Shown one piece after another: positions 1 to 64,000 of a stretch of 64,000 bases of DNA. Both the position numbers and the translations under genes were made by a program. Position 1 is the first letter of the stretch, and every line of letters begins with the position of its first letter. The notes under the pieces were generated by a model that saw only the letters and a list, made by a program, of their open reading frames with translations, was not told where the DNA came from and searched no databases. Source of the DNA: Microbispora catharanthi (GTDB taxonomy: Bacteria; Actinomycetota; Actinomycetes; Streptosporangiales; Streptosporangiaceae); contig NZ_VDMA02000022.1 of assembly GCF_006334915.2 (NCBI RefSeq), forward strand, positions 62,001 through 126,000. The letters are read 5' to 3'.

Positions 1-2
1 TC

Positions 3-458
3 GAGCAGGTCGGCACCGCCCGGGACCTGTACGAGCGGCCGGCCACGCTGTTCGTGGCCCGGTTCCTCGGCGAGTCCACGGTCCTTCGGGGCACCGCGAC
101 GCCGGACGGGAGCCGGTCCCGCCTCGACCTGGACGGCTTCGCCGTACGGGCTTCCGGCGGGGTACGCAGCGGACCGGCCGCGCTGGTCGTGCGGCCGGAA
201 CGGCTCCGCCTGGAGGCCGACGAGAGCGACGCCGGCGGCGGCGGGAACGCGATCCCGGTCACCGTGGTGGAGGAGATCTACCTCGGGGCGGCCCGCAAGC
301 TGGAGGTGCTGCTGCCCGGCGGCGCGCGGGGTCTCGTACGCGAGCAGGCGGGCACGTCGAGCGACCTGAGGGTGGGCGACCGCGCCCGCCTCTGCTGGCA
401 TCCCGACGACTGCGTCCTGCTGCCCGACGACCCCACCACCGAAAGGATCCTCACATGA
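3..458 (+). CDS. ABC transporter ATP-binding protein, C-terminal part (polyamine type), 5' end outside the window
   Basis: Reading frame open from the left edge; 151 residues are visible, so the nucleotide-binding domain lies outside. The first visible residues (EQVGTARDLYERPATLFVARFLGES) run past the edge and, in pieces such as DLYERPATLFVARFLGES, match the end of the ATPase domain of PotA/UgpC-type importers. What follows is a TOBE-like regulatory domain (VVRPERLRLE, then a beta-rich tail). The stop overlaps the next gene by ATGA, so both are translationally coupled. The downstream amine oxidase and aminoaldehyde dehydrogenase suggest putrescine or spermidine as the substrate; that specificity is inference from context. 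Confidence 0.85.
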   Translation, partial: EQVGTARDLYERPATLFVARFLGESTVLRGTATPDGSRSRLDLDGFAVRASGGVRSGPAALVVRPERLRLEADESDAGGGGNAIPVTVVEEIYLGAARKLEVLLPGGARGLVREQAGTSSDLRVGDRARLCWHPDDCVLLPDDPTTERILT

Positions 459-1831
459 CCGCCAACGGCGGAGTGTCGTTCTGGTACCGCGAGACGGGGT
501 TGCCCGCGCGACGCCCGCCTCTGGAGCGGCCCGTCGACGCGGACGTCTGCATCGTCGGGGCCGGCTACACCGGCCTGTGGACCGCCTACTACCTGAAGAA
601 GGCGCAGCCGAGCCTGGACGTCGTCGTCCTCGAGCGCAAGTTCGCGGGCTACGGCGCCTCCGGCCGCAACGGCGGCTGGCTGACCGGCGCGCTGGCGGGG
701 TCGCCCCGCAGGTTCGCCCGCACCCACGGCGGTGAAGGCGTGCAGGCCCTCCAGCGGGCGATGAACGAGACCGTCGACGAGGTCATCGCGGTGGCACGCG
801 CCGAAGGCATCGACGCCGACATCGTCAAGGGCGGCATCCTCAGGGTGGCGCACGCCCCGTCCCACCTGCCGCGCCTGACCGCCCAGGTGCGGGCGGCCCG
901 GGCCTGGGGCGACACCGAGGTGGAGCAACTCGACGCCGAGCAGACCACGGCCAGGATCCGGGTGGACGGCGCGCTCGGCGCCTCGTTCAGCCCTCACTGC
1001 GCCAGGGTGCAGCCGGCCAAGCTCGTGCAGGGGCTCGCGAGGGTCGTCGAGGGGCTCGGGGTGCGGATCTACGAGTCCACCCCGGTGACGGAGATCGTGC
1101 CGCACGAGGCGCGCACTCCGTACGGCGCCGTGCGGGCGGACTTCGTGCTGCGCGCCACGGAGGGGTTCACCGCCGGGCTGGCGGGCGAGCGGCGGACCTG
1201 GCTGCCGATGAACTCCTCGCTCATCGTCACGGAGCGGCTGCCCGGCCGGGTGTGGGAGCGGATCGGCTGGGAGGGCCGCGAACTGCTCGGCGACATGTCC
1301 CACGCCTACATCTACGCCCAGCGGACGGCCGACGATCGCATCGCCATCGGCGGGCGCGGTGTGCCCTACCTGTTCGGCTCCCGTACGGACGACGACGGGC
1401 GCACGCACGCCACGACGGTGCGCGCCCTGCGTGACGCCCTGGTGCGGCTCTTCCCCGCCGTACGGGACGCCGCGGTCGAACACGCCTGGTGCGGCGTCCT
1501 CGGCGTGCCGAGGGACTGGTGCTCGACCGCCGCGCTGGACCGGCGGACCGGGCTCGGCTGGGCCGGCGGCTACGTCGGTCACGGCGTGGCCACGACCAAC
1601 CTCGCAGGGAGGACGCTGCGCGACCTCGTGCTCGGCGCCGACACGGACCTGACCCGGTTGCCCTGGGTCGGCAGAAAGGTACGCAGGTGGGAGCCCGAAC
1701 CGCTGCGCTGGATCGGCGTGCGCGGGATGTACGCCGCCTACCGCGCCGCCGACCGGGCCGAGATGGTGGGCGGCCGGACGACGACGTCGCCCATCGCCAG
1801 GATCGCCGACGCCGTGGCCCGCCGGAACTGA
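455..1831 (+). CDS. FAD-dependent amine oxidase, gamma-glutamylputrescine oxidase-like (DAO family)
   Basis: 458 residues, usual length for the DAO/PuuB family. The Rossmann FAD motif GAGYTG is at residues 35-40, followed by the family-typical GRNGGW segment. The C-terminal FAD-contact region (GWAGGYVGHGVATTNLAGRTL) contains the expected GYVGHG element. These enzymes oxidise primary or secondary amines to aldehydes with release of peroxide and ammonia. The start overlaps the preceding ABC gene by four bases. The aldehyde dehydrogenase two genes on would take the aldehyde product. Substrate could be gamma-glutamylputrescine, free putrescine or another amine; the sequence alone does not decide. 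The stop codon is the first element of a tandem repeat. Confidence 0.85.
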   Translation: MTANGGVSFWYRETGLPARRPPLERPVDADVCIVGAGYTGLWTAYYLKKAQPSLDVVVLERKFAGYGASGRNGGWLTGALAGSPRRFARTHGGEGVQALQRAMNETVDEVIAVARAEGIDADIVKGGILRVAHAPSHLPRLTAQVRAARAWGDTEVEQLDAEQTTARIRVDGALGASFSPHCARVQPAKLVQGLARVVEGLGVRIYESTPVTEIVPHEARTPYGAVRADFVLRATEGFTAGLAGERRTWLPMNSSLIVTERLPGRVWERIGWEGRELLGDMSHAYIYAQRTADDRIAIGGRGVPYLFGSRTDDDGRTHATTVRALRDALVRLFPAVRDAAVEHAWCGVLGVPRDWCSTAALDRRTGLGWAGGYVGHGVATTNLAGRTLRDLVLGADTDLTRLPWVGRKVRRWEPEPLRWIGVRGMYAAYRAADRAEMVGGRTTTSPIARIADAVARRN

Positions 1832-1902
1832 ACCCACCTGAGCTGAACCCACCTGAGCTGAACCCACCTGAGCTGAGCCCGCCGGAGCTGAGCCCGGCGG
1901 AC
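1828..1902 (+). repeat. 15-bp tandem repeat starting at a stop codon, 5 copies
   Basis: Unit CTGAACCCACCTGAG, three perfect copies (1828-1842, 1843-1857, 1858-1872) then two diverged copies (1873-1887, 1888-1902). The stop codon of the upstream oxidase (1829-1831) is inside the first unit. Because the unit is 15 bp, the same TGA recurs in the same frame at 1844, 1859, 1874 and 1889. The array lies between two codirectional operon genes. I see no start codon inside it. Confidence 0.9.
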
Positions 1903-1962
1903 GGTGACACGTACAGCACATGTCGAGCCGCCGGATGATCCGGCGGACGAACAGGAGAGAAG

Positions 1963-2313
1963 TTGACCAGCATCGTCGTACCCGACGCGAGCACGGCCGT
2001 CCTCGGCCCCGCCGCGCCCAAGCCGACCTCCGTCGAGGGTGACCAGCGCGAGGCGGCCCTCGCGGTGTGGACCTCCGAGGACGGCAGGACCAGCGCCGGC
2101 GTGTGGGAGTGCACGCCCGGCAGGTTCACCGCCGTGCGGGACGGTTACCACGAGATCTGCCAGATCCTTTCCGGGCGGGTGACCGTGGTCTCCGCCGACG
2201 GCACGGAGCAGGAGGCCGGCCCCGGCAGCACCCTGGTCATGCCGGCCGGCTGGCGGGGGGAGTGGCACGTCCACGAGACCGTGCGGAAGACGTACGTGAC
2301 CACGCGACTGTGA
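1963..2313 (+). CDS. Small cupin-domain protein (DUF861 type)
   Basis: 116 residues with a TTG start preceded by AGGAGAG. One cupin barrel is visible: the first motif region around GYHEICQILSGRVTVVSADG and the second with GSTLVMPAGWRGEWHV. Such single-domain cupins (ethanolamine/ureidoglycolate or (S)-ureidoglycine-type fold) commonly sit in amine and amino-acid catabolic operons and bind a metal or small ligand. It lies between the amine oxidase and aldehyde dehydrogenase genes, so a sensing or auxiliary role in amine breakdown is likely. Exact function is unknown to me. Confidence 0.8.
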   Translation: MTSIVVPDASTAVLGPAAPKPTSVEGDQREAALAVWTSEDGRTSAGVWECTPGRFTAVRDGYHEICQILSGRVTVVSADGTEQEAGPGSTLVMPAGWRGEWHVHETVRKTYVTTRL

Positions 2314-2388
2314 CTCTTCGGTAGGCGTTCCCCTGGTCTCTCCGGCCGTGTCGGCCGAACAAAGCGAAACTTCAGGAGATTTCCCCCA

Positions 2389-3822
2389 GTGTCTGACTTG
2401 CCGGTATTGAAGAACTTCGTCAATGGTCGTTACACCGACACGACCGACGGCGTCACCTCCGAGATGATCGATCCCTGTGACGGCGAGCCCTACGCCCTCG
2501 CACCCGTGTCCTCGAAGGAGGAGGTGGACGTCGCGATGCGCGCGGCGGCCTCCGCGTTCGAGACCTGGCGCGACACGACTCCGGGGGAGCGCGCCCGCGC
2601 GCTGCTGCGGCTGGCCGACGCCATCGAGGAGAACGCCGACCGGCTCGTGGACGTGGAGTGCCGCGACACCGGCAAGCCGCGTGGAGCGACCGCGTCGGGC
2701 GAGGTGCCGCCGATGGCCGACCAGGTCCGCTTCTTCGCCGGCGCCGCCAGGCAGCTGTCCGGACTGTCCGCCGGAGAGTACGCACCGGGGCACACGTCGA
2801 TGGTCCGGCGGGAGCCGATCGGGGTGTGTGCCCAGGTCACGCCGTGGAACTACCCGATGATGATGGCAGTGTGGAAGTTCGCTCCGGCGATCGCGGCGGG
2901 AAACACCGTCGTGCTCAAGCCGTCGGACACCACTCCCGCCTCGACTCTCCTGCTGGCCGAGATCGCCGCTGAGTTCCTGCCGCCGGGCGTCTTCAACGTC
3001 GTGTGCGGCGACCGCGGCACCGGCCGCGCCCTGGTGGAACACGAGATCCCGCAGTTCGTCTCCATCACCGGTTCGGTCCGGGCCGGCATGCAGGTGGCCG
3101 GCGGCGCCGCGGCCGATCTCAAGCGCGTCCATCTGGAACTCGGCGGCAAGGCGCCCGTCGTCGTCTTCGACGACGCCGACATCGAGGCCGCCGCCCGCAA
3201 GATCGCCGGAGCCGCCTACTACAACGCGGGGCAGGACTGCACGGCCGCCACCAGGGTCCTGGTCGCGGAAGGCGTGCACGACGCGCTCACGGGCGCCCTG
3301 GTGGAGCAGGCGCGCGCCCACCGCACCGGCCCCGGTGTCGCCGATCCTGACTTCGGGCCGTTGAACAACGCCGCTCAGCTCGCTCACGTCTCCGGGTTCG
3401 TCGAGCGCCTCCCGGCACACGCCGAGGTTGTGGCGGGTGGCGGCCGGATCGGCGACCGTGGCTTCTACTACGCCCCGACGGTGGTGTCAGGCCTGCGGGA
3501 GGAGGACGAGATCGTCCGCAAGGAGATCTTCGGTCCCGTGATCACCGTGCAGCCCTTCGCCGACGAGGCCGACGCCCTGAGAATCGCCAACTCCACGGAG
3601 TACGGACTGGCGTCCTCCGTCTGGACGAAGGACCACGGCCGGGCGATGCGCATGGCACGCGATCTCGACTTCGGGTGCGTGTGGGTGAACACGCACATCC
3701 CCCTGGTCGCCGAGATGCCGCACGGCGGGTTCAAGCACTCCGGATACGGCAAGGACCTGTCGATGTACGGATTCGAGGACTACACCCGGATCAAGCACGT
3801 CATGAGCAACATCGACCTGTGA
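2389..3822 (+). CDS. NAD(P)-dependent aldehyde dehydrogenase, gamma-aminobutyraldehyde/betaine aldehyde type
   Basis: 477 residues, full family length. GTG start with AGGAG eleven bases upstream. The ALDH catalytic set is complete: PWNYP with Asn154, Lys177 in VVLKPSD, general base Glu250 in LELGGK and nucleophile Cys284 in AGQDCT. The GQDC form of the cysteine motif is typical of gamma-aminobutyraldehyde and betaine aldehyde dehydrogenases. It is last in the amine operon and would convert the aldehyde made by the upstream oxidase to the acid (4-aminobutyrate or its gamma-glutamyl form). The precise substrate is inferred from context. Confidence 0.88.
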   Translation: MSDLPVLKNFVNGRYTDTTDGVTSEMIDPCDGEPYALAPVSSKEEVDVAMRAAASAFETWRDTTPGERARALLRLADAIEENADRLVDVECRDTGKPRGATASGEVPPMADQVRFFAGAARQLSGLSAGEYAPGHTSMVRREPIGVCAQVTPWNYPMMMAVWKFAPAIAAGNTVVLKPSDTTPASTLLLAEIAAEFLPPGVFNVVCGDRGTGRALVEHEIPQFVSITGSVRAGMQVAGGAAADLKRVHLELGGKAPVVVFDDADIEAAARKIAGAAYYNAGQDCTAATRVLVAEGVHDALTGALVEQARAHRTGPGVADPDFGPLNNAAQLAHVSGFVERLPAHAEVVAGGGRIGDRGFYYAPTVVSGLREEDEIVRKEIFGPVITVQPFADEADALRIANSTEYGLASSVWTKDHGRAMRMARDLDFGCVWVNTHIPLVAEMPHGGFKHSGYGKDLSMYGFEDYTRIKHVMSNIDL

Positions 3823-4101
3823 GCCTTTCGAATTTGCGATTGAACAATGGAAAGCGATTCGGCATTGTGCGCGCCGGCTATTCCGTGTCCCGCTGACGCT
3901 TCACACGGATTCGTCACCGGTTGTTTTCCGCGCTCGGCCCGGAAATGACGGAGACTTCCACGACCGGTGGCAAGTGACGTCCGGCCCGACGTGGGCGCGT
4001 GGAGAACCTTTTTGTCGTCTGTTCACTGTCGAAATGAGTCTCACTACCGTGTCCTCCCGGCAGGGCGCCCGCGTCCTGCGTGAGAAAGGAGGACGCTACT
4101 G

Positions 4102-5454
4102 ATGACTGGTTCCGATAACGGGTTGTACGTGGGCCGGCGGTCCGTGCTGGCCGGTGTGGCGGGCTTGCTGGGAGCGGCGGCGCTGCCGGCGGCCGCCGCG
4201 CACGCGGACCCGAAGGAGTTGCCGAACGGGGGCGCGCCGATGGGGCGGTACCCGTCGAACTGGCCCGAGCTCGCGCCCTACGGCCTGGCGGACACGCGGC
4301 CCGACCTGTGGCCGCGCGACGACAACTCCTTCATCCTCCCGCTGGAGCTGCGCCCCCGCGACGAGGAGCTCGGCCGGGTCTGGATGCGGGACACCTACGT
4401 CAACTGCTTCGACGTCGACGGTCGTCCGATCTACGTCGCCACCGGCACCACCCGGGTGCCCGGGCTCGGGGCGGCCGGCCCGTGGAACGACGGCATCTTC
4501 GTGTGGACGGCCACGTCCCTGCACGGGCCGTGGAAGCTGGCCGACACCACAGGCATCCGGCCGGACGCCGAGAAGGGCAAGGTGTGGTCGCCCGAGTTCG
4601 TCGGCGAGAACCGGCCCGGGCGCACGGTCGTCGCTCCGTGGCAGGAGTACTGGTACGACGACCAGTTCGGCAAGCGCGGCAACGCCTGGGCGCCCGAGGT
4701 GCACTACTTCCGCGGCAAGTGGTACATCGTCGCGTGCATGGGCGACCATTCCCAGAAGGTCGGCTCGTTCATGCTCGTGAGCGAGGGCGGGGTGGAGGGC
4801 CCGTACCGGCTCATCCAGGGCAACTACGACAAGCCCTTCGGCGACTCCTTCATCGGCGGGCCCGCTTTCATCAAGCCCGGCGCCTACCACCACATCGACG
4901 GCGGCCTCTACAGCGAGGGCGACGAGGCGTGGCTCGTGCTGCACAACAACCTGTACGCGAAGTTCCGGGATGACATGGAGGACATCATCCCGACGACGAA
5001 CCTGCCGAAGTTCCAGCAGACGCCTTACGCACCCGAGCCGTATCTCGAAGGCGCGTACGTGTTCAAGTACGGCGGCAAGTACTACCTCATCCACGCCGCG
5101 TGGGACCGCTCGTCGGCCAACTCCGACGGCAGCACGCGGTACGCCTACGACGCGGCCGCCCCCGGCCGCGTGCAGTACCAGTACGACGCGATCATCGCCG
5201 TCGCGGACAGGTTCGAGGGGCCGTATTCCAAGCGGTGGACCCTGGGCGTCGGCGCCGGCCACAACAACATCTTCGTGGATCGCAGCGGCCAGCTGTGGGC
5301 GACGTTCTTCCGCAACCCCAACGTCGGCTACTGGGCCGACCCGTCGCGTATCGGCAACGCCGCCGTGCCCGGCGTCGTACGGCTGGAGTGGACCGGCCCC
5401 GAGGGCAACCGCCTGTACGTCGCGCGCCGGAACCCGGGGCACAGCAAGGACTGA
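4102..5454 (+). CDS. Tat-exported glycoside hydrolase family 43-like protein
   Basis: 450 residues. The N-terminus has a twin-arginine signal (GRRSVLAGVAGLLGAAALPA) with likely cleavage after AHA near residue 35. The mature part is a five-bladed-propeller-like sequence: repeated blades with paired aromatic residues, including NAWAPEVHYFRGKWYI, which matches the blade bearing APE in GH43 enzymes, and later GGKYYLIHAAWD. GH43 members cleave arabinosides, xylosides and galactosides outside the cell. A strong AGAAAGGAGG ribosome site sits before the ATG. It stands alone, with a 279-bp upstream gap. Assignment to GH43 is by motif pattern; the substrate is unknown. Confidence 0.75.
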   Translation: MTGSDNGLYVGRRSVLAGVAGLLGAAALPAAAAHADPKELPNGGAPMGRYPSNWPELAPYGLADTRPDLWPRDDNSFILPLELRPRDEELGRVWMRDTYVNCFDVDGRPIYVATGTTRVPGLGAAGPWNDGIFVWTATSLHGPWKLADTTGIRPDAEKGKVWSPEFVGENRPGRTVVAPWQEYWYDDQFGKRGNAWAPEVHYFRGKWYIVACMGDHSQKVGSFMLVSEGGVEGPYRLIQGNYDKPFGDSFIGGPAFIKPGAYHHIDGGLYSEGDEAWLVLHNNLYAKFRDDMEDIIPTTNLPKFQQTPYAPEPYLEGAYVFKYGGKYYLIHAAWDRSSANSDGSTRYAYDAAAPGRVQYQYDAIIAVADRFEGPYSKRWTLGVGAGHNNIFVDRSGQLWATFFRNPNVGYWADPSRIGNAAVPGVVRLEWTGPEGNRLYVARRNPGHSKD

Positions 5455-5546
5455 CCACCCCGGCGCGGACTCACGCCGCTGGGGGTCTCGGCCGTACGCC
5501 GGCGGCCTGAGCGGGCTCGACCAGCTCGGCAGGCGCCGGCGGCGCG

Positions 5547-6335
5547 TCACCCGGGGTCCGCGCCACCGCTCGGGACGTCCTTCGCGATCACACCTTCACC
5601 GATCCCGACGGTGAGGCCCTCCTCGGCGGCCAGCACTTCACCACCGAACGCCCGCCGAGCGGCGGCCATGGAGGCGTCCCGATCGTTGCCCGGCCAGAAG
5701 TGGGTGAGCATCAGACGGCGGGCGCCCGCCCGCCGGGCCCAATGACCGGCCTCGTCGGAAGTCATGAGATTGCGGGTGGAACGGCCGGTCTCGCCGCCGC
5801 GGTCGGTGGCCTCGACGATGAACAGGTCGGCGTCGCGGCCGAGTTGGGCCAGCACCGGGGTCGGGCCGGTGTCGCCGGAGTAGGCCAGGGCGATTCCGCC
5901 GGCCTCCAGGCGGACGCCCGCGTTGGGCACGTGATGCGGAAGCGACAGTCCCGTCAGTTCGAAGGGCCCCACCCGGTGGCGGCCGGGCAGCGGATGCACC
6001 TCGAAGACCGTACGCAGGTCGACGTCGGGTTCCAGTCCGCCGATGCGGTCGAGCACGCCCGGCGGGCAGTACAACGGCAGCCGAGGTGCACCCGGGTGGC
6101 CGTAGAACCGCATTCGGAACAGCGCGTGCAGGTCGATGCAGTGATCCGGGTGCTCGTGCGTGATGACGACGGCGTCCACCGCGCCGTCCGGCCGGCGCGC
6201 GAGCAGCCGGGGCAGCGTGGCGTATCCGAGGTCGAGCACCATGCGGAAGCCGTCCCAGTCCACCAGGAAGCCACTGCAGGCACGGCCCGGTTCGGGAAAC
6301 GCGCCACAACTGCCGAGCACGGTGACCTGTCGCAT
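5547..6335 (-). CDS. MBL-fold metallo-hydrolase (RNase Z / phosphodiesterase-like)
   Basis: 262 residues. The metallo-beta-lactamase motif THEHPDH is at residues 59-65, with further metal ligands in LSLPHHVP, YSGDTGPT and LTHFWPG. The short form with an opening VTVLGSCGAFP strand resembles RNase Z-like and PhnP-like phosphodiesterases. It should be a soluble dinuclear zinc hydrolase. It is convergent with the GH43-like gene and precedes no obvious partner. The substrate cannot be read from the sequence. Confidence 0.85.
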   Translation of the reverse strand: MRQVTVLGSCGAFPEPGRACSGFLVDWDGFRMVLDLGYATLPRLLARRPDGAVDAVVITHEHPDHCIDLHALFRMRFYGHPGAPRLPLYCPPGVLDRIGGLEPDVDLRTVFEVHPLPGRHRVGPFELTGLSLPHHVPNAGVRLEAGGIALAYSGDTGPTPVLAQLGRDADLFIVEATDRGGETGRSTRNLMTSDEAGHWARRAGARRLMLTHFWPGNDRDASMAAARRAFGGEVLAAEEGLTVGIGEGVIAKDVPSGGADPG

Positions 6336-6397
6336 CGGTACAGAGTGTCAGATCGCGTCTGCGGCCGTGCGTGACGATCGGTGCCGCCGCCGCTCGG

Positions 6398-6994
6398 TCA
6401 CTCGACGGTTCCGGCCGGGATCCGCGCCGTCGTGGCCGGCCGGTAGCGTACGTTCACGACCGACGTGGGGTCGCCTTCGCCGAGCCGGTGGAGGCGGATC
6501 GGCCCGCCGCCGGGGTTGTCGTACAGCCGGACGCCCTCGCCGAGCAGGACCGGCGCGATGTGAAGGTCGATCTCGTCGATCAGCCCGAGTTCGAGAAGCC
6601 GCCGCCCGATGGTGGGCGAGAACACTTCGAGGTTCTTGCCGCCGGCCGCCTCCAGGCCGATCCGCACCGCCTCCTCCGGGCCGCAGTTCAGGAACGTGAC
6701 GCCGTCGGCGGGCGCCGCGTCCTCGGGGTGGTGGGTGAGCACGAAGACCGGGCCGTCCCAGAGGCCGCCGTACGGACGGTGGCCGCCGGCGGCGTCCCAG
6801 CCGTCCCGGCCGCCCAGCACGGCGCCCGTGCTCCGGACGTACTCGTCGATCAGGCCCGGACGGGCCGAGATCCCGCTCATCCAGTCCATCCCGTGGTCCG
6901 GCCCCGCCACGAAACCGTCCAGCGACATGGTGAAGTGCCAGAGGACCTTCCCGGTCGCGGTCTGCGGCTCGGTGTCGCTCATTCGTCGCCTCAT
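6398..6994 (-). CDS. Dihydrofolate reductase-family (RibD C-terminal fold) protein
   Basis: 198 residues. The N-terminal strand HFTMSLDGFVAGPDHGMDWM and the C-terminal LHIAPVLLGEGVRLYDN are the two signature segments of the RibD-C/DHFR-like family. These are widespread actinobacterial pyridine-nucleotide reductases, mostly of unknown substrate. ATG start with GAGGCGACGA just upstream. The gene is probably monocistronic. A second family member is at 43309-43911. Confidence 0.82.
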   Translation of the reverse strand: MRRRMSDTEPQTATGKVLWHFTMSLDGFVAGPDHGMDWMSGISARPGLIDEYVRSTGAVLGGRDGWDAAGGHRPYGGLWDGPVFVLTHHPEDAAPADGVTFLNCGPEEAVRIGLEAAGGKNLEVFSPTIGRRLLELGLIDEIDLHIAPVLLGEGVRLYDNPGGGPIRLHRLGEGDPTSVVNVRYRPATTARIPAGTVE

Positions 6995-7177
6995 CCCAAC
7001 TGGTTGCGTTTTGCCATCAGTAAGCCAACGCTAGGTCATCCGGTTGTGGTTCGCAATCGGTTTGGCGATGCGTTGCGCGAGGACCGGCGACGCGGCTCAC
7101 GCGCTGATGGCGTCACTCTGTCTGGGAAGACGACCATTTCCTGTAGAGGTCACGTATGTCGTGAAATGCCGCACTAG

Positions 7178-7403
7178 CTCGACGGCGGCTCCAACCCCAT
7201 CGTCGTTGTCGGCACGACCAACGACCCGGCCACGCCGTACAAAGTGGGCGCCGCGCCTCGCCGCCCAGTTGCGCACCGGGGTGCTGCTCACGCTGAACGG
7301 CGAGGGGCACGGCGCCTACGGTCAGAACGCGTGCATCGACGACAAGGTCAACGCGTACCTGCTGGAGGGGACGGTCCCGCCCAAGGGCGCGCGCTGCGGC
7401 TGA
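7178..7403 (+). pseudogene. Decayed C-terminal fragment of an S33 (TAP-like) alpha/beta-hydrolase peptidase, frameshifted
   Basis: A short remnant that needs two frames. From 7178 the first frame reads a GSNPIVVVGTTNDPATPYKVG segment. After about 7245 the other frame continues with LAAQLRTGVLLTLNGEGHGAYG and NAYLLEGTVPPKGARCG to a stop at 7401-7403. Together these match the last roughly 75 residues of secreted tripeptidyl-aminopeptidase-like enzymes, including the late Asp (TNDPATP) and His (GHGAYG) of the triad. The in-frame stop at 7175-7177 and the lack of any upstream catalytic Ser show it is not functional. Confidence 0.75.
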
Positions 7404-7414
7404 TCAGGCGGGGG

Positions 7415-8692
7415 TCACAGGCCGTAGGACGGGAACAGGTTCGTCGACGGCCAGGAGTCGGAGCGGACGCTGTCCGCCGCCTGGTGCATCAGGTTGTCGA
7501 TCTCGTTGTCGTACCCCAGGCCCGAGGGGTCGTCGCGCTGGTCGAACAGCACCACCCAGCTCAGGCCGTCCCACCGCCGGACCATGAGCGTGGTGGTACC
7601 GGCGATCGACCCGCTGTGCCAGGTGCTGCGGCTGCCGTTGACGGGGCGGACCGACCAGCCCATGCCGTACCACGAGGGGTCGGTGAGGTTGTAGTTGGAG
7701 GGCGGGGCGAACATCGCGTCGAGGCTCGGCTGGGTGAGCAGGCCGGGAGCGTCGAAGATCGTGGTGAACTTCGCCATGTCGACGGCCGTGGAGAGCCATG
7801 CGCCGTGCGCGGCCATGTTCTCGAGGTTGAACGCCCCGTACGGCGCCGGCACCCAGGCCCCGGAGCCGTCCAGCACGGTCGTCCCGCCGTACTGGGAGTA
7901 GTAGGGAACCTCCGAGGACCGCCGCAGGCTCTGCGCCGTGCGGCCCTGCACCATCCGGGTGATCTTCATCGGGGAGAGCACGGACTGCTGGACATAGGTC
8001 GCGTACGAGAGACCGGTGACCTTCTCGATGACCTTGCCGAGCAGCATGTAGCCGTAGTTCGAGTACCAGAAGGTCGACCCGGGGTCGAAGTCCAGCCTGC
8101 GCGTCGTCGAGACGTACTGCATGATATTCGCCTGCGTCACGGGCAGCGGCACGCGGAGCGCGTCCCTGATGTCGAAGTCCGAGAACATCGGGTCGGGCAG
8201 GTAGTCGGGCGCGTCCTGACTATAAACTCCCCAGCCGCCCAGGTGCTGGAGCAGGTTGAGCACGGTGACGTTACCGAGCCGGGGGTCGAGGGCCGTGCTG
8301 AGCCCCAGCATCGGCGCCACCGTGGCCGACAGGCTGAGCCTGCCGTCCTGGACGAGCTTCATGATCGCGGTGGCGGTGACCGGCTTGCTGAGGCTGGCCA
8401 GGCGGAACAGCGACGTCGGCTGGGCCTGGAACGTGTCCGTCGTCCAGTTGTATCCCCGCGCCAGCACCAGCTTGCCCTGCCGGAGCACGGCCAGCGATCC
8501 GTACGGGATGTTGCGCGCCTTCATGTAGCTCTCGAGCGTGTCGTCGAAGGGCTTCAGCGACGACGAACTCTGGCCGGTGACCGTCCAGACGCGATCCGCG
8601 GCGGCCGCCGGCCGTGCGGACAGTGCGGGCAGTGCGGCGACTCCCGCCGCGGCGCCCGCGAGCAGGCGCAGAGAGTCCCTGCGGGTCAGCAT
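7415..8692 (-). CDS. Exported serine hydrolase of the beta-lactamase / class C penicillin-binding protein family
   Basis: 425 residues. A Tat-type signal (RRDSLRLLAGAAAGVAALPA) ends near the alanine-rich stretch at 28-32. The serine-acylase motifs are complete: SLSK at 100-103, Tyr-Ser-Asn at 210-212 and His-Ser-Gly at 359-361. The family includes esterases, D-aminopeptidases and AmpC-like enzymes, so beta-lactam hydrolysis must not be assumed. It is convergent with the decayed peptidase fragment (11 bp apart) and followed upstream by a decayed AraC fragment. Confidence 0.88.
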   Translation of the reverse strand: MLTRRDSLRLLAGAAAGVAALPALSARPAAAADRVWTVTGQSSSSLKPFDDTLESYMKARNIPYGSLAVLRQGKLVLARGYNWTTDTFQAQPTSLFRLASLSKPVTATAIMKLVQDGRLSLSATVAPMLGLSTALDPRLGNVTVLNLLQHLGGWGVYSQDAPDYLPDPMFSDFDIRDALRVPLPVTQANIMQYVSTTRRLDFDPGSTFWYSNYGYMLLGKVIEKVTGLSYATYVQQSVLSPMKITRMVQGRTAQSLRRSSEVPYYSQYGGTTVLDGSGAWVPAPYGAFNLENMAAHGAWLSTAVDMAKFTTIFDAPGLLTQPSLDAMFAPPSNYNLTDPSWYGMGWSVRPVNGSRSTWHSGSIAGTTTLMVRRWDGLSWVVLFDQRDDPSGLGYDNEIDNLMHQAADSVRSDSWPSTNLFPSYGL

Positions 8693-8852
8693 GGATTGAT
8701 CCCCCGTTCAATAGCTGACAAACGAGGATGATCATAGGCTCCGTAGATCGATTCTTACAATGATGTTCACGAATATTTCGGACAGACGGTTGAGTCGCCG
8801 GGGCGTCAGGACGACCGGTGCACGGCGGCGAGGCCGGAGACCACGCGGACGA

Positions 8853-8981
8853 CTATTGCGACCGCCGGAAGGTGGCTCGGTAGTTCGCGGGGGAGGTGCC
8901 GACGTGGCGGTGGAAGGCCGCCCGGAAGGCCACGGGGCTGCCCAGACCGCTGAGGTGGGCGACCTGTTCGACGAGAGTAAC
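8853..8981 (-). pseudogene. C-terminal stub of an AraC/GlxA-family regulator
   Basis: About 42 codons ending at a TAG (8853-8855). The product VEQVAHLSGLGSPVAFRAAF followed by HRHVGTSPANYRATFRR is the second helix-turn-helix of AraC-family regulators and their C-terminal signature. No first helix-turn-helix or ligand domain precedes it in any frame, so this is a truncated remnant. Confidence 0.7.
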
Positions 8982-9407
8982 CACCCTGTCGGGCTGGGGC
9001 GCAAGCGGCCATCTCTGCCTGTCCAGCCCTCCCGGACCCGGACCGTGGATACTCGACGGCGGCTGTGGTCGCCGCGCCCGGGGCTGGTCGCCGAAGCACA
9101 GAGGCCACGTCGCGCGGCGAATCACATCCTGATCACAGGTGAGGGGTAGGCCGGGCCGATGACGCGCGCGTCGCGGGCCGACCGGCCGGCCGGGCCGCGG
9201 CGGCCTCACGGACTCGAGACCGAGCTCTTCTGAACGGTGGGAAAGCGGCAGGCTTCCGGCCCGCTGCCCCCAGGTGTCCGTATCACCTACGGCTATTTCT
9301 AGGCCATATATGGCTGGACAGCGTTTCAGCCGTGTTAGGCCGGGAGTCATTCCCGCTGTCAAACATTCCCAGTGGACGTTCGCCTCGACGCCACCACTGG
9401 GAGCATC
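8982..9407. other. Non-coding stretch between the AraC stub and the metallophosphoesterase
   Basis: I find no credible gene here. The only distinct element is a 12-bp perfect palindrome GCCATATATGGC at 9303-9314, about 95 bp before the metallophosphoesterase start, which could be an operator. The rest looks like decayed coding DNA. Confidence 0.4.
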
Positions 9408-11066
9408 ATGGATCCCGCCCTCAGCCGCCGCGCCTTCCTGCTCGCCTCCGGGATGACAGCCTCGGGCGTCGCGCTGGAGATCGCACTTTCCTCCACCCCG
9501 GCCGCCTCCTCGGCCGTGACGCCCTCGACCACGACGCCCATGACGACGGTTCACACCGTCGCCGGACCGCGCGGCACCGGCGGATACCGCAGGCTGTCCG
9601 ACGGCCCCGGCTGGCGACGGGTGACACGCACCGAACTGGCCGAGGCCAAGAAGGGCAGGGCCGAACGCCGCACGGCGCTGGCCTGCTTCGTCCAGTTCAC
9701 CGACCTGCACATCACCGACGTGCAGAACCCGCAGCGCTATGAGTTCCTGCGCGCCGGCGACATGGGCTCCTGGCGCCCGCAGGAGGCGTTGACCGCCGTC
9801 GGCGCCGTCTCATTGATCGAACAGGTCAACACCCTGCGGCACGGCCCGGCCACCCGGGCGCCGATCGGCTTCGTCATGACCACCGGTGACAACACCGACA
9901 ACAACTCCCGGATCGAGCTGGAGTGGTTCCTCACCGCCATGACCGGCGGCCGCTTCACCCCCAACACCGGCGACCCCGGCGCGTACGAGGGCGTGCAGAG
10001 CTCCGGCCTGGGCCTCTACTGGCAGCCCGATTCCGGCATGCGCGACGTCGACAAGCGAGTAGGGTTCCCCCGCCTGGACGGCTTCCTGGAGGCGGCCATC
10101 CGCGAGGTGAGCAGCCCCGGCCTGGCCGTACCGTGGTATTCCACCATCGGCAATCACGACCAGCTCTTCGGCGGCGCCTATTCCGCGGCCGGCGGTTTCT
10201 TCACCGACCTGGCCACCGGCTCGCGCAAGCTGTTCGCCCTGCCAGCCTCCGAGGCCGGCGCCGTCTACCGGGCACTGCGCCGGGGCGACCCCACCGGTGC
10301 CGGCTTCCGTGCCGCGTGGAAGCGCTACAAGGGCAAGGCCCGCACGGTCACCGCCGACGAGCGCCGCGCCCCTTTGAGCCCGCACGCCTACATCGCCGCT
10401 CACCTCGACCCGGCGTACACCGGCTCGGGACCCGTCGGCCACGGTTACACCCGGGACAATCTCGACAGCGGCCGGCTGGACTACTCCTTCCGGATCGCCG
10501 ACGGGGTCATCGGCGTCAGCCTGGACACCACCGACCGCGGCGGCGACTACCGCGGATCGGTCGGCACCCGGCAGCTGGCCTGGCTGGAGAGGACCCTGAA
10601 GACCCACGCCGACGACACCGCGCTGATCTTCAGTCATCACCCGAGCTGGGCCATGACCAACCTCGCCCCCAATCCGGCCCGCCCGCACGAGAAGCGCCAC
10701 GGCGGGCAGGAGTTGCTGGCAGTGCTGAGGAAGCACGGCAACGTGGCCGCGTGGATCAACGGTCACTCCCACCTCAACAAAATCGTCCCTCAGGGCGGCT
10801 TCTGGGAGATCTCCACCGCCTCCCACGTCGACTACCCGCAGCTGGCGAGGGTCGTCGAGCTGGCAGACAATCACGATGGGACGCTGTCCCTGTTCACCAC
10901 GCTGGTGGAGTCGGCCGCGCCGCACCGCACCGACTTCACCGATCTGTCCCAAAGCGGCCTGGCCGCGCTCTACCGGGAGCTCTCGTTCAACTCCCCGGGC
11001 ATGCGGAGCGGGCTGGCGGGCCTGCCCGGTGACCGCAACACCGAGCTTCTGTTGAAGAGGCGCTGA
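9408..11066 (+). CDS. Tat-exported metallophosphoesterase (TIGR03767-like)
   Basis: 552 residues from the ATG at 9408, preferred over a GTG at 9372 because GGGAG lies 5 bases upstream and the Tat signal (SRRAFLLASG) then begins at residue 5. The calcineurin-like motifs appear in order: FTDLHITD, TTGDNTDN, TIGNHD, FSHHP and INGHSH. The large insert between the first and second motifs and the exported form fit the actinobacterial TIGR03767 group, whose substrate is unknown. Short hairpin terminator immediately follows. Monocistronic. Confidence 0.85.
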   Translation: MDPALSRRAFLLASGMTASGVALEIALSSTPAASSAVTPSTTTPMTTVHTVAGPRGTGGYRRLSDGPGWRRVTRTELAEAKKGRAERRTALACFVQFTDLHITDVQNPQRYEFLRAGDMGSWRPQEALTAVGAVSLIEQVNTLRHGPATRAPIGFVMTTGDNTDNNSRIELEWFLTAMTGGRFTPNTGDPGAYEGVQSSGLGLYWQPDSGMRDVDKRVGFPRLDGFLEAAIREVSSPGLAVPWYSTIGNHDQLFGGAYSAAGGFFTDLATGSRKLFALPASEAGAVYRALRRGDPTGAGFRAAWKRYKGKARTVTADERRAPLSPHAYIAAHLDPAYTGSGPVGHGYTRDNLDSGRLDYSFRIADGVIGVSLDTTDRGGDYRGSVGTRQLAWLERTLKTHADDTALIFSHHPSWAMTNLAPNPARPHEKRHGGQELLAVLRKHGNVAAWINGHSHLNKIVPQGGFWEISTASHVDYPQLARVVELADNHDGTLSLFTTLVESAAPHRTDFTDLSQSGLAALYRELSFNSPGMRSGLAGLPGDRNTELLLKRR

Positions 11067-11068
11067 CG

Positions 11069-11086
11069 GGGTGCCTGCGGGCACCC
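11069..11086 (+). terminator. Hairpin after the metallophosphoesterase
   Basis: Seven-bp perfect stem GGGTGCC / GGCACCC with a four-base loop, starting 3 bp after the stop codon. No U-tract follows, as is common in high-GC actinomycetes. Confidence 0.5.
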
Positions 11087-11181
11087 GCTGCCGCGGAGGT
11101 GCCAGAGCGGTCGCCCTCGGCCGTACCGGAAATCGTCGTATCTCGTTGCGCCGTCGATTGCGACGGTGCTGACCATCGCCG

Positions 11182-13386
11182 TCACAGTGTGACGGTCGAC
11201 ACGACGGCGTCGGGGTCGCCGGCGTAGGACGCCGCTTCGATCAGGGCCGTCGAGGAGGCGGGGACGAACCCGGTGGGCGTCCACCTCTGCAGGGGCCGGG
11301 TCGAGGCGGGCACGGTGACCCGGGCCGACGCTCCGGCCGGGAGGTCGACGGTGGCGAAGCCGAGCAGGACCCGGGTGGGGAAGTCGTCCGCGGCCGCGTC
11401 GATGCCGGTGGGCCGTCCGTAGAGCTGCACGACGTGGCGGCCCGCACGTGAGCCGGTGTTGGTCACGGTCACGACGCCCGTGAAGGAGTCGCCGTCGGGA
11501 ACGCTGACGGTGAGGTCGGCGAGGGCGAAGCCGGTGTAGGACAGCCCGAACCCGAGCGGGAAGGCCGGCGCGTGGCCGTCCCGGTCCAGCAGCCGCTGGC
11601 CGAACCACTTGTCGTAGGTGATGGCGGTGGCGTCACGGTCGAAGTGCGGCAGGTGCTCCTCGGCGGCCGGGATCGAGTACGGCAGCCGTCCGGCGGCGTC
11701 GACGTCGCCGAGCAGCACGTCGGCCAGGGCGCGGCCCCCCTCAGAGCCGGAGTACCAGGAGACCAGCACGGCGGGTACGGCGTCGCGCCACTCCTCGGTG
11801 ATGACGGCCCCGGCGGTGACGATCACCACGACGGTGCGGGGGTTGGCGGCCGCCACGGCCCGGATGATGTCGGCGTCGACGGGCCGCAGCCGCAGACTCG
11901 CGCGGTCGCCGCCGGCGCTTCCCCCGCTGATGGAGTCCACCGCGCCGGGCTCGGCCAGGAAGGCCGCGAACGACTGCCCGGCGGGGTCGTCGCCGGGGGG
12001 TGGGAACAGCGCCAGCAGGCCGGGATCGGTCAGCACGTCCCCGCCGACCCACTCGCCCTCGTCCGCGGCGGTGTAGCCGGCGACGACGACGGCGACGTCG
12101 GCCTGTCCGGCCGCCGCGGCGGCAGCGGCCGGATCGTCGTCCGCGACATGGGTGATCCGGGTCCGCGGGAGCGCCTCGGCCAGACCCCGCAGCGCGGTGA
12201 TCACCTCCGGCGCGCGCACGTCGGAGGAGCCGTTGTCCCCGGTGTTGGCCACGTCCGCCAGGCGCCCGATGACCGCCAGGGAGGTGACGGCGTCCCGATG
12301 CAGGGGGAGCAGGGGCGCGTCACCGACCGGCTCGTTCTTGAGCAGCACCATGCCGCGGGCGGCGACCTCGCGCGCCAGCGCGCGGTGCTCGGGGCCGAAC
12401 ACCACGTCGAGCGGGGGCTCGGGCTCTGTGAGGGCGGCGTAGTGGCGCAGCTGGGTGCGCAGGACGCGGCGGGCCGCCCGGTCGACGTCGTCCCAGCTCG
12501 CCCGGCTCGCCTCCAGGTCGGCGGGCAGGTGCTCGGCGCGCTGCTGGCGGAAGGGCTCCTCCACGTCCAGCCCGGCGCGCAGCGAGGCGGCGGCGTCGCG
12601 CAGGCCCCAGATGAAGTCGGAGACGGTGACGCCTTCGAAGCCCCACATCTCGCGGAGCACGCCTTCCATCAGGTGCTCGTTCTGCCCGGCCCACTCGCCG
12701 TTGACGGAGTTGTAGGCGGTCATGACGCCCGACACGCCCTCTTCCACGATCCGGCGGAAGTGCGCCAGGTAGACCTCGTGCAGGGCCGCGTCGTCGGCGG
12801 TGACGTCGACTTTGAAGCGGGCGTTCTCCATGCTGTTGAGCGCGAAGTGCTTGACGACGGCCATGGCGTTGCGCTGCACCCCCCGGGTCAGCGCCGCGCC
12901 GAACTCGCCGAGCAGGATCGGGTCCTCGCCGTACGTCTCCTGGGCACGCCCCCAGGCGGGGTGGCGGGGCAGGTTGACGCACACGCCGCCGAAGAAGTTG
13001 GCGCCCTGGGCGCGAAGCTCGAGCCCGACAGCCGTGCCGACGCGCTCCTCGAGTGCCACGTCCCAGGTGGCGCCGCGGGCCATGGAGACCGGAAACGCGG
13101 TCGACTGTCCCATCACCACGCCGCGCGGGCCGTCGGAGAACAACAGGCCGGGGATGCCCAGCCGTTCGACGCGGCCCATCGGGATGGGGGTGAGGTTGTA
13201 CCCCTCGGTCATCATCTCGGCCATGCCCCGCCAGAACGGCAGGTCTCCGTCCAGCAGCCACAGGCGTTCTTCCCGGGTCAGCTCCGACAGCAATTCGTCG
13301 ACCGCCTCGTCCAGGGGCCGTCCGGCACGCACCTCGGCGACGGCGGCGGAGAAGGGAGTGGGAGAAGAGGGCGTCGACATGCGCAC
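11182..13386 (-). CDS. Glycoside hydrolase family 3 beta-glucosidase-like enzyme
   Basis: 734 residues. GH3 architecture: N-terminal barrel with the nucleophile motif GVTVSDFIWG, the KHFALNS substrate-binding segment, then the C-terminal alpha/beta sandwich and a fibronectin III-like domain (GSRAGRHVVQLYGRP). No signal peptide, so it should act in the cytoplasm on imported oligosaccharides. The GTG at 13386 follows AGAGAG by four bases; an ATG at 13380 is also possible. The divergent TetR gene and a perfect inverted repeat between them suggest direct repression. Confidence 0.88.
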   Translation of the reverse strand: MRMSTPSSPTPFSAAVAEVRAGRPLDEAVDELLSELTREERLWLLDGDLPFWRGMAEMMTEGYNLTPIPMGRVERLGIPGLLFSDGPRGVVMGQSTAFPVSMARGATWDVALEERVGTAVGLELRAQGANFFGGVCVNLPRHPAWGRAQETYGEDPILLGEFGAALTRGVQRNAMAVVKHFALNSMENARFKVDVTADDAALHEVYLAHFRRIVEEGVSGVMTAYNSVNGEWAGQNEHLMEGVLREMWGFEGVTVSDFIWGLRDAAASLRAGLDVEEPFRQQRAEHLPADLEASRASWDDVDRAARRVLRTQLRHYAALTEPEPPLDVVFGPEHRALAREVAARGMVLLKNEPVGDAPLLPLHRDAVTSLAVIGRLADVANTGDNGSSDVRAPEVITALRGLAEALPRTRITHVADDDPAAAAAAAGQADVAVVVAGYTAADEGEWVGGDVLTDPGLLALFPPPGDDPAGQSFAAFLAEPGAVDSISGGSAGGDRASLRLRPVDADIIRAVAAANPRTVVVIVTAGAVITEEWRDAVPAVLVSWYSGSEGGRALADVLLGDVDAAGRLPYSIPAAEEHLPHFDRDATAITYDKWFGQRLLDRDGHAPAFPLGFGLSYTGFALADLTVSVPDGDSFTGVVTVTNTGSRAGRHVVQLYGRPTGIDAAADDFPTRVLLGFATVDLPAGASARVTVPASTRPLQRWTPTGFVPASSTALIEAASYAGDPDAVVSTVTL

Positions 13387-13414
13387 ACAACTCTCTGAAC
13401 AGGCGCGACAGCGC

Positions 13415-13434
13415 TATCTACCAAACGGTAGATA
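13415..13434. promoter_or_regulatory. TetR-type operator between GH3 and TetR genes
   Basis: Perfect 8-bp inverted repeat TATCTACC / GGTAGATA with a 4-bp AAAC spacer, in the divergent promoter region 28 bp from the GH3 start and 56 bp from the TetR start. Its size and placement suit a TetR dimer that controls both genes. Confidence 0.6.
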
Positions 13435-13490
13435 ACCTAGGCTGGTATCGTGATCGAAATCAACCCCCGCCTCCGAGGAGCCAGGACGGC

Positions 13491-14066
13491 ATGACCCCCT
13501 CGCAGGGACGGCGCCGGCTGCCGCTCGCCGAACGCCGCGAGGAGATCCTCAAGGCGGCCACCGAGCTGATCGCCGCCTCCGGATTCAAGGGCGTCACTCT
13601 CGAGGCGTTCGCGGCGGCGTGCGGCATGACCAAGGCGGGGTTGCTGCATCACTTCCGCTCCCGGGAGGAACTGCTCATCGCGGTCCTCGAACGCCGGGAC
13701 ACGCTCGACCTCGCAAGCGTGGTCGACGCGCTGGAACCGGCGCCCGACGCGGCCACTGCCCGTGCCGTCATGTCGGGATTCGTCCGCCGCAACCTCGCGC
13801 AGCGCTCGCTCGTGCAGCTCTACACGGTGCTGTCGGCCGAGGCGCTGGACCCCGCGCACCCCGCTCACGCCTACTTCCAGGCACGGCTCCGCGAGGGTCG
13901 CGCCATGCTGCAGCGCTACCTGCTGGCCTGGCATCCCCGGCCCGGTGAGGCCGCCGTGGACCTGCTCGCCTTCCTCGACGGCCTGCAGCTCAACTGGCTG
14001 CGTGACGCCGGCATCGATTTCCTCGCCCAGTGGGAGGCCTTCGCCGACCGGTTCTTCGCCGCCTGA
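13491..14066 (+). CDS. TetR/AcrR-family transcriptional regulator
   Basis: 191 residues. The N-terminal helix-turn-helix is clear (GFKGVTLEAFAAACGMTKAG then LLHHFRSREELL). The ligand domain is typical in length but gives no hint of inducer. GAGGAG precedes the ATG. Divergent from the GH3 gene, whose promoter holds a matching operator, so the likely job is repression of the glucosidase and itself. Confidence 0.87.
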   Translation: MTPSQGRRRLPLAERREEILKAATELIAASGFKGVTLEAFAAACGMTKAGLLHHFRSREELLIAVLERRDTLDLASVVDALEPAPDAATARAVMSGFVRRNLAQRSLVQLYTVLSAEALDPAHPAHAYFQARLREGRAMLQRYLLAWHPRPGEAAVDLLAFLDGLQLNWLRDAGIDFLAQWEAFADRFFAA

Positions 14067-14160
14067 CCTTCCCGGGGTGGCGGTTGTCGGCCGTATCGGC
14101 ATGAAGTCGCAGGTGGATCGCGTTTCGCGATCTCCCGGAGTGGCGTAATCGCGCCGTTAT

Positions 14161-14188
14161 CCAGGTATTCCTACCTGGAAGGTAGTCT
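14161..14188 (+). promoter_or_regulatory. Overlapping palindromes and likely leaderless promoter of the GntR gene
   Basis: CCAGGTA (14161-14167) and TACCTGG (14172-14178) form a 7-bp inverted repeat; CTACCT (14171-14176) and AGGTAG (14180-14185) form a second, overlapping one. TAGTCT at 14183-14188 is a plausible -10 box only 8 bases from the ATG, so the transcript is probably leaderless and self-repressed. The sequence resembles ATTACCTACCGG at 21299-21310 upstream of the LanC-like gene. Confidence 0.5.
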
Positions 14189-14196
14189 TTGGCCTC

Positions 14197-14946
14197 ATGG
14201 AGTTGGCGGACGCGAGACGGCGCCGGGCGGACAGGGCCCGCCAGGTCGCCGACCTGCTGCGGCGGGAGGTCGTGCACGGCGGTTTCGGCGATGGTCACCT
14301 GCCGCTGGAGTCCGCCCTCGCCCGGGAGTTCGGGACCTCCCGCAACACGATCAGGGAGGCCCTGGACCTGCTGCGTGACGAGGGCCTCATCGAGCGGTGC
14401 CCGGGAGTGGGCACCACGGTGGCCGCGGAGAAGTATCCGCACGGCCTGCACCGGCTGCTCGGCCTCGCCGAGACCCTCCGGGAGCACGGCGAGGTCACCA
14501 ACGAGGTCCGCGCGATGGGGCTGATCCCGCCTCCGGCCGCCGTCCGGGGACGGCTCGGCCTGCCGCACGGCGAGTCCGTCGTCTACGTGGAGCGGCTGCG
14601 CAGGCTCAACGGGCTGCCGCTCTCGCTCGACCTGACCTACCTCGTCCGCGAGGTGGGGGAGCCGCTCTTCGACGCCGATCTCGTCCACAACGACGTGTTC
14701 GTGCTGCTGGAACGGGTCGCCGGCCAGCCGCTCGGCGTGGCGGAGCTGACGATCGAGGCCGTGAACGCCGACGCCCACACCGCGGCCGTCCTCGACGCGC
14801 CGCGCGGTGCGGCGCTGCTGATGGTCGAGCGCCTCACTCACCTGTCCGACGGCCGCCCGGTCGACCTGGAGTTCGTCAGGTTCCGCGGCGACCGCCTCAC
14901 CATGCGTGGCCATCTCTGGAGGAACACCGATGACCCTGGTCAATAG
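14197..14946 (+). CDS. GntR-family regulator with UTRA ligand domain, first gene of the organosulfur island
   Basis: 249 residues. N-terminal winged helix (EFGTSRNTIREALDLLRDEG) followed by a chorismate-lyase-like UTRA domain with VERLRRLNGLPLSLDLTYL. UTRA regulators bind small catabolites. The stop overlaps the ferredoxin start (14930), so the regulator is translated with the pathway genes. No Shine-Dalgarno is evident, in line with a leaderless message. It probably senses a pathway substrate or product. Confidence 0.87.
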   Translation: MELADARRRRADRARQVADLLRREVVHGGFGDGHLPLESALAREFGTSRNTIREALDLLRDEGLIERCPGVGTTVAAEKYPHGLHRLLGLAETLREHGEVTNEVRAMGLIPPPAAVRGRLGLPHGESVVYVERLRRLNGLPLSLDLTYLVREVGEPLFDADLVHNDVFVLLERVAGQPLGVAELTIEAVNADAHTAAVLDAPRGAALLMVERLTHLSDGRPVDLEFVRFRGDRLTMRGHLWRNTDDPGQ

Positions 14947-15157
14947 CCGCGTCGACGTGCCCGTCACGATCGACGAGTCGTTGTGCATCGAGGGCTGCAC
15001 GCTGTGCGTGGACGTGTGCCCGCTCGACTCGCTGGCCATCCACGAGGTCAGCGGCAAGGCCTATATGCACGTGGACGAGTGCTGGTACTGCGGCCCCTGT
15101 GCCGACCGGTGCCCCGCGGACGCGGTCACGGTGAACATCCCCTACCTGCTCCGATAG
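14930..15157 (+). CDS. Two-cluster 4Fe-4S ferredoxin, AprB-like
   Basis: 75 residues from the ATG at 14930, chosen because CTGGAGGA lies just upstream. Two cysteine sets are seen: CIEGCTLCVDVCP and CWYCGPCADRCP, enough for two 4Fe-4S clusters. The size and the tryptophan-containing second motif resemble the N-terminal half of the beta subunit of adenylylsulfate reductase (AprB), here without the long tail. It should pass electrons to or from the AprA-like flavoprotein encoded four genes on. The start overlaps the GntR gene. Confidence 0.85.
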   Translation: MTLVNSRVDVPVTIDESLCIEGCTLCVDVCPLDSLAIHEVSGKAYMHVDECWYCGPCADRCPADAVTVNIPYLLR

Positions 15158-15169
15158 AAGGACACCCCC

Positions 15170-16582
15170 ATGCGTAAGCTCATCGCCGCCGTGGCGCTGC
15201 TGGCCGCGGCCGGGTGCTCCGTGTCCGCCGGCGCCGACGACGGCAGGCAGACGGTCGTCGTCGGATACCAGTCGAAGACCATCAACACGGTGACGGCCGG
15301 GACGCTGCTGCGCGGCCTCGGCTACCTCGAAAAACGCCTCGGCGACAGATACCGGGTCGAGTGGCAGGACTACGACACCGGCGCCCCGATAACCGCCAAG
15401 ATGGTGGCCGGGAAGATCGACATCGGGTCGATGGGCGACTACCCGCTCCTCATCAACGCCTCCCGCACCCAGGGCGTGCCCTCCGCGCGGACCGAGCTCG
15501 TCTCGGTGACCGGCTACAACCTGCGCGGCGGGCTGAACGCGGTCGTCGTGCCCCCGTCGTCGGACGTGGAGACGCTGGCCGACCTGAAGGGGAAGAAGGT
15601 CTCGGCCAGCTCGGGCTCGGCCGGGCACGGCACGCTCGTCCAGGCCCTGGAGCGGGCCGGGCTCGACCCCGCGACGGACGTGGAGGTCGTGAACCAGCAG
15701 CCGCCGGTGGGCGCGTCCGCGCTGCAGTCGGGGAACGTGCAGGGATACGCCCAGTTCGTGGCCTGGCCGGGACTGCTCGTCTTCAAGAACCAGGCCAGGC
15801 TCGTCTACGACGGCTCGGCGCTCGGCGTGCCGACGTTCCACGGCGTCGTCGTCCGGCAGGCGTACGCGAAGGAGCACCCCGACGTGCTCCAGGCGTTCCT
15901 CCAGGCGCAGATCGACGCGACGAACTACCTCCACGAGCATCCCCTGGAGGCGGCCGAGGCGGTCGCCGAGGCCACCGGCCTGCCGCCCGAGGTGGTCTAC
16001 CTCTACAACGGCCGCGACGGCATCGCCTCGTTCGACGTGACCGTGAAGCCGCAACTGCTGGCCGCCCTGCGGCACGACGAGAAGTACCTGAAGATCATCG
16101 GCACCGACTTCACCGACGTCGACGTGACGAAGTTCGCGAACGACTCCTCCATCAGGAAGGCGTACGGCGCCTCCTACGACGCCGGCACCGCGAGCACCGT
16201 CAACGCGGCGCGGATCACCGGGACCGACGAGGCCTGCGGGACCGCCGTGCGCGACCCCGCGAAGGCGGGCGAGCTGTGGCTCGCCGGGGAGGACCGGCTC
16301 CGCCCCGCGGCCACCCCCACCTGCCTGCTGCGCCAGATCGCCGCCGCCACCTCGGCCGGCGGGACCGTACGGGCCGCCTACGTGCCCGACGCGGCCACCG
16401 GCACGCACTGGTTCGCGGACAAGTCGGTCTGGGTGCGCGACCCCTCGGCGGACGAGAACGAGCGGTTCGCGCCCTTCACCACCCGGGACGGCGCGCAGGC
16501 GTACGTGAAGGAGCACCCCCGGGCGCGGATCGTCGGATACGACGAGGCGCTGAAGGCCGCGGCGGGAGGTGCCTCGCGATGA
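15170..16582 (+). CDS. Sulfonate/taurine-type ABC transporter substrate-binding lipoprotein
   Basis: 470 residues, long for SsuA/TauA. Lipobox LLAAAGC with Cys16. The first domain carries the NMT1/SsuA pattern: YQSKTINTVTAGTLLRG, GAPITAKMVAGKIDIGSMGD, then KGKKVSASSGSAGHGTLVQA. An extra C-terminal part of about 130 residues follows the usual fold. Overlaps the permease start by ATGA. Sulfonate-like ligand is inferred from family and from the sulfur genes around it; nitrate- or thiamine-precursor-type ligands are possible in the family. Confidence 0.85.
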   Translation: MRKLIAAVALLAAAGCSVSAGADDGRQTVVVGYQSKTINTVTAGTLLRGLGYLEKRLGDRYRVEWQDYDTGAPITAKMVAGKIDIGSMGDYPLLINASRTQGVPSARTELVSVTGYNLRGGLNAVVVPPSSDVETLADLKGKKVSASSGSAGHGTLVQALERAGLDPATDVEVVNQQPPVGASALQSGNVQGYAQFVAWPGLLVFKNQARLVYDGSALGVPTFHGVVVRQAYAKEHPDVLQAFLQAQIDATNYLHEHPLEAAEAVAEATGLPPEVVYLYNGRDGIASFDVTVKPQLLAALRHDEKYLKIIGTDFTDVDVTKFANDSSIRKAYGASYDAGTASTVNAARITGTDEACGTAVRDPAKAGELWLAGEDRLRPAATPTCLLRQIAAATSAGGTVRAAYVPDAATGTHWFADKSVWVRDPSADENERFAPFTTRDGAQAYVKEHPRARIVGYDEALKAAAGGASR

Positions 16583-17466
16583 GCACTCCGGCGCTGGACG
16601 CGACGCTCGGCCCCGCTGCCCCCGCCGTCGCAGGCGCGGACGCCGTCACGGCGACGGGCCGGACGAGAACGGCGGACGGCCTGCGCAGGTGGGCGGTCAG
16701 ATCGGCCTCCCTGGCGGCCGTCGTCGCGGTGTGGCAGTGGCTGACGACCGCGGACGCCCGGGTCGGACTGCGGTTCGACCGGCTGCCCTCGCCCGCCGAG
16801 GTCGCGGCGGAGTTCGGCCGGCAGCTCGGCACCCGGATCTACTACCTCGACCTGGCCCAGAGCATGATCCGCATCCTCACCGGGTTCGCGCTGGCGGCCG
16901 TGGCCGGCATCGCCCTGGGCGTCCTGGTCGCGCGGTCCCGCTGGGCCGGCGACGTGCTGCTGCCGCCCGTCGAGGTCGTCCGGCCGATCCCGGCCATCGC
17001 CCTCGTCCCGATCGCGATCCTGGTGTTCCCCACCGACGAGCAGGGCATCGTGTTCATCACGTTCGCCGCGGCCTTCTTCCCGATAATGGTGAGCACGCGG
17101 CACGCCGTGCGGGCGCTGCCGACGCTGTGGGAGGACGCGGTCCGCACGATGGGCGGCGGACGCGCGCACGTGCTGTGGAACGTCGTCCTCCCGGGCACGC
17201 TGCCGGGCGTCTTCGGCGGGCTGTCCGTCGGCATGGGCGTCGCCTGGATCTGCGTGATCTCCGCCGAGATGATCTCCGGGGAGTTCGGCGTCGGCTACCG
17301 CACCTGGCACGCCTACACGGTCGTCGACTATCCGGCGGTGCTCGTCGGCATGGCGTCGATCGGCGTGCTCGGCTGGGTCGCCTCGGCCACGATCGAACTG
17401 CTCGGCCGGCGCCTGACCCGGTGGCTTCCCCGTGTCGACGAGGGTGTGGAAGGCGGCGCCCGATGA
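16579..17466 (+). CDS. ABC transporter permease (SsuC/TauC family)
   Basis: 295 residues, about six membrane segments. The coupling EAA loop is read as EDAVRTMGGGRAHVLWNVVLPG. The RSRWAGDVLLPPVEVVRPIP segment is the standard SsuC stretch before the fourth helix. The ATG at 16579 overlaps the binding-protein stop, and the end overlaps the ATPase start, so the three subunits are coupled. Confidence 0.9.
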   Translation: MSTPALDATLGPAAPAVAGADAVTATGRTRTADGLRRWAVRSASLAAVVAVWQWLTTADARVGLRFDRLPSPAEVAAEFGRQLGTRIYYLDLAQSMIRILTGFALAAVAGIALGVLVARSRWAGDVLLPPVEVVRPIPAIALVPIAILVFPTDEQGIVFITFAAAFFPIMVSTRHAVRALPTLWEDAVRTMGGGRAHVLWNVVLPGTLPGVFGGLSVGMGVAWICVISAEMISGEFGVGYRTWHAYTVVDYPAVLVGMASIGVLGWVASATIELLGRRLTRWLPRVDEGVEGGAR

Positions 17467-18224
17467 CCGCGCCCGCGGTGGACGCCGCACGGGCGGACGC
17501 CGGGCTCGCCATCCGGCTGGAGGGCGTGTCCCTCGGTTACGGGCGGCACGCCGTGCTGGAGGACCTGCGCCTCGACATCGCTCCCGGCGAGGTCCTGGTG
17601 ATTGTCGGTCCGTCCGGGTCGGGCAAGTCCACGGTCCTGCGGGCGATCGCGGGACTGCTGGCGCCGCGCGCCGGGCGGGTCCTGGCCGAGGGCGTGCCGG
17701 TCACCGGGCCCTCGACCGACCGCGCGATGGTCTTCCAGGACGACGCGCTGCTGCCCTGGCGCACGGTCCTGCGCAACGTCGAGCTGCCGCTGCGCATCCG
17801 CGGCGTGCCGAGACGGGAGCGCAGGACGGCCGCCGAGAGCTGGATCGCCCGCGTCGGCCTCGCCGGTTGCGAGGACCGGCTGCCCCGGGAGCTGTCCGGC
17901 GGCATGCGGCAGCGGGTGCAGCTCGCCAGGTCCCTGGCGGGCGCGCCGCGTGCCGTGCTCATGGACGAGCCCTTCGGCGCGCTGGACGCGCAGACCCGGG
18001 CCGGGATGCAGCGCCTGCTGCTGGACGTGCTCCGCGACACCCTCGCCACGGTCGTCTTCGTCACCCACGACGTGGACGAGGCGCTGCTGCTCGCCGACCG
18101 GGTCGTCGTGCTCGGGCATCGCGGCGGACACGGCGGCATCGGACGCGTCCTGCGCGTGCCGGACCCGCGCACCCCCGACATCGACCGCGCCGGGCTGCGC
18201 GCCCGCATCATCGAGGAGCTCTGA
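17463..18224 (+). CDS. ABC transporter ATP-binding protein (SsuB/TauB family)
   Basis: 253 residues. Walker A GPSGSGKST at 49-57, Q-loop in MVFQDDALLPWRTV, signature LSGGMRQRVQLARSL, Walker B AVLMDEPFGALDAQ and H-loop VTHDVDEAL. The FQDDALLPW form is typical of sulfonate/nitrate/taurine importers. Overlaps the permease by four bases and abuts the flavoprotein gene with no gap. Confidence 0.92.
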   Translation: MTAPAVDAARADAGLAIRLEGVSLGYGRHAVLEDLRLDIAPGEVLVIVGPSGSGKSTVLRAIAGLLAPRAGRVLAEGVPVTGPSTDRAMVFQDDALLPWRTVLRNVELPLRIRGVPRRERRTAAESWIARVGLAGCEDRLPRELSGGMRQRVQLARSLAGAPRAVLMDEPFGALDAQTRAGMQRLLLDVLRDTLATVVFVTHDVDEALLLADRVVVLGHRGGHGGIGRVLRVPDPRTPDIDRAGLRARIIEEL

Positions 18225-21077
18225 ATGGACATCCCTGCCCCGGCGGACCGCACGCATCTGGAATGCCAGGTCCTGGTGGTCGGCGGCGGCACCGCCGGGA
18301 CCATGGCCGCGATCACCGCCGCCGAGCGCGGCGCCGACGTGATCCTGCTGGAGAAGGCGCACGTACGGCACAGCGGCGCGCTGGCGATGGGCATGGACGG
18401 CGTGAACAACGCGGTCATCCCCGGCAAGGCCACCCCCGAGGACTACGTCGCCGAGATCACCAGGGCCAACGACGGGGTGGTCAACCAGCGCACCGTCTAC
18501 CAGACGGCCACGCGCGGCTACGACATGGTCCGTCGGCTGGAGCGCTACGGCGTGAAGTTCGAGAAGAACGAGCACGGTGAGTACGCGGTGCGCCGGGTCC
18601 ACCGCTCGGGCAGCTACGTCCTGCCCATGCCGGAGGGCAAGGACGTCAAGAAGGTGCTCTATCGCGTGCTGCGCCGCCGCGACATCCGCGAGAGGGTGCG
18701 CATCGAGAACCGGGTGATGCCGGTCCGCGTGCTGACCAGCGAGGGCCGGGCCGTCGGCGTCGCCGGGTTCGACACCCGCTCGGGCGGGTTCGTCACGGTC
18801 TCCGCCGGAGCCGTGATCCTCGCGACCGGTGCGTGCGGGCGTCTGGGCCTGCCCGCGAGCGGCTACCTCTACGGCACGTACGAGAACCCGACCAACGCCG
18901 GCGACGGGTACGCGATGGCCTACCACGCGGGCGCGGAGCTCAGCGGCATCGAGTGCTTCCAGATCAACCCGCTGATCAAGGACTACAACGGCCCGGCCTG
19001 CGCGTACGTCGCCAACCCGTTCGGCGGCTACCAGGTCAACGCCGAGGGGGAGCGGTTCGTCGACTGCGACTACTGGTCGGGCCAGATGATGGCCGAGGTG
19101 GCCGGGGAGATCGCCTCGGCCCGCGGTCCGATCTACCTCAAGGTCAGCCACCTGCCGGACGAGACGCTCACCGCGCTCGAGAACATCCTGCACACCACCG
19201 AACGCCCCACCCGGGGCACCTTCCACGCGGGACGCGGGCACGACTACCGCACCCACGACGTCGAGATGCACATCTCGGAGATCGGCCTGTGCGGCGGCCA
19301 CTCGGCGTCGGGCGTCTGGGTGGACGAGAACGGCGCCACCACGGTCCCCGGCCTGTACGCCGCGGGCGACCTGGCCTGCGTGCCGCACAACTACATGATC
19401 GGGGCGTTCGTGTTCGGCGACCTCGCGGGCGCCCACGCCGCCGAGCACCATCGCACGCCGGACGGCCTGCCGGAGGACCAGATCGCCGACGCGCACGAGC
19501 TGATCTACCGCCCGCTGCGCAACCCCGACGGCCCCCCGCAGCAACAGGTCGAATACAAGCTGCGGCGGTTCGTCAACGACTACGTCGCCCCGCCGAAGAC
19601 CGCCAGGAAGCTGGACATCGCGCTGGAGACGTTCGAGCGGATGCGCGACGAGATCGCGACCATGGGCGCGAGGACCCCGCACGAGCTGATGCGCTGCGCC
19701 GAGGTGACGTTCATCAGGGACTGCGCCGAGATGGCCGCCAGGTCCTCACTGCTCCGCACCGAGAGCAGGTGGGGCCTCTACCACGATCGCGCCGACCTGC
19801 CTCGCCGGGACGACGACGAGTGGCTCTACCACCTCAACCTGCGCAAGAACGCCGCCGGGGCGATGGAGTTCGTCAAGCGCCCGGTCGAGCCCTACCTCGT
19901 GCCCGTCGAGGGCTTCGCCCCCCGCCCGGCCGAGCCCGTCCCGCTCGGCGCGTACGGCACGGCGGGCCCCGCGCGGCGCAGGGCGGGCGGGCGGCTTGCG
20001 GTGGAGGCGATCGGGCGCTCGCCCCGCATCCTCGAACTCCTGCGGCTCGCCGACGCCGAGCCGGCGCTGGACCAGATCACCCCCTACCTGGCGGAGGCCG
20101 ACCCCAAGGTCCGCAGGGCGGCCGTCGCGACGCTGACGGAGACCGCGCCCAGGGGCGTGGAGACCGCGCTGACCCGGGCCCTCGCCGACCCGCACGGCAC
20201 GGTGCGGCGCGCGGCCGCCACCGGCCTGCGCGAGCTCGTCGAGGTGCTGCCCGCGACCGCCGAGTTCGGCGCCTCGCTCCGCGCCGTCGCCGGTTACACG
20301 GAAGCGGGCCAGGGTGGAGTGGGCCAGGGTGGAGTGGGCCAGGGTGGAGTGGGCCAGGGTGGAGTGGGCCAGGGTGGAGTGGGCCAGGGTGCAGCGGGCC
20401 AGGGTGGCGTGGGGGACCCCGTCGTCCGCGCGGCCGTCCTGGACGTCCTGCGGGCGCTGCACCTGGGTGACGCCGCGTTGTTCGAGGCGGCGCTCGCCGA
20501 CGCCGACACCCGGGTGCGGATCGAGGCGGTCAGGGGCCTGGTCGCGCTCGACGACGCGGAGCGGGTGGCGCTCGCCGCCGGCGACCGGGACCGCGAGGTA
20601 CGCGTCTGGGCGGCCAGAGGGCTCGGCGTCATCGGCCTGCCGGGCGGCGCCCCCGCCGTCGCGCGGCTCGCCGCCGACCCCGACCCGCTCGTCCGGGCGG
20701 CGGCCCTGGAGGCGTTCTCCGGGCTCGGCCAGGCTCTCCACCGGGAGCCGGGCTTCGCGGAGACGGCCGTACGGGGCCTGGCGGATCAGGCCTGGCAGGT
20801 GAGGGTGGGCGCGGCGCGGGGACTGGCCGCCGCCGGCCCGGCCCTCGCGGTGGAACCGCTGGTGGCGGCGCTGGCCGACCCGCACCTCGACGTGCGCAAG
20901 GCCGCGGTCCTCTCGCTGTCCGGGTGGGCGGCGCGGCCGGAGGTCGCCGCGGCCCTGCACGTCGCTCTCGGCGACTCCGACGCTGACGTCCGGGCCTACG
21001 CCCGCAGGGCGCTGGACGCCGCACGAGCCGAGTCGGCCGAAGGTTCGAGCGCGGTCCCGGCGGGGGCCCGGGGATGA
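18225..21077 (+). CDS. AprA-like FAD flavoprotein fused to a C-terminal HEAT-repeat domain
   Basis: 950 residues. Residues about 12-600 are a fumarate reductase/AprA-type flavoprotein: dinucleotide motif GGGTAG at 20-25, then GDGYAMAYHAGAELSGIECF and NPLIKDYNGPACAYVANPFG, which are characteristic of the adenylylsulfate reductase alpha branch rather than of succinate dehydrogenase. The FAD-domain end reads GLYAAGDLACVPHNYMIGAF. Residues about 610-940 are tandem HEAT/PBS-lyase-like helices (VRRAAVATL, VRIEAVRGL, VRVGAARGLAA). A glycine/glutamine repeat interrupts them at about 695-729. The ferredoxin upstream is the likely electron partner. The reaction is unknown; oxidation or reduction of an imported organosulfur compound is my inference. 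Confidence 0.82.
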   Translation: MDIPAPADRTHLECQVLVVGGGTAGTMAAITAAERGADVILLEKAHVRHSGALAMGMDGVNNAVIPGKATPEDYVAEITRANDGVVNQRTVYQTATRGYDMVRRLERYGVKFEKNEHGEYAVRRVHRSGSYVLPMPEGKDVKKVLYRVLRRRDIRERVRIENRVMPVRVLTSEGRAVGVAGFDTRSGGFVTVSAGAVILATGACGRLGLPASGYLYGTYENPTNAGDGYAMAYHAGAELSGIECFQINPLIKDYNGPACAYVANPFGGYQVNAEGERFVDCDYWSGQMMAEVAGEIASARGPIYLKVSHLPDETLTALENILHTTERPTRGTFHAGRGHDYRTHDVEMHISEIGLCGGHSASGVWVDENGATTVPGLYAAGDLACVPHNYMIGAFVFGDLAGAHAAEHHRTPDGLPEDQIADAHELIYRPLRNPDGPPQQQVEYKLRRFVNDYVAPPKTARKLDIALETFERMRDEIATMGARTPHELMRCAEVTFIRDCAEMAARSSLLRTESRWGLYHDRADLPRRDDDEWLYHLNLRKNAAGAMEFVKRPVEPYLVPVEGFAPRPAEPVPLGAYGTAGPARRRAGGRLAVEAIGRSPRILELLRLADAEPALDQITPYLAEADPKVRRAAVATLTETAPRGVETALTRALADPHGTVRRAAATGLRELVEVLPATAEFGASLRAVAGYTEAGQGGVGQGGVGQGGVGQGGVGQGGVGQGAAGQGGVGDPVVRAAVLDVLRALHLGDAALFEAALADADTRVRIEAVRGLVALDDAERVALAAGDRDREVRVWAARGLGVIGLPGGAPAVARLAADPDPLVRAAALEAFSGLGQALHREPGFAETAVRGLADQAWQVRVGAARGLAAAGPALAVEPLVAALADPHLDVRKAAVLSLSGWAARPEVAAALHVALGDSDADVRAYARRALDAARAESAEGSSAVPAGARG
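20306..20410 (+). repeat. In-frame 15-bp tandem repeat inside the HEAT domain, 7 copies
   Basis: Unit GGGCCAGGGTGGAGT, five perfect copies then two altered ones. It encodes a run of Gly-Gln-Gly-Gly-Val units. It is placed between HEAT helices, so copy-number change would lengthen a loop without a frameshift. Confidence 0.95.
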
Positions 21078-21250
21078 GCGCGCCCGGCCGTCTTCCGTCC
21101 GGCGCCTCGTCGTTCGCCGCGGGCGAGCCAGGCACGCCCCCGGCTCCCTTCCCCGGGGACACCCACTGGTACGACCTGCCGGACGACGACGCGGCGCCGG
21201 AGGAGGACGAGGGCGGCGTGTTCGGCTGGTTGAGCCGGTGGCTCAGGTGA
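21074..21250 (+). CDS. 58-residue acidic, proline-rich protein of the organosulfur island
   Basis: ATG overlaps the flavoprotein stop by ATGA. 58 residues with no cysteine: a Ser/Gly/Pro-rich first half, DTHWYDLPDDDAAPEEDEG in the middle, and an amphipathic tail VFGWLSRWLR. I do not recognise the family. Tight coupling suggests a small accessory subunit of the flavoprotein/ferredoxin complex, possibly docking through its tryptophan-rich tail. A lanthipeptide precursor for the next gene is unlikely, because it lacks cysteine. Confidence 0.6.
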   Translation: MSAPGRLPSGASSFAAGEPGTPPAPFPGDTHWYDLPDDDAAPEEDEGGVFGWLSRWLR

Positions 21251-21292
21251 CGGTGAACCCGCTGAACAGGACTGAAAGGCTCGGGCGAATAG

Positions 21293-21323
21293 TTGCTATT
21301 ACCTACCGGATTTGTGGGATAGT
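21293..21323 (+). promoter_or_regulatory. Internal promoter before the LanC-like gene
   Basis: TTGCTA (21293-21298) and GATAGT (21318-21323) with a 19-base spacer. The -10 box ends 6 bases before the ATG at 21330, so a leaderless transcript is likely. The spacer contains ATTACCTACCGG, similar to the palindrome before the GntR gene. Confidence 0.4.
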
Positions 21324-21329
21324 GCATCC

Positions 21330-22646
21330 ATGGGCCCGGACCCGTTCCGCTCATCCGGTGAGCGCGCAGAGACCCCGCTGACGGCCGCCATCATGGCGGG
21401 ACGGTGGATACGTACGGCCGCCGTCGACGACGAGAGCGGCAGACGATGGCGGGCCAACCCCGACCCGCACGGCCGGTCGGCGACGCCCGGCGAGCCCGCG
21501 TCCCTTCATTCTGGGGCGGCGGGGATCGTGCTGTTCTTCCTGGAGCTCGCCGCCGGCACCGGCCATGAGGCGTACCTGGAGGACGCCCGCGCCGGCGCCC
21601 GCCACCTCGCGGCGACCTGGCGGCGGCAGGCCGACGTGTCGCTCCACCACGGCCTCGCCGGTGTCGTCCTCGCGCTGACCGAGGCCGGCTGGGCGCTCGG
21701 CGAGGAGCGTTTCGAGGGCGCTGCGCTCGCGGCGGCCGACAGGATCGTCAGGAGCGCCCGCGCGTTCGACGACGGCGGCATCGGCTGGTCGGGAGATGTC
21801 ACGCTGCGCGGTGACGGCGGCGTCGTCCTGGGGCTGCTGCGCGCCGCCGCGGCGCTCGGGGTGCCGGCCTACGAGGAGATGGCCGTCGAGGCGGGACGGC
21901 GCATCGCGCGGCTGACCGCCCCCCGCGAGCGGCCCGCGGCGTGCCCCGCCCTGTCCGCGGAGGCGGCCCCGCCCGGCTTCCTGGCCGGGACGGCCGGGAC
22001 GGCCTTCCTCCTCGCCCGGCTGTACGGCGCGACGGGCGAGGAGGCGTTCCTCGACGCGGCACGCCGCGGCGCGGGCCTCGTCCGGGCCGCCGGCGTCCTG
22101 ACGGGGGAGAGCGCGACGGTCGGCGACCACCTGGGCTACTGCTCGGGCTCCGCCGGGATCGCGCGCATGTTCTACGAGCTGTATCGGGTGAGCGGCGACG
22201 GCGGCGACCTGGAGTGGGTGAGGCGGCTCGCCAGGGGTGTCAGGGAGTCGGGCGCGCCCTTCCGGCAGACCGCGGGGCTGTGGAACGTCGCCTGCCAATG
22301 CTGCGGCACCGCCGGGCTGATCGAGCTGTACGTGGGGTTGTGGGCGGCGACGGGGGAGCAGGAGCACCTGGAGTTCGCCCGCAGGCTCGCCGACCACCTG
22401 ATCGGCCGGGCGACCGGCTACGACGGCAGGGGATACCGCTGGTATCAGGCATACCGGCGGCACCGCCCCGGAGAGGTGTCGGCCGACACCGGCTACCTGA
22501 CCGGCGCGGCGGGGATCGGGGCGGCCCTGCTGCATTTGGACGCGGCGGGACAGGCGGACCGGCCGCGCCGCGTGATCCTGCTGCCCGACAACCCCTTCCC
22601 GCCCATTCCCATGCCGGCCGTCGCCCTGCGGAGGCCGGCCGGCTGA
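21330..22646 (+). CDS. LanC-like cyclase/glutathione-transferase-fold protein with a Cys-Cys-Gly zinc motif
   Basis: 438 residues from ATG 21330. The seven-hairpin LanC barrel pattern is seen as repeated G-x-x-G elements: LHSGAAGI, LHHGLAGV, FLAGTAGTA, YCSGSAGIA, CCGTAGLIEL and YLTGAAGIG. Zinc ligands would be Cys271 (YCSG) and Cys324-Cys325 (CCG). Classical LanC enzymes have Cys-His-Gly at the second site; Cys-Cys-Gly gives an all-cysteine zinc site like that of ProcM-type synthetases. No precursor peptide or dehydratase lies nearby. Thiol addition to a small unsaturated substrate is a possible role. Confidence 0.75.
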   Translation: MGPDPFRSSGERAETPLTAAIMAGRWIRTAAVDDESGRRWRANPDPHGRSATPGEPASLHSGAAGIVLFFLELAAGTGHEAYLEDARAGARHLAATWRRQADVSLHHGLAGVVLALTEAGWALGEERFEGAALAAADRIVRSARAFDDGGIGWSGDVTLRGDGGVVLGLLRAAAALGVPAYEEMAVEAGRRIARLTAPRERPAACPALSAEAAPPGFLAGTAGTAFLLARLYGATGEEAFLDAARRGAGLVRAAGVLTGESATVGDHLGYCSGSAGIARMFYELYRVSGDGGDLEWVRRLARGVRESGAPFRQTAGLWNVACQCCGTAGLIELYVGLWAATGEQEHLEFARRLADHLIGRATGYDGRGYRWYQAYRRHRPGEVSADTGYLTGAAGIGAALLHLDAAGQADRPRRVILLPDNPFPPIPMPAVALRRPAG

Positions 22647-22667
22647 CAGCGGCAGGTGAGGAGGCAC

Positions 22668-23804
22668 ATGACTGCCATGAAGGACGGCCTTGGAGCACGG
22701 TGTGCGGCACCGGAAACGGAAACCCCGCCCGGCATCCGCAAGCCGCTGCCGCCCCGCCTGTTCGCCGTGCACGGCACGAACGCGGAGACCCGCTGGGAGG
22801 CGCTGCGGGGCGAGGACTACCTGACGCCGGACGGCCTCTTCTTCGTCCGCAACCACACGGCGACACCGCTGATCGACGCGGCCGCCTGGCGGCTCACGCT
22901 GTGGGGCGACGCCCTGCGCGGCGGGCCGGTCGCGCTCACCTATCGTGACCTCCTCGGCATGCCGGCCGAGACCGTGACCGCGTTCATCGAGTGCGCGGGC
23001 AACGGGCGCCGCCTGTACGGCGAGCAGCAGAACCAGGAGGTGTCGGGCACCCCCTGGCGGCTGGGCGCGGTGGGGGTGGCGCGCTGGCGGGGCGTGCGCC
23101 TCGCGACGCTCCTGGAGAGGGCGGGGATGAGCGACAGGGCCGTCGTGCTGATGCCGCGCGGGCTCGACGCCGACTACGTCGAGGCGGGGGAGAACCTGGG
23201 GAGGGTGCGGCGCCCGCTTCCCGTGGCCAAGGCGCTGGACGACGTGCTGGTGGCCTACGAGATGAACGGGCGGCCGCTGCCGCCCGACCACGGCCACCCG
23301 GCGCGTCTGGTGGTGCCGGGATGGGTGGGCGCCGCCTCGATCAAGTGGCTGGGGGACATCGAGGTGTCGGCGGAGCCGCTGGAGTCGCCGTGGAGCACAC
23401 GGCTGTACCGGATGCACGGCCCCGGCCATCCGCCCGGGGGCGGCCCGCCGCTGACGCGGGTGGGGGTGAAGAGCGCCTTCGAACTGCCCTGGCCGGCCCG
23501 TCTCGAGGCGGGGCGCGAGCACCTGCTGCACGGCCGCTCCTGGTCCGGCAACGGACAGGTGGTCCGGGTCGACGTCAGCGACGACGAGGGCGTGTCCTGG
23601 CGGCCCGCGCGCCTGCACGGCGAACGCCACCCGCGCGGCTGGGTCCGCTGGACCTTCCCCTGGACCCCGCGCGAGGCGGGGAACCTCCGGCTGCTCGTCC
23701 GGGCCGCCGACGAGACGGGCGCCGTTCAGCCCGGCCGTGCGGCCTGCAACGCCCTCGGCTACGGCTTCGACGCGGTGGTGCGCCATCCCGTCGTCGTCAC
23801 CTGA
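22668..23804 (+). CDS. Sulfite oxidase-family molybdopterin enzyme, cytoplasmic
   Basis: 378 residues from the ATG at 22668 behind GAGGAGG. The molybdenum-binding cysteine is Cys109 in FIECAGNGRR, and the domain end carries the dimerisation fold (GVKSAFELPWPARLEAG, VDVSDDEGVSWRPA). No signal peptide and no heme b5 domain, so it probably works in the cytoplasm with an unknown acceptor. In this island it would convert sulfite released from the organosulfur substrate to sulfate. It ends the first transcription unit. Confidence 0.87.
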   Translation: MTAMKDGLGARCAAPETETPPGIRKPLPPRLFAVHGTNAETRWEALRGEDYLTPDGLFFVRNHTATPLIDAAAWRLTLWGDALRGGPVALTYRDLLGMPAETVTAFIECAGNGRRLYGEQQNQEVSGTPWRLGAVGVARWRGVRLATLLERAGMSDRAVVLMPRGLDADYVEAGENLGRVRRPLPVAKALDDVLVAYEMNGRPLPPDHGHPARLVVPGWVGAASIKWLGDIEVSAEPLESPWSTRLYRMHGPGHPPGGGPPLTRVGVKSAFELPWPARLEAGREHLLHGRSWSGNGQVVRVDVSDDEGVSWRPARLHGERHPRGWVRWTFPWTPREAGNLRLLVRAADETGAVQPGRAACNALGYGFDAVVRHPVVVT

Positions 23805-23815
23805 CCCAGTTGGAT

Positions 23816-23869
23816 TTTCCTGTAAAGCTAGTAGGAAATATTGACTTTCTCGGCCGGTGATCGTACGTT
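23816..23869 (+). promoter_or_regulatory. Strong promoter of the leader peptide, with inverted repeat at the -35 box
   Basis: TTGACT (23841-23846), 17-base spacer, TACGTT (23864-23869). The predicted transcription start falls at or one base before the leader ATG at 23877. TTTCCT (23816-23821) and AGGAAA (23833-23838) form an inverted repeat with an 11-base spacer immediately upstream of the -35 box and may bind a regulator. Confidence 0.6.
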
Positions 23870-23876
23870 CGGTGGT

Positions 23877-23951
23877 ATGAGCCAGGGCGTTCGTCTGACC
23901 CGGCGTTCGAGCGTGGACTACGGCCACGTCGCCAGCGCGCAGTGTCGTTGA
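23877..23951 (+). CDS. Leader peptide (24 residues) of the actinobacterial sulfur-gene type
   Basis: A 24-codon ORF on a probably leaderless message. It begins MSQGVRLTRR and ends VDYGHVASAQCR. Short peptides with an arginine-rich start, a V-D-[LY] core and a S-A-x-C-R end occur upstream of sulfur assimilation and sulfonate genes in streptomycetes and relatives, where the terminal Cys codon is thought to report cysteinyl-tRNA supply. That identification is from memory of the family. The next gene is a flavin reductase 190 bp downstream, with a hairpin between. Confidence 0.7.
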   Translation: MSQGVRLTRRSSVDYGHVASAQCR

Positions 23952-23981
23952 TTGTGAATCTTCCGTCGTCTTCGTGCCGAT

Positions 23982-24012
23982 GAGGGGCCGGCCGCGGCAC
24001 GCGGCCGCCCTC
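23982..24012 (+). promoter_or_regulatory. Hairpin after the leader peptide, candidate attenuator
   Basis: GAGGGGCCGGCCGC (23982-23995) pairs with GCGGCCGCCCTC (24001-24012) with one small bulge and a five-base loop, 30 bases after the leader stop. There is no U-tract, so Rho-dependent or translational attenuation is more likely than intrinsic termination. Confidence 0.4.
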
Positions 24013-24141
24013 CTCGCGAGCCGTGCGTGACCGCGTCATGCCCGGTCCCGCCTCCATCCGAATCCCTGATCCCGCGTGTCGTGGTGCCTGCGGCGGGCGG
24101 GATCGACCTTGTGAGCAGCTGCGACCTTCCGGAGGTTTGCC

Positions 24142-24675
24142 ATGACGGAGACTCTGCTCGGCCCCGGCCTCGACGCCGACGACTACAAGCGCGCGCTGGA
24201 CGCCGACGGCTACAAGCGTGCCCTCGCGGTGCACGCGGCGGGGGTCGTCGTGATCACCGCGCGGAGCGGGGGAGTGCCGGTGGGGTTGACCGCGACCTCG
24301 TTCTCCTCGGTCAGCCTGGACCCGCCCCTCGTCTCCTTCTACGTGGACCGGTCGTCCACCACCTGGCCGTCGTTGCGCGCGGCGGACCACTTCGCCGTCA
24401 ACGTCCTGGCCAGCGACCAGGCCGATCTCGCCGCCCGGTTCGCCCGCAAGGGCACCGACCGCTTCGCCGAGCCCACCCGGTGGCGTCCGGGCCCGCTCGG
24501 AGCGCCCCTGCTCGAGGACGTCTCCGCGCACCTGATCTGCCTGCCCTACGAGCGGGTCGGCGTGGGCGACCACGTCCTCGTCGTGGGGCTGGTCACCCAG
24601 GCCGAGGTGCGCGGGCCGGGGCGTCCGCTGCTTTACCACCAGGGCCGCTTCGGCCGGTTCATCGCCCACCCGTGA
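24142..24675 (+). CDS. Flavin reductase-like protein (FMN-binding split barrel)
   Basis: 177 residues. The flavin reductase domain is clear: AAGVVVITARSGGVPVGLTATSFSS is the FMN-binding start in pieces such as GLTATSFSSVSLDPPLVSF, followed by FAVNVLASDQADLAARFA. Such proteins deliver reduced FMN to sulfonate or alkane-sulfonate monooxygenases; no such monooxygenase lies within the window downstream. A GGAGG precedes the ATG. The N-terminus carries a 9-residue tandem duplication. It is the first structural gene under the leader peptide. Confidence 0.87.
   Translation: MTETLLGPGLDADDYKRALDADGYKRALAVHAAGVVVITARSGGVPVGLTATSFSSVSLDPPLVSFYVDRSSTTWPSLRAADHFAVNVLASDQADLAARFARKGTDRFAEPTRWRPGPLGAPLLEDVSAHLICLPYERVGVGDHVLVVGLVTQAEVRGPGRPLLYHQGRFGRFIAHP
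24169..24222 (+). repeat. 27-bp tandem duplication in the flavin reductase gene
   Basis: Two adjacent 27-base units (24169-24195 and 24196-24222), differing at 4 positions, encoding LDADDYKRA then LDADGYKRA. The substitutions keep the residues nearly identical, so the duplication is tolerated and probably not brand new. Confidence 0.85.
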
Positions 24676-24725
24676 TCCCGCTTCCGCTTCGCACGATTAC
24701 CCGTTCCGATCTGGAGGACCGTCTG

Positions 24726-24794
24726 TTGACCACTCGTACGCTCTTCGACACGGACACAGGACACGCCGCGCGGCACGAGGCGGTGGCCTCGTGA
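24726..24794 (+). CDS. 22-residue ORF coupled to the FMN reductase gene
   Basis: TTG start with GGAGG ten bases upstream; product begins MTTRTLFDTDTG and ends HEAVAS. Its TGA overlaps the GTG of the following FMN reductase (GTGA). There is no better ribosome site for that downstream GTG, so the small ORF probably delivers ribosomes to it. It could be a translated coupling peptide or the stub of a lost gene. Confidence 0.45.
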   Translation: MTTRTLFDTDTGHAARHEAVAS

Positions 24795-25315
24795 GCTCTC
24801 TCGTGGTGCTGGTCGGCAATCCGCGCGGCGGTTCCCGGACCCACCTCGCGGCCGTGGCGGCGGCCGAGGCGGTGGGGCGCCGCATCGGGTACGAGGCGCC
24901 GCCCGAGGTCGTGGACCTGTCCGGGATCGGGCCGCACCTGTTCACCCCCGGGCCTTCGCCGACCGTGGAGGTGGCGCTGGAACTGGTCGCCGGAGCGCAG
25001 GTGCTCCTGGTGGCCAGCCCTACTTACAAGGCCACCTACACCGGCCTGCTCAAGGCGTTCCTCGACCGCCTCCCCGGCGGCGCGCTGGCCGGAACGGTGG
25101 CCCTGCCGCTGCTGGTCATGGGCTCCCCCCGGCACGCGCTGGCCGTCGAGCTGCACCTGCGCCCCGTGCTGGTCGAACTGGGCGCCCTCGTGCCCACCCC
25201 CGGCCTGGCGCTGCTCGAGGCCGAGATCCCCGACCTCGACCGCATCCTCGCCGACTGGACGGATCGCGTCGCCGCCCAGGTGGCCGCGGCGCTGGAGAGG
25301 AGGGCGACCGCCTGA
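24791..25315 (+). CDS. NADPH-dependent FMN reductase (SsuE/MsuE-like flavodoxin fold)
   Basis: 174 residues. The FMN phosphate loop region is LVGNPRGGSRTHLA and the flavin ring loop is ASPTYKATYTGLLKAFLDRLPGG, the standard SsuE pattern. GTG start, overlapping the 22-residue ORF; the end overlaps the GST gene by one base. SsuE-type reductases supply FMNH2 for desulfonation, which matches the island and its leader peptide. Confidence 0.87.
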   Translation: MSSLVVLVGNPRGGSRTHLAAVAAAEAVGRRIGYEAPPEVVDLSGIGPHLFTPGPSPTVEVALELVAGAQVLLVASPTYKATYTGLLKAFLDRLPGGALAGTVALPLLVMGSPRHALAVELHLRPVLVELGALVPTPGLALLEAEIPDLDRILADWTDRVAAQVAAALERRATA

Positions 25316-26295
25316 TGACCACGCACGCTCCCGCGTACGCGAGCCCCGCCGACGTCGCGGCCTTCGGCCCGTACGGGCCGGGCAGGACCGACCGGCCTGG
25401 ACCCCTCTATCCGTTCCGGGGCCGGATCACCGCCGGCGGTTCCGGCGGCCACCCCGCCGAGCCCGGCCGCTACCACCTGTACGTCTCGTACGTGTGCCCG
25501 TGGGCGCAGCGGGTGGCCGTCGTGCGCGACCTGGCCGGGCTGAAGGACGTCGTCTCGCTGTCGTACGTCGACGACGAGCGCGACGCGCGCGGCTGGGCGT
25601 TCCGCGAGCGGCGCGGTCCCGACCCGGTCAACGGCTTCACGCTCCTCGCCGAGGCGTACGACGCCACCGAGCCCGGCTACCCCGGCCACATCTCGGTGCC
25701 GGTGCTGTGGGACCGGCGGACGAACCGGATCGTGAGCAACGACTACCCCGACATCCCGGTCGACCTCGGCACCCGGTTCAGTCAGTGGGCCGACTCGGGC
25801 GCGGACCTCTATCCGGAGGACCTGCGCGACGAGATCGAGGCCCTGGACGAGGAGATCGCCCGTGACCTCGGCCAGGGCGTGCACCTGGTGGCCAGGGCCG
25901 CCACGCAGGAGGAGTACGAGCGGCGGCGCGGCGAAGTGCTCGCCGCACTGGATCGCCTCGACGCCCGCCTGGCCGACCGGCGGTACCTGTTCGGGGACCG
26001 CCTCACCGAGTCCGACGTGCAGCTCTGGGTGGTCCTGGTCAGGTACGACCTGCTGCACAACCCGCTCGCCGGGATCGGCGAACGGCCGCTGACCGACTAT
26101 CCCCACCTCTGGCCGTACGCACGCGACCTCTACCGGCTCCCGGCGTTCCGGGAGACGACCGACTTCGCCGCCTTCCGGCTCACCGCCCGGCCCGCCTACC
26201 TGGGCGACGGGCCGGTGCGGATCGCGGTCGAGCCCCGGGAGGCCGACTGGGACGAGCCGCACGGGCGCGGGGCGCTGACCGGACGGCACCGGTGA
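25315..26295 (+). CDS. Xi-class glutathione S-transferase (glutathionyl/mycothiyl-hydroquinone reductase-like)
   Basis: 326 residues. The Xi-class active-site motif CPWAQR has Cys61; further family segments are NDYPDIPVDLGTRF and the C-terminal LTESDVQLWVVLVRYD. Xi enzymes reduce S-thiolated hydroquinones using a catalytic cysteine. Actinomycetes use mycothiol rather than glutathione, so the true thiol is uncertain. It is last in the sulfur-regulated unit and followed by a hairpin. Confidence 0.87.
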   Translation: MTTHAPAYASPADVAAFGPYGPGRTDRPGPLYPFRGRITAGGSGGHPAEPGRYHLYVSYVCPWAQRVAVVRDLAGLKDVVSLSYVDDERDARGWAFRERRGPDPVNGFTLLAEAYDATEPGYPGHISVPVLWDRRTNRIVSNDYPDIPVDLGTRFSQWADSGADLYPEDLRDEIEALDEEIARDLGQGVHLVARAATQEEYERRRGEVLAALDRLDARLADRRYLFGDRLTESDVQLWVVLVRYDLLHNPLAGIGERPLTDYPHLWPYARDLYRLPAFRETTDFAAFRLTARPAYLGDGPVRIAVEPREADWDEPHGRGALTGRHR

Positions 26296-26316
26296 CCACG
26301 CGGGCCTGCCGCCACT

Positions 26317-26333
26317 GCCGGCGTCGCGCCGGC
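26317..26333 (+). terminator. Hairpin ending the organosulfur island
   Basis: Seven-bp stem GCCGGCG / CGCCGGC with a three-base loop, followed by GGGTCTT, 21 bp after the GST stop. Confidence 0.5.
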
Positions 26334-26383
26334 GGGTCTTAATGAGGTGCGGCGGATAGGCGGGCTTTGCGAATCTTGAAGGC

Positions 26384-27445
26384 ATGCAGGCGACCCTGAC
26401 CGTGACTCCCGCGCAGCTTCCGGAGGTGCTGCTGCACGTCGCCGTCGTGCGCCCGGTGTTCCTGTGGGGTGCGCCGGGCATCGGCAAGAGCTCGCTCGTC
26501 CGCTCGTTCGCCGACTCCCTCGGCCTCGAGTGCGTGACTCTCCTCGGCACGCAACTGGCTCCGGAGGACCTCATCGGCGTCCCGCAGATCGTCGGGGACC
26601 GCAGCCGGTTCGCCCCGCCGGAGACGATCGCGAGGCAGGAGCCCTACTGCCTGTTCCTGGACGAGCTCAACGCCTCCTCCCCGGAGGTCCAGAAGGCGTT
26701 CTACTCGCTGATCCTCGAACGGCGCATCGGCACGTACGAGCTGCCGGCGGGGTCGGTGGTGATCGGCGCGGGAAACCGGGCGACCGACAACGCGCTCGCA
26801 AGGCCCATGCCGTCCGCGCTGGTCAACCGCATGATCCATGTCCACCTCCGGGCCTCGGCCGACGACTGGCTGAGCTGGGCGGCCACGAGCGGCATCCACC
26901 CCTGGATCGTCGACTACCTCGTCCAGCGCCCCGACCACCTGTGGAGCGCGCCGCCCAAGACGGAGGAGCCGTTCTCCACGCCGCGCGGCTGGCACATGCT
27001 GTCCGACGCCATGCACTCCTACGGTGAGCGGCTGGACGACGAGACCCTGGGACTGCTGGCCTACGGCACGCTGTCCGCCGCGCACGCCTCGGCCTTCCGG
27101 GCGTACGTGAAGACGGTGCGGCACGCGTACGACCTCGACGCCGTGATCAAGGGGGACGCGGGGTGGCCGCGCCGGCCCGAGGACCGCGACCTGCTGTACT
27201 TCCTGTCCGAGACCTTCCGGGCCCGGCTGGTCAAGGAGCTGCCGCAGTCGAAGGAGCACGCCTCGCCCGCCGGCCGGCAGCTCGCCTTCCGGGCCAAGAA
27301 CCTGCTCGTCGAGCTGGCGGGGGTCTCGCTCGAATGCGCGCAGCTCGTCATCGCGGCGGGCGACGACGGTGCGCCGGTGCTGCCGTCGTGGTTCCTGGTC
27401 GAGGTCGGCCGCGACCTGCCGCGCCTGGCCGCGGCCCGCGGCTGA
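26384..27445 (+). CDS. MoxR-type AAA+ ATPase
   Basis: 353 residues. Walker A GAPGIGKSS at 29-37, Walker B region CLFLDELNASSPEVQKAFYS, and a sensor segment VVIGAGNRATDNALARPMPS. MoxR ATPases work with vWA-domain partners as chaperones that insert metals or remodel enzymes, and the next gene encodes such a partner. The stop codon begins a tandem array that bridges to it. Confidence 0.87.
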   Translation: MQATLTVTPAQLPEVLLHVAVVRPVFLWGAPGIGKSSLVRSFADSLGLECVTLLGTQLAPEDLIGVPQIVGDRSRFAPPETIARQEPYCLFLDELNASSPEVQKAFYSLILERRIGTYELPAGSVVIGAGNRATDNALARPMPSALVNRMIHVHLRASADDWLSWAATSGIHPWIVDYLVQRPDHLWSAPPKTEEPFSTPRGWHMLSDAMHSYGERLDDETLGLLAYGTLSAAHASAFRAYVKTVRHAYDLDAVIKGDAGWPRRPEDRDLLYFLSETFRARLVKELPQSKEHASPAGRQLAFRAKNLLVELAGVSLECAQLVIAAGDDGAPVLPSWFLVEVGRDLPRLAAARG

Positions 27446-27504
27446 CGTGGCCGGGCGCTGAGATGGCCCGGAGCTGAGGTGGTGAGGAGCTGAGGTGGCC
27501 CGCA
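27441..27504 (+). repeat. 16-bp tandem array forming three mini-ORFs between MoxR and vWA genes
   Basis: Four units beginning GCTGA at 27441, 27457, 27473 and 27489. The MoxR TGA (27443-27445) is in the first. Each unit then offers a start, three codons and a TGA: GTG at 27447, ATG at 27463, GTG at 27479, each separated from the preceding stop by one base. The fourth start is the real GTG of the vWA gene at 27495. No other ribosome-binding site is obvious, so stepwise termination and reinitiation is plausible. Confidence 0.85.
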
Positions 27505-29309
27505 GGAAGCAGAAGGCCGACCCCTGGCGCGACGCCGTGCTCAAGGGCTGGGAGGAGGTGCGCTCCCACCCGCTGTTCCGCCACCTCCGGGGCTACCTGT
27601 ACGCGGCGGACGAGCACGAGCTGCCCCACGACCGGTGGGCCTACATCACGCCGGGCGGCAGCGTGTATCACCACTCCCGAAGGCGCGCCGAGGCGGGCGA
27701 GTGGGCGTGGGTGTTCGCGCACTGCCTGCTGCACGCGGGATTCGGGCACATGGACCCGCGCAACGCCCTGCCCGAGGACCTGAACAGGGAGGAGACCCCT
27801 CGGTGGGAGCAGCCGCGGCGCGCTCCCCGTCACCCCTACCTGGCCGCCTGCTGCCTGAGCGTGGACCGGTTCCTCGCCACCCTCAAGATCGGCAGGGCGC
27901 CGGAGCCGCGGCCGCCGGTCTTCCCGCCGGAGGACGAACGGACGCTGGCCGGTCTGTGGCGCACGTCCGGGGTGCCCGCCGAGTTCGACGTGCCGGCCTT
28001 CCCGGACTTCTTCGCCGGCACGGTCGAGACGGCCACGGCCCGCGACTACGAGAAGGGGCTCGCGATCGGGATCTCCGCCGCGGCGACGATGGCGATCGAG
28101 GTGGCCGGGGGCGCGCGCGACTCCGTCCAGAGCAGGGTGAAGAAGCCGTGGGACCACGCACTCGGCTGGTTCGTGTCGTCCTACCCGCTGCTGGGGGCGC
28201 TGGCGGCGGGGATGACGATCGTGGCGGACGCGGACCTCGCCCGGGGCTGGGACATCTCGGTGGCCGCGGTCAACGCCGAGGCGGCCGAGATCTACGTCAA
28301 CCCGCTGGTCTCGATGACCATCGAGGAGTGGCGGTTCGTGCTGGCCCACGAGATGCTCCACGCCGCACTGCGGCACGGTGAGCGGGTGGGCTGGCGGGAG
28401 CCCTACCTGTGGAACGTCGCCTGCGACTACGTGGTCAACGGCTGGCTGGTCGAGATGGGCGTGGGGGAGATGCCCGAAGGACTCCTCCACGATCCGGAGC
28501 TGCGCGGGCTGTCCTGCGAGGCGGTCTACGACCGGATCGCGCGCGACCTGCGTCGCCTGCGCAAGCTCGCGACGCTGCGCGGGCGCGGCCTGGGCGACAT
28601 GCTCGGGCAGCCGCTGCCGCGTCCCGGCGCTCCGGGACGCTACGTGGACCTGGACGACTACTACCGCAACGCCCTCGTCACCGGCCTCGCCTACCACCAC
28701 AGCGGAGGCAGGGGCACCCTCCCGGCCGGCCTCGAGCAGGAGATCCGGGCCCTGGATCACCCGCCGCTGCCCTGGGACGCCGCGCTCGCGCGCTGGTTCG
28801 AGGAGCACGTCCCCGCCGTCGAACGGCGCAGGTCCTACGCCCGGGCCTCCCGTCGCCAGTCCACGACGCCGGACATCCCCCGTCCCGGCTGGGTGCGGCC
28901 GGAGGAGGCGGTGCGCCGGGCCACGTTCGGGGTCGTGCTCGACACGTCGGGATCCATGAACACCCGGCTCCTGGGCAAGGCGCTCGGCGCCATCGCGTCG
29001 TACGCGACCGCGCGCGACGTGCCGCGCGCCCGGGTCGTGTTCTGCGACGCCGTCGCCTACGACGCGGGATACCTGCCGGTGGAGGACGTCGCGCGCAGGG
29101 TCCGCGTGCGGGGACGCGGCGGGACGATCCTCCAGCCGGGCGTGGACCTGCTCGAACGGGCCGAGGACTTCCCCCGGGACGGCCCGATCCTGTTGATCAC
29201 CGACGGGGAGTGCGACGTGGTGCGGATCCGCCGCGAACACGCCTTCCTGATCCCCGAAGGCGCCTTCCTGCCGTTCGCCCCGCGCGGCCCGGTGTTCCGC
29301 ATGAGCTGA
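27495..29309 (+). CDS. vWA-like / DUF2201 putative metallopeptidase-domain protein
   Basis: 604 residues. The DUF2201 N-terminal region contains HEMLHAALRHGERVGW near residue 285, an HEXXH zinc-like motif, preceded by a degenerate upstream copy (HCLLHAGFGHMD). The C-terminal vWA-like domain has the MIDAS motif LDTSGSM near residue 482 and LLITDGECD. Coupled to a MoxR ATPase, as in RavA-ViaA-like systems. The target enzyme or complex is not identifiable here. Confidence 0.83.
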   Translation: MARRKQKADPWRDAVLKGWEEVRSHPLFRHLRGYLYAADEHELPHDRWAYITPGGSVYHHSRRRAEAGEWAWVFAHCLLHAGFGHMDPRNALPEDLNREETPRWEQPRRAPRHPYLAACCLSVDRFLATLKIGRAPEPRPPVFPPEDERTLAGLWRTSGVPAEFDVPAFPDFFAGTVETATARDYEKGLAIGISAAATMAIEVAGGARDSVQSRVKKPWDHALGWFVSSYPLLGALAAGMTIVADADLARGWDISVAAVNAEAAEIYVNPLVSMTIEEWRFVLAHEMLHAALRHGERVGWREPYLWNVACDYVVNGWLVEMGVGEMPEGLLHDPELRGLSCEAVYDRIARDLRRLRKLATLRGRGLGDMLGQPLPRPGAPGRYVDLDDYYRNALVTGLAYHHSGGRGTLPAGLEQEIRALDHPPLPWDAALARWFEEHVPAVERRRSYARASRRQSTTPDIPRPGWVRPEEAVRRATFGVVLDTSGSMNTRLLGKALGAIASYATARDVPRARVVFCDAVAYDAGYLPVEDVARRVRVRGRGGTILQPGVDLLERAEDFPRDGPILLITDGECDVVRIRREHAFLIPEGAFLPFAPRGPVFRMS

Positions 29310-29340
29310 CGGGGGCTTTCTCCGCGGCCGCTCGCGGCCT

Positions 29341-29356
29341 GCGGCGGTCCCGCCGC
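29341..29356. terminator. Possible bidirectional hairpin between convergent genes
   Basis: GCGGCGG / CCGCCGC around TC, in the 87-bp gap between the vWA gene and the convergent lipoprotein gene. The arms are perfect, but the formal loop is only two bases, so the outer pairs must close it. Confidence 0.3.
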
Positions 29357-29396
29357 CACACCCGTCACAAGGTGCGGCGGCGGGACGTGCCGCCGG

Positions 29397-29927
29397 TCAC
29401 GGACGGCAACGGTCCGGGTCGGCGCGCATGAAGACGTCCCGGTCCGTCTTCACGGTCTCCTCGCCTCCCGCCCACGCCAGCACCTGCCCGCGGCCGAGAC
29501 CCGCCAGGTCGGCCGTGGTGAACGGCACCCTGCTCCGCAGGCCCAGGTCGCCGGCGGTGCCGTTGACGGTGGCGACGTAGGGGACGCCCTCCCGCAGCGC
29601 GGTGAGGCTGTCGCCGGTGGACCGCCAGCCTTCGGGCGGCGCCTGGAAGAGCCGGATCTCGTTCACCGACCCGGTCCAGCCGCCGTTGTGCACGCTCCAG
29701 GTGACGAGCTCGCCGTCGTCGTCGGTGTCCTGCAGCACCGAGAAGTCGCTGGCGACGTAGCCGGGGCAGCCGCCGAGCAGCAGCCTGACCCCGCCGTCCT
29801 CGGCGCGCTCGACGGCGAGGACGCCCTTGGGCGCGGGCGCGGTGGTCTCGCACGCCGCGCCGAAGAAGGCCAGAGCGGCCAGCGCGACGGCGGTGCGCCC
29901 GCGCCCCGGCCTTCTTCCACGCGTCAT
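29397..29927 (-). CDS. Secreted lipoprotein of unknown function, directly downstream of the Rhs gene
   Basis: 176 residues from the ATG at 29927, chosen for GGGAGA upstream and for a sensible signal peptide. Lipobox FFGAAC. The mature part has two more cysteines (GGCPGYVAS and the C-terminal PDRCRP) that may pair, plus beta-rich segments such as TWSVHNGGWTGSVNEIRLFQ. No family is recognised. Its position, 83 bp behind the Rhs stop on the same strand, makes it a candidate immunity protein for an exported toxin tip; that is inference only. Confidence 0.65.
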   Translation of the reverse strand: MTRGRRPGRGRTAVALAALAFFGAACETTAPAPKGVLAVERAEDGGVRLLLGGCPGYVASDFSVLQDTDDDGELVTWSVHNGGWTGSVNEIRLFQAPPEGWRSTGDSLTALREGVPYVATVNGTAGDLGLRSRVPFTTADLAGLGRGQVLAWAGGEETVKTDRDVFMRADPDRCRP

Positions 29928-29957
29928 CGTCTCCCTCTCCCTTCGCCGGCCTCCGAG

Positions 29958-30015
29958 CCTAGGTCGTGTCCGACAAATCATGGCCCTGGGCAGCCTTTGT
30001 CAGACACTCCCTAGG
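29958..30015. repeat. 58-bp palindromic element at the Rhs stop codon, IS5-like ends or terminator
   Basis: CCTAGG at both ends encloses arms related to GTGTCYGACAAA: GTCGTGTCCGACAAAT on the left and, inverted, GGAGTGTCTGACAAAG on the right, about 20 bp of inverted repeat with three mismatches around an 18-base centre. CTAG (29959-29962 and 30011-30014) flanks the inner 48 bp as a direct repeat, fitting the YTAR target of IS5-type elements. The Rhs TAG stop (30011-30013) lies in the right flank. It may also act as a terminator. Confidence 0.6.
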
Positions 30016-33000
30016 TCCCCGGCAGGCGATACTCGAGCGGCCGCCAGTTCGCGTAGCTGCCCCACCACAGGTTGGCCCCCACCTCGAAGGTATTGGTCGC
30101 CGCGGGACTTCCGGTCTCCCGCTGGGATTTCAAGGACTGGTAGCCGTAGGCCGCGATGTAGGCGGTGGCGGTGCTGTAGCTCGCCCACTGCTCCGAGTGG
30201 ACCGCCTCGTGCTTTTCGAGGTTGGGCCCGTACTCGTCGGCCGTCTTCCGCCCGGCGACCCGCGCGATGTCGTCCCGGCGCTGCTTCTCATCCCGCAGCC
30301 GGTTCTCGAAGTCCTTCTTCGAGTACGGGTAGAAGTGGACGTCCCCGACCGTCATCGGCTGGTCGCCTCCGGGGGAGCCGTTGTAACAGACGTACTGCAG
30401 GGCGCGGCGCTCACATGATCCGTCGCTGAAGAGCGTGTGGTAGCTCAGGGCCAGCTCGTTGGCGCCGTTCGTGTTGTTGCCCCAGTGGAACGGGTGGATG
30501 AGCAGCGCCTTGAACAGGTTGATCCCGTTCGAGTGGCAGAAGCATCCGCCGGGCGGCGGTACCGGCGGCGGGCCCGGAGACGGGCTCGGCGTCGGGTGGC
30601 TCTTCTTGGGCTTCTTCTTCTTGTTCTTGTACGGGTCGACCTTGCCGGTCTTGGGGTCGTACCCGACCTTCCCCTGCTCCTCCTTCGAGCAGTACTTGAG
30701 GTCGTACTGGCAGGAGTTGGGCCGCGAGCCGATCTCCTCACCCGTCGGGTCGCTGAACGTGACGGGGTTGTTGTTGCCGTAGGAGTACCCGTTGAGCGAC
30801 TGGGCCTGGTCGGTGGACAGCACCGGGTCCACGCTCAGGAACCTGCCGACGACCGGGTCGTACATGCGGGCCCCGACGTAGGTGAGCCCGGTGGCGGCGT
30901 CGGCGGGCTTGCCGAGGAACCCCTTGTCGTCGGGCCAGGCGCCGCCGACCGTGTCCCCGCGCGGCGCGCCGAACGGGGTCGTGAAGCGCTTGCTGATCGC
31001 CTGACCGGCCGCGTCGACCGACAGCGAGGAGGTGCCGTGCTGGTCGCCGGCGAGGAAGGAGACCGCGTTCTTCCCGTCCTGGGTGGTGCGCACCGCGATC
31101 ACCTGCGTGTCCGCGGCGTAGAAGCGGCTGGCCCAGGTCGTGACGGTGCTGCCGGTCTTCTTCGAGTGGATCTCGGTGGCGCCGAGGTAGAGCACGCTCT
31201 CCCCGTCGCCCACCGCGCGGCGGATCAACAGTCCCCCGTCGGCGTCGTACACGTGGGCCGTCTTCTGCGTGCCCTGGGTCAGGGTCGCGATGCGGCCCTG
31301 CGCGTCCCAGGTCAGCACCTGGCCGTCGCGCCCGGTCGTGTTGCCGGACTTGTCGTAGGAGTAGGTGGCGGTCGCGCCCGTGCAGGAGCCCGTCACGACC
31401 GCGGTCAGGGCGTGCCGCTTGGCGGTGTCGCCGTAGCAGTACGCCGAGGTGGTCGCGGTGGAGCCGCTGTAGCGGGTCTCCGTCGCCCGCAGCCCGGAGG
31501 CGTTGTAGGTGTAGGAGGTCCGGTACGGCGCCGCACCGCCCAGGGTCTTGTTCGTGCAGTCGTCGGTGGCCGGCGTCCACGCCTCGGTCAGCCGCCGCTG
31601 CCCGTCGTAGGCGAAGCACTGGATGTCATTTTGTCCCGCGCCGTCCTGGGTGGGGGTGTCGGCGATCTCGGTGACGTTGCCCGCGTCGTCGTAGTGGTAG
31701 GCCAGGTCCTGCGGCTTGACCGGCGCGGACTGGGTGGTGACGAAGGCCCGCTTCAGCCGGTCGGTCCCCTCCTCGTAGGTGTTGTTGAGGAAGGTCTTCT
31801 TGGCCTCCGTGGCCCCCGACAGGCCGAGGGTGAACTGCAGGGGCTGGCCGAGCGCGTTGTAGTCGGCCTTCTGGAGGTAGTCGGTGGTGCCGGTCAGCCC
31901 GGTCACCTGCCCGGTCGGCGTGTAGGTCAGGCTGATCTTCTCCTCGGCCAGACCGCCGACGGCGGGCTCGGTGGAGTTCTTCAGCGTGCCGTCGAGGTTG
32001 TAGTCGCTGCCGAAGGTGTAGCTGGTCTTCGCCGCCCCGGAGAGGACCATCGGGTCGTTCGGGTCGATGTCGATCTCGGTGCCGGTGGCGCGATACTGGC
32101 CGTCGTACGCGAGGACCTTCTTCGTGTACGCCTTGCCGGAGACGCCGCCGTCGTAACTGGTGGACGAGGCGAGCTGGCCCTTGGCCACGGTGTCGTAGGT
32201 CCAGGCGGCCAGCTTGTTCGCGTCGGTGCGCGACCCCGACCACAGCCCGGTCTTGCGGCCGAGCTCGTCGTAGCCGTACAGCAGGACCGTGCCGTTCGCG
32301 CCGGTGACCGTGTCGGTCTTGTCGAGCGCGGTGTAGCGGACGGTGCTCGCGCCCTTGTCGGGGTCGCTGATGCCGGTCTGCCTGGCGAACAGGTCGTAGG
32401 TGTAGGACCACTTCGCGCCGTCGGGGGCGGTGACGGTCAGTTCCTTGTCGTCGGCGCGGTAGGTGAAGGACGTGGAGGTGTACCCGCTGGAGGTCAGCGC
32501 GCCGTACTGGGTGTCGGCGGGGGAGGGCGAGTTGTACTCGCGCCGTTCGACCGTGCGGTCGAGCGCGTCGGTGATGGTCCGCACCGCGCTGCCGCCGGTC
32601 ACCGCGCTGACGGCGGTGGAGTCACCGGTGTACGCCGTGGTGGTCGTCCACTTCTCCACGCCGTACGACAGGAACGTGCTGCGGGTCTGCCGGCCGGCGC
32701 CGTCGAAGACGATGTTCGTCTGCTTGGGCGCCTCGCCGTACTCCTCCCGGGTGTAGGTGGCGTTCGGCGTCTGCGTGGAGTCGAAGATGTCGGCGTAGGT
32801 CTCGTAGGCGAGGCCGCGCGAGTCGTAGCGGGTGTCGGTCAGGAGCCGGCCGCCGTTCGGGGTCGGCTTCTGCGTCTGCATCGGCCGCAGCAGCGAGTCG
32901 AAGATCTCGTACGACCAGCTGGCGGTGGTGGACGACTTGACGGTCGAGGTGCCGATCGCGGGCGCCTTGCCCCGCTCGTACACGTAGGAGTAGGCGTAGG

Positions 33001-36000
33001 TGGGGGTCTGCCCGCCGTCCTTGCTGCGGTCGGGCAGCCACACGCCGGTCAGCCGGCCGAGAGCGTCGTAGGTCTGCTCGGTCTTGCCGTTGTTCGGGTC
33101 GTAGGTGCGCACCGGAAGTCCGCGCGTCGCGTCGAGGAACGTCGTCGCCTTCTGCTGCTTGGCGTTGGTCTCCACCTTCTTGGTGAGGACTCCGGCGCCG
33201 GTCGGCGTGTACGCCGTGGTGGTGGGGTTGCCGCCCGCGTCGGTCACGGTCAGCGGCCTGCCCAGCGTGTCGTAGGTGGTCGACTCGGTGCGCTGCCAGC
33301 CGGTCGGCGGGCGCTCGTCACCGGTGAGGGCCGACGGGTAGCCGGTGGCCCGACCCGTCCAGGTGGCCTCGCCCTTCACCGGCTTCTGGCTCGCCGACCA
33401 CCCGGTCGCGGCGGTGTTGTCGTACACGGTCGCCGTGTCGGACAGCACGTCGCCCGAGGTGTCGGAGCCCGCGGGCAGCGACAGGTCGGCCTCCTTCAGC
33501 GAGCAGGCGCGGCCGACCACGCGGGTGCGGGAGACCAGCGAGTTCAGGCCCTTGGCGTCGTCGCGGGCATACCAGGTGCGGGTGCAGGTCTCGTCGCCGC
33601 TCTTGGCGGTGTCGCCCGTGCTGTCCTGCTTGACCGCCATGCCGTACGAGTCGTACGTCGTGGAGGTGGTGACGGTGCGCCAGGTCTTGGGGACGGTCAG
33701 GTAGGTGTGCTCCGACGTCTTCCCCATGCGCACGTAGTAGGCCTCGGTGTCGGCGTACGACTTGTGCTGGGTGGCGGTCTTCGCCGACCAGGGGTCGTTG
33801 ACCGTCACGTCGACCGGGTCGGCCCCGTCGTAGGTGACCTCCTCGCGGGTGAAGCCGGAGTACTGCTCGGAGTCCGTGAGGTCGGGCACGTCGAGACCGC
33901 CGACGTCGAGGCCCGGCACGGTGGCGGTGCGCCGCTTGTCGGGATCGACCGTCCTCGGGTCGGCCGACTTGAGCAGCCGGTCGCCGTTCATGCCCTGCAG
34001 GTACACCGTGACCGACGTGGTGCGGGTGCCGTCGGCGTCGCCGACGTACGTCGTGACCTTCTGGTAGCCGCGCCACAGCGACCAGGTGCGCTCGTCGGCC
34101 GGGGTGAACGGGCTGTCGTTGTAGCGCCAGCCGGGCGTGGCGTACTCGTAGGCGTATTCGACCAGCGGGTTGTGGCCGGCAGGGTCGGCGATGTTCAGCG
34201 CGAGCACGCGGTATTTGTTGAACCAGTCGATGGAGGCGTCGGTGGCGCCGTTGATGTGCCAGAACTGCGGATAGCAGGACAGCGCGTTGTCGTCCTCGGC
34301 CTTCGGCATCTTCGAGCCGCGCACGCACTCCGGCTCGTTGTAGCTGACCGTGATGATCGCGCCGGTCTCCGAGGTGACCGTCTCGACGCGCGGCTTGGTC
34401 AGCGGCAGGATGTTGCCGCCTCCCGGCTGGGTGCCGCCCGCCACCCGGTTGGTCCGCATGGCGTAGGTGAACGAGACGGGGTCGAGCGTCAGCGGCGTGT
34501 CACCGGCCGAGCCCGTCCGCACGATCGACATCAGTGACAGCGTCTGGTCGGCGGAGCTGCCGATGTCGCCGCCGTCCAGGTACTTCTGCGTGAACGCCCA
34601 CGAGTCGACCGGCTTGTACGCCGTGCCGGACAGGACGCTCGTCTCGATCTTCACCAGGCGCTTGCGGCTGAAGAAGGCCGGGCTCTCGGCGTGGCAGTCG
34701 TCCTTGTTCGCGTCCTTCTTGCAGATGGCGTCGAAGGGGACGTCGGGCCAGTTCTCCGCGGTGTCCTTGGTGAGGCTGCCGCAGTCGGAGGCCGTGCAGC
34801 GCTCGGCGTAGGAGAAGGCGACCTTGTAGGGCGCGTCCACGGTGAACAGCGTGTCGGACCGCTGCCCGTAGAGGATCTTGTCGAGGTAGCCGCCGCGGAC
34901 GTAGGAGGTGGTCGCGGTGTCGGACTTGTTCTTCCGGTAGTAGTTCGTCTCCGCCGTGTACCAGTACGTCATGGCGTTGCCGTGGGTGTCCTCGGCGTAG
35001 TCGAGGTTCCACCGCCACGCCTGGGTGACGGATCGGTCGGCGAAGGCGTCGCCCTTGGTGTAGCCGGGCTCGCCCGAGTCGTCGCCGTACACCGGGACCG
35101 TGAACACCGAGTCGGTCCGCTGGCTGCCCGCGCCGCTCAGCTTGTTGAGGCCGAAGACGTACTTCGTGCCCTCGCCGGTGACGACGGTCCAGTACTCGCC
35201 GTCGTCGTCGCCGTTGTCGGCGCCGGTGGAGTGGGTGACGGTGGAGGCGTCGTCGTTCTTCAGCCGCCACTTGCCGCTGGTGTCGTCCTTGACGAGCTCG
35301 GTGGACTTGCCGTTGAGGACGAGCGAGGCGTTGTCGTACTTCCAGCACAGGTCGTACTGCTTGTCGTGGCCGTCCTCGTCGCAGCTGCCGAACTGGCGGT
35401 CGATGTAGGAGGTGGCGGCGGTGTCGAAGCCCTCGCCGATCGAGGTGCCCTGGTTGTTTGTGGTGGAGGTGCGCCCGTCCACGCTGCCCGAGTCGTACGA
35501 CAGGTCCAGCGCGGGCGCGGGTCCCGCCGCCGGCTCCACCGGGGCGATCGGGTAGGACCAGGTGAAGGAGCCGGAGTTGCCGCCCGCCTCCCACGTGGAC
35601 GACGCGGCGAGCGGGGTGGCGGCGTAGTTGCCGCTGCCGTCCGCCGCCTCGCCTCCTTCACCCGGGGTGTCGGCGGTCAGGGCCAGCACGGCCGGGGCGG
35701 CGTCGAACGTGACCGGCGCCGAGAGGGTCTGCGCCGTGGCCGAGTTGTCGGTGTCCAGCGGGGTCCGCGTGCGGCACTCCTCCCGTTCGGGGGTGGTCGC
35801 GGCGCAGGCGGGCAGCTGGACCAGACGCAGCCGGCCGCTCCACCCGCCGCCGTACGCGGAGGCGAAGGCGGCGTAGCCGACGCTCACCGTCGCGGTGCCC
35901 GGGGTCTGCGCCGACGCGGCCAGCAGCACCCCGTCCACCCCGGCCGCCTCGGCGGCGGCGCGGTCGAGCACCCGCACGCGGGCCGTCCGCGAACCGGCGG

Positions 36001-36361
36001 TGCCGGGGGTATCGGCCGGGGCGGCGGCTTTCAGGCTCACCGGGAGCCCGCCCACGCTGACGCTCCGCTCGCCGCCGATCGGCACGTCGGCCTCGCCGGC
36101 GCTCGGCCACCGGGCGGCCTCGCGCTCCTTCGCGGCCCGGTCGGCGGCGGCGTCGTTGCGGGCCCTGGACGCGGCGACCCGTTCCCTGGCCTCCTTCGCC
36201 CCGCTCGCGTCCATGGCCCTGACCTTGCTGGACCGTTGTTTCTGCACGGGTGGGGCGCCGGGTGGTCCCTCCGCGGCCGAGGCCGCCGTCACCCCGACGG
36301 GTAACGAGATCACCACCGCCAACGCGGCCACCAGGGCAGCACGAATTCCGGGCCGACGCAT
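30011..36361 (-). CDS. Giant secreted Rhs-repeat protein with a C-terminal HEXXH metallopeptidase-like module
   Basis: 2116 residues. Signal peptide at 1-29 (hydrophobic core ALVAALAVVISLPVGV). A long beta-rich N-terminal part is followed by many YD/Rhs repeats (YDALGRLTGVW, YDELGRKTGLW, YDKSGNTTGRDG). The Rhs core ends with LTYVGARMYDPVVGRFLSVD and FSDPTG near residue 1874. After this comes a variable tip of about 242 residues: a lysine/proline linker, cysteine-rich start, then KHEAVHSEQW at about 2050-2059 with HEXXH, and NTFEVGANLWWG downstream. This is the layout of polymorphic toxins. AGGAGG precedes the ATG. Stop codon lies in a palindromic element. Confidence 0.85.
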   Translation of the reverse strand: MRRPGIRAALVAALAVVISLPVGVTAASAAEGPPGAPPVQKQRSSKVRAMDASGAKEARERVAASRARNDAAADRAAKEREAARWPSAGEADVPIGGERSVSVGGLPVSLKAAAPADTPGTAGSRTARVRVLDRAAAEAAGVDGVLLAASAQTPGTATVSVGYAAFASAYGGGWSGRLRLVQLPACAATTPEREECRTRTPLDTDNSATAQTLSAPVTFDAAPAVLALTADTPGEGGEAADGSGNYAATPLAASSTWEAGGNSGSFTWSYPIAPVEPAAGPAPALDLSYDSGSVDGRTSTTNNQGTSIGEGFDTAATSYIDRQFGSCDEDGHDKQYDLCWKYDNASLVLNGKSTELVKDDTSGKWRLKNDDASTVTHSTGADNGDDDGEYWTVVTGEGTKYVFGLNKLSGAGSQRTDSVFTVPVYGDDSGEPGYTKGDAFADRSVTQAWRWNLDYAEDTHGNAMTYWYTAETNYYRKNKSDTATTSYVRGGYLDKILYGQRSDTLFTVDAPYKVAFSYAERCTASDCGSLTKDTAENWPDVPFDAICKKDANKDDCHAESPAFFSRKRLVKIETSVLSGTAYKPVDSWAFTQKYLDGGDIGSSADQTLSLMSIVRTGSAGDTPLTLDPVSFTYAMRTNRVAGGTQPGGGNILPLTKPRVETVTSETGAIITVSYNEPECVRGSKMPKAEDDNALSCYPQFWHINGATDASIDWFNKYRVLALNIADPAGHNPLVEYAYEYATPGWRYNDSPFTPADERTWSLWRGYQKVTTYVGDADGTRTTSVTVYLQGMNGDRLLKSADPRTVDPDKRRTATVPGLDVGGLDVPDLTDSEQYSGFTREEVTYDGADPVDVTVNDPWSAKTATQHKSYADTEAYYVRMGKTSEHTYLTVPKTWRTVTTSTTYDSYGMAVKQDSTGDTAKSGDETCTRTWYARDDAKGLNSLVSRTRVVGRACSLKEADLSLPAGSDTSGDVLSDTATVYDNTAATGWSASQKPVKGEATWTGRATGYPSALTGDERPPTGWQRTESTTYDTLGRPLTVTDAGGNPTTTAYTPTGAGVLTKKVETNAKQQKATTFLDATRGLPVRTYDPNNGKTEQTYDALGRLTGVWLPDRSKDGGQTPTYAYSYVYERGKAPAIGTSTVKSSTTASWSYEIFDSLLRPMQTQKPTPNGGRLLTDTRYDSRGLAYETYADIFDSTQTPNATYTREEYGEAPKQTNIVFDGAGRQTRSTFLSYGVEKWTTTTAYTGDSTAVSAVTGGSAVRTITDALDRTVERREYNSPSPADTQYGALTSSGYTSTSFTYRADDKELTVTAPDGAKWSYTYDLFARQTGISDPDKGASTVRYTALDKTDTVTGANGTVLLYGYDELGRKTGLWSGSRTDANKLAAWTYDTVAKGQLASSTSYDGGVSGKAYTKKVLAYDGQYRATGTEIDIDPNDPMVLSGAAKTSYTFGSDYNLDGTLKNSTEPAVGGLAEEKISLTYTPTGQVTGLTGTTDYLQKADYNALGQPLQFTLGLSGATEAKKTFLNNTYEEGTDRLKRAFVTTQSAPVKPQDLAYHYDDAGNVTEIADTPTQDGAGQNDIQCFAYDGQRRLTEAWTPATDDCTNKTLGGAAPYRTSYTYNASGLRATETRYSGSTATTSAYCYGDTAKRHALTAVVTGSCTGATATYSYDKSGNTTGRDGQVLTWDAQGRIATLTQGTQKTAHVYDADGGLLIRRAVGDGESVLYLGATEIHSKKTGSTVTTWASRFYAADTQVIAVRTTQDGKNAVSFLAGDQHGTSSLSVDAAGQAISKRFTTPFGAPRGDTVGGAWPDDKGFLGKPADAATGLTYVGARMYDPVVGRFLSVDPVLSTDQAQSLNGYSYGNNNPVTFSDPTGEEIGSRPNSCQYDLKYCSKEEQGKVGYDPKTGKVDPYKNKKKKPKKSHPTPSPSPGPPPVPPPGGCFCHSNGINLFKALLIHPFHWGNNTNGANELALSYHTLFSDGSCERRALQYVCYNGSPGGDQPMTVGDVHFYPYSKKDFENRLRDEKQRRDDIARVAGRKTADEYGPNLEKHEAVHSEQWASYSTATAYIAAYGYQSLKSQRETGSPAATNTFEVGANLWWGSYANWRPLEYRLPGT

Positions 36362-36422
36362 GACCCAACCTCCTCGAGAGGAAAAGAGAGAACCCGCGGA
36401 TCAACCGGGGGAAGATGCGGGA

Positions 36423-36454
36423 GGTGCGGGGACCGGCGAGCCGGTCCCCGCACC
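36423..36454 (-). terminator. Strong hairpin between the LamG and Rhs genes
   Basis: Perfect 14-bp stem GGTGCGGGGACCGG / CCGGTCCCCGCACC with a four-base CGAG loop, 4 bp past the LamG gene stop. It probably lowers read-through into the Rhs gene or stabilises the upstream message. Confidence 0.7.
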
Positions 36455-36458
36455 GCCG

Positions 36459-39400
36459 TCAGTCGCCGATGACGGCGTCCATCTGGTCGGAATCGGCCAT
36501 GGCGCCCGCCCACAGCCGCAGATCGGTGATCCTCGCGGGGAGGAAGTGACCCCAGGAGGTCGCGCTGAAGCCCTTGCCGGCCGCGAAGTCGCCCGACCCG
36601 GGCACGGCGGTGTAGGCCATGTCGAGGTCGTTCTGCTCGTGGCCGACGTAGAGCCGCACCACTCGCCCGTTCGCCGCCAGGGCGTCGTACACGCCGGTCA
36701 GGCGGACCGGGCTGTCCAGGCTGGCCGAGGCGTCGGAGCTCACCCAGGTCTTCGTGCCGTCCTTGTTGACCCGGCCGAAGCGCCAGAAGCCGACCGGGAC
36801 GCTGACCTCGTTGCCGTCGTCGTCGAGCTGCGTCTCCTTGCCGGTCAGCTCGAACCACAGGCCCCACGACGACCCGTCGGCGGTGCGCTGCCCGGCCACC
36901 TGGCCGACGGTCCCGATCGGCTTCGCCAGGATCTTGTCCCGGTCGAGCTCGACCTTCACGGTCACCGTGAACGAGCCGGTGTCGTCCACGACCGGGCCCG
37001 CGGTGGTGGCGGCGGCGTCCACGCCGTCGAGCACCAGGCCCTCCCCGTCCAGCGACGCCCCGCCGGCCAGCGCCAGCGCCCGGCCGTAACCCGACAGCGA
37101 GTCGGGCACCTGCGTTCCGGCGGCGTCCGCCGGGTCCCAGTCGGCCACCAGTTCCACGTCGTTGCGCCCGGACGCCGGGGACTCCGACCGCGCCTCCGTC
37201 GCGACCTCCTCCGGGGTCAGGACCCGCTGCCAGGCGGCGACCTCGTCGATCGAGCCGGGGAAGTAGAACTGGAAGACGTTGGCCCACTTGTAGCGGCCGA
37301 TCTCGAACGGTCCGGTGGCCGACCACACGCCGGAGATGGTGGCGGTGCCCTGCGGCACGCCGTTGACGTAGAAGCTCAGCTTCTGCGTCGCCGGGTCGTA
37401 GCTGCCGGCCAGGTGGGTCCAGACGTTCGCCCGGGACGTGCCGTTCTTCGAGCAGACCCCGTAGTAGGCCTTGCCGGTCGCCTCGTCCTTGTCCTTGACG
37501 CCGAAGCAGAAGGCGCCGTAGTCCTTCTCGTGCCAGAGCAGGAAGGGGCTGTAGCCGCCCGAACCGTCCTGCGACAGCACGATGCCGTCGTCGCTCACCT
37601 TGTCCAGCCGCACCCAGGCGGAGACCGTGTAGGCCGACCGGGTCTCCAGCACCGGCCCGGACGTCGCCGCGTACGCCGACGTGCCGTTCAGGCCCAACCC
37701 CTTGTCGACCTTCGGGGTGTCCAGTGCCGTGCCCGCGTCGTCGTACCAGACCTCGCCGCGGCGTCCCCGGGTGTCCCGTACGGCGCCGCCGGAGAGCGTG
37801 GCGTCGTGGTGTCCGCTGCCCCGGTCGACGGCGGCGCCGGAGTCCTCGTCGAAGTGCCACCTGCCGGCCGGGCCCGCGCCCGCGGCGACCAGGAAGTCGA
37901 CGACCGTGGTCGCGCCATACCTGCCGACGTTGTCCTTGGCCCGGACGTACAGGCTGTACGTCCCGGCGGCAGGGGGAGTGATCAACGCCTTCGCCGTGGC
38001 GCCCGTGACGTCGGACGACCAGGTCGAGCTGGTGGACGCGCGGTACTGGTAGGCGACGTTGTTGGCGTCGCCGGACGCCGGGCCGAAGGTGACGGTCGTG
38101 CTCTGTCCCGGCCCGCCGGCCGGCGCGCAGCTCGTGGCGGTGCAGGCGGTGTACGGCGCGCCGAGCGTGACCACCGGCGCCTTCGGCGCGGTCGGGTCGA
38201 CCTTGAAGTAGCACCAGCCGGCGCTCAGGTAGCTGCTGGTCCCGGCCAGCCACTTGGTGTAGTTGCTGTAGTAGGAGCGCGTCCACGAGTCGTAGCGGTA
38301 GAGCACGCCCTCCGACAGCGTCGGCGCGTCAGCGGTCACCTTCACGTTGTCGCCCACGTGTCCGGTCGTCGGCCGCTCGATGGTGGAGAAGGCCTGCGTC
38401 CAGGTGCCGTCGGCGTTCTTCTTCTGGACGTAGAACGCCCCCCGCAGCATCGCGCCGGACTCGCCGCCCGCGAGGGTCTGCGGGGTGGTCGCCATGGTGG
38501 GCGTGGGGTCGGAGAGGATCGCGGGCGCCGACTCCTTGGTCTCGCAGACGGTGCCCGAGCCGGTGACGAGGCCGACCCCGGTCGGCACCCCGGGCATACC
38601 CACGTAGTCGACGACGAGCACGGCGTCGTTCCTGAACCGCTTCCAGGCGGAGGTGTCGCCCTCGTCGTGCGCCCGCAGCTCCAGCGTGAGCTTGGAGAAC
38701 TTGCCCGCCGCGAAGTCCTTCACGGTCGGGGTCAGGTTCTCGTTCGTCTCTTCGGGGTTGTCCTTGAACTCGATCGGCGCGGTCGGCTCGTCGGGATCGC
38801 ACGCCGAGCCGCGCCCCGCCGACACGTACCGGTCCACCATCCAGTCGAGCTCCTTGGGACGGCCCGACCAGGTGGTGGACGACGTGAAGTTGTTCGTACG
38901 GACGAGGTCGACCCACCGGGGGTCGCACTGGAACGCCCAGGGCTCGGTGACGCGGAACGCGGCGCTCAGCACCTGCTTGCCCTTGAGACTCGCGGGGGAG
39001 AACTGGAAGTACAGCCGCTGGGTGTAGCCGGGCCCGCAGTAGTAGCCGTTCCAGGTGCCGCAGTGGCCGACGCCCTCACCCTGGTTGTTGCTGCCGTTGC
39101 TCCAGTTGTACGACTTGTAGCCGTCCGAGCGCAGCAGCGTCCTGTCGGTCTCTCCCCAGGTCACGGTCGGGTCGATGTAGACGGGGTAGGCCGACTCGTC
39201 CTTCTGCCGCAGCAGGCCGGCGTCGGGGACGAGCGTGAGCGTGTCCTTGCCGACCTCGATCGGCAGCTCGGCGTGCCCCGCCCCGGGGGCGGGGCCGTCG
39301 GCGGCCTGCCCCTCGTCCGAAGGGGCGCTCGTCTCCGTCGCCTGTGGTGTCGTGCCCGATGTCGTGTTCGGGGCCGGTGAGCCGTCCGCGGCGGGCGCGC

Positions 39401-40247
39401 CCTGGGGGGCGCCGCCCTTCGCGGACGGGGTGGAGGCGGTGGAAGGGGCCGGGGAGGACGGCGCGGCGGGGGCGTCGGCCGTCCCGGCCTGCCCGGCGGC
39501 GGGGTTCCCGGTGGAGTCCCACATCGCGGCCGGAGGCGAGGTGAAGACCTCGGTGGCGTTGCCGTCGGTCGCGGACATGCCGCCGTCCGCGGTCTCCTCC
39601 ACCTTGAGCCCGGACGACTTGACGGCGTACTGGATCCGCCCGAGAGCGGGGTTGTTCGCCGCCTCCGGTGTCTTGACGATCAGGACCTGGCGGAAGCCCT
39701 CGGTCGTCGCGGTCATCCTGAGGTCCACGTCCGGCAGCACGTTCTGGTACGTGGCGTTCGGGCCGTCGAGCACCGGCGCGGGCAGGGTTCCCGGCCAGCC
39801 CAGCGCGAGGGTCCGGCCGTCCCGGTTCATCGTGACGAGGTTCCCGCCGTCGCCGCCGCCGGAGAAGGAGATGCCCACGGCCGCGGCGGCCGGTCCGACG
39901 CTTCCGTCGGCGCGACGCTGCAGCGTCGCGTCGGGTGACACCCACGTCCCGTCCGGTCCCTTGACCCGGACGGGGGTGGTCGACTGCTCCAGCCGGAACG
40001 ACTCGCCGTCCGGATTGGCATATGTGGTGGTGAACTCGGTCCGGGCCTCGGTCACCTCGACCGGTTCCCGGATCTCGGCAGCGCGCTTCAGCGCCTGCTG
40101 CCAGCCGCTGAGCCGGCCCGCGTCGGATCCCGTCCGACTTTCCTGTGCCGCCATCGCGGCCGGGGGTGTCCCGGTTCCCACCAGTACACCCGCCACGACC
40201 ACGGCAGTGAGCGAACGCCAACTCCGCAGTCCGGGAAACCTAAACAT
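36459..40247 (-). CDS. Secreted LamG/DNRLRE-domain protein, partner of the Rhs protein
   Basis: 1262 residues. Signal peptide with cleavage near AMA-AQ at about 34. A Pro/Ala/Ser-rich linker lies around 260-320. Then comes a DNRLRE-like domain (CGPGYTQRLYFQFSPASLKG), and two LamG-like jellyroll domains, one starting near GRWHFDEDSGAAVDRGSGHH and one near VADWDPADAAGTQVPDSLSG. This combination is the usual companion of secreted Rhs proteins in Streptosporangiales and Streptomyces. It likely binds surfaces or helps deploy the Rhs protein. One strong promoter precedes it. Confidence 0.83.
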   Translation of the reverse strand: MFRFPGLRSWRSLTAVVVAGVLVGTGTPPAAMAAQESRTGSDAGRLSGWQQALKRAAEIREPVEVTEARTEFTTTYANPDGESFRLEQSTTPVRVKGPDGTWVSPDATLQRRADGSVGPAAAAVGISFSGGGDGGNLVTMNRDGRTLALGWPGTLPAPVLDGPNATYQNVLPDVDLRMTATTEGFRQVLIVKTPEAANNPALGRIQYAVKSSGLKVEETADGGMSATDGNATEVFTSPPAAMWDSTGNPAAGQAGTADAPAAPSSPAPSTASTPSAKGGAPQGAPAADGSPAPNTTSGTTPQATETSAPSDEGQAADGPAPGAGHAELPIEVGKDTLTLVPDAGLLRQKDESAYPVYIDPTVTWGETDRTLLRSDGYKSYNWSNGSNNQGEGVGHCGTWNGYYCGPGYTQRLYFQFSPASLKGKQVLSAAFRVTEPWAFQCDPRWVDLVRTNNFTSSTTWSGRPKELDWMVDRYVSAGRGSACDPDEPTAPIEFKDNPEETNENLTPTVKDFAAGKFSKLTLELRAHDEGDTSAWKRFRNDAVLVVDYVGMPGVPTGVGLVTGSGTVCETKESAPAILSDPTPTMATTPQTLAGGESGAMLRGAFYVQKKNADGTWTQAFSTIERPTTGHVGDNVKVTADAPTLSEGVLYRYDSWTRSYYSNYTKWLAGTSSYLSAGWCYFKVDPTAPKAPVVTLGAPYTACTATSCAPAGGPGQSTTVTFGPASGDANNVAYQYRASTSSTWSSDVTGATAKALITPPAAGTYSLYVRAKDNVGRYGATTVVDFLVAAGAGPAGRWHFDEDSGAAVDRGSGHHDATLSGGAVRDTRGRRGEVWYDDAGTALDTPKVDKGLGLNGTSAYAATSGPVLETRSAYTVSAWVRLDKVSDDGIVLSQDGSGGYSPFLLWHEKDYGAFCFGVKDKDEATGKAYYGVCSKNGTSRANVWTHLAGSYDPATQKLSFYVNGVPQGTATISGVWSATGPFEIGRYKWANVFQFYFPGSIDEVAAWQRVLTPEEVATEARSESPASGRNDVELVADWDPADAAGTQVPDSLSGYGRALALAGGASLDGEGLVLDGVDAAATTAGPVVDDTGSFTVTVKVELDRDKILAKPIGTVGQVAGQRTADGSSWGLWFELTGKETQLDDDGNEVSVPVGFWRFGRVNKDGTKTWVSSDASASLDSPVRLTGVYDALAANGRVVRLYVGHEQNDLDMAYTAVPGSGDFAAGKGFSATSWGHFLPARITDLRLWAGAMADSDQMDAVIGD

Positions 40248-40284
40248 GGGTTATCTCCCGTACGAAATATGCAAGATCGCACAC

Positions 40285-40313
40285 ATTAAACGTTTACTGT
40301 CACCCCATGTCAA
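40285..40313 (-). promoter_or_regulatory. Consensus sigma-70-type promoter for the LamG-Rhs unit
   Basis: On the minus strand: TTGACA (40308-40313), 17-base spacer, TTTAAT (40285-40290). The predicted start is near 40278, giving a 5' leader of about 30 bases before the ATG at 40247. It lies in unusually AT-rich DNA (about 40250-40400). Confidence 0.7.
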
Positions 40314-40620
40314 TAAATTCTTTTCGCCCATAAAGGATTTGAATAATCTTATCAACATAAAGAGCAAATAAAGTGATATTAGGTCGGTAAGTCAGACAAA
40401 TTGACACGGCGATGCACGGGGCGTACGTCGCTGTGCGAGACCTCCGCCGTGGATGTCGCGTCACGGAGACCGGGCACTCACGGCGGGTGATCGACGGCGT
40501 CCGTGAAGTGGGCGGCGTACAGGGGGTCTCAGGGCAGGCGCCAGGGCGGGCGGCGCCGTCAGGAGGCGGGCCGCTCGCGGTAGAGCGTGTCTGACCCCCG
40601 GGCCGGAGCCGGCCGGCGTC
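40314..40620. other. Gap upstream of the LamG promoter
   Basis: AT-rich up to about 40400, then normal GC. I see no gene. The right part (40497-40560) is one copy of a direct repeat that reappears at 43921-43985. Confidence 0.5.
40497..40560. repeat. Left copy of a 64/65-bp direct repeat bracketing the LuxR-reductase cassette
   Basis: Begins GCGTCCGTGAAGTGGGCGGC and ends GGGCGGGCGGCGCCGTC. The copy at 43921-43985 begins GCGTCCACGAAGCGGGCGGC and ends GGGCGGGCGGCACCGTC. By eye roughly 80-85% identical with one or two small gaps. Confidence 0.8.
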
Positions 40621-43266
40621 TCAGCGGTCGTGTTCGCGGTGCAGCGCCGCCAGCTCGGTGCGGTTGGCCACGCCGAGCTTCGCGTACACGTGCGCCAGGT
40701 GCGTCTTGACCGTGCTGCGGCTCATGAACAGCCGGCCGGCGATCTCGGGGTTGGACAGGCCCGCCACGGCCAGCCGTACGACCTCCTGTTCCGCGGGGGT
40801 GAGGCTGGCCCAGCCGGTGGCGGGACGGCGGCGTCCGCCGTGAGCGCGGCCGGTGAAGGCGATGGCCTCCTCCAGCTCCATCCGGCGGCCTTCGGGAGCG
40901 GCCGGGACACTCGGCCGGTGCGGCCTGGGGTAGCCGAGCTCCTCCCGGGCCCGATCGCACGCGCCCATGATCCGGGCGCCGGTGGTGGCGTCGGCCAGCG
41001 CTGCCAGAGCCTCGAGGCTGTCCACGCAGGCCAGGCGGAGGCCGTTGGCGGCGCGCAGGCGCAGGGCCTCCAGATGCAGAGCGACGGCGCGCGCCTCGTC
41101 GAGGAACGCCTGCTGCTCAAGAGCCTCGGCGATCAGGCGCGGCATTCCCAGGGCCCGGGCGGCGTCGAGGCCGGCGGCGCAGGCGCGGGCCGCGCCCTCC
41201 GGGTCGCCGGCCTGTCGCAGCGCCGCCGCCAGGGCGATGCGGGTCTCCGGGGTCAGCAGCTCGTCCGGCTGCTCGCCGCCGCGCCAGGCCGTCTCACTCC
41301 TGAACCACTCGGCCGCCCGCAGTGGCTCGCGCCTGCTCAGGCAGAGCCGCCCGATCGTCAACGCGAGCCTCGGCACGAAGGGAGCCGAGGGCGCCTGGTC
41401 CACCAGCCGGATGACCGGGTCGAGGGCGAGCTCGGCGGCCTTGTCGTCGCCTTGCAGGTGGCACACGTGGGCGAGGACGGCGCGCGCCGTACCGGCACGG
41501 TGGTAGTCGGCGAGAGGGGTGGCGACCTCGACCGCCTGCTCCGCCCACGTTCTGGCCCGGGGCAGCTCGCCCAGATAGGCGCTGCCGAGGGCCATCAGGC
41601 CGAGTGCCAGGGCCGCCACACCGCGGTCGCCTCGCCGCAGCAGGCCGCTTACCGGCGCCTCCATCTCCGCCAGCGCCTGGCGATGCTCCTCCCTCATGTG
41701 GTGGACCAGGCCGACGAGGACCTGCGCGGCGTCGGCCACGAAGGCGTCGCCGGCCGCGACGGCCTCCTCGTGGACGGCGGCGGCTCTGACCCGCGCCTCG
41801 TCCGGAGAGGTGAGCAGCATGCCGATGGCGCTGAGCGACCCCGCCAGGCAGGCGGTCCGCAGATCGCCGTGGTCGAGCGCCATGAGACGGGCGGCGTGGG
41901 CCGCGTCGAACTCCAGCCCGGCCGGATGCGTGGTGTCGGCGACGAGCGCGAGGCCGGTGAGGACCCGGGCCTGCAGCGCGCTGTGCTCGCCGGCGCCCCG
42001 CTCGGCCGCCAGCCGGAGCAGCCCCAGGCCCTCGCCGAGCCGGCCTTCCAGGTGCCACAGCCAGGCCAGCTCGGCCGCCAGGCGGCGAGCCTTGTCCGGG
42101 CGGTCGCCGGTGAGACCCCATTCGAGCGCCGTGCGCAGGTTGGGGTACTCCTCGCGCATCCTGGCCCGCCAGGTGTCCTTGTCGCTGTCCAGCAGCGGGG
42201 CGGCCTCCCGGACCAGGGCCAGGCAGACGGCCAGGTGCCGGTCGCGCACGGCGGCCAGCTCGCCCGCCTCGGCGAGCCGCTCCCACGCGTACCGCCTGAC
42301 CGAGGACAGCATCCGGTAGCGGGTGACGCCCTTGCGGGTCTCGGCCAGCAGCAGCGACTTGTCGATCAGCCGGCGCAGGCCCGTGAGCAGCTCCACACGG
42401 CCATGGCCGTCCAGCACGCCCTGGGCGGCGGCGAGGGTGAAGCCCGGCTCGAACACGCCCAGCCGGCGGAACAGCACCTGATCGCGTTCCTGAAGCAGGT
42501 CGTGGCTCCAGGCCATGGACGCCGCCAGCGTGCGGTGCCGCGGCGCAGCCCCCTGGTTGCCGGTCACCAGGATCGAGAACCGGTCGTCCAGCTCGGCGTC
42601 GATTTCCTGAGGCGTCAGCGTGCCGGTCCAGGCGGCGGCCAGCTCCAGCGCGAGAGGGATGCCGTCCAGCCGGGCACAGATGCGGCGCACCGCGGTCAGG
42701 GCCTCCTCGGTGCGCGGCACGTCATGGCCCCGGTCGAGGAAAAGGGCGACTCCGTCGTGCGCGTCCAGGGGTGGGACCCGCCAGACCAGCTCGCCGGGCA
42801 GGCCGAGCGGTTCCCGGCTGGTGGCCAGGACGGTGACGTGCGGACAGTGGCGCAACAGGCCCGCCACCACGTCGGCGACGCCGTCCAGCAGGTGCTCGCA
42901 GTTGTCCAGCACCAGAAGCAGTTCGCGCTCGCGCAGCTGCCTGGACAGGGCGGCGGTCCCGTCGGAGTCGCCGGCGAGGAGCACCCGCAGGACCGCCGCG
43001 ACGAGGCGCGGCACCGCCGCCGGGTCGGTCTCCTGCGCGAGATCCACCCACCACACGCCGTCGCGCGGCAGACGCGCCGGCCGTCTGGCGAGCCGGGCCG
43101 CGAGACGGGTCTTGCCGCAGCCTCCCGCACCGGCCAGGGTGACCAGCCGGACCTCGCCCAGGGCGGCTCCGATCATGTGCAACTCGGCCCGGCGGCCGAC
43201 GAACGAGGTCAGCTCCGGCGGCGGAGCACCGTTGTCGGCCATGTCCGAATCTGGCATATCAGCCAT
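40621..43266 (-). CDS. LuxR-family transcriptional regulator with N-terminal ATPase (NB-ARC/LAL type)
   Basis: 881 residues from the ATG at 43266 (43257 and 43242 are alternatives). Walker A GAGGCGKTR, Walker B LLLVLDNCEHLLDG and the RICARLDGIPLALELAAAW segment define the signalling ATPase. A TPR-rich middle follows, then a C-terminal LuxR helix-turn-helix: LTPAEQEVVRLAVAGLSNPE followed by IAGRLFMSRSTVKTHLAHVY. Divergent from a DHFR-like gene 42 bp away, a common actinobacterial pairing; it probably controls that gene. Confidence 0.88.
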   Translation of the reverse strand: MADMPDSDMADNGAPPPELTSFVGRRAELHMIGAALGEVRLVTLAGAGGCGKTRLAARLARRPARLPRDGVWWVDLAQETDPAAVPRLVAAVLRVLLAGDSDGTAALSRQLRERELLLVLDNCEHLLDGVADVVAGLLRHCPHVTVLATSREPLGLPGELVWRVPPLDAHDGVALFLDRGHDVPRTEEALTAVRRICARLDGIPLALELAAAWTGTLTPQEIDAELDDRFSILVTGNQGAAPRHRTLAASMAWSHDLLQERDQVLFRRLGVFEPGFTLAAAQGVLDGHGRVELLTGLRRLIDKSLLLAETRKGVTRYRMLSSVRRYAWERLAEAGELAAVRDRHLAVCLALVREAAPLLDSDKDTWRARMREEYPNLRTALEWGLTGDRPDKARRLAAELAWLWHLEGRLGEGLGLLRLAAERGAGEHSALQARVLTGLALVADTTHPAGLEFDAAHAARLMALDHGDLRTACLAGSLSAIGMLLTSPDEARVRAAAVHEEAVAAGDAFVADAAQVLVGLVHHMREEHRQALAEMEAPVSGLLRRGDRGVAALALGLMALGSAYLGELPRARTWAEQAVEVATPLADYHRAGTARAVLAHVCHLQGDDKAAELALDPVIRLVDQAPSAPFVPRLALTIGRLCLSRREPLRAAEWFRSETAWRGGEQPDELLTPETRIALAAALRQAGDPEGAARACAAGLDAARALGMPRLIAEALEQQAFLDEARAVALHLEALRLRAANGLRLACVDSLEALAALADATTGARIMGACDRAREELGYPRPHRPSVPAAPEGRRMELEEAIAFTGRAHGGRRRPATGWASLTPAEQEVVRLAVAGLSNPEIAGRLFMSRSTVKTHLAHVYAKLGVANRTELAALHREHDR

Positions 43267-43308
43267 CTGGCCGATGTTAGTCACTCTCGCCCCGAGAAGA
43301 CTTGCCTC

Positions 43309-43911
43309 ATGACAACGAACCGCACCGTAATCGCCAACATCACCCTCTCTCTCGACGGCCGGATCCACGGGCCCGGCGGCGAGTACGACATGGGCTGGAT
43401 CGTCCCCCACGCCGTCAGCGACGTGGCCCGCGACCACATGGTCGAGGTGACCGCCGGGGCCACCACCGCGCTGTTGGGCCGCAAGAACTACCAGGGCTTC
43501 GGCGGCTTCTGGCCCACGGTGGCCGAGGACGAGTCGGCCGACCCCCGCGACCGGGCCTTCGCCCAGTGGCTGAACACCGTCGAGAAAGTCGTCTTCTCCA
43601 CCACGCTCACCGAGGCCCCATGGCGGAACTCCCGCATCGTCGCCGCCGGCCCCGCCGAGGTCGTGAAGGAGCTGCGACAGCAGGACGGCGGCGACATCGT
43701 GGTTCTGGCCAGCACCAGCGTCATCCAGGCCCTGCTGCGGGCCGGAGAGCTCGACCGGCTGAGCATCACGCTCGCGCCCGAGCTGGTCGGCGACGGGCCC
43801 CGCCTGTTCGCCGACGGCCTTCCCGCCACCGGCTGGCGGGCTGTCTCCGTCGCGCAGGCCGAGAGCGGGGCACTGTGCCTGCTGTACGACAAGGTCCGCG
43901 ACAGCGACTGA
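43309..43911 (+). CDS. Dihydrofolate reductase-family protein
   Basis: 200 residues from the ATG at 43309. Family signatures are NITLSLDGRIHGPGGEYDMG near the start and LSITLAPELVGDGPRLFADG near the end. A NAD(P)H-dependent reductase of unknown substrate. Only 42 bp separate it from the divergent LuxR-family regulator, so both promoters overlap and coregulation is likely. Confidence 0.85.
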   Translation: MTTNRTVIANITLSLDGRIHGPGGEYDMGWIVPHAVSDVARDHMVEVTAGATTALLGRKNYQGFGGFWPTVAEDESADPRDRAFAQWLNTVEKVVFSTTLTEAPWRNSRIVAAGPAEVVKELRQQDGGDIVVLASTSVIQALLRAGELDRLSITLAPELVGDGPRLFADGLPATGWRAVSVAQAESGALCLLYDKVRDSD

Positions 43912-43920
43912 GCCGTTCGG

Positions 43921-43985
43921 GCGTCCACGAAGCGGGCGGCGCACAGGGTGCCGCCCGGGCAGGCGACAGGGCGGGCGGCACCGTC
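43921..43985. repeat. Right copy of the 64/65-bp direct repeat
   Basis: Same orientation as 40497-40560, starting 9 bp after the DHFR-like gene stop. Together the two copies bracket exactly the LuxR and DHFR-like genes. Confidence 0.8.
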
Positions 43986-44000
43986 GTCGGCCGGGTGGCA

Positions 44001-45116
44001 TCAGTCGAACAGTATTGTCACGTCCAAGCCGCCCCCGGGGCGGGGGTGGGCCGTCAGCTGCGCGCCGTGTGCTTCGGCGACGGCCCGCACGATGACCAGG
44101 CCCAGTCCGTGGCCGCCGGCGGTGTGGGTTCGTTGGGTACCGAGTCGCTGGAACGGTTGGAAAAGCCGTCGCAGGTCCTGGGATCGGATGGTCGGGCCGG
44201 TGTTGCCGACCGACAGGCGGGCGCGACCGTTCGTGAGTTCGGTGGCGATGGTGACGTGTCCGTCGGGGACGTTGTGGCGGAGTGCGTTGTCGACCAGGTT
44301 GCCGATCATGCTGGCGAGCAGGTCGGGGTCACCGCTGATCGGTGCTGGGTTCAGCGATGCCTGGACCGTGATGGTTCGCCGGATGGCCTCCGCACGGCGC
44401 GACAGCATCACCCCCTTGGTGACATCAGCCAGGTCGACCGCTTCCCTGTGCTCGATGCCCTTCTGTCCTTCCGCAAGTGTGAGCAGGGCGTCGATCAAAC
44501 GTTCCTGCAGTTCGCCGAGACCGAGTGCTTCCTCGCACGCGGCTCGCAGGCTGGCCTCGCTCGCGTCGGGGTCGGCGAGCGCGACCTGGAGTACGGCGCG
44601 CTGACCGGCCAGCGGGGTGCGCAGCTCATGCGAGGCGTTGGCCACGAAGTGGCGCTGTGCCGCGAACGAGGAGTCCAGCCGGTCGAACAGGTCGTCGAGG
44701 GTGCGCCCCAGCTTGGTCAGCTCGTCGTCCGGGCCGCGCAGGCCGAGCCGCCGGTTGAGGTTGGTGGCTGAAATCTCCTGGGCGGTCACGGTCATGGCGC
44801 GCAGCGGGCGGAGGAAGCGCCCGGCCAGCCACCACGCGATCAGCACGGTGAGGACCACGACGATGATCGCGGTGATCGCGAGCGCGGCATCGATTTGCTG
44901 GGTGGCCGTGTCGGGCGGAGGGGCGGCGTCCCCGGCCCGGACGCGGATCTGGTCTCTCCCGAAGAGGAAGCCGGCGAGCAGCAGCATCGGGACGACGACG
45001 GCCAGAACCAGGCCGGCGTACAGCGTTGTGAGCTGCGTGCGCAGGGACGGCCGGCGCAGGTGGTGCCGGGCGCGGCCGGCACGGCCGGTCACCGTTGGGT
45101 CCGATGCGGGATTCAT
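44001..45116 (-). CDS. Two-component sensor histidine kinase
   Basis: 371 residues. Two membrane helices (about 31-52 and 76-95 by hydropathy) enclose a short extracellular loop, then HAMP (LRPLRAMTVTAQEISATNLN), the phosphoacceptor box FVANASHELRTPLAGQ, and the ATPase lobes with N box (NLVDNALRHN) and GHGLGLVIVRAVAEAHGA. The small sensing loop of about 25 residues suggests sensing in or near the membrane. The start overlaps the response-regulator stop by ATGA. Confidence 0.9.
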   Translation of the reverse strand: MNPASDPTVTGRAGRARHHLRRPSLRTQLTTLYAGLVLAVVVPMLLLAGFLFGRDQIRVRAGDAAPPPDTATQQIDAALAITAIIVVVLTVLIAWWLAGRFLRPLRAMTVTAQEISATNLNRRLGLRGPDDELTKLGRTLDDLFDRLDSSFAAQRHFVANASHELRTPLAGQRAVLQVALADPDASEASLRAACEEALGLGELQERLIDALLTLAEGQKGIEHREAVDLADVTKGVMLSRRAEAIRRTITVQASLNPAPISGDPDLLASMIGNLVDNALRHNVPDGHVTIATELTNGRARLSVGNTGPTIRSQDLRRLFQPFQRLGTQRTHTAGGHGLGLVIVRAVAEAHGAQLTAHPRPGGGLDVTILFD

Positions 45117-45778
45117 CGCGGGACTCCGATCCGGTAGCCGCCCTCACGGACGGTTTCGATCACCGGCGGTTCGCCGAGTTTGGCCCGCAACCGGCGCACC
45201 GTCGTCTTGACGGCCGTGGTGAACGGATTGGCGGCCTCGTCCCAGACCCGTTCCAGCAACTCCTCCGTGGACACAACCCGGTCACCGGCAGCGAGCAGGC
45301 ATTCCAGCAGGGCGAACTCCTTCGGGGTGAGCTCCAAGCGCCGTCCGCCGCGAAAGGCCACCCGCCGGCTCGGGTCCAGGGTCAGATCTTCTGCCTGGAG
45401 GATCGGAGGCACGGCGGGCGCCGAGCGGCGCCCCAGCGCGCGCACGCGGGCCACGAGTTCGGTGAAGTCGAACGGCTTGGGCAGGTAGTCGTCGGCGCCC
45501 AAACCCAGGCCCTCGACCCTGTCTCGCACGGTGCCGGCGGCGGTGAGCATCAGCACCCGCGACCCGGCGCCACCGGCGGCGATGTCACGGCACACGTCGT
45601 CGCCGGGTGTGCCGGGCAGGTCGCGGTCCAGCACCACCACGTCGTATCGGGTGCCGGCCAGGTGGGCCAGCGCGTCGTCGCCGTCGAGAACGACGTCCAC
45701 CGCCATGCCCTCGCGGCGCAATCCGGTCCCGATCGCCCTCGCCAGAACCTCGAAGTCTTCGACGACCAGAACTCGCAC
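45113..45778 (-). CDS. OmpR/PhoB-family response regulator
   Basis: 221 residues from the GTG at 45778, chosen because GAAGGAGGA lies just upstream and the receiver strand VRVLVVED begins at residue 1. The phosphoacceptor Asp is in VVVLDRDLPG. The winged-helix output domain reads LTPKEFALLECLLAAGDRVV and TTVRRLRAKLGEPPVIETVR. First gene of a two-gene operon with the kinase. A 45-bp palindrome 72 bp upstream of its start has PhoB-type 11-bp repeats and is probably its binding site. Confidence 0.92.
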   Translation of the reverse strand: MRVLVVEDFEVLARAIGTGLRREGMAVDVVLDGDDALAHLAGTRYDVVVLDRDLPGTPGDDVCRDIAAGGAGSRVLMLTAAGTVRDRVEGLGLGADDYLPKPFDFTELVARVRALGRRSAPAVPPILQAEDLTLDPSRRVAFRGGRRLELTPKEFALLECLLAAGDRVVSTEELLERVWDEAANPFTTAVKTTVRRLRAKLGEPPVIETVREGGYRIGVPR

Positions 45779-45849
45779 GAACGTCCTCCTTCTCGTCGGC
45801 GGTGCCGCGTTCGGCAGGCCGCGACCGCACTGCTCACGATGCCAGGGAT

Positions 45850-45894
45850 CCGGTGTCGGCCGGGTGTCAGCCGCTGACACCCGGCCGACACCGG
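45850..45894. promoter_or_regulatory. 45-bp perfect palindrome of 11-bp repeats, likely response-regulator binding site
   Basis: Perfect 22-bp arms (45850-45871 and 45873-45894) about a single central C. The left arm contains tandem GGTGTCGGCCG (45852-45862) and GGTGTCAGCCG (45863-45873); the right arm carries the same pair inverted. Eleven-bp direct repeats are the spacing used by OmpR/PhoB dimers. It lies between the divergent response-regulator operon and the exported esterase-like gene. Confidence 0.7.
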
Positions 45895-45995
45895 CCGTGC
45901 CGTACAACCATCCCGGAGAGGCGTCCACGAAAGGCGCGACCCGTGAGCACGGTGTCCGTCACACGAGCGAAATCGCCCTTCGGAAAGGACAAGAC

Positions 45996-47087
45996 GTGAG
46001 AGATCCACGGTTGACGCGGCGTAGGTTCCTCGCCGTCACCGGTGCCGGTACGGCAGTCGGCGGACTGCTGACGACCAGCTCGGCGGGCAGCGCCGGCGGG
46101 CGGCTGACGACCGGCTCGGCGGGCAGGGCCGACGCGGCCACACGGGACCTCAACAAGGCGGTGCTCGCGGCCTTCGAGCGCCACCGGCTCGTTGCGATCG
46201 GTGAGTCACACGGCCAGCAGGAACATGGTGACGCGCAGCAGGCGCTGCTCGCAGATCCGCGGTTGCCGCAGGTGGTCGACGACATCGTCGTCGAGTTCGG
46301 CAACGCGCTGTACCAGCCGATCGTCGACCGGTTCGTCGCCGGGGCGGCTGTCGACGACCAAGTGTTGCGGCAGGTCTGGCGGAACACCACGCAGTCACCT
46401 GGGGCCACCGGCGACCAGCCGATCCGTGAACAGTTCTTCCGGACGGTCCGCGCCGTCAACTGGACGCTGCCTGCGGAGCGAAGGATCCGGGTGCTGCTCG
46501 GGGATCCGCCGATCGACTGGTCCCACATCACCACCCAAGACCAAGTGGATGTCTTTCTCGCCCAACGTGACGCCCACATGGCGTCAGTGGTGAAACGGGA
46601 AGTGCTCGCCAAGAAACGCCGGGCACTGATCTGCTACGGCAGCGGGCACGTGATGCACTCGCCGGGGCCAGGACAGAACGCCGACCACGGAGTCCCGCTG
46701 ATCGAGGAACAGACCGGCCAGCACGTCTACGTAATCGTGGCCGGTAGCCATCCCCGCCTGGTGACCTGTCCACGGCGCACCGTGATCCCGTGCTCAGGCA
46801 CCTGGCTGGAATCCACCGACGCGGGACAGTTCATGGACGCGCCGCGGCTGTGCGGCGTCCCCTTGGGAAGGCTGGCCGACGCTGTGCTGTACCTGGGCCA
46901 ACTGGCGGACCTGACGCAGTCGCTGTGGAACCCCGCGATCTTCCTCGACCCGGTGTACTGGGCGGAACTCCAGAGGCGCAACGCGATCAACGGGAACCTC
47001 ATCGACCTGGAACAGTACCGGCGGCAGCAGCCGATCACCTTGCCCGCGCCACCTCCCGGGAGCTGCGCCGCCAACCGCGGTCACTGA
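45996..47087 (+). CDS. Tat-exported protein of the erythromycin-esterase/ChaN-like fold
   Basis: 363 residues from the GTG at 45996 behind GGAAAGGA. Tat signal with LTRRRFLAVTG. The mature start, LVAIGESHGQQEHGDAQQAL, resembles the GESxHG start of erythromycin-esterase-like and ChaN-like proteins, and YGSGHVMHS later may give a second histidine site. Substrate is unknown. It faces the two-component operon across the 45-bp palindrome and is therefore the best candidate target of that system. Confidence 0.65.
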   Translation: MRDPRLTRRRFLAVTGAGTAVGGLLTTSSAGSAGGRLTTGSAGRADAATRDLNKAVLAAFERHRLVAIGESHGQQEHGDAQQALLADPRLPQVVDDIVVEFGNALYQPIVDRFVAGAAVDDQVLRQVWRNTTQSPGATGDQPIREQFFRTVRAVNWTLPAERRIRVLLGDPPIDWSHITTQDQVDVFLAQRDAHMASVVKREVLAKKRRALICYGSGHVMHSPGPGQNADHGVPLIEEQTGQHVYVIVAGSHPRLVTCPRRTVIPCSGTWLESTDAGQFMDAPRLCGVPLGRLADAVLYLGQLADLTQSLWNPAIFLDPVYWAELQRRNAINGNLIDLEQYRRQQPITLPAPPPGSCAANRGH

Positions 47088-47280
47088 CAGCGAGAAGCAC
47101 GGATTCACCCCAGGGCGCTCGGGTTGGATCTGCCTGCCGGGTTCTCCGGTTGCGTCGGGTTCGTGGTAATTTCTTGATCGTAAGGTGCAGTGCTCGTTCA
47201 CGAGCGCGTCGGGACATCCGGCCGGCACGACAGCCTCAGTAAAGGCTGTCTGGATCTCTCAGTGGAGAGTCTGCCTCGCC

Positions 47281-47696
47281 ATGTCCTCAACCCTGTCTCC
47301 ACGTGCGGGCGATCTTCCTGCTCGTAGTCGCCGCCGACGTGCTCGATCTGCTGAGCACCACGGTGACCAACGTGGCCGCCCCCACCACCGTGCGGGACCT
47401 CGGCGCCTCCTGGTCACCGGCTCCCCGGCTCGGCGCGAGCTACACGCTCGCGATGGGCTCCCTCATGATCGTCGGCGGAGGCGCCCAGGCCGGCAGCGCC
47501 GGCGGCGTGCTCAACGCGGTGCAGCAGATCGTCAACGCGGCCGGCTCCGCCATCGCGTCGACGGTCTACCTGGCCACCGTCACGCCGGGCGAGCCGTCCA
47601 GACGTTCTGCCCTGCCTGCTCCTCACCCTGGCCGTCACCGCGGCATGCGCGATGAGCATCCCGCTGCTTCCGCGCCGGGGAGCGCCTGCCCACTGA
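47281..47696 (+). pseudogene. Collapsed MFS drug-efflux transporter (EmrB/QacA type)
   Basis: Pieces of one transporter in three frames. MSSTLSPR (from 47281) continues after a shift as RAIFLLVVAADVLDLLSTTV and LGASYTLAMGSLMIVGG (helices 1-2). The central ten or so helices are missing. The frame then picks up GSAGGVLNAVQQIVNAAGSA (a late helix) and, after another shift, LLLTLAVTAACAMSIPLLPR to a stop at 47694-47696. Large internal deletion plus two frameshifts mean it is dead. Confidence 0.75.
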
Positions 47697-47760
47697 GCCT
47701 TCCACGCTTCCGCCGGAAGGCATTCGCATGCACATCCGTACCGATCACCGGAGTATTCCC

Positions 47761-48597
47761 ATGATTCTCGTCACCGGAGGCCGCGGCGCGGTCGCCACCC
47801 ACCTGCTGACCCTGCTGCTCGATGCCGGTCGCCCCGTACGCGTGGCCTCCAGCAACCCCGGACAACTGCGGGTCCCCGACGGCGTCACGGCCGTCACCTG
47901 CAACCTGCGGGATCCCGCCACCTTCCCGGCCGCTCTCGCCGGCGTCACCGAGGTCTTCCTGTACGCCGAGGCTTCGCACATCGCCGAGTTCGTCGACGCC
48001 GCCGTCACGGCCGGGGTCGAGCACGTCGTCCTGCTGTCCTCCGCCAGCGTGCTGGACCCCGGCGCGGCCGGCAACCCGCTGGCCGCGTCCCACCTCGACG
48101 TCGAGACCGCACTGCTCGCCGCACCGCTCACCACCACGATCCTGCGCCCCGGCTCCTTCGCCGGCAACGCGGGCGCCTGGGCCTGGCCCGTCAGGGCCGG
48201 CCGCCCGGTGAGCCTGCCCTACCCGGGCTCCCACACCGACCCCGTCCACGAACGGGACCTCGCAGAAGTGGCCTTCACCGTGCTCACCGACCCGCGCCAT
48301 CGGGGCCGGTGCCTCCACCTGACCGGCCCGGAGAGCCTCACGTTCAGCGAACAGATCGAGCAACTCGCCGAGATCACCGGCCGGCCGATCACTGTCAACC
48401 ACGTCACCCCCGAGGAATGGAGGCAGGAGATGGCCGATTACATCCCCGGTCCTTACGCGGACGCCCTGCTCGACTACTGGCAGGCCAATGACGGCCGCCC
48501 CGTGCCCCTGACCGACACCGTCGAACAGGTGACCGGCCACGCTCCCCGCACCTTCGCCACCTGGGCCCGCGACCACGTCACGGACTTCGCCGGGTAG
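47761..48597 (+). CDS. NAD(P)-binding NmrA/SDR-atypical family protein
   Basis: 278 residues from the ATG at 47761, which has CGGAG upstream. The dinucleotide motif is ILVTGGRGAVATHLL; later LLSSASVLDP and ILRPGSFAGNAGAW match NmrA-like redox sensors and quinone oxidoreductases of the SDR-a5 type. It follows the dead transporter with a 64-bp gap and may once have been its operon partner. No regulator remains beside it. Confidence 0.85.
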   Translation: MILVTGGRGAVATHLLTLLLDAGRPVRVASSNPGQLRVPDGVTAVTCNLRDPATFPAALAGVTEVFLYAEASHIAEFVDAAVTAGVEHVVLLSSASVLDPGAAGNPLAASHLDVETALLAAPLTTTILRPGSFAGNAGAWAWPVRAGRPVSLPYPGSHTDPVHERDLAEVAFTVLTDPRHRGRCLHLTGPESLTFSEQIEQLAEITGRPITVNHVTPEEWRQEMADYIPGPYADALLDYWQANDGRPVPLTDTVEQVTGHAPRTFATWARDHVTDFAG

Positions 48598-48627
48598 CAC
48601 CTCCACAGCGGGCCGCCGGGGCGTGGG

Positions 48628-49689
48628 TCACCCGACCTCGCTCCGGCGCGTTCGCGCGGCCTTGAGTAGCGCGGCCAGCATCACGATTCCGGCGATGACG
48701 CCCAGCCCGTGCTGGACGACGGAAACGGCCGGATATTCGGCGGCCGCGTAGCCGCCCGGCCGGAGGAGGGCCCACGGAAGCTTCCACGCCGCCCACGCGA
48801 ACAGCGAACCCGACGATGTGAAGGCCAACGCCATGGGGATCCACAGGGGCATCCTCGGCCGTCCCGTGGCGATCGTGCGGATCGCAGCGGCGCCTATGAG
48901 GGCCCAGAGCGCGGAGTTGCCGGCGAGCAGTCGTCCGTTGACGTCCATCAGGTCGCGGTGCGCGGGGGAGAGGCCGAGCGTTCCGCCCGCCGTCCAATAC
49001 GTCCATAGGAGGGCCGGCGCCGCGACCAGGATGTACAGAGCTCGCAGACCGGATCGGCCGAGGGGCGAGGGAGGGCGGTCACCGACGCGTCCGAGGAACG
49101 CGGCCGGCCACCTTTCCCGCATGTAGACGGGGAGCGCTATGGCCAGTCCCAGGGCCATGCCCGCGAATCCGATACCGATGAAGACCAGTTCCCACGATGG
49201 GGCGGCATCCCCGCCGCCGGAGTCGCCGCCTCCCGCGCTGCCTCCGAGGACGGCGCTGAACAGCATGTAGGGGATCATCGGTATGAGGAATCCCGCTCCC
49301 ATCCAGGCGAAGAAGACCAGCGGCGGCGCCGGGACGCGGCGGCCCCATCGTTGCGCGAGGACCAGCCCCAAAGCGATGCCGACGATCGACATGGCGACGG
49401 TGACCGCGTTCAGCAGGACCCAGTCGCCGTCCGTGAAGGTGGACGGCGTGTGCCCGAGCAGCGCCGCCACCACCCAGACGACCTTCACCGCGAGATAGAG
49501 CGACAGCGACAGTGCGGCGCCGTAACCGGCCACCACACGCGCCGCGGTCCATCCGGCTCCGACCTGGCCCGTCCCGACCGGTGTCGCGGTGCCCTTCACC
49601 GTTGTGTCCAACCCGTGTGCATGGTCGAGATCCTTCCGGCGAGCGCCGGCGCCGGCCTCCCCCGCGGGAACCACTCGGCTCCCCCGCAT
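48628..49689 (-). CDS. Multi-pass membrane protein of unknown function
   Basis: Up to 353 residues, with about eight hydrophobic segments (for example LSLSLYLAVKVVWVVAALLG and LVFIGIGFAGMALGLAIALP) and a Gly/Ser/Asp loop in the middle. Family not recognised. The ATG at 49689 sits inside a hairpin (GCTCCCCC / GGGGGAGC, 49678-49697) with no ribosome site before it, so a later start such as GTG 49599 is quite possible; the first helix is unaffected. Confidence 0.65.
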   Translation of the reverse strand: MRGSRVVPAGEAGAGARRKDLDHAHGLDTTVKGTATPVGTGQVGAGWTAARVVAGYGAALSLSLYLAVKVVWVVAALLGHTPSTFTDGDWVLLNAVTVAMSIVGIALGLVLAQRWGRRVPAPPLVFFAWMGAGFLIPMIPYMLFSAVLGGSAGGGDSGGGDAAPSWELVFIGIGFAGMALGLAIALPVYMRERWPAAFLGRVGDRPPSPLGRSGLRALYILVAAPALLWTYWTAGGTLGLSPAHRDLMDVNGRLLAGNSALWALIGAAAIRTIATGRPRMPLWIPMALAFTSSGSLFAWAAWKLPWALLRPGGYAAAEYPAVSVVQHGLGVIAGIVMLAALLKAARTRRSEVG

Positions 49690-49796
49690 GGGGGAGCAGG
49701 TGAAGAGCCGCCGCGGGCCGTGTGAGACGATGATCGGCCCCGGGCGGTCGCGCCGGGGAGAACGGTGACGGGACGCCGACGAAGGGGCTCCACGGT

Positions 49797-50519
49797 ATGG
49801 CTGTCATCCATCACACCACGCTGACGCCCAGCAAACTGGAGCTGCTCACGTCGTGGCTTCCCACCCAGCCCTGGTACGAAGGCGACGGGCGGCGGCCGGA
49901 GCTGACGAAGGCCGGGGGCTTCCGGCTCGACGACCCGCAGGGCGAGGTCGGCATGGAGTTCATGGTGGTCACCGACGTGTCCGGCGACCGTCCCGTCTCC
50001 TATCACGTGCCGCTCACCTATCGGGGAGCGCCGTTGGAGGGGGCCGATCGCGCTCTCATCGGGACGACGGAGCACGGCGTCCTGGGACGCCGGTGGATCT
50101 ATGACGGCACCCACGATCCGGTCCTCGCCGCACAACTCCACGCCCTGTTCGTGGGGGACGTCGAGGCGCAGGATCAGAACGAGAGCGACACCCCCGACCC
50201 GTCGGTCACCAGAAGCTTCACGGGAGCCGCCACGCCGGGCCCGATCCGGCCGACCGCCGTTGCCGACGCGCCGCACGCCACCGACATCGTCGCGGACGTC
50301 GCCACGGCGGACGGCACAGCGGACGCCACAGTGGACGGCGCAGTGGACGGCGGCCGGGGCGGACGGCTGACCATGCGGGTGACCCGCGTCCTGCGGCCCG
50401 GCGAAGCGGACAGCGCGGGCGTCGCCGACGTCCTGGGTCACGTCGCGGCCGGTTGGCGGCTGCCGGACGGAGCCGAGGCCCGGGGCGTGTTCGCCGTCAT
50501 CACGGACGCGCCCCGCTGA
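49797..50519 (+). CDS. CG0192-type maltokinase N-terminal cap-like protein
   Basis: 240 residues. The segment MAVIHHTTLTPSKLELLTSW, then the WIYDGTHDPVLAAQLHALF and VTRVLRPGEA stretches, match stand-alone proteins related to the N-terminal cap of actinobacterial maltokinase. They have no kinase domain and no known activity. A low-complexity Thr/Asp/Ala linker at about 155-190 contains repeated GACGG-type steps. Monocistronic, with no partner kinase nearby. Confidence 0.78.
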   Translation: MAVIHHTTLTPSKLELLTSWLPTQPWYEGDGRRPELTKAGGFRLDDPQGEVGMEFMVVTDVSGDRPVSYHVPLTYRGAPLEGADRALIGTTEHGVLGRRWIYDGTHDPVLAAQLHALFVGDVEAQDQNESDTPDPSVTRSFTGAATPGPIRPTAVADAPHATDIVADVATADGTADATVDGAVDGGRGGRLTMRVTRVLRPGEADSAGVADVLGHVAAGWRLPDGAEARGVFAVITDAPR

Positions 50520-50613
50520 TCCTGACCTCCGACGAGCCGTCCGGCCGCCGGGTGAGGCCTTCGGTGCGGGTGTCGTCGCCGTCGTGACAATCGTCCGCCG
50601 TTGCGGGAGGCGG

Positions 50614-52122
50614 TCAGGAACCGGGCGTCCTGACGCGTGTCGTGGCGGCGAGGGCCGTGGCCGCCGCGGACCGCAGGGCTGCGTCGTCGTCCTCCTCCGA
50701 GGCCCAGGCGACGTGCCCGTCCGGACGGATCAGTGCGGCGCGGACCCGCCGCCATCCGGCCCGGGACTCGACCGGCTCGTCCGCGCACACGACGAGTCCC
50801 GGCGGCGTGGGCGGTTCCGGGGACGTGGTCACCCGGCCGGGCAGGGCGCGGCCCGTCCCCGTGAGGTCGAGGAACACGTAGCGCCCGGGGACGAGCAGCG
50901 CGAACAGCCCCGGCCCGCCGGACAGTCGCAGGTCCGGAGCCCGTGTCCCCACGAGCGGGTGATCACCGGCGCCCCGTCCGTACGACACGCCGATGCCGGA
51001 GGCCTGCTCCGCCAGGAAGCGGGAGAACTCCGGCACCCGCGCGATGGCGTCGTCCAGGACCGACCGCAGGGCGAGAGTCTCGGGCGTGAACGTCGTCATG
51101 AGCGCGGTCTGCCCCCGGGTCAGGCGCAGCGTGGCCGCGCCGACCGGATGCCTTTCCGCGTGGTAGCTGTCCAGCAGCCCGTCGGGAGCCCATCCCCGCA
51201 CCGTGGCGGCCAGCTTCCAGCCGAGGTTCCACGCGTCCTGCACGCCGACGTTCAGGCCCATGCCCCCGGCCGGGAACAGGCGGTGCGCGGCGTCTCCGGC
51301 CAGGAGGACGCGGCCGCTGCGGTATCGGTCGGCGAGGCACGAGGCGGATCCCGTGCCGGACACCCAGACGGGGTCGTGCAGGCCGAAGTCGGTGCCGGCG
51401 ACGGCCACGAGCCAGGCGCGCAGTTCCTTCTCCGCAGGCTGGCCTTCGTACCCGAGGACGCCTGCGCCGTCGACGCCCGCCACCCGGTGGAGGCCGGGGC
51501 CGATGGGCACGACCAGCACCTGGCCGGCCTCGTTGGTCTTCTGGAAGTACGGCACCGCCGGGGGATCGTCGAGCGTCACGTCCGCGACCCAGGCGTAGGC
51601 CGTGGAGCCGGTTCCCGGAAAGCCGATCCCGGCGGCCGAGCGGACCGCGCTGCCCGCTCCGTCACAGCCGACCAGGAACGCCGTCTCCATGGTGGAGGGC
51701 CCTCCCGGGCCCTCGGCCCGCACTACGACCCGGTCCGTCTCCTGGGTCGACGCGGTGAAGGCGTGCCCGCGCCGGACGTGCACCCCCAGGTCGCGGGCGT
51801 AGCCCTCCATCAGCTCCTCGACCTTCGGCTGCGCGAGCAGAAGGACGTACGGGAAAGGGGTGTCGAGCGTCCCGTAGTCCATCCGATGGTCGAGGAGACC
51901 GAAATGCGAGTCCGGCACCCGCCTGCCCTGCGTGACGAACGACTCGCCGACGCCGCGCGACGCCCACAGCTCCATCGTGCGAGGGTGGATCGTGAAGCCC
52001 TTGGAGTGGGGGTCGCGTTCCGCCCGCCTCTCCAGGACCGTGACCTCGACCCCCGCGAGACGTAACTCCGCCGCGAGCCACAGCCCGGTGGGGCCGCCTC
52101 CGACGATGACGACTTCTCCCAT
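50614..52122 (-). CDS. FAD-dependent aromatic-type monooxygenase (PHBH/RdmE family)
   Basis: 502 residues. FAD motif GGGPTG at 8-13, the second FAD motif VLLAGDAAHRLFPAGGMGLN and NVGVQDAWNLGWKLAA. A thioredoxin-like C-terminal domain (LVGTRAPDLRLSGGPGLFAL) is present, as in polyketide and phenol hydroxylases. Hydroxylates an aromatic or polyketide substrate using NAD(P)H and oxygen. No biosynthetic cluster surrounds it, so the substrate is unknown. Confidence 0.87.
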   Translation of the reverse strand: MGEVVIVGGGPTGLWLAAELRLAGVEVTVLERRAERDPHSKGFTIHPRTMELWASRGVGESFVTQGRRVPDSHFGLLDHRMDYGTLDTPFPYVLLLAQPKVEELMEGYARDLGVHVRRGHAFTASTQETDRVVVRAEGPGGPSTMETAFLVGCDGAGSAVRSAAGIGFPGTGSTAYAWVADVTLDDPPAVPYFQKTNEAGQVLVVPIGPGLHRVAGVDGAGVLGYEGQPAEKELRAWLVAVAGTDFGLHDPVWVSGTGSASCLADRYRSGRVLLAGDAAHRLFPAGGMGLNVGVQDAWNLGWKLAATVRGWAPDGLLDSYHAERHPVGAATLRLTRGQTALMTTFTPETLALRSVLDDAIARVPEFSRFLAEQASGIGVSYGRGAGDHPLVGTRAPDLRLSGGPGLFALLVPGRYVFLDLTGTGRALPGRVTTSPEPPTPPGLVVCADEPVESRAGWRRVRAALIRPDGHVAWASEEDDDAALRSAAATALAATTRVRTPGS

Positions 52123-52257
52123 GTGCCTCTCCCGAGAACGATCCGCTGACCGTGATCTTCGGTGCGAGGACGGTGGACCGCGCGTGCAGCGCCCGACCCT
52201 CGTCGCCCCGTCATCCTCTCCTGGCGGAGGGGACGGCGCCAGCCGGCGGGGGCCCCG

Positions 52258-54297
52258 CTATGGGCGGGGCCGCCGCAGGACGCGGACCTGCCGGGGGGCC
52301 AGGGTCGTGTCCCGGGCCAGGGCGGGGCCGTGGAGGGGGTCGCCGGGGATCGCGGACAGGTCGACGTGCCGGTCCGTACGGTTGATCAGGAACCAGTAGT
52401 CGTCCGTTCCGTCGGTGCGGACGGCGACGTCGACCAGGCCGCGGGCCTCGGGCGGCAGCTCCGAGGCAATCTCGGCGGCGTCCAGCAGGTGAGGAAGGAC
52501 GACCCCGAGGCCCTCCGGGCCGAGCCGGGTGGAGACGTACGACGCCGAGCCCGCTCCCGTACGGCGCGTCGTGACGGCGGGGCGGCCCGCGTGGTCGCCG
52601 GTCTTGTACGTCGCGAGGACCTCGGTCGCCGGGCCGGTGAGGTCGATCCGGTCGGTCCACAGGGTGCCGGTCACGCCGAGGTCGAGGTCGACGGCCTCGC
52701 CGTCGAGCAGGGGGCCGAACTCCTCGATGCGGATGCCGAGCAGGTCGCGCAGGGCCCCGGGGTAGCCGCCGAGCCACACGTGGTCGTCCTCGTCGACGAC
52801 CCCGGAGAAGTAGGTGGTGACGAGGTGCCCGCCGGAGGTGACGTAGTCCTCCAGCCGCCGGGCCAGAGCGGCGGGCACGACGTGCAGGATCGGGGCCACG
52901 AGCAGCCGGTAGCCGCTGAGGTCGTCGTCCACGTCGACCACGTCCGCCCGGACCCCCGCGTCGAGGAACGCGGTGTACCAGTCGAGGGCCTCCTGGCGGT
53001 AGCGCAGCAGCGAGGTGGGATGGGAGTCGAGCTCGGCGGCCCACCAGGAGTCCCAGTCGAACACGACCGCCACGGGGGCGCGCAGCCGCCGGGTGCCCGC
53101 GACGGGCGCGAGGGCGGCCAGGGTGGCGCCCAGGTCGGCGACCGAGCGGAACACGTCGCTGTCGGTGCCCGCGTGGGGGACCATCGCCGAGTGGTACTTC
53201 TCGGCCCCGCCCGCCGACTGCCGCCACTGGAAGAAGCAGACGGCGTCGGCGCCGTAGGCGACGTGGGTGAGCGAGTCGCGGGCCATGCCGCCGGGCTTCT
53301 TCGCCAGGTTGACCGGCTGCCAGTTGACCGCGCTGGTGGAGTGCTCCATCAGGTACCACGGCCGGCCGCCGGCGAGCGAGCCGGTGAGGTTCGCCGAGAA
53401 GGACAGCTCGTCCTGGGCCTGGGGACCCGTCAGCAGGTAGTGGTCGTTGGAGACGAAGTCCACCTCGGCGGCCCAGTCGGCGTAGTCCATGCCCTTGGTC
53501 TCGCCCATGACCATGAAGTTCGTGGTCACGGGGATGTCCGGGGTCAGCTCGCGCAGGACGTCGCGTTCCGCGCGCAGGTAGTCCTTCAGCGCGTCGGAGG
53601 AGAAGCGCTTGAAGTCCAGTTGCTGGGTGGGGTTGGGGTAGGAGGCCGCCAGGCGCGGCGGCAGGATCTGTGCCCAGTCGCTGTAGCGCTGGGACCAGAA
53701 CGAGGTCGCCCAGGCGCGGTTCAGCTCGTCCAGCGTGCCGTACCGTGCCCGCAGCCACTCACGGAAGGCGGCCGCGGCGTCGTCGGAGAAGTCGTAGACG
53801 TTGTGGCAGCCGAGTTCGTTGGAGATGTGCCAGGCGGCGAGGGCGGGGTGGCCGCCGTAGCGCTCGGCGAGGGCCCGGGTCAGCCGCAGCGCGTGCCGGC
53901 GGAAGACCGGCGAGGTCGGCCGCCAGTGCTGCCGCGCCCCCGGCCACACCGTGTGGCCCTGCCGGTCCACGGGGAGGATCTCCGGGTGATTCGCGCTCAG
54001 CCACGGCGGCGGCGAGGCCGTGGCCGTGGCCAGGTCGACCGCGATGCCGTGGGCGTGCAGCAGGTCCATCGCCTCGTCGAGCCAGTCGAAGTCCCAGACG
54101 TCCTCGCTCGGCTGGATCCGCGCCCACGAGAAGATCGCCAAGGAGACGATGTTCACCCCGGCCGCCCGCATCGCGCGCATGTCCTCGTCCCAGACCTCCC
54201 GGGGCCACTGCTCGGGGTTGTAGTCGGCCCCGAACCCCAGGCGGGCCCTTCCGGGGTCGGACGGCCAGCGCACCCAACGGTGCCGGTCAGCGTTCAC
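52258..54297 (-). CDS. Glycoside hydrolase family 42 beta-galactosidase
   Basis: 679 residues from the GTG at 54297, chosen because GGAAGGAG lies 5 bases upstream (a TTG at 54312 precedes that site and is unlikely). GH42 features: GADYNPEQWPREVWDEDMRA at the start, acid/base Glu in AAWHISNELGCHN, nucleophile Glu in WYLMEHSTSAVNW. No signal peptide. Last in a sugar ABC operon, it would cleave imported beta-galactosides. Confidence 0.9.
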   Translation of the reverse strand: MNADRHRWVRWPSDPGRARLGFGADYNPEQWPREVWDEDMRAMRAAGVNIVSLAIFSWARIQPSEDVWDFDWLDEAMDLLHAHGIAVDLATATASPPPWLSANHPEILPVDRQGHTVWPGARQHWRPTSPVFRRHALRLTRALAERYGGHPALAAWHISNELGCHNVYDFSDDAAAAFREWLRARYGTLDELNRAWATSFWSQRYSDWAQILPPRLAASYPNPTQQLDFKRFSSDALKDYLRAERDVLRELTPDIPVTTNFMVMGETKGMDYADWAAEVDFVSNDHYLLTGPQAQDELSFSANLTGSLAGGRPWYLMEHSTSAVNWQPVNLAKKPGGMARDSLTHVAYGADAVCFFQWRQSAGGAEKYHSAMVPHAGTDSDVFRSVADLGATLAALAPVAGTRRLRAPVAVVFDWDSWWAAELDSHPTSLLRYRQEALDWYTAFLDAGVRADVVDVDDDLSGYRLLVAPILHVVPAALARRLEDYVTSGGHLVTTYFSGVVDEDDHVWLGGYPGALRDLLGIRIEEFGPLLDGEAVDLDLGVTGTLWTDRIDLTGPATEVLATYKTGDHAGRPAVTTRRTGAGSASYVSTRLGPEGLGVVLPHLLDAAEIASELPPEARGLVDVAVRTDGTDDYWFLINRTDRHVDLSAIPGDPLHGPALARDTTLAPRQVRVLRRPRP

Positions 54298-54721
54298 AAC
54301 GACTCCTTCCAATGATGGTTACGTGCTCTTCCCGCCGGCCGCTGCCGGCGCCGTGAGCGCGCGGGCCGGTGAACGGCGGCGGGAGTGCGTTCCGGGGTGG
54401 TTGCGGGGGTGGGAGCGCATGGTGCTTCCTCTCGTGCTTCCTCTCGTGCTTCCTCTTGGGGAAGGACCGGCAGCCGTGCCGGGGGATCGGCTGTCGGTGG
54501 CCGGGACGGCGCCGCCGGTCGGCGGTGCCGCGGAAGTACGTATGCGGTGGTGCGGTGATCCGGCTGCGGTGGAATCGGCGCGGTGGAATCGGCGCGTGGC
54601 GCCGGGAACGCGCGGGCCGGGTCTCACACCGATGGTCTCGGGCCGGTGGTTGGGGGCTCGTCCTGCCGCCGCGCTCCCCGCGGAACGGCGGCAGCGATGG
54701 CGCCGGTGACCACGGTGACTG
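54298..54721 (-). other. 424-bp gap between binding protein and GH42 genes
   Basis: No convincing gene. It contains a 12-bp tandem repeat (54422-54457). A 33-codon ORF begins on the minus strand just beyond that repeat (ATG at 54421) and ends at a TAA about 20 bases before the GH42 start, but I see no family match. Confidence 0.4.
54422..54457 (-). repeat. 12-bp tandem repeat, 3 copies
   Basis: Unit GTGCTTCCTCTC (54422-54433, 54434-54445, then 54446-54457 with one change). On the transcribed strand each unit contains GAGGAAG, a ribosome-site-like sequence. Confidence 0.85.
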
Positions 54722-56083
54722 CTACTTGACGGTGAAGCCCTGCTCCTCGCCGTACTTCAGGGAGGCGTCCTGCCAGGCCTTCAGGCCGTCCTGCAGGGTG
54801 GTGGACGACGTGTACGCCTTACCGACCGTGTCGTTGAAGATGCTGTTGGCGTAGACCTGGAAGGGCAGGTAGGACCAGCCGCTGACGACCTGCGAGGCGG
54901 ACTCGGCGAGCACCTGGTTGACCTTCTGGCCGCCGAAGTAGGGGAACTCCTTGTCCTGGAACTTCGGGTCCTGCAGCTGGGCGGTGGTGGCGGGGAAGGC
55001 GCCGCCGTCGACCCGGGTCTGCACCCCCTCGTCGACGTTGGCGTACTTCAGGAAGGCGTAGGCGAGGTTCTTGTTTGCGCCGGCCTCGGGGATCGCCAGC
55101 GAGCTGCCGCCGTTCTCGGCGGTGGCCCTGCCTCCGGCCTCCCACTGCGGCATGGGCGCGACCTGCCACTTGCCCTCCCCGGCCTTGACCCCGGACTCGA
55201 GGTTGGCGGGCATCCAGGCGCCGATGACCAGGGTGGCGATGGTGCCGTCGCCCAGGCCCTTGTACCAGGCGTCGCTCCAGCTGGTGGCCGGCGCGAGCAG
55301 CTTGCCGTCGATCAGCTTCTGCCAGAGGGCGGTGAACTTCTGCGTGCCCGGCTCGGCGAAGTCGATCCCGACCGTGGTGCCGTCGACGGTGTACGGCTTA
55401 CCGCCCGCCTGCCAGATCATGCTGGTGGTGAAGCCCGCGTCACCGGTGTCGTTGGTGATGTACGCCTTCGGGTTCGCCTTGTGCAGCTTCTCGGCGTCGG
55501 CCGCGAACTCGTCCCAGGTGGTGGGCACCTTGAGGTCGTACTTGTCGAAGACCTCCTTGTTGTAGAACAGCGCCATCGGGCCGGAGTCCATGGGCAGGCC
55601 GTAGATGCCGTTGCCGACGTGCACAGAGCTCCACGGGCCGGGGGTGAAGGTGCCGTCCAGCTTGCCCGCGCCCAGGGCGCCGAGGTCGGCGACCGACTTG
55701 GCGAGGGCGAACTGCGGCAGGGCGTAGTACTCCACCTGGGCGACGTCCGGGACCCCCGAGCCGGCCTTGATCGCGTTCTGCAGGGCGGTGTACTGGTCGT
55801 TGCCGGTGCCGGCGTTGACGAGGTTGACCTTGACCTTCGGATACTTGGCCTGGAAGTCCGCGACGACCTGCTTGAGCGTCGGCTCCCACGCCCAGACGGT
55901 GATGGAGCCGCCGGTGTCGAGCGCCTTCTGGATGTCGGCGTCGGAGACGGCCGCGGACGCCGCGGGGGCGGCCGCGTCGGCGCCCGGGGAGGAGCCGTCG
56001 TCGCCGGAGCCGCAGGCGGCGGCGGTGATCGACACGGTCAGGGCCGCGCCCAGCAGGAGGGCGCGACGGCGGGTTATCGCCAT
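54722..56083 (-). CDS. Sugar ABC transporter substrate-binding lipoprotein
   Basis: 453 residues. Lipobox ITAAACG after a twin-arginine start (ITRRRALLLG). Family 1 sugar-binding pattern: ITVWAWEPTLKQVVADFQAK, GVPDVAQVEYYALPQFA, GIYGLPMDSGPMALFYNKEV. With the adjoining permeases and GH42, a beta-galactoside is the likely ligand. It lies downstream of the permease genes, the reverse of the common order, and is tied to them by a chain of mini-ORFs. The ATPase is presumably shared and encoded elsewhere. Confidence 0.9.
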   Translation of the reverse strand: MAITRRRALLLGAALTVSITAAACGSGDDGSSPGADAAAPAASAAVSDADIQKALDTGGSITVWAWEPTLKQVVADFQAKYPKVKVNLVNAGTGNDQYTALQNAIKAGSGVPDVAQVEYYALPQFALAKSVADLGALGAGKLDGTFTPGPWSSVHVGNGIYGLPMDSGPMALFYNKEVFDKYDLKVPTTWDEFAADAEKLHKANPKAYITNDTGDAGFTTSMIWQAGGKPYTVDGTTVGIDFAEPGTQKFTALWQKLIDGKLLAPATSWSDAWYKGLGDGTIATLVIGAWMPANLESGVKAGEGKWQVAPMPQWEAGGRATAENGGSSLAIPEAGANKNLAYAFLKYANVDEGVQTRVDGGAFPATTAQLQDPKFQDKEFPYFGGQKVNQVLAESASQVVSGWSYLPFQVYANSIFNDTVGKAYTSSTTLQDGLKAWQDASLKYGEEQGFTVK

Positions 56084-56236
56084 GGGATGTGCCTTTCTGG
56101 ATCATCGGGGGAGACAGACGTCGGTGGGAGCGGCCATGCCGTGCCGGTCATGGCGTGCCGGTCATGGCGTGCCGGTCATGGCGTGCCGGTCATGGCGTGC
56201 CGGTCATTCCGTGCCGGATATTCCGCGACCGGTCAT
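56074..56236 (-). repeat. 14-bp tandem array forming six consecutive ATGA-overlapping mini-ORFs
   Basis: Unit GTGCCGGTCATGGC (plus strand), four near-perfect copies from 56141 and three degenerate ones to 56238. On the transcribed strand each unit holds ATGA. The permease stop overlaps the first ATG (56236); that ORF encodes 10 residues, the next four each encode MTGTP, and the sixth (56074-56151) encodes 25 residues and stops inside the fourth codon region of the binding-protein gene, over its start. All junctions are stop-start overlaps. Confidence 0.9.
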
Positions 56237-57168
56237 TCCTTGACGCTTCCGGCGGCCAGGCCCGACTGCCAGTAGCGCTGTAGCAGCAGGAACGCCGCGA
56301 TCAGCGGGACGACGGTGAGCAGCGATCCGGTGATCACGAGGTTGAAGACGGCCTCGCCGCCCGCCGTGAGAGCCTGCTGGTTCCATTCCTTGAGACCGAC
56401 GGTGAGCGGATACCAGTCGGGGTCCTTCAGCATGATCAGCGGCAGGAAGTAGTTGTTCCAGGTCGCGACCACGTTGAAGAGCAGGACCGTGACCAGGCCG
56501 GGCGCCAGCAGCGGCAGGCTGATGCGGAAGAAGGTGCGGAACTCGCCCGAGCCGTCCACCCGCGCCGACTCGAGGATCTCCTTCGGGACGGCGTCGGTGG
56601 AGAAGGTCCACATCAGATAGAGGCCGAACGGCGAGACCAGCGACGGGATGATGATCGCCCACGGGGTGTCGGTCAGGCCCATCTTGGCGAACATCAGGAA
56701 CGTGGGGACGGCGAGCGCGGTGCCGGGCACCGCCACCGCCCCGATCACCACGGCGAACACCGCCTTCTTGCCGGGGAAGTCGAACTTCGCCAGCCCGTAG
56801 CCGGCGAGCGTCGCCAGCAGGGTCGCGCCGCCCGCCCCGACGACCACGTACAGCAGGGTGTTGAGCAGCCAGCGGACGAAGATCCCGTCCTTGTAGGTGA
56901 AGGTCGTGCCGATGTTGTCGAACAGGGCGAAGTCGCCGTTGAACCACAGGCCGAAGGAGCCCAGCAGCCCCTCCTGGGTCTTGGTGGCGTTGATCATCAG
57001 CCACACCAGGGGGAGCAGCGTGTAGACGAGCATGAGCGCGGTCAGCACGGTCAGCGTCGCGCTGCGGCGGCCTGGCGCGGACCGGCGCCTCCGGACGACC
57101 AGGGGGCCCCGGGCCGCGACGCTCTTCTGACGAGGCGCTCGGTCGGCGGTGGGAGTGGAGGTCGCCAT
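56233..57168 (-). CDS. Carbohydrate ABC transporter permease, MalG type
   Basis: 311 residues with about six membrane helices. The coupling segment is EILESARVDGSGEFRTFFRI followed by SLPLLAPGLVTV, the EAA motif of MalG-like subunits. The basic N-terminus of 45 residues is longer than usual. Starts 3 bp after the partner permease stop. The stop codon starts the mini-ORF chain leading to the binding-protein gene. Confidence 0.92.
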   Translation of the reverse strand: MATSTPTADRAPRQKSVAARGPLVVRRRRSAPGRRSATLTVLTALMLVYTLLPLVWLMINATKTQEGLLGSFGLWFNGDFALFDNIGTTFTYKDGIFVRWLLNTLLYVVVGAGGATLLATLAGYGLAKFDFPGKKAVFAVVIGAVAVPGTALAVPTFLMFAKMGLTDTPWAIIIPSLVSPFGLYLMWTFSTDAVPKEILESARVDGSGEFRTFFRISLPLLAPGLVTVLLFNVVATWNNYFLPLIMLKDPDWYPLTVGLKEWNQQALTAGGEAVFNLVITGSLLTVVPLIAAFLLLQRYWQSGLAAGSVKE

Positions 57169-57171
57169 GGC

Positions 57172-58080
57172 TCAGACCGCCTTCCGCATGCCGCGCAGCT
57201 GGACGAGGTAGGCGACGATCATCGTGATGATCCCCATGACGATGGCGACCGTCGCCGAGTAGTTGAACTGCTGGCCCGCGAAGGACAGCGAGTAGGCGTA
57301 GTAGTTCGGCGTGAAGTAGGTGGTGACCGAGTTCGGCGCGATCGTCTTGAGGATGCTCGGCTCGTTGAACAGCTGGAAGCTGCCGATGATCGAGAAGATC
57401 GTGGCGATCAGCAGCGCGCCGCGCAGGGCGGGCAGCTTGATCGCCCAGATGATCCGGAGCTGGCCGGCCCCGTCGAGCGCGGCGGCCTCGTACAGCGAGG
57501 GGTTCACCACCTTCAGCGCCGAGTAGAGGATCAGCATGTTGTAGCCCACGAACTCCCAGGTCACGATGTTGCCGATGGAGGCGAGGACCAGGTCGGGCGA
57601 CAGCGGGTCGGGCAGCGAGAGCCCGAACGCCTCGTTGATGTTGCCGACCAGGCCGAACCTGGTGCCGTACATGAAGCCCCACATCAGCGCGGCGACGACC
57701 GCGGGCACCGCGTACGGCAGGAACACCGAGATCCGGAAGAACGCCGACCCGTACAGCCTGCCGCTGTCGATCGCGAGCGCGACCAGCAGCGCGAGGAACA
57801 ACATGATCGGCACCTGGACGACCAGGAAGAGCGCGACGCGCCCGAACGCCGACCAGAACTGCGGGTCCTGCAGGACCTTGAGGTAGTTGTCGGCGCCGAC
57901 GAAGGCGGTCCCGCCGATGAGCCGGGTGCGGAACAGGCTCAGGTAGATCGAGTACGCGATCGGGGCAAGGAAGACCAGCGCGAAGACCGCCATGAACGGC
58001 CCGACGAACTGCCAGCCCACCCACGACCGGCGTCTGGCGGCCAAGACCCCCCGAGCGTTCGAATACCCTTCCGAGACCAC
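57172..58080 (-). CDS. Carbohydrate ABC transporter permease, MalF type
   Basis: 302 residues, six helices. EAA motif YEAAALDGAGQLRIIWAIKL; the PYAVPAVVAALMWGFMYGTR segment is typical of sugar permeases. GTG start behind GAGGAGC. First gene of the operon, read from the promoter region that contains LacI-type operators. Confidence 0.92.
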   Translation of the reverse strand: MVSEGYSNARGVLAARRRSWVGWQFVGPFMAVFALVFLAPIAYSIYLSLFRTRLIGGTAFVGADNYLKVLQDPQFWSAFGRVALFLVVQVPIMLFLALLVALAIDSGRLYGSAFFRISVFLPYAVPAVVAALMWGFMYGTRFGLVGNINEAFGLSLPDPLSPDLVLASIGNIVTWEFVGYNMLILYSALKVVNPSLYEAAALDGAGQLRIIWAIKLPALRGALLIATIFSIIGSFQLFNEPSILKTIAPNSVTTYFTPNYYAYSLSFAGQQFNYSATVAIVMGIITMIVAYLVQLRGMRKAV

Positions 58081-58122
58081 CGGCTCGCTCCTCTCCGCGG
58101 CGTGGTTACCGGCCGTGACTCT

Positions 58123-58138
58123 CTCGTTTACGTGGCAT
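58123..58138. promoter_or_regulatory. Partial LacI-type operator
   Basis: TCGTTTACGTGGC carries one good GTTTACGT half; the other half is degraded. 43-58 bp upstream of the permease start. Confidence 0.4.
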
Positions 58139-58145
58139 CACGAGC

Positions 58146-58161
58146 ATGTTTACGTGAACAT
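58146..58161. promoter_or_regulatory. LacI-type operator for the permease operon
   Basis: ATGTTTACGTGAACAT, palindromic except for one base pair, centred on ACGT. It lies 66-81 bp upstream of the permease start, where it could block its promoter. Confidence 0.65.
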
Positions 58162-58221
58162 CGCGAGCGAACGAGCACGGCTCGGTTGTCGCGGAGGGTG
58201 ATTTCTCGAGTCGCCGAGGTT

Positions 58222-58237
58222 ATGTTTACGTAAACTT
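58222..58237. promoter_or_regulatory. LacI-type operator for the regulator gene
   Basis: ATGTTTACGTAAACTT with a perfect 12-bp core GTTTACGTAAAC (58224-58235). It overlaps a likely -35 region; TATGGT at 58247-58252 would be the -10 box of the lacI-type gene, consistent with autoregulation. Confidence 0.65.
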
Positions 58238-58356
58238 CTGCTGCGGTATGGTGGCACCCGTCCTACGAGAGGTCAAGGGCTCCCCACGTCACGCCCGGTC
58301 GGATCGCGGCGTACGATCTCCGGCGACGGGGACGAGCAGGCGGGAGCGACACAGGA

Positions 58357-59454
58357 ATGGATCCGGACGGCCCGGCCCGGCAGGTCCCGGCGCCGACGGG
58401 CGGCGCGCAGCGGGGCGGCTCGGGCATCCCGGGCGGGCGCCGTAAGCAGCGGGTGTCCATGGCCGACGTGGCCAGGCTCGCGGGCGTCTCGTCCCAGACG
58501 GTCTCCAGAGTCGCCAACGGCCACCCCGGCGTCGTCGGCGCGACCCGCGAGCAGGTGCTCGCGGCGATGCGGGAGCTGGGCTACCGCCCCAACAGCGCCG
58601 CCCGGGCGCTGCGTTACGGGCAGTTCAACACGATCGGCGTGATCCTCTTCGGGCTGGCCTCGACCGGCAACAGCCGCACCGTGGAGGCGATCGCCACCCA
58701 CGCCGCGGCCGAGGGCTACGCGATCACGCTGATCCCCATCGGCATCCCCACCCAGGACAACGTGCTGGGCGCCTTCACCCGGATGGGCGAGCTGGCAGTC
58801 GACGCCGTCATCGTCATCATCGAGATCCACCTGCTCGACGCGGGCACGGTGACGCTTCCTCCCGGAGTCCACGTCGTCGTCGTGGACTCCGACGCCGGAG
58901 ACCGCTACAGCGTCGTCGACACCGACCAGGCCGAAGGCGCCCGGCTCGCCGTACGCCACCTCCTCGACCTGGGGCACGAGACGGTCTGGCACGTCACCGG
59001 CCCGAAGACGTCCTTCGCCGGCCAGCGCCGCGCGCAGGCGTGGCGCCTGGCCCTGGAGGAGGCGGGACGTCCTGTGCCCCCGCCGCTGCACGGCGACTGG
59101 TCGGCCGAGTCGGGCTACGCCGCCGGGCTGGCGCTCGCGGGCGAACCCGGCTGCACGGCGGTGTTCGCCTCCAACGACCAGATGGCCCTCGGCCTGCTGC
59201 GCGCCTTCCACGAGCGGGGGCGGGCGGTCCCCGCCGACATCAGCGTGGTCGGCTTCGACGACATCCCCGACGCCTCCTGCTTCGTGCCTCCGCTGACGAC
59301 TGTCCACCAGGACTTCGCCGAGGTCGGCAGGCGCTGCGTCCAGGGGGTCCTGCGGCAGATCCGCGAGGGCGGCGCATCCCGGCCCGGCACCGAGCTCGTC
59401 CCCACCCGCCTTGTCGTCCGCGAGAGCACGGCGCCGCCGCCCACCCGGCCGTGA
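58357..59454 (+). CDS. LacI-family repressor of the beta-galactoside operon
   Basis: 365 residues. Helix-turn-helix plus hinge: SMADVARLAGVSSQTVSRVA and RPNSAARALR, preceded by a Gly/Pro-rich extension of about 33 residues. The periplasmic-binding-type effector domain ends with AVFASNDQMALGLLRAF and ISVVGFDDIPDAS. Divergent from the permease-binding protein-GH42 operon, with three related GTTTACGT sites in the shared promoter region. Confidence 0.9.
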   Translation: MDPDGPARQVPAPTGGAQRGGSGIPGGRRKQRVSMADVARLAGVSSQTVSRVANGHPGVVGATREQVLAAMRELGYRPNSAARALRYGQFNTIGVILFGLASTGNSRTVEAIATHAAAEGYAITLIPIGIPTQDNVLGAFTRMGELAVDAVIVIIEIHLLDAGTVTLPPGVHVVVVDSDAGDRYSVVDTDQAEGARLAVRHLLDLGHETVWHVTGPKTSFAGQRRAQAWRLALEEAGRPVPPPLHGDWSAESGYAAGLALAGEPGCTAVFASNDQMALGLLRAFHERGRAVPADISVVGFDDIPDASCFVPPLTTVHQDFAEVGRRCVQGVLRQIREGGASRPGTELVPTRLVVRESTAPPPTRP

Positions 59455-59479
59455 GGCGGCATCCCGGGCAGGCCGAGCG

Positions 59480-60283
59480 TCATCTGGCCCTCCCGGCGGT
59501 CAGCGACGGCATGGCGGGGATCACGGCGGCGAGCCATCCGGCAGGGTCCGCGGTGAAGCGCGGCGCCGCCTGCGCCTCCCACCACGACCGCGCGGCGAGG
59601 ACCGTCTCCGTCTGCCCCGTCCGGCCGTCCCGGTAGGCGACCTCGCGTTGCCCGGTCTCCCGGACGACGACGCGGCCCCGCTTCGCACCGGCCTCGTAGT
59701 CGTTCCAGTTGATGCCGTGGCCGGCCCACAGCATCTCCTGCATCTGCCCGGTGGATTTGCCGTGGAGCTCCCGGTGGGAGAACTTCGCCTGGGCGGCCAT
59801 GGTGATGCTGTTGCGCACGCAGTCGTTCTGCCGCCACAGGAAGTAGTTCGCGACTTCGAAAGGGTCGGCGAGGGTGAACGCGCGGGCGTCGAACATGGCA
59901 CGCCGGCCGTCGGCGCCGCCGGTGACGTACGCCTCGTCGAACGTGATCGTCGCGATGCTCGCGGCCACGCTGACGATCTTTTGCGTCACGCCGCCGAACC
60001 ACGGCTGCGAGGACGGGGTGGCGAAGTCGGTCATGAGGACGCTGCACTCGTCCGACTGGACGTACGCGAACACGCTGCCGGTGATCTCCTCGCACAACGC
60101 CCTGCCGACCTCGTTCATGGCGTCCATGACGGCGCGGTCGAACGGCCGCCGGGCGTCGCGGAGGAAGGTGTGGAACGCCCGCCCGTCCACGCGGAGGATC
60201 GTGTACGCCCGGCGCGGCAGCACACTCCTGGTTACGTACTCGTACGCCTTCATGCGGTCGCCGAGCGCGGTCCTGTCGCTCAT
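59480..60283 (-). CDS. Thg1-like protein (tRNA-His guanylyltransferase family, 3'-5' polymerase)
   Basis: 267 residues, full Thg1 length. The palm-domain metal ligands are visible: ILRVDGRAFHTF with Asp33, and YVQSDECSVLM with Asp78-Glu79. TSitMAAQAKFSHREL-like and GQMQEML segments follow as in the family. Eukaryotic Thg1 adds G-1 to tRNA-His; bacterial Thg1-like proteins repair truncated tRNA 5' ends by 3'-5' addition. No tRNA gene or RNA ligase lies beside it. It stands alone in the window. Confidence 0.85.
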   Translation of the reverse strand: MSDRTALGDRMKAYEYVTRSVLPRRAYTILRVDGRAFHTFLRDARRPFDRAVMDAMNEVGRALCEEITGSVFAYVQSDECSVLMTDFATPSSQPWFGGVTQKIVSVAASIATITFDEAYVTGGADGRRAMFDARAFTLADPFEVANYFLWRQNDCVRNSITMAAQAKFSHRELHGKSTGQMQEMLWAGHGINWNDYEAGAKRGRVVVRETGQREVAYRDGRTGQTETVLAARSWWEAQAAPRFTADPAGWLAAVIPAMPSLTAGRAR

Positions 60284-60455
60284 GCCGGTCTCTCCTTGGC
60301 CTCCGCCGCCTGGCCGGTCCCGGGGTGGGGTGGGTGATGCAGGATCTCACGCCACGGGGGAGGGGCCGCCACCGCTTATCGCCACCGAGGACGGAGGCCG
60401 GCATCCTCAAGGGCCGGTGGGTCAGGAGGCGGGGCGGGCCTCGCCGTCGGCCGGT

Positions 60456-61121
60456 TCAGCCGTCTACCTCTTCATCTTCATCGGGGACCTGGAGCCTGCC
60501 CAGGAGCATGAGCAGGAGCTCGTCCACGATCTGGTCGCGGGTGGCGTCGACCCAGCCGACGGCCCAGTCGTGCATGAGCCCGTTGATCGCTCCGATGAAC
60601 GCGGCGGCCGTGACGCGGAAGTCGCGCGGGGGAATCTCGCCGCGGCCGGCGGCGTCGTCCAGCTGCTCGCACAGGAAGTCGATCCATCGGGCGCGGCGGT
60701 CCAGGCGCTGGCGGTCGAGCCGGGGACTGACGCCGATGATCTCCACGAACGCGATGCGGGTGTGGCGGGGGTCGGCGGTGGCCCCGGCGGCGTACGCGCG
60801 GAACAGCCGGGTGCAGCGGTCGATGGGCTCCAGGTGCCGCACCTGGGGCAGGACGTCGAGGACGGCCTGCTGGGCGGCGTCGTTGACGTACAGGTGCAGC
60901 TCGGCCAGCAGGTCCTCCAGGGTGTGGAACTCCTCGTAGAACTGGCGGCTGGACAGGCCCGCGGCCCGGCACACGTCCGTGATCCGGGTGGCCCGGTAGC
61001 CGGGGCCGGCGCCGAACAGGTCGAGGCCCGCCTTCAAGAAGCGCCCGCGGCGCTCGGCCTGCCGTTCTGCCGCCGACCTGCCGCCGTACCGGCCCGCCGC
61101 CGGGGTGATCCTGCCCGCCAC
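60456..61121 (-). CDS. TetR-family regulator
   Basis: 221 residues from the GTG at 61121, chosen for GGAGG five bases upstream; an in-frame ATG at 61187 is a weaker choice. Helix-turn-helix: YRATRITDVCRAAGLSSRQF. The C-terminus is acidic (PDEDEEVDG). Divergent from the beta-propeller gene, with a perfect inverted repeat between them. Confidence 0.85.
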   Translation of the reverse strand: MAGRITPAAGRYGGRSAAERQAERRGRFLKAGLDLFGAGPGYRATRITDVCRAAGLSSRQFYEEFHTLEDLLAELHLYVNDAAQQAVLDVLPQVRHLEPIDRCTRLFRAYAAGATADPRHTRIAFVEIIGVSPRLDRQRLDRRARWIDFLCEQLDDAAGRGEIPPRDFRVTAAAFIGAINGLMHDWAVGWVDATRDQIVDELLLMLLGRLQVPDEDEEVDG

Positions 61122-61194
61122 CGCGTCCTCCGCATCCGTGATGCATGAATTTTGGGCCTTGTCGCGCGCGTCAGACGTGCCTACCATCCAGTAA

Positions 61195-61224
61195 CAAGTC
61201 TGAATATCAAGATGTTCAGACTTG
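61195..61224. promoter_or_regulatory. Perfect 10-bp inverted repeat, TetR operator
   Basis: CAAGTCTGAA (61195-61204) and TTCAGACTTG (61215-61224) with a 10-base spacer. It lies between the divergent TetR and beta-propeller genes and probably governs both. Confidence 0.65.
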
Positions 61225-61308
61225 CGCGGTCCGCGGGCGAAGGCGTGCGGACCGCTCGGCCGGCCATGCTCGCTCTCCGCCCACCTCCCACCCCCCCGGA
61301 GGAAGAAC

Positions 61309-62568
61309 ATGCACGCTTCGGCCCTCGCACGCCTGCGCAGATCCCTGCTCGCCGCCGCCGTGGCGGTCGCCGGCGCCGTCGTCTGCGGCGTTCCCGCCGG
61401 TCCCGCGAGCGCCGCCGACGGACTGCGCGAGGTGATGTTCGTCGGCAACAACTGGGACGGCACCGCGGACGTCATCGAGTCGAGCGGGAGCTTCGCCAGG
61501 ATCGGCCGGATCAACGTCATCCCCGACAAGGCCCGGCGGCTGGCCGAGATCTACCTCAACCCCATCAAGCTGGCCTTCTTCCTGGGCATCCGGCAGGGGC
61601 CCGGCGAAGGGCACGACCAGTTCGTCGACGACATGTACGCCACCCCGGACGGCACGGCCATGGTTGTCTCCCGCCCGAGCTTCGCCGACGTGGTGTCGAT
61701 CGACCTGGCCACCGGGGCTCTCAGATGGCGGTTCCCCGTCTCCGGCTTCCGCGCCGACCACATGGCCGTGTCGCCCGACGGCACCCGGGTCGCGGTGTCG
61801 GCCTCCACCTCCAACACCGTGCACGTCCTGGACATCAACACCGGCAGGCAGCTCGGCTCGTTCGGCACGGGGGACAAGCCGCACGAGAACATCTTCACGG
61901 GCGGCGGCAAATACATCTGGAACATGTCGATCGGCGAGGTGAACAACGACTTCGACAGCCCGTCGCAGGACTGGCTGAAGGGCGACCGCCACATCACGAT
62001 CGCGGACGCCTCGACGTACAAGGTCGTCAGGACCATCGACATGCGCGACCGGCTGAACGCCTTCGGCCGCGGTGACCTGTCGGACGCGGTGCGGCCCGCC
62101 GTCTTCACCCCCGACGAGTCGAAGCTGTACTTCCAGGTCTCGTTCTTCAACGGCTTCGCCGAGTACGACACGGCCACCGACAAGATCACGCGGATCAAGA
62201 CCCTGCCGAAGAACCCGGCCACCAGCGAGGACCGCACCACCTGGGTGAACGACTCCCGGCACCACGGGCTGTCGATCAACCCCGCCGGCGACAGGCTCTG
62301 CGTCGCCGCGACGATGGACGACTACGCCACCGTCGTCGACCGGGCCACGCTGCAGGAGGGCCCGCTGGTGAGCGCGTCCAAGCCCTACTGGGCCACCGTC
62401 AGCGGCGACGGGCGGGCCTGCGTCATCTCCGAGAGCGGCGCCGACCGGGTCACCGCCATCGACTTCGCGACCGGGCAGAAGATCACCTCGGTGCCGGTCG
62501 GCGACCACCCGCAACGTGTCCGCATCGCCCGCATCCCGGCCGGTTGGACTCCTCCGGCCGTCGGCTGA
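61309..62568 (+). CDS. Secreted YncE-like beta-propeller protein
   Basis: 419 residues from the ATG at 61309 behind GGAGGAAG. Signal peptide ending near ASA-AD at about 37. Seven-bladed propeller repeats are visible: MYATPDGTAMVVSRPSFADV, MAVSPDGTRVAVSASTSNTV, ISESGADRVTAIDFATGQKI. Resembles YncE/lactonase-like surface propellers of no assigned activity. Its divergent promoter is shared with the TetR gene. A strong hairpin follows. Confidence 0.83.
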   Translation: MHASALARLRRSLLAAAVAVAGAVVCGVPAGPASAADGLREVMFVGNNWDGTADVIESSGSFARIGRINVIPDKARRLAEIYLNPIKLAFFLGIRQGPGEGHDQFVDDMYATPDGTAMVVSRPSFADVVSIDLATGALRWRFPVSGFRADHMAVSPDGTRVAVSASTSNTVHVLDINTGRQLGSFGTGDKPHENIFTGGGKYIWNMSIGEVNNDFDSPSQDWLKGDRHITIADASTYKVVRTIDMRDRLNAFGRGDLSDAVRPAVFTPDESKLYFQVSFFNGFAEYDTATDKITRIKTLPKNPATSEDRTTWVNDSRHHGLSINPAGDRLCVAATMDDYATVVDRATLQEGPLVSASKPYWATVSGDGRACVISESGADRVTAIDFATGQKITSVPVGDHPQRVRIARIPAGWTPPAVG

Positions 62569-62579
62569 ACCCCCGGGAG

Positions 62580-62607
62580 TGCCGGGACGGGCCGCCCCGT
62601 CCCGGCA
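62580..62607 (+). terminator. Strong hairpin after the beta-propeller gene
   Basis: Perfect 12-bp stem TGCCGGGACGGG / CCCGTCCCGGCA with a four-base loop, 11 bp after the stop. It separates the propeller gene from the convergent ferredoxin. Confidence 0.7.
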
Positions 62608-62735
62608 TCACCGGACGCGCTCGCCCGGCCTTCGGATTCGTATCCGCTCGTCAGCCGGACGGCGACCACGACGGCCACCACGAGCGCGATCGCGTGGAGA
62701 TGCGGGCACGCTCCCCGGGGGAGCTCCGTGGAGAC

Positions 62736-62939
62736 TCAGGCGTCGTCGCCCTCCAGTTGAATGGCCGCGGCAGGGCAGACGGCGGCGGCCTCGCGGACCG
62801 CGGTGTGCTGGTCCTCGGCGGGCTCGGGCTCCAGCAGCACGACGATGCCGTCCTCGTCGCGCTGGTCGAACACCTCCGGTGCGATCAGCACGCACTGCCC
62901 GGCGCCGCAGCACTTCGCCTCGTCGACGATGACCTTCAT
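62736..62939 (-). CDS. 3Fe-4S-type ferredoxin, partner of the P450
   Basis: 67 residues from the second ATG (62939), which is spaced properly from AAGGAGG; the first ATG (62945) is only two bases away from it. Cys10, Cys16 and Cys54 form C-x5-C and late CP sites of single-cluster 3Fe-4S ferredoxins (KCCGAGQC and AVCPAAAI). Such ferredoxins feed electrons to actinobacterial P450s. It lies 40 bp downstream of the P450 gene on the same strand. Confidence 0.9.
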   Translation of the reverse strand: MKVIVDEAKCCGAGQCVLIAPEVFDQRDEDGIVVLLEPEPAEDQHTAVREAAAVCPAAAIQLEGDDA

Positions 62940-62979
62940 GTCCATGTCCTCCTTGCCGATCGAGCCTTGTCTCCAGGGG

Positions 62980-64000
62980 TCACCAGCGGACCGGGACCTC
63001 GCGCAGGCCGCCGACGGCCAGCCCCTCCACGCGTTCCAGCTCCTCCACCGGCACGGCCAGCTCCAGCGTCGGCAGCCTGCGCAGCAGCACCTCCAGGACG
63101 ACCTGCAGCTCGGTGCGGGCCAGCGCCTGCCCCAGGCAGGAGTGGGCGCCGGAGCCGAAGGCCAGGTGGGGGTTCGGGCTGCGGGTCAGGTCCATCTCGC
63201 CGGCGTTCTCGAACGCGGTCTCGTCGCGGTTGGCGGCGGCCATGCTGCACACCACGGTCGTGCCGCGGGGCAGGACCGCCCCGCTGACCTCGGTCTCCGC
63301 GTTGAGGTAGCGGGGCAGGCCGAAGCCGGAGTTGGCGTCGAAGCGCAGCGACTCCTCCACCGTGGTGCGGATCAGCGACGGGTCGGCCAGCAGCCGCTCC
63401 CACCGGGAGCGGTCGGCCAGCAACATGGAGACCAGCTTGCCGATCATGTTGGCGGTGGTCTCGTGCCCGGCGACCAGCAGCGCCATGCCGGTGACCAGGA
63501 TCTGGATGTCGGACAGCCCGCCGTCTTCCGGGCCGCCGGCCGTGATCAGCTCGCTCAGCAGGTCGTCGCCGGGGTCGGCACGCTTGCCGGCGACGAGGTC
63601 GGACATGTACTGGAAGAACTCGGCCTGGGCGGCCTCGATCTCGGCCTTGCCGTAGCGGGTGAGGTTGAGCAGCGTGTCGGACCAGTAGGAGAACCGGTCC
63701 CGGTCGGCGGCGGGCACTCCGAGCATGTCGCAGATCACGTAGACCGGCAGGGGAAAGCCGAGGCCGGCCCTGAGGTCGCCCGGGGCGCCGCGCTTGACCA
63801 TGTCGTCGATGAGATCCTCGGCGATCCGGATCATGGCCGGCCGCATGGCGTTCATGCGCTTGGCGGTGAACCACTTGCCGACCAGGCGCCGCCACCGCTG
63901 GTGCTCCTCGCCGCTGTCGGGGATGATCGTCGCCATCTCGCTGCTGAACACCCCGCCGCCGTCCGCCGACAGCCGGGCCGCGTCCGGCGCGTTGAGCTGG
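62980..64000 (-). CDS. Cytochrome P450, N-terminus outside the window
   Basis: Frame open to the right edge; about 340 residues seen. I-helix LLVAGHETTAN, K-helix EESLRFD and the heme loop FGSGAHSCLGQALART with the proximal cysteine. Class I soluble bacterial P450 that should use the neighbouring ferredoxin. Substrate unknown. Its regulator may be the TetR protein 1.8 kb away, but the propeller gene lies between. Confidence 0.92.
   Translation of the reverse strand, partial: QLNAPDAARLSADGGGVFSSEMATIIPDSGEEHQRWRRLVGKWFTAKRMNAMRPAMIRIAEDLIDDMVKRGAPGDLRAGLGFPLPVYVICDMLGVPAADRDRFSYWSDTLLNLTRYGKAEIEAAQAEFFQYMSDLVAGKRADPGDDLLSELITAGGPEDGGLSDIQILVTGMALLVAGHETTANMIGKLVSMLLADRSRWERLLADPSLIRTTVEESLRFDANSGFGLPRYLNAETEVSGAVLPRGTTVVCSMAAANRDETAFENAGEMDLTRSPNPHLAFGSGAHSCLGQALARTELQVVLEVLLRRLPTLELAVPVEELERVEGLAVGGLREVPVRW

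What the first reader, a model, noticed from the sequence alone, without database searches (positions are those of the whole stretch)
14197..26295. Organosulfur island built round an AprBA-like pair, a LanC-like protein and a sulfite oxidase
Twelve coupled genes combine an SsuABC/TauABC-type importer, a dicluster ferredoxin and AprA-like flavoprotein (a pair that in sulfate reducers handles APS/sulfite), a LanC-like protein, a sulfite oxidase, two flavin reductases and a Xi GST. No Ssu or Tau monooxygenase is present, so carbon-sulfur bond cleavage may be carried out by the flavoprotein/ferredoxin pair. Motifs are seen in sequence; the pathway is inference. I do not know a described pathway with this set.
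Basis: partly seen in the sequence, partly recalled or inferred. Interest (0 to 1): 0.78.

Follow-up and report, generated by a model that had tools for sequence, protein, structure and literature searches.

The report
Uncharacterised sulfite-type flavoenzyme in organosulfur island
This stretch joins a widely conserved but apparently undescribed import-and-redox cassette, whose main enzyme resembles the enzymes that release sulfite from activated sulfate, to a block of sulfur-linked genes that includes a free-standing LanC-like protein, and it may help a soil bacterium take sulfur out of organic molecules.

Summary
All twelve genes exist where reported. They are two units side by side. Unit A (14197-21077: GntR regulator, dicluster ferredoxin, importer, flavoprotein fused to HEAT repeats) is a real cassette: full order in 66 of 69 actinobacterial loci; it recurs in cyanobacteria and proteobacteria with HEAT as a separate gene. 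Its flavoprotein falls on the APS/PAPS-reductase side, away from SdhA/NadB (100/100), yet AprA Arg265 is replaced by an invariant Leu and Trp234 by Tyr, while Asn74 and His398 remain. Unit B (p58, LanC-like, sulfite oxidase, two flavin reductases, GST) is lineage-specific; relatives place it with SsuABC, an NtaA-type monooxygenase, a YeiH-type exporter or a sulfotransferase. In two genomes of another genus, sulfotransferase, LanC, TauD, SsuABC-like genes, Rrf2 and unit A share about 16 kb. The organosulfur reading thus gains support. Ten full-text searches, seven aimed at the cassette or LanC, found no account of it. By-products: a conserved small-peptide family (p58), a LanC family tied to sulfur genes, and a NosL-like domain on the binding protein of relatives.

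The parts
14197..14946 (+). GntR/UTRA transcriptional regulator (unit A)
   Evidence: UTRA 114 bits, GntR 53.7 bits; found upstream of the flavoprotein in 68 of 69 loci
14930..15157 (+). 2x[4Fe-4S] ferredoxin, AprB-like electron carrier (unit A); ORF opens at 14906, start at 14930 by alignment
   Evidence: Fer4 families; aligned with 7 relatives from other taxa, 8 Cys and the Trp of CWYC kept in 8 of 8; CWYC of the A. caldus relative aligns with CWEC of AprB 3gyx_B
15170..16582 (+). substrate-binding protein (lipoprotein by eye), SsuA-like domain plus C-terminal extension that is NosL-like in relatives (unit A)
   Evidence: TIGR01728 SsuA_fam 145.5 bits, under cut-off 163.5; of 5 C-terminal stretches tested PF05573 hits 4 (28.2, 23.8, 23.3, 17 bits; cut-off 24), not the window's own
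16579..17466 (+). ABC permease, Ssu/Tau/Ntr type (unit A)
   Evidence: PF00528 77.4 bits; NCBIfam Ntr/Ssu/Tau models all under cut-off
17463..18224 (+). ABC ATPase, Ssu/Tau/Ntr type (unit A)
   Evidence: PF00005 109.6 bits; NF008421 taurine ATPase 229.8 bits, under cut-off 357
18225..21077 (+). FAD flavoprotein of the APS/PAPS-reductase side (residues 1-562) fused to HEAT repeats (about 563-950) (unit A)
   Evidence: NF010374 1559.9 bits; best PDB match 8a8o_A PAPS reductase alpha; tree; HEAT is a separate gene in 16 of 17 annotated plasmid cassettes
20306..20413 (+). 15-bp tandem repeat, 7.2 copies, inside the HEAT part
21074..21250 (+). p58, small protein with the core PGDTHWYDLPDDDAAPEE
   Evidence: same core stand-alone or, in two loci, as N-terminal tail of SsuC-type permeases; dN/dS about 0.15 over 19 codons, 16 related stand-alone copies
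21272..21274 (.). junction at which 1295 bp with a YeiH-type gene, present in close relatives, are absent (loss inferred)
   Evidence: blastn against L144; no YeiH hit in the whole window; YeiH-type by PF03601 177.5 bits, TIGR00698 90.7 under cut-off 232.6
21312..22646 (+). free-standing LanC-like protein (unit B); TTG start uncertain
   Evidence: PF05147 70 bits; CxG and QCCG motifs align with 8car_A; matches at E 1e-20 or better in 104 of 250 family genomes
22656..23804 (+). sulfite oxidase family molybdoenzyme (unit B)
   Evidence: PF00174 172.8 and PF03404 41.4 bits; SoxC, SorA, SorT models all under cut-off
24142..24675 (+). flavin reductase (unit B)
   Evidence: PF01613 140.3 bits
24791..25315 (+). 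SsuE/MsuE-like FMN reductase (unit B)
   Evidence: PF03358 90.3 bits; TIGR03567 90.5 bits, under cut-off 164
25315..26295 (+). glutathione-transferase fold protein (unit B); CPWA motif
   Evidence: PF13410 50.6 bits; Xi class from recalled motif only

Best explanation
The window holds two neighbouring sulfur units. Unit A is an import-and-redox cassette. The SsuA-type binding protein and its permease and ATPase bring in a small sulfo-compound; the dicluster ferredoxin, docked as AprB docks on AprA, feeds electrons through its conserved Trp to FAD; the reduced FAD N5 attacks the sulfo sulfur and releases sulfite. The HEAT domain is a scaffold. The substrate is not APS or PAPS. Unit B (LanC-like, sulfite oxidase, flavin reductases, GST, p58) is the remnant of an SsuABC/NtaA-monooxygenase module: its flavin reductases serve monooxygenases encoded elsewhere and its sulfite oxidase disposes of sulfite. 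Shown: gene content, conservation, sequence family, residue swaps, co-location. Inferred: substrate, direction of electrons, sulfite as product, complex formation, all roles in unit B.
For: Cassette order in 66 of 69 loci and across phyla. Tree split {flavoprotein rows, AprA, MtPAPSR} | {two SdhA, NadB, an Sdh-like own-genome protein} 100/100; the next NCBIfam model after the two for this family is an adenylyl-sulfate reductase alpha model, 278.2 bits. Nearest PDB chain MtPAPSR alpha, 287.9 bits, for which N5 attack on sulfur is proposed (PMC10322725, section 9 read). AprA Asn74 and His398 counterparts N61 and H359 invariant in the 14 sequences aligned; Arg265 to Leu250 and Trp234 to Tyr219, also invariant (roles from PMC2211403, passages). 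CWYC Trp kept. YeiH or TauE/SafE beside the cassette in 4 of 17 annotated plasmid stretches; LLM oxidoreductase, 3-mercaptopropionate dioxygenase and rhodanese in Paraburkholderia; TauD, Rrf2 and sulfonate ABC in Sinorhizobium, and the same TauD (55% identity) and Rrf2 (40%) types with SsuABC-like genes before unit A in two actinobacteria. FdxA plus ferredoxin-NADP reductase beside it in Methylobacterium fits reductive flow.
Against: No substrate evidence at all. SsuA/NrtA-type binding proteins also carry non-sulfur compounds (recalled). 8 of 17 annotated plasmid stretches show no sulfur gene outside the cassette. Loss of Arg265 and Trp234 could mean the sulfo chemistry itself is gone. By score the ferredoxin is not specially AprB-like: AprB gives 28.5 bits, below a dozen other ferredoxin models, and polyferredoxins beat AprB in the PDB. 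The family's own NCBIfam models (NF010374, NF006131, both over cut-off) are named fumarate reductase/succinate dehydrogenase. In the tree AprA and MtPAPSR sit on a long branch that is unresolved among the flavoprotein rows. Few Nocardia and Mycobacterium loci carry homologues of the window's unit B genes; other sulfur genes were not sought there. Ferredoxin-NADP reductase appears in 1 of 17 plasmid stretches.
Confidence: 0.42

Rival explanations
1. The flavoprotein/ferredoxin pair is a dehydrogenase or reductase of the fumarate-reductase superfamily that acts on the carbon skeleton of an imported compound, perhaps not even a sulfur one; sulfur neighbours are secondary.
For: Arg265 and Trp234 of AprA are replaced; the pocket motifs (NPL, DYWSGQMM, VHxxGxYVLPMP) are family-specific; NrtA/SsuA-type importers are broad (recalled); 8 of 17 annotated plasmid stretches lack other sulfur genes in view.
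Against: Tree places it with AprA/PAPSR, not with SdhA/NadB; the QFHPT His of Sdh/NadB is Asn248 here; repeated co-location with sulfur genes in distant taxa.
Confidence: 0.3
2. It is an APS or PAPS reductase for sulfate assimilation, a bacterial counterpart of MtPAPSR.
For: Closest solved structure is MtPAPSR; same alpha/dicluster-ferredoxin make-up.
Against: AprA Arg265, thought to contact the nucleotide phosphate, is Leu in 14 of 14; the MtPAPSR residues Lys120/Arg121/Ser122 align with an invariant His126 and two variable positions; the genome has two PF01507 proteins over cut-off (CysH/CysD superfamily); an importer in the operon does not fit APS (inference).
Confidence: 0.1
3. The pair runs backwards and consumes sulfite made by monooxygenases nearby, passing electrons to the ferredoxin.
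For: Sulfite handling genes around it (SO in the window; YeiH-type, TauE/SafE in relatives).
Against: Its own importer is in the cassette in 66 of 69 loci, so an imported compound is the likelier substrate; a ferredoxin-NADP reductase beside one copy suggests the other direction.
Confidence: 0.1
4. Unit B is an unrelated passenger; only unit A is a system (not exclusive of the above).
For: LanC, p58, SO and GST follow the flavoprotein in 1 of 63 loci; LanC has its own distribution (104 of 250) and is not within 11 kb of the flavoprotein in 24 of 36 genomes with both.
Against: LanC lies within 11 kb of the flavoprotein in two other genera (G236; G087 and G112; 3 of 22) in different gene orders, with TauD and SsuABC-like genes between them in G087 and G112.
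Confidence: 0.3

Closest known systems
PAPS reductase MtPAPSR (8a8o, Methanothermococcus thermolithotrophicus)
   Same: FAD alpha subunit of the fumarate-reductase family with a small 2x[4Fe-4S] beta subunit; best PDB match (203.4 bits single sequence, 287.9 bits profile).
   Different: PAPS-specific residues not kept, Arg of the AprA Arg265 position lost, HEAT domain added, importer in the operon, and PF01507 proteins also present in the genome.
Dissimilatory APS reductase AprBA
   Same: Same side of the tree, Asn74 and His398 positions, Trp of the CWxC motif in the ferredoxin (PMC2211403 passages).
   Different: TIGR02061 131.5 bits against 641.75; TIGR02060 28.5 against 135.65; Arg265 to Leu, Trp234 to Tyr.
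SsuABC/SsuD-E and TauABC/TauD organosulfonate uptake
   Same: Importer type, flavin reductases, TauD or LLM monooxygenases nearby in relatives.
   Different: No monooxygenase in this island; binding protein has an extra C-terminal domain and falls under the SsuA cut-off.
Lanthionine synthetases (LanC domain; 8car_A, LanL/LanM/LanKC models)
   Same: LanC family, below the LanL, LanM and LanKC cut-offs; CxG/QCCG motifs. That 8car is a class III synthetase is recalled.
   Different: Free-standing, no kinase or lyase domain, no Cys in the neighbouring 58-aa peptide; relatives sit beside sulfotransferase, SulP-type, YeiH-type, SsuABC genes.
Sulfite oxidase / sulfite dehydrogenase (SoxC, SorA, SorT)
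   Same: Molybdopterin and dimerisation domains.
   Different: Under all three equivalog cut-offs; no signal peptide seen by eye.

Membership tests
Dissimilatory APS reductase (AprBA) | AprA and AprB model scores over curated cut-off | tested here: not met
   131.5 vs 641.75 and 28.5 vs 135.65 bits
Dissimilatory APS reductase (AprBA) | Active-site Asn74, Trp234, Arg265, His398 | tested here: not met
   Asn and His kept (N61; H359 placed through MtPAPSR), Trp to Tyr219, Arg to Leu250, all invariant in the 14 aligned
Dissimilatory APS reductase (AprBA) | Electron-transfer Trp beside cluster I in the beta subunit | tested here: met
   CWYC of the A. caldus relative's ferredoxin aligns with CWEC of 3gyx_B; Trp invariant in 8 of 8 including the window. 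That this Trp is Trp-B48 of A. fulgidus is recalled
Dissimilatory APS reductase (AprBA) | Groups with AprA rather than Sdh/NadB | tested here: met
   split 100/100 with long branches, 20 rows, partial AprA and partial E. coli SdhA, no FrdA
MtPAPSR-type PAPS reductase | Lys120, Arg121, Ser122 for the 3'-phosphate | tested here: not met
   aligned to invariant His126 and variable 127, 128; residues named in PMC10322725
MtPAPSR-type PAPS reductase | PAPS turnover | not testable with these tools
   needs purified protein
Fumarate reductase / succinate dehydrogenase flavoprotein | His of the QFHPT motif | tested here: not met
   Asn248, invariant in the 14 aligned; that this His is catalytic is recalled
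Fumarate reductase / succinate dehydrogenase flavoprotein | Frd/Sdh B, C, D subunits next to it | tested here: not met
   none among the window genes scanned or listed in 17 annotated plasmid stretches, whose gene table is incomplete
NF010374 / PRK13800 HEAT flavoprotein family | score over curated cut-off | tested here: met
   1559.9 vs 1196 bits
SsuA aliphatic sulfonate binding proteins | TIGR01728 cut-off | tested here: not met
   145.5 vs 163.5 bits
Lanthipeptide synthetase | dehydratase/kinase-lyase domain plus precursor peptide with Cys | tested here: not met
   no domain over cut-off but PF05147; p58 has no Cys
LanC-like cyclase domain | LanC family with zinc-ligand Cys motifs | tested here: met
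   PF05147 70 bits; CxG and QCCG aligned with 8car_A; that these bind zinc is recalled
Sulfite oxidase family | molybdopterin and dimerisation domains | tested here: met
   172.8 and 41.4 bits
Sulfite oxidase family | sulfite as substrate | not testable with these tools
   needs assay

The most novel reading that the evidence does not exclude
A cross-phylum, oxygen-independent desulfonation enzyme: an APS-reductase-related FAD/[4Fe-4S] complex with a HEAT scaffold and its own importer that reductively strips sulfite from a non-nucleotide organosulfur compound in aerobic bacteria, in contrast to SsuD, TauD and NtaA-type oxygenases; with a LanC-like protein as a recurrent new partner of organosulfur genes.
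Probability: 0.25. Interest if true: 0.85.

Novelty: new variant of a known kind. Interest (0 to 1): 0.6.

Why it matters
The flavoprotein is annotated fumarate reductase/succinate dehydrogenase in all 17 annotated plasmid stretches opened and in its NCBIfam model, which the tree and the lost His speak against. If it cleaves sulfo-compounds it would add a reductive route to a field described in terms of oxygenases (recalled), in soil actinobacteria, rhizobia, Burkholderiales and cyanobacteria. The cassette is compact (ferredoxin, three importer genes, flavoprotein-HEAT), so ligand screening of the binding protein would make the question directly testable. The LanC link offers a lead for orphan LanC proteins.

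Tried and rejected
Structure of the flavoprotein: AlphaFold2 on 16 close sequences gave mean pLDDT 47.6, so no fold search was run. p58 as a lanthipeptide precursor: rejected, no Cys, and the conserved core also sits on two SsuC-type permeases. The flavoprotein as the only sulfate-reduction enzyme: weakened by two PF01507 proteins in the genome. A first tree held three own-genome rows taken from wrong frames (L083, L085, L087); they were dropped, and a cut E. coli FrdA row was also dropped, so no FrdA is in the tree. Promoter and terminator scan: nothing found.

LanC enrichment (36 of 60 LanC loci against 2 of 20 control stretches) is partly circular: the marker proteins were chosen from LanC loci, the loci are related, all 8 sulfite oxidase hits are in the window's genus, and I picked 60 of about 127 matches listed. 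Only markers within 9 kb of LanC count, while a control stretch counts anything in its 18 kb. For linkage, where a genome has two LanC copies I took the copy on the flavoprotein's contig if there was one.

Literature: ten full-text searches were run. Seven were aimed at the cassette or LanC (15, 43, 44, 45, 81, 82, 103). Searches found no paper; one search listed one paper with the word PRK13800 (PMC8401276, on fungi, not opened); one search listed one (PMC11059613, not opened); one search matched 44 papers, 10 listed, two opened. The library is open-access PMC only. Seen: PMC10322725 passages and the whole of section 9; PMC2211403 passages; PMC8557817 and PMC7661421 passages, in which fumarate reductase is not mentioned; other papers in listings only.
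Full report
What is there. The twelve genes are real. The window is 71% G+C, and the closest named relative found with the same block is Microbispora sp. H11081 (L001, 95% identity in the flavoprotein). The window lies on contig C14 of a 9.25 Mb genome. The ferredoxin ORF opens at 14906, but by alignment with relatives its start is 14930.

Two units, not one. Of 69 loci with at least 5.8 kb upstream, 66 carry GntR-Fd-SBP-permease-ATPase-flavoprotein in full order; the exceptions are L014 and L026 (GntR-Fd-flavoprotein, no importer) and L024 (rearranged). Of 63 loci with at least 7 kb downstream, LanC, p58, SO and GST occur in 1 and each flavin reductase in 2. Clustering of 1264 ORFs found no downstream cluster in more than 20 of the 80 loci. 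So unit A is old and stable, and unit B beside it is local to the window's genus.

Unit A across phyla. In the plasmid collection 51 records hold the flavoprotein. I opened 18 of 51; 17 were annotated (one search had no annotation). Ferredoxin: 17 of 17. HEAT protein: a separate gene in 16 of 17, and fused, judged by length, in Tsukamurella. Complete importer trio in view: 14 of 17 (not L163, L166, L167). DUF971/GBBH-like or Mrp/NBP35 gene: 12 of 17. Fusion in actinobacteria and separation elsewhere argue that HEAT and flavoprotein form one complex (inference). Other sulfur genes in view: 9 of 17, namely YeiH or sulfate exporter plus TauE/SafE in three cyanobacteria (L170, L173, L248), sulfonate binding proteins in Nostoc (L163), TauE/SafE in Aquabacterium (L174), a TSUP transporter in Acinetobacter (L165), an NtaA/DmoA monooxygenase and SsuA in Cupriavidus (L164), TauD, Rrf2, sulfate and sulfonate ABC genes in Sinorhizobium (L176), LLM oxidoreductase, 3-mercaptopropionate dioxygenase and rhodanese in Paraburkholderia (L249). 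None in 8 of 17.

The flavoprotein. Its best PDB match is the alpha subunit of the PAPS reductase of Methanothermococcus (203.4 bits; AprA 104.7; SdhA 87.7), and a profile of 14 relatives gives that chain 287.9 bits. The two NCBIfam models over cut-off (NF010374, NF006131) bear the fumarate reductase name; the next is an adenylyl-sulfate reductase alpha model (278.2 bits, under its cut-off). A 20-row tree splits flavoprotein rows, AprA and MtPAPSR from two SdhA, NadB and an Sdh-like own-genome protein at 100/100, with long branches, partial AprA and E. coli SdhA rows, and AprA/MtPAPSR unresolved among the flavoprotein rows. Residues: AprA Asn74, Trp234, Arg265 and His398 are predicted to hold the sulfate group, and Arg265 may also touch the phosphate (PMC2211403, passages). 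Here they are Asn61, Tyr219, Leu250 and His359, each invariant in the 14 aligned; His359 is placed through MtPAPSR because the printed AprA alignment lacks that stretch. The QFHPT His of Sdh/NadB is Asn248. The ferredoxin keeps the Trp of AprB's CWxC motif, though by score it resembles polyferredoxins more than AprB. Thus it looks built on the AprBA plan but fails the AprBA, PAPSR and Sdh/Frd membership tests.

The importer. The binding protein is SsuA-like (145.5 bits, cut-off 163.5) with a C-terminal extension shared by most of the 11 proteins aligned (shorter in Tsukamurella and Methylocystis). Five C-terminal stretches were tested with Pfam: NosL hits four relatives (28.2 bits, over cut-off 24; 23.8; 23.3; 17), not the window's. 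Two shorter sulfonate binding proteins of Nostoc gave no NosL hit.

Unit B. In L129 the order is LanC, SsuA, SsuB, SsuC, an NtaA-type monooxygenase, FMN reductase, flavin reductase (the L154 homologue of that monooxygenase scores 588.5 bits to NtaA/DmoA). The core of p58 is the N-terminal tail of that SsuC. In 6 of 8 genus loci with the near-identical LanC a YeiH-type gene lies between p58 and LanC, on the opposite strand; the window lacks it, with a clean 1295-bp difference to L144. In 60 LanC loci: sulfotransferase 17, flavin reductases 13 and 13, LLM 9, YeiH-type 8, SO 8, SulP-type 5, SsuA2 4, against 0, 0 and 0, 1, 0, 1, 0, 0 in 20 control stretches; any marker 36 of 60 against 2 of 20, 25 of 48 outside the genus. 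This test is partly circular (see Tried and rejected).

Linkage of A and B. Of 250 family genomes, 53 have the flavoprotein (E 1e-150; 52 over cut-off), 104 have LanC, 36 have both. LanC starts within 11 kb of the flavoprotein in 9 of 14 genus genomes and in 3 of 22 others (G236, G087, G112). In G087 and G112 one run of about 16 kb reads unknown protein c4, sulfotransferase, LanC, TauD, SsuABC-like genes, Rrf2, then unit A. The TauD next to the cassette in Sinorhizobium is 55% identical over 281 residues to that of G087, and the Rrf2 40% over 80. This is the strongest evidence for a shared organosulfur role.

How it probably works. Inferred: import of a small sulfo-compound, electrons from the ferredoxin through Trp to FAD, N5 attack on sulfur as proposed for MtPAPSR (PMC10322725 section 9), release of sulfite, which is assimilated, exported (YeiH-type, TauE/SafE in relatives) or oxidised. 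A ferredoxin-NADP reductase and FdxA beside one copy fit the reductive direction. The genome also has an SsuD-like gene and NtaA-type genes that could use the flavin reductases of unit B.

Novelty. Seven searches aimed at the cassette or LanC, of ten run, found no account of it (listed in Tried and rejected); the library does not hold most subscription papers. The domain families are all known; the combination and the subfamily look undescribed. I rate it a new variant of a known kind.

Noticed in passing
window 21074-21250; also L194, L195, L196: A small-protein family with the core PGDxHWYDLPDDDAAPEE: stand-alone next to LanC, stand-alone at a second locus (G000:C7:41714 and two relatives), and as N-terminal tail of two SsuC-type permeases; dN/dS about 0.15 over 19 codons from related pairs. 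The DNA pattern was found in 5 of 394 class genomes, all of the window's genus.
   Followed up: partly
L123 (own genome C4:204173-205468): A second LanC-like gene, 66% identical, stands beside a SulP-type transporter and a gene that looks ArsR-like by eye.
   Followed up: partly
window 21272-21274: 1295 bp with a YeiH-type exporter gene that close relatives keep are absent.
   Followed up: yes
window 20306-20413: 15-bp tandem repeat, 7.2 copies, in the HEAT part of the flavoprotein.
   Followed up: no
window 16070-16582 and relatives L164, L165, L168, L170: NosL-like domain (PF05573) at the C-terminus of the cassette's binding protein in four relatives, weakly in three of them; not detected in the window's own protein.
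   Followed up: partly
G000:C14:19723-22172 (L197), about 40 kb upstream of the window: Two adjacent stretches matching the NtaA-type monooxygenase family on the same contig, one over cut-off.
   Followed up: no
L128, L129, L252 and others: A sulfotransferase and an unknown protein (c4, no Pfam match at E 1e-10) form a conserved pair next to LanC in several genera.
   Followed up: partly
window 26384-29309: MoxR-type AAA ATPase and DUF2201 metallopeptidase/VWA-like pair follow the island; homologues follow it in L144 and at least the second gene in L145.
   Followed up: no
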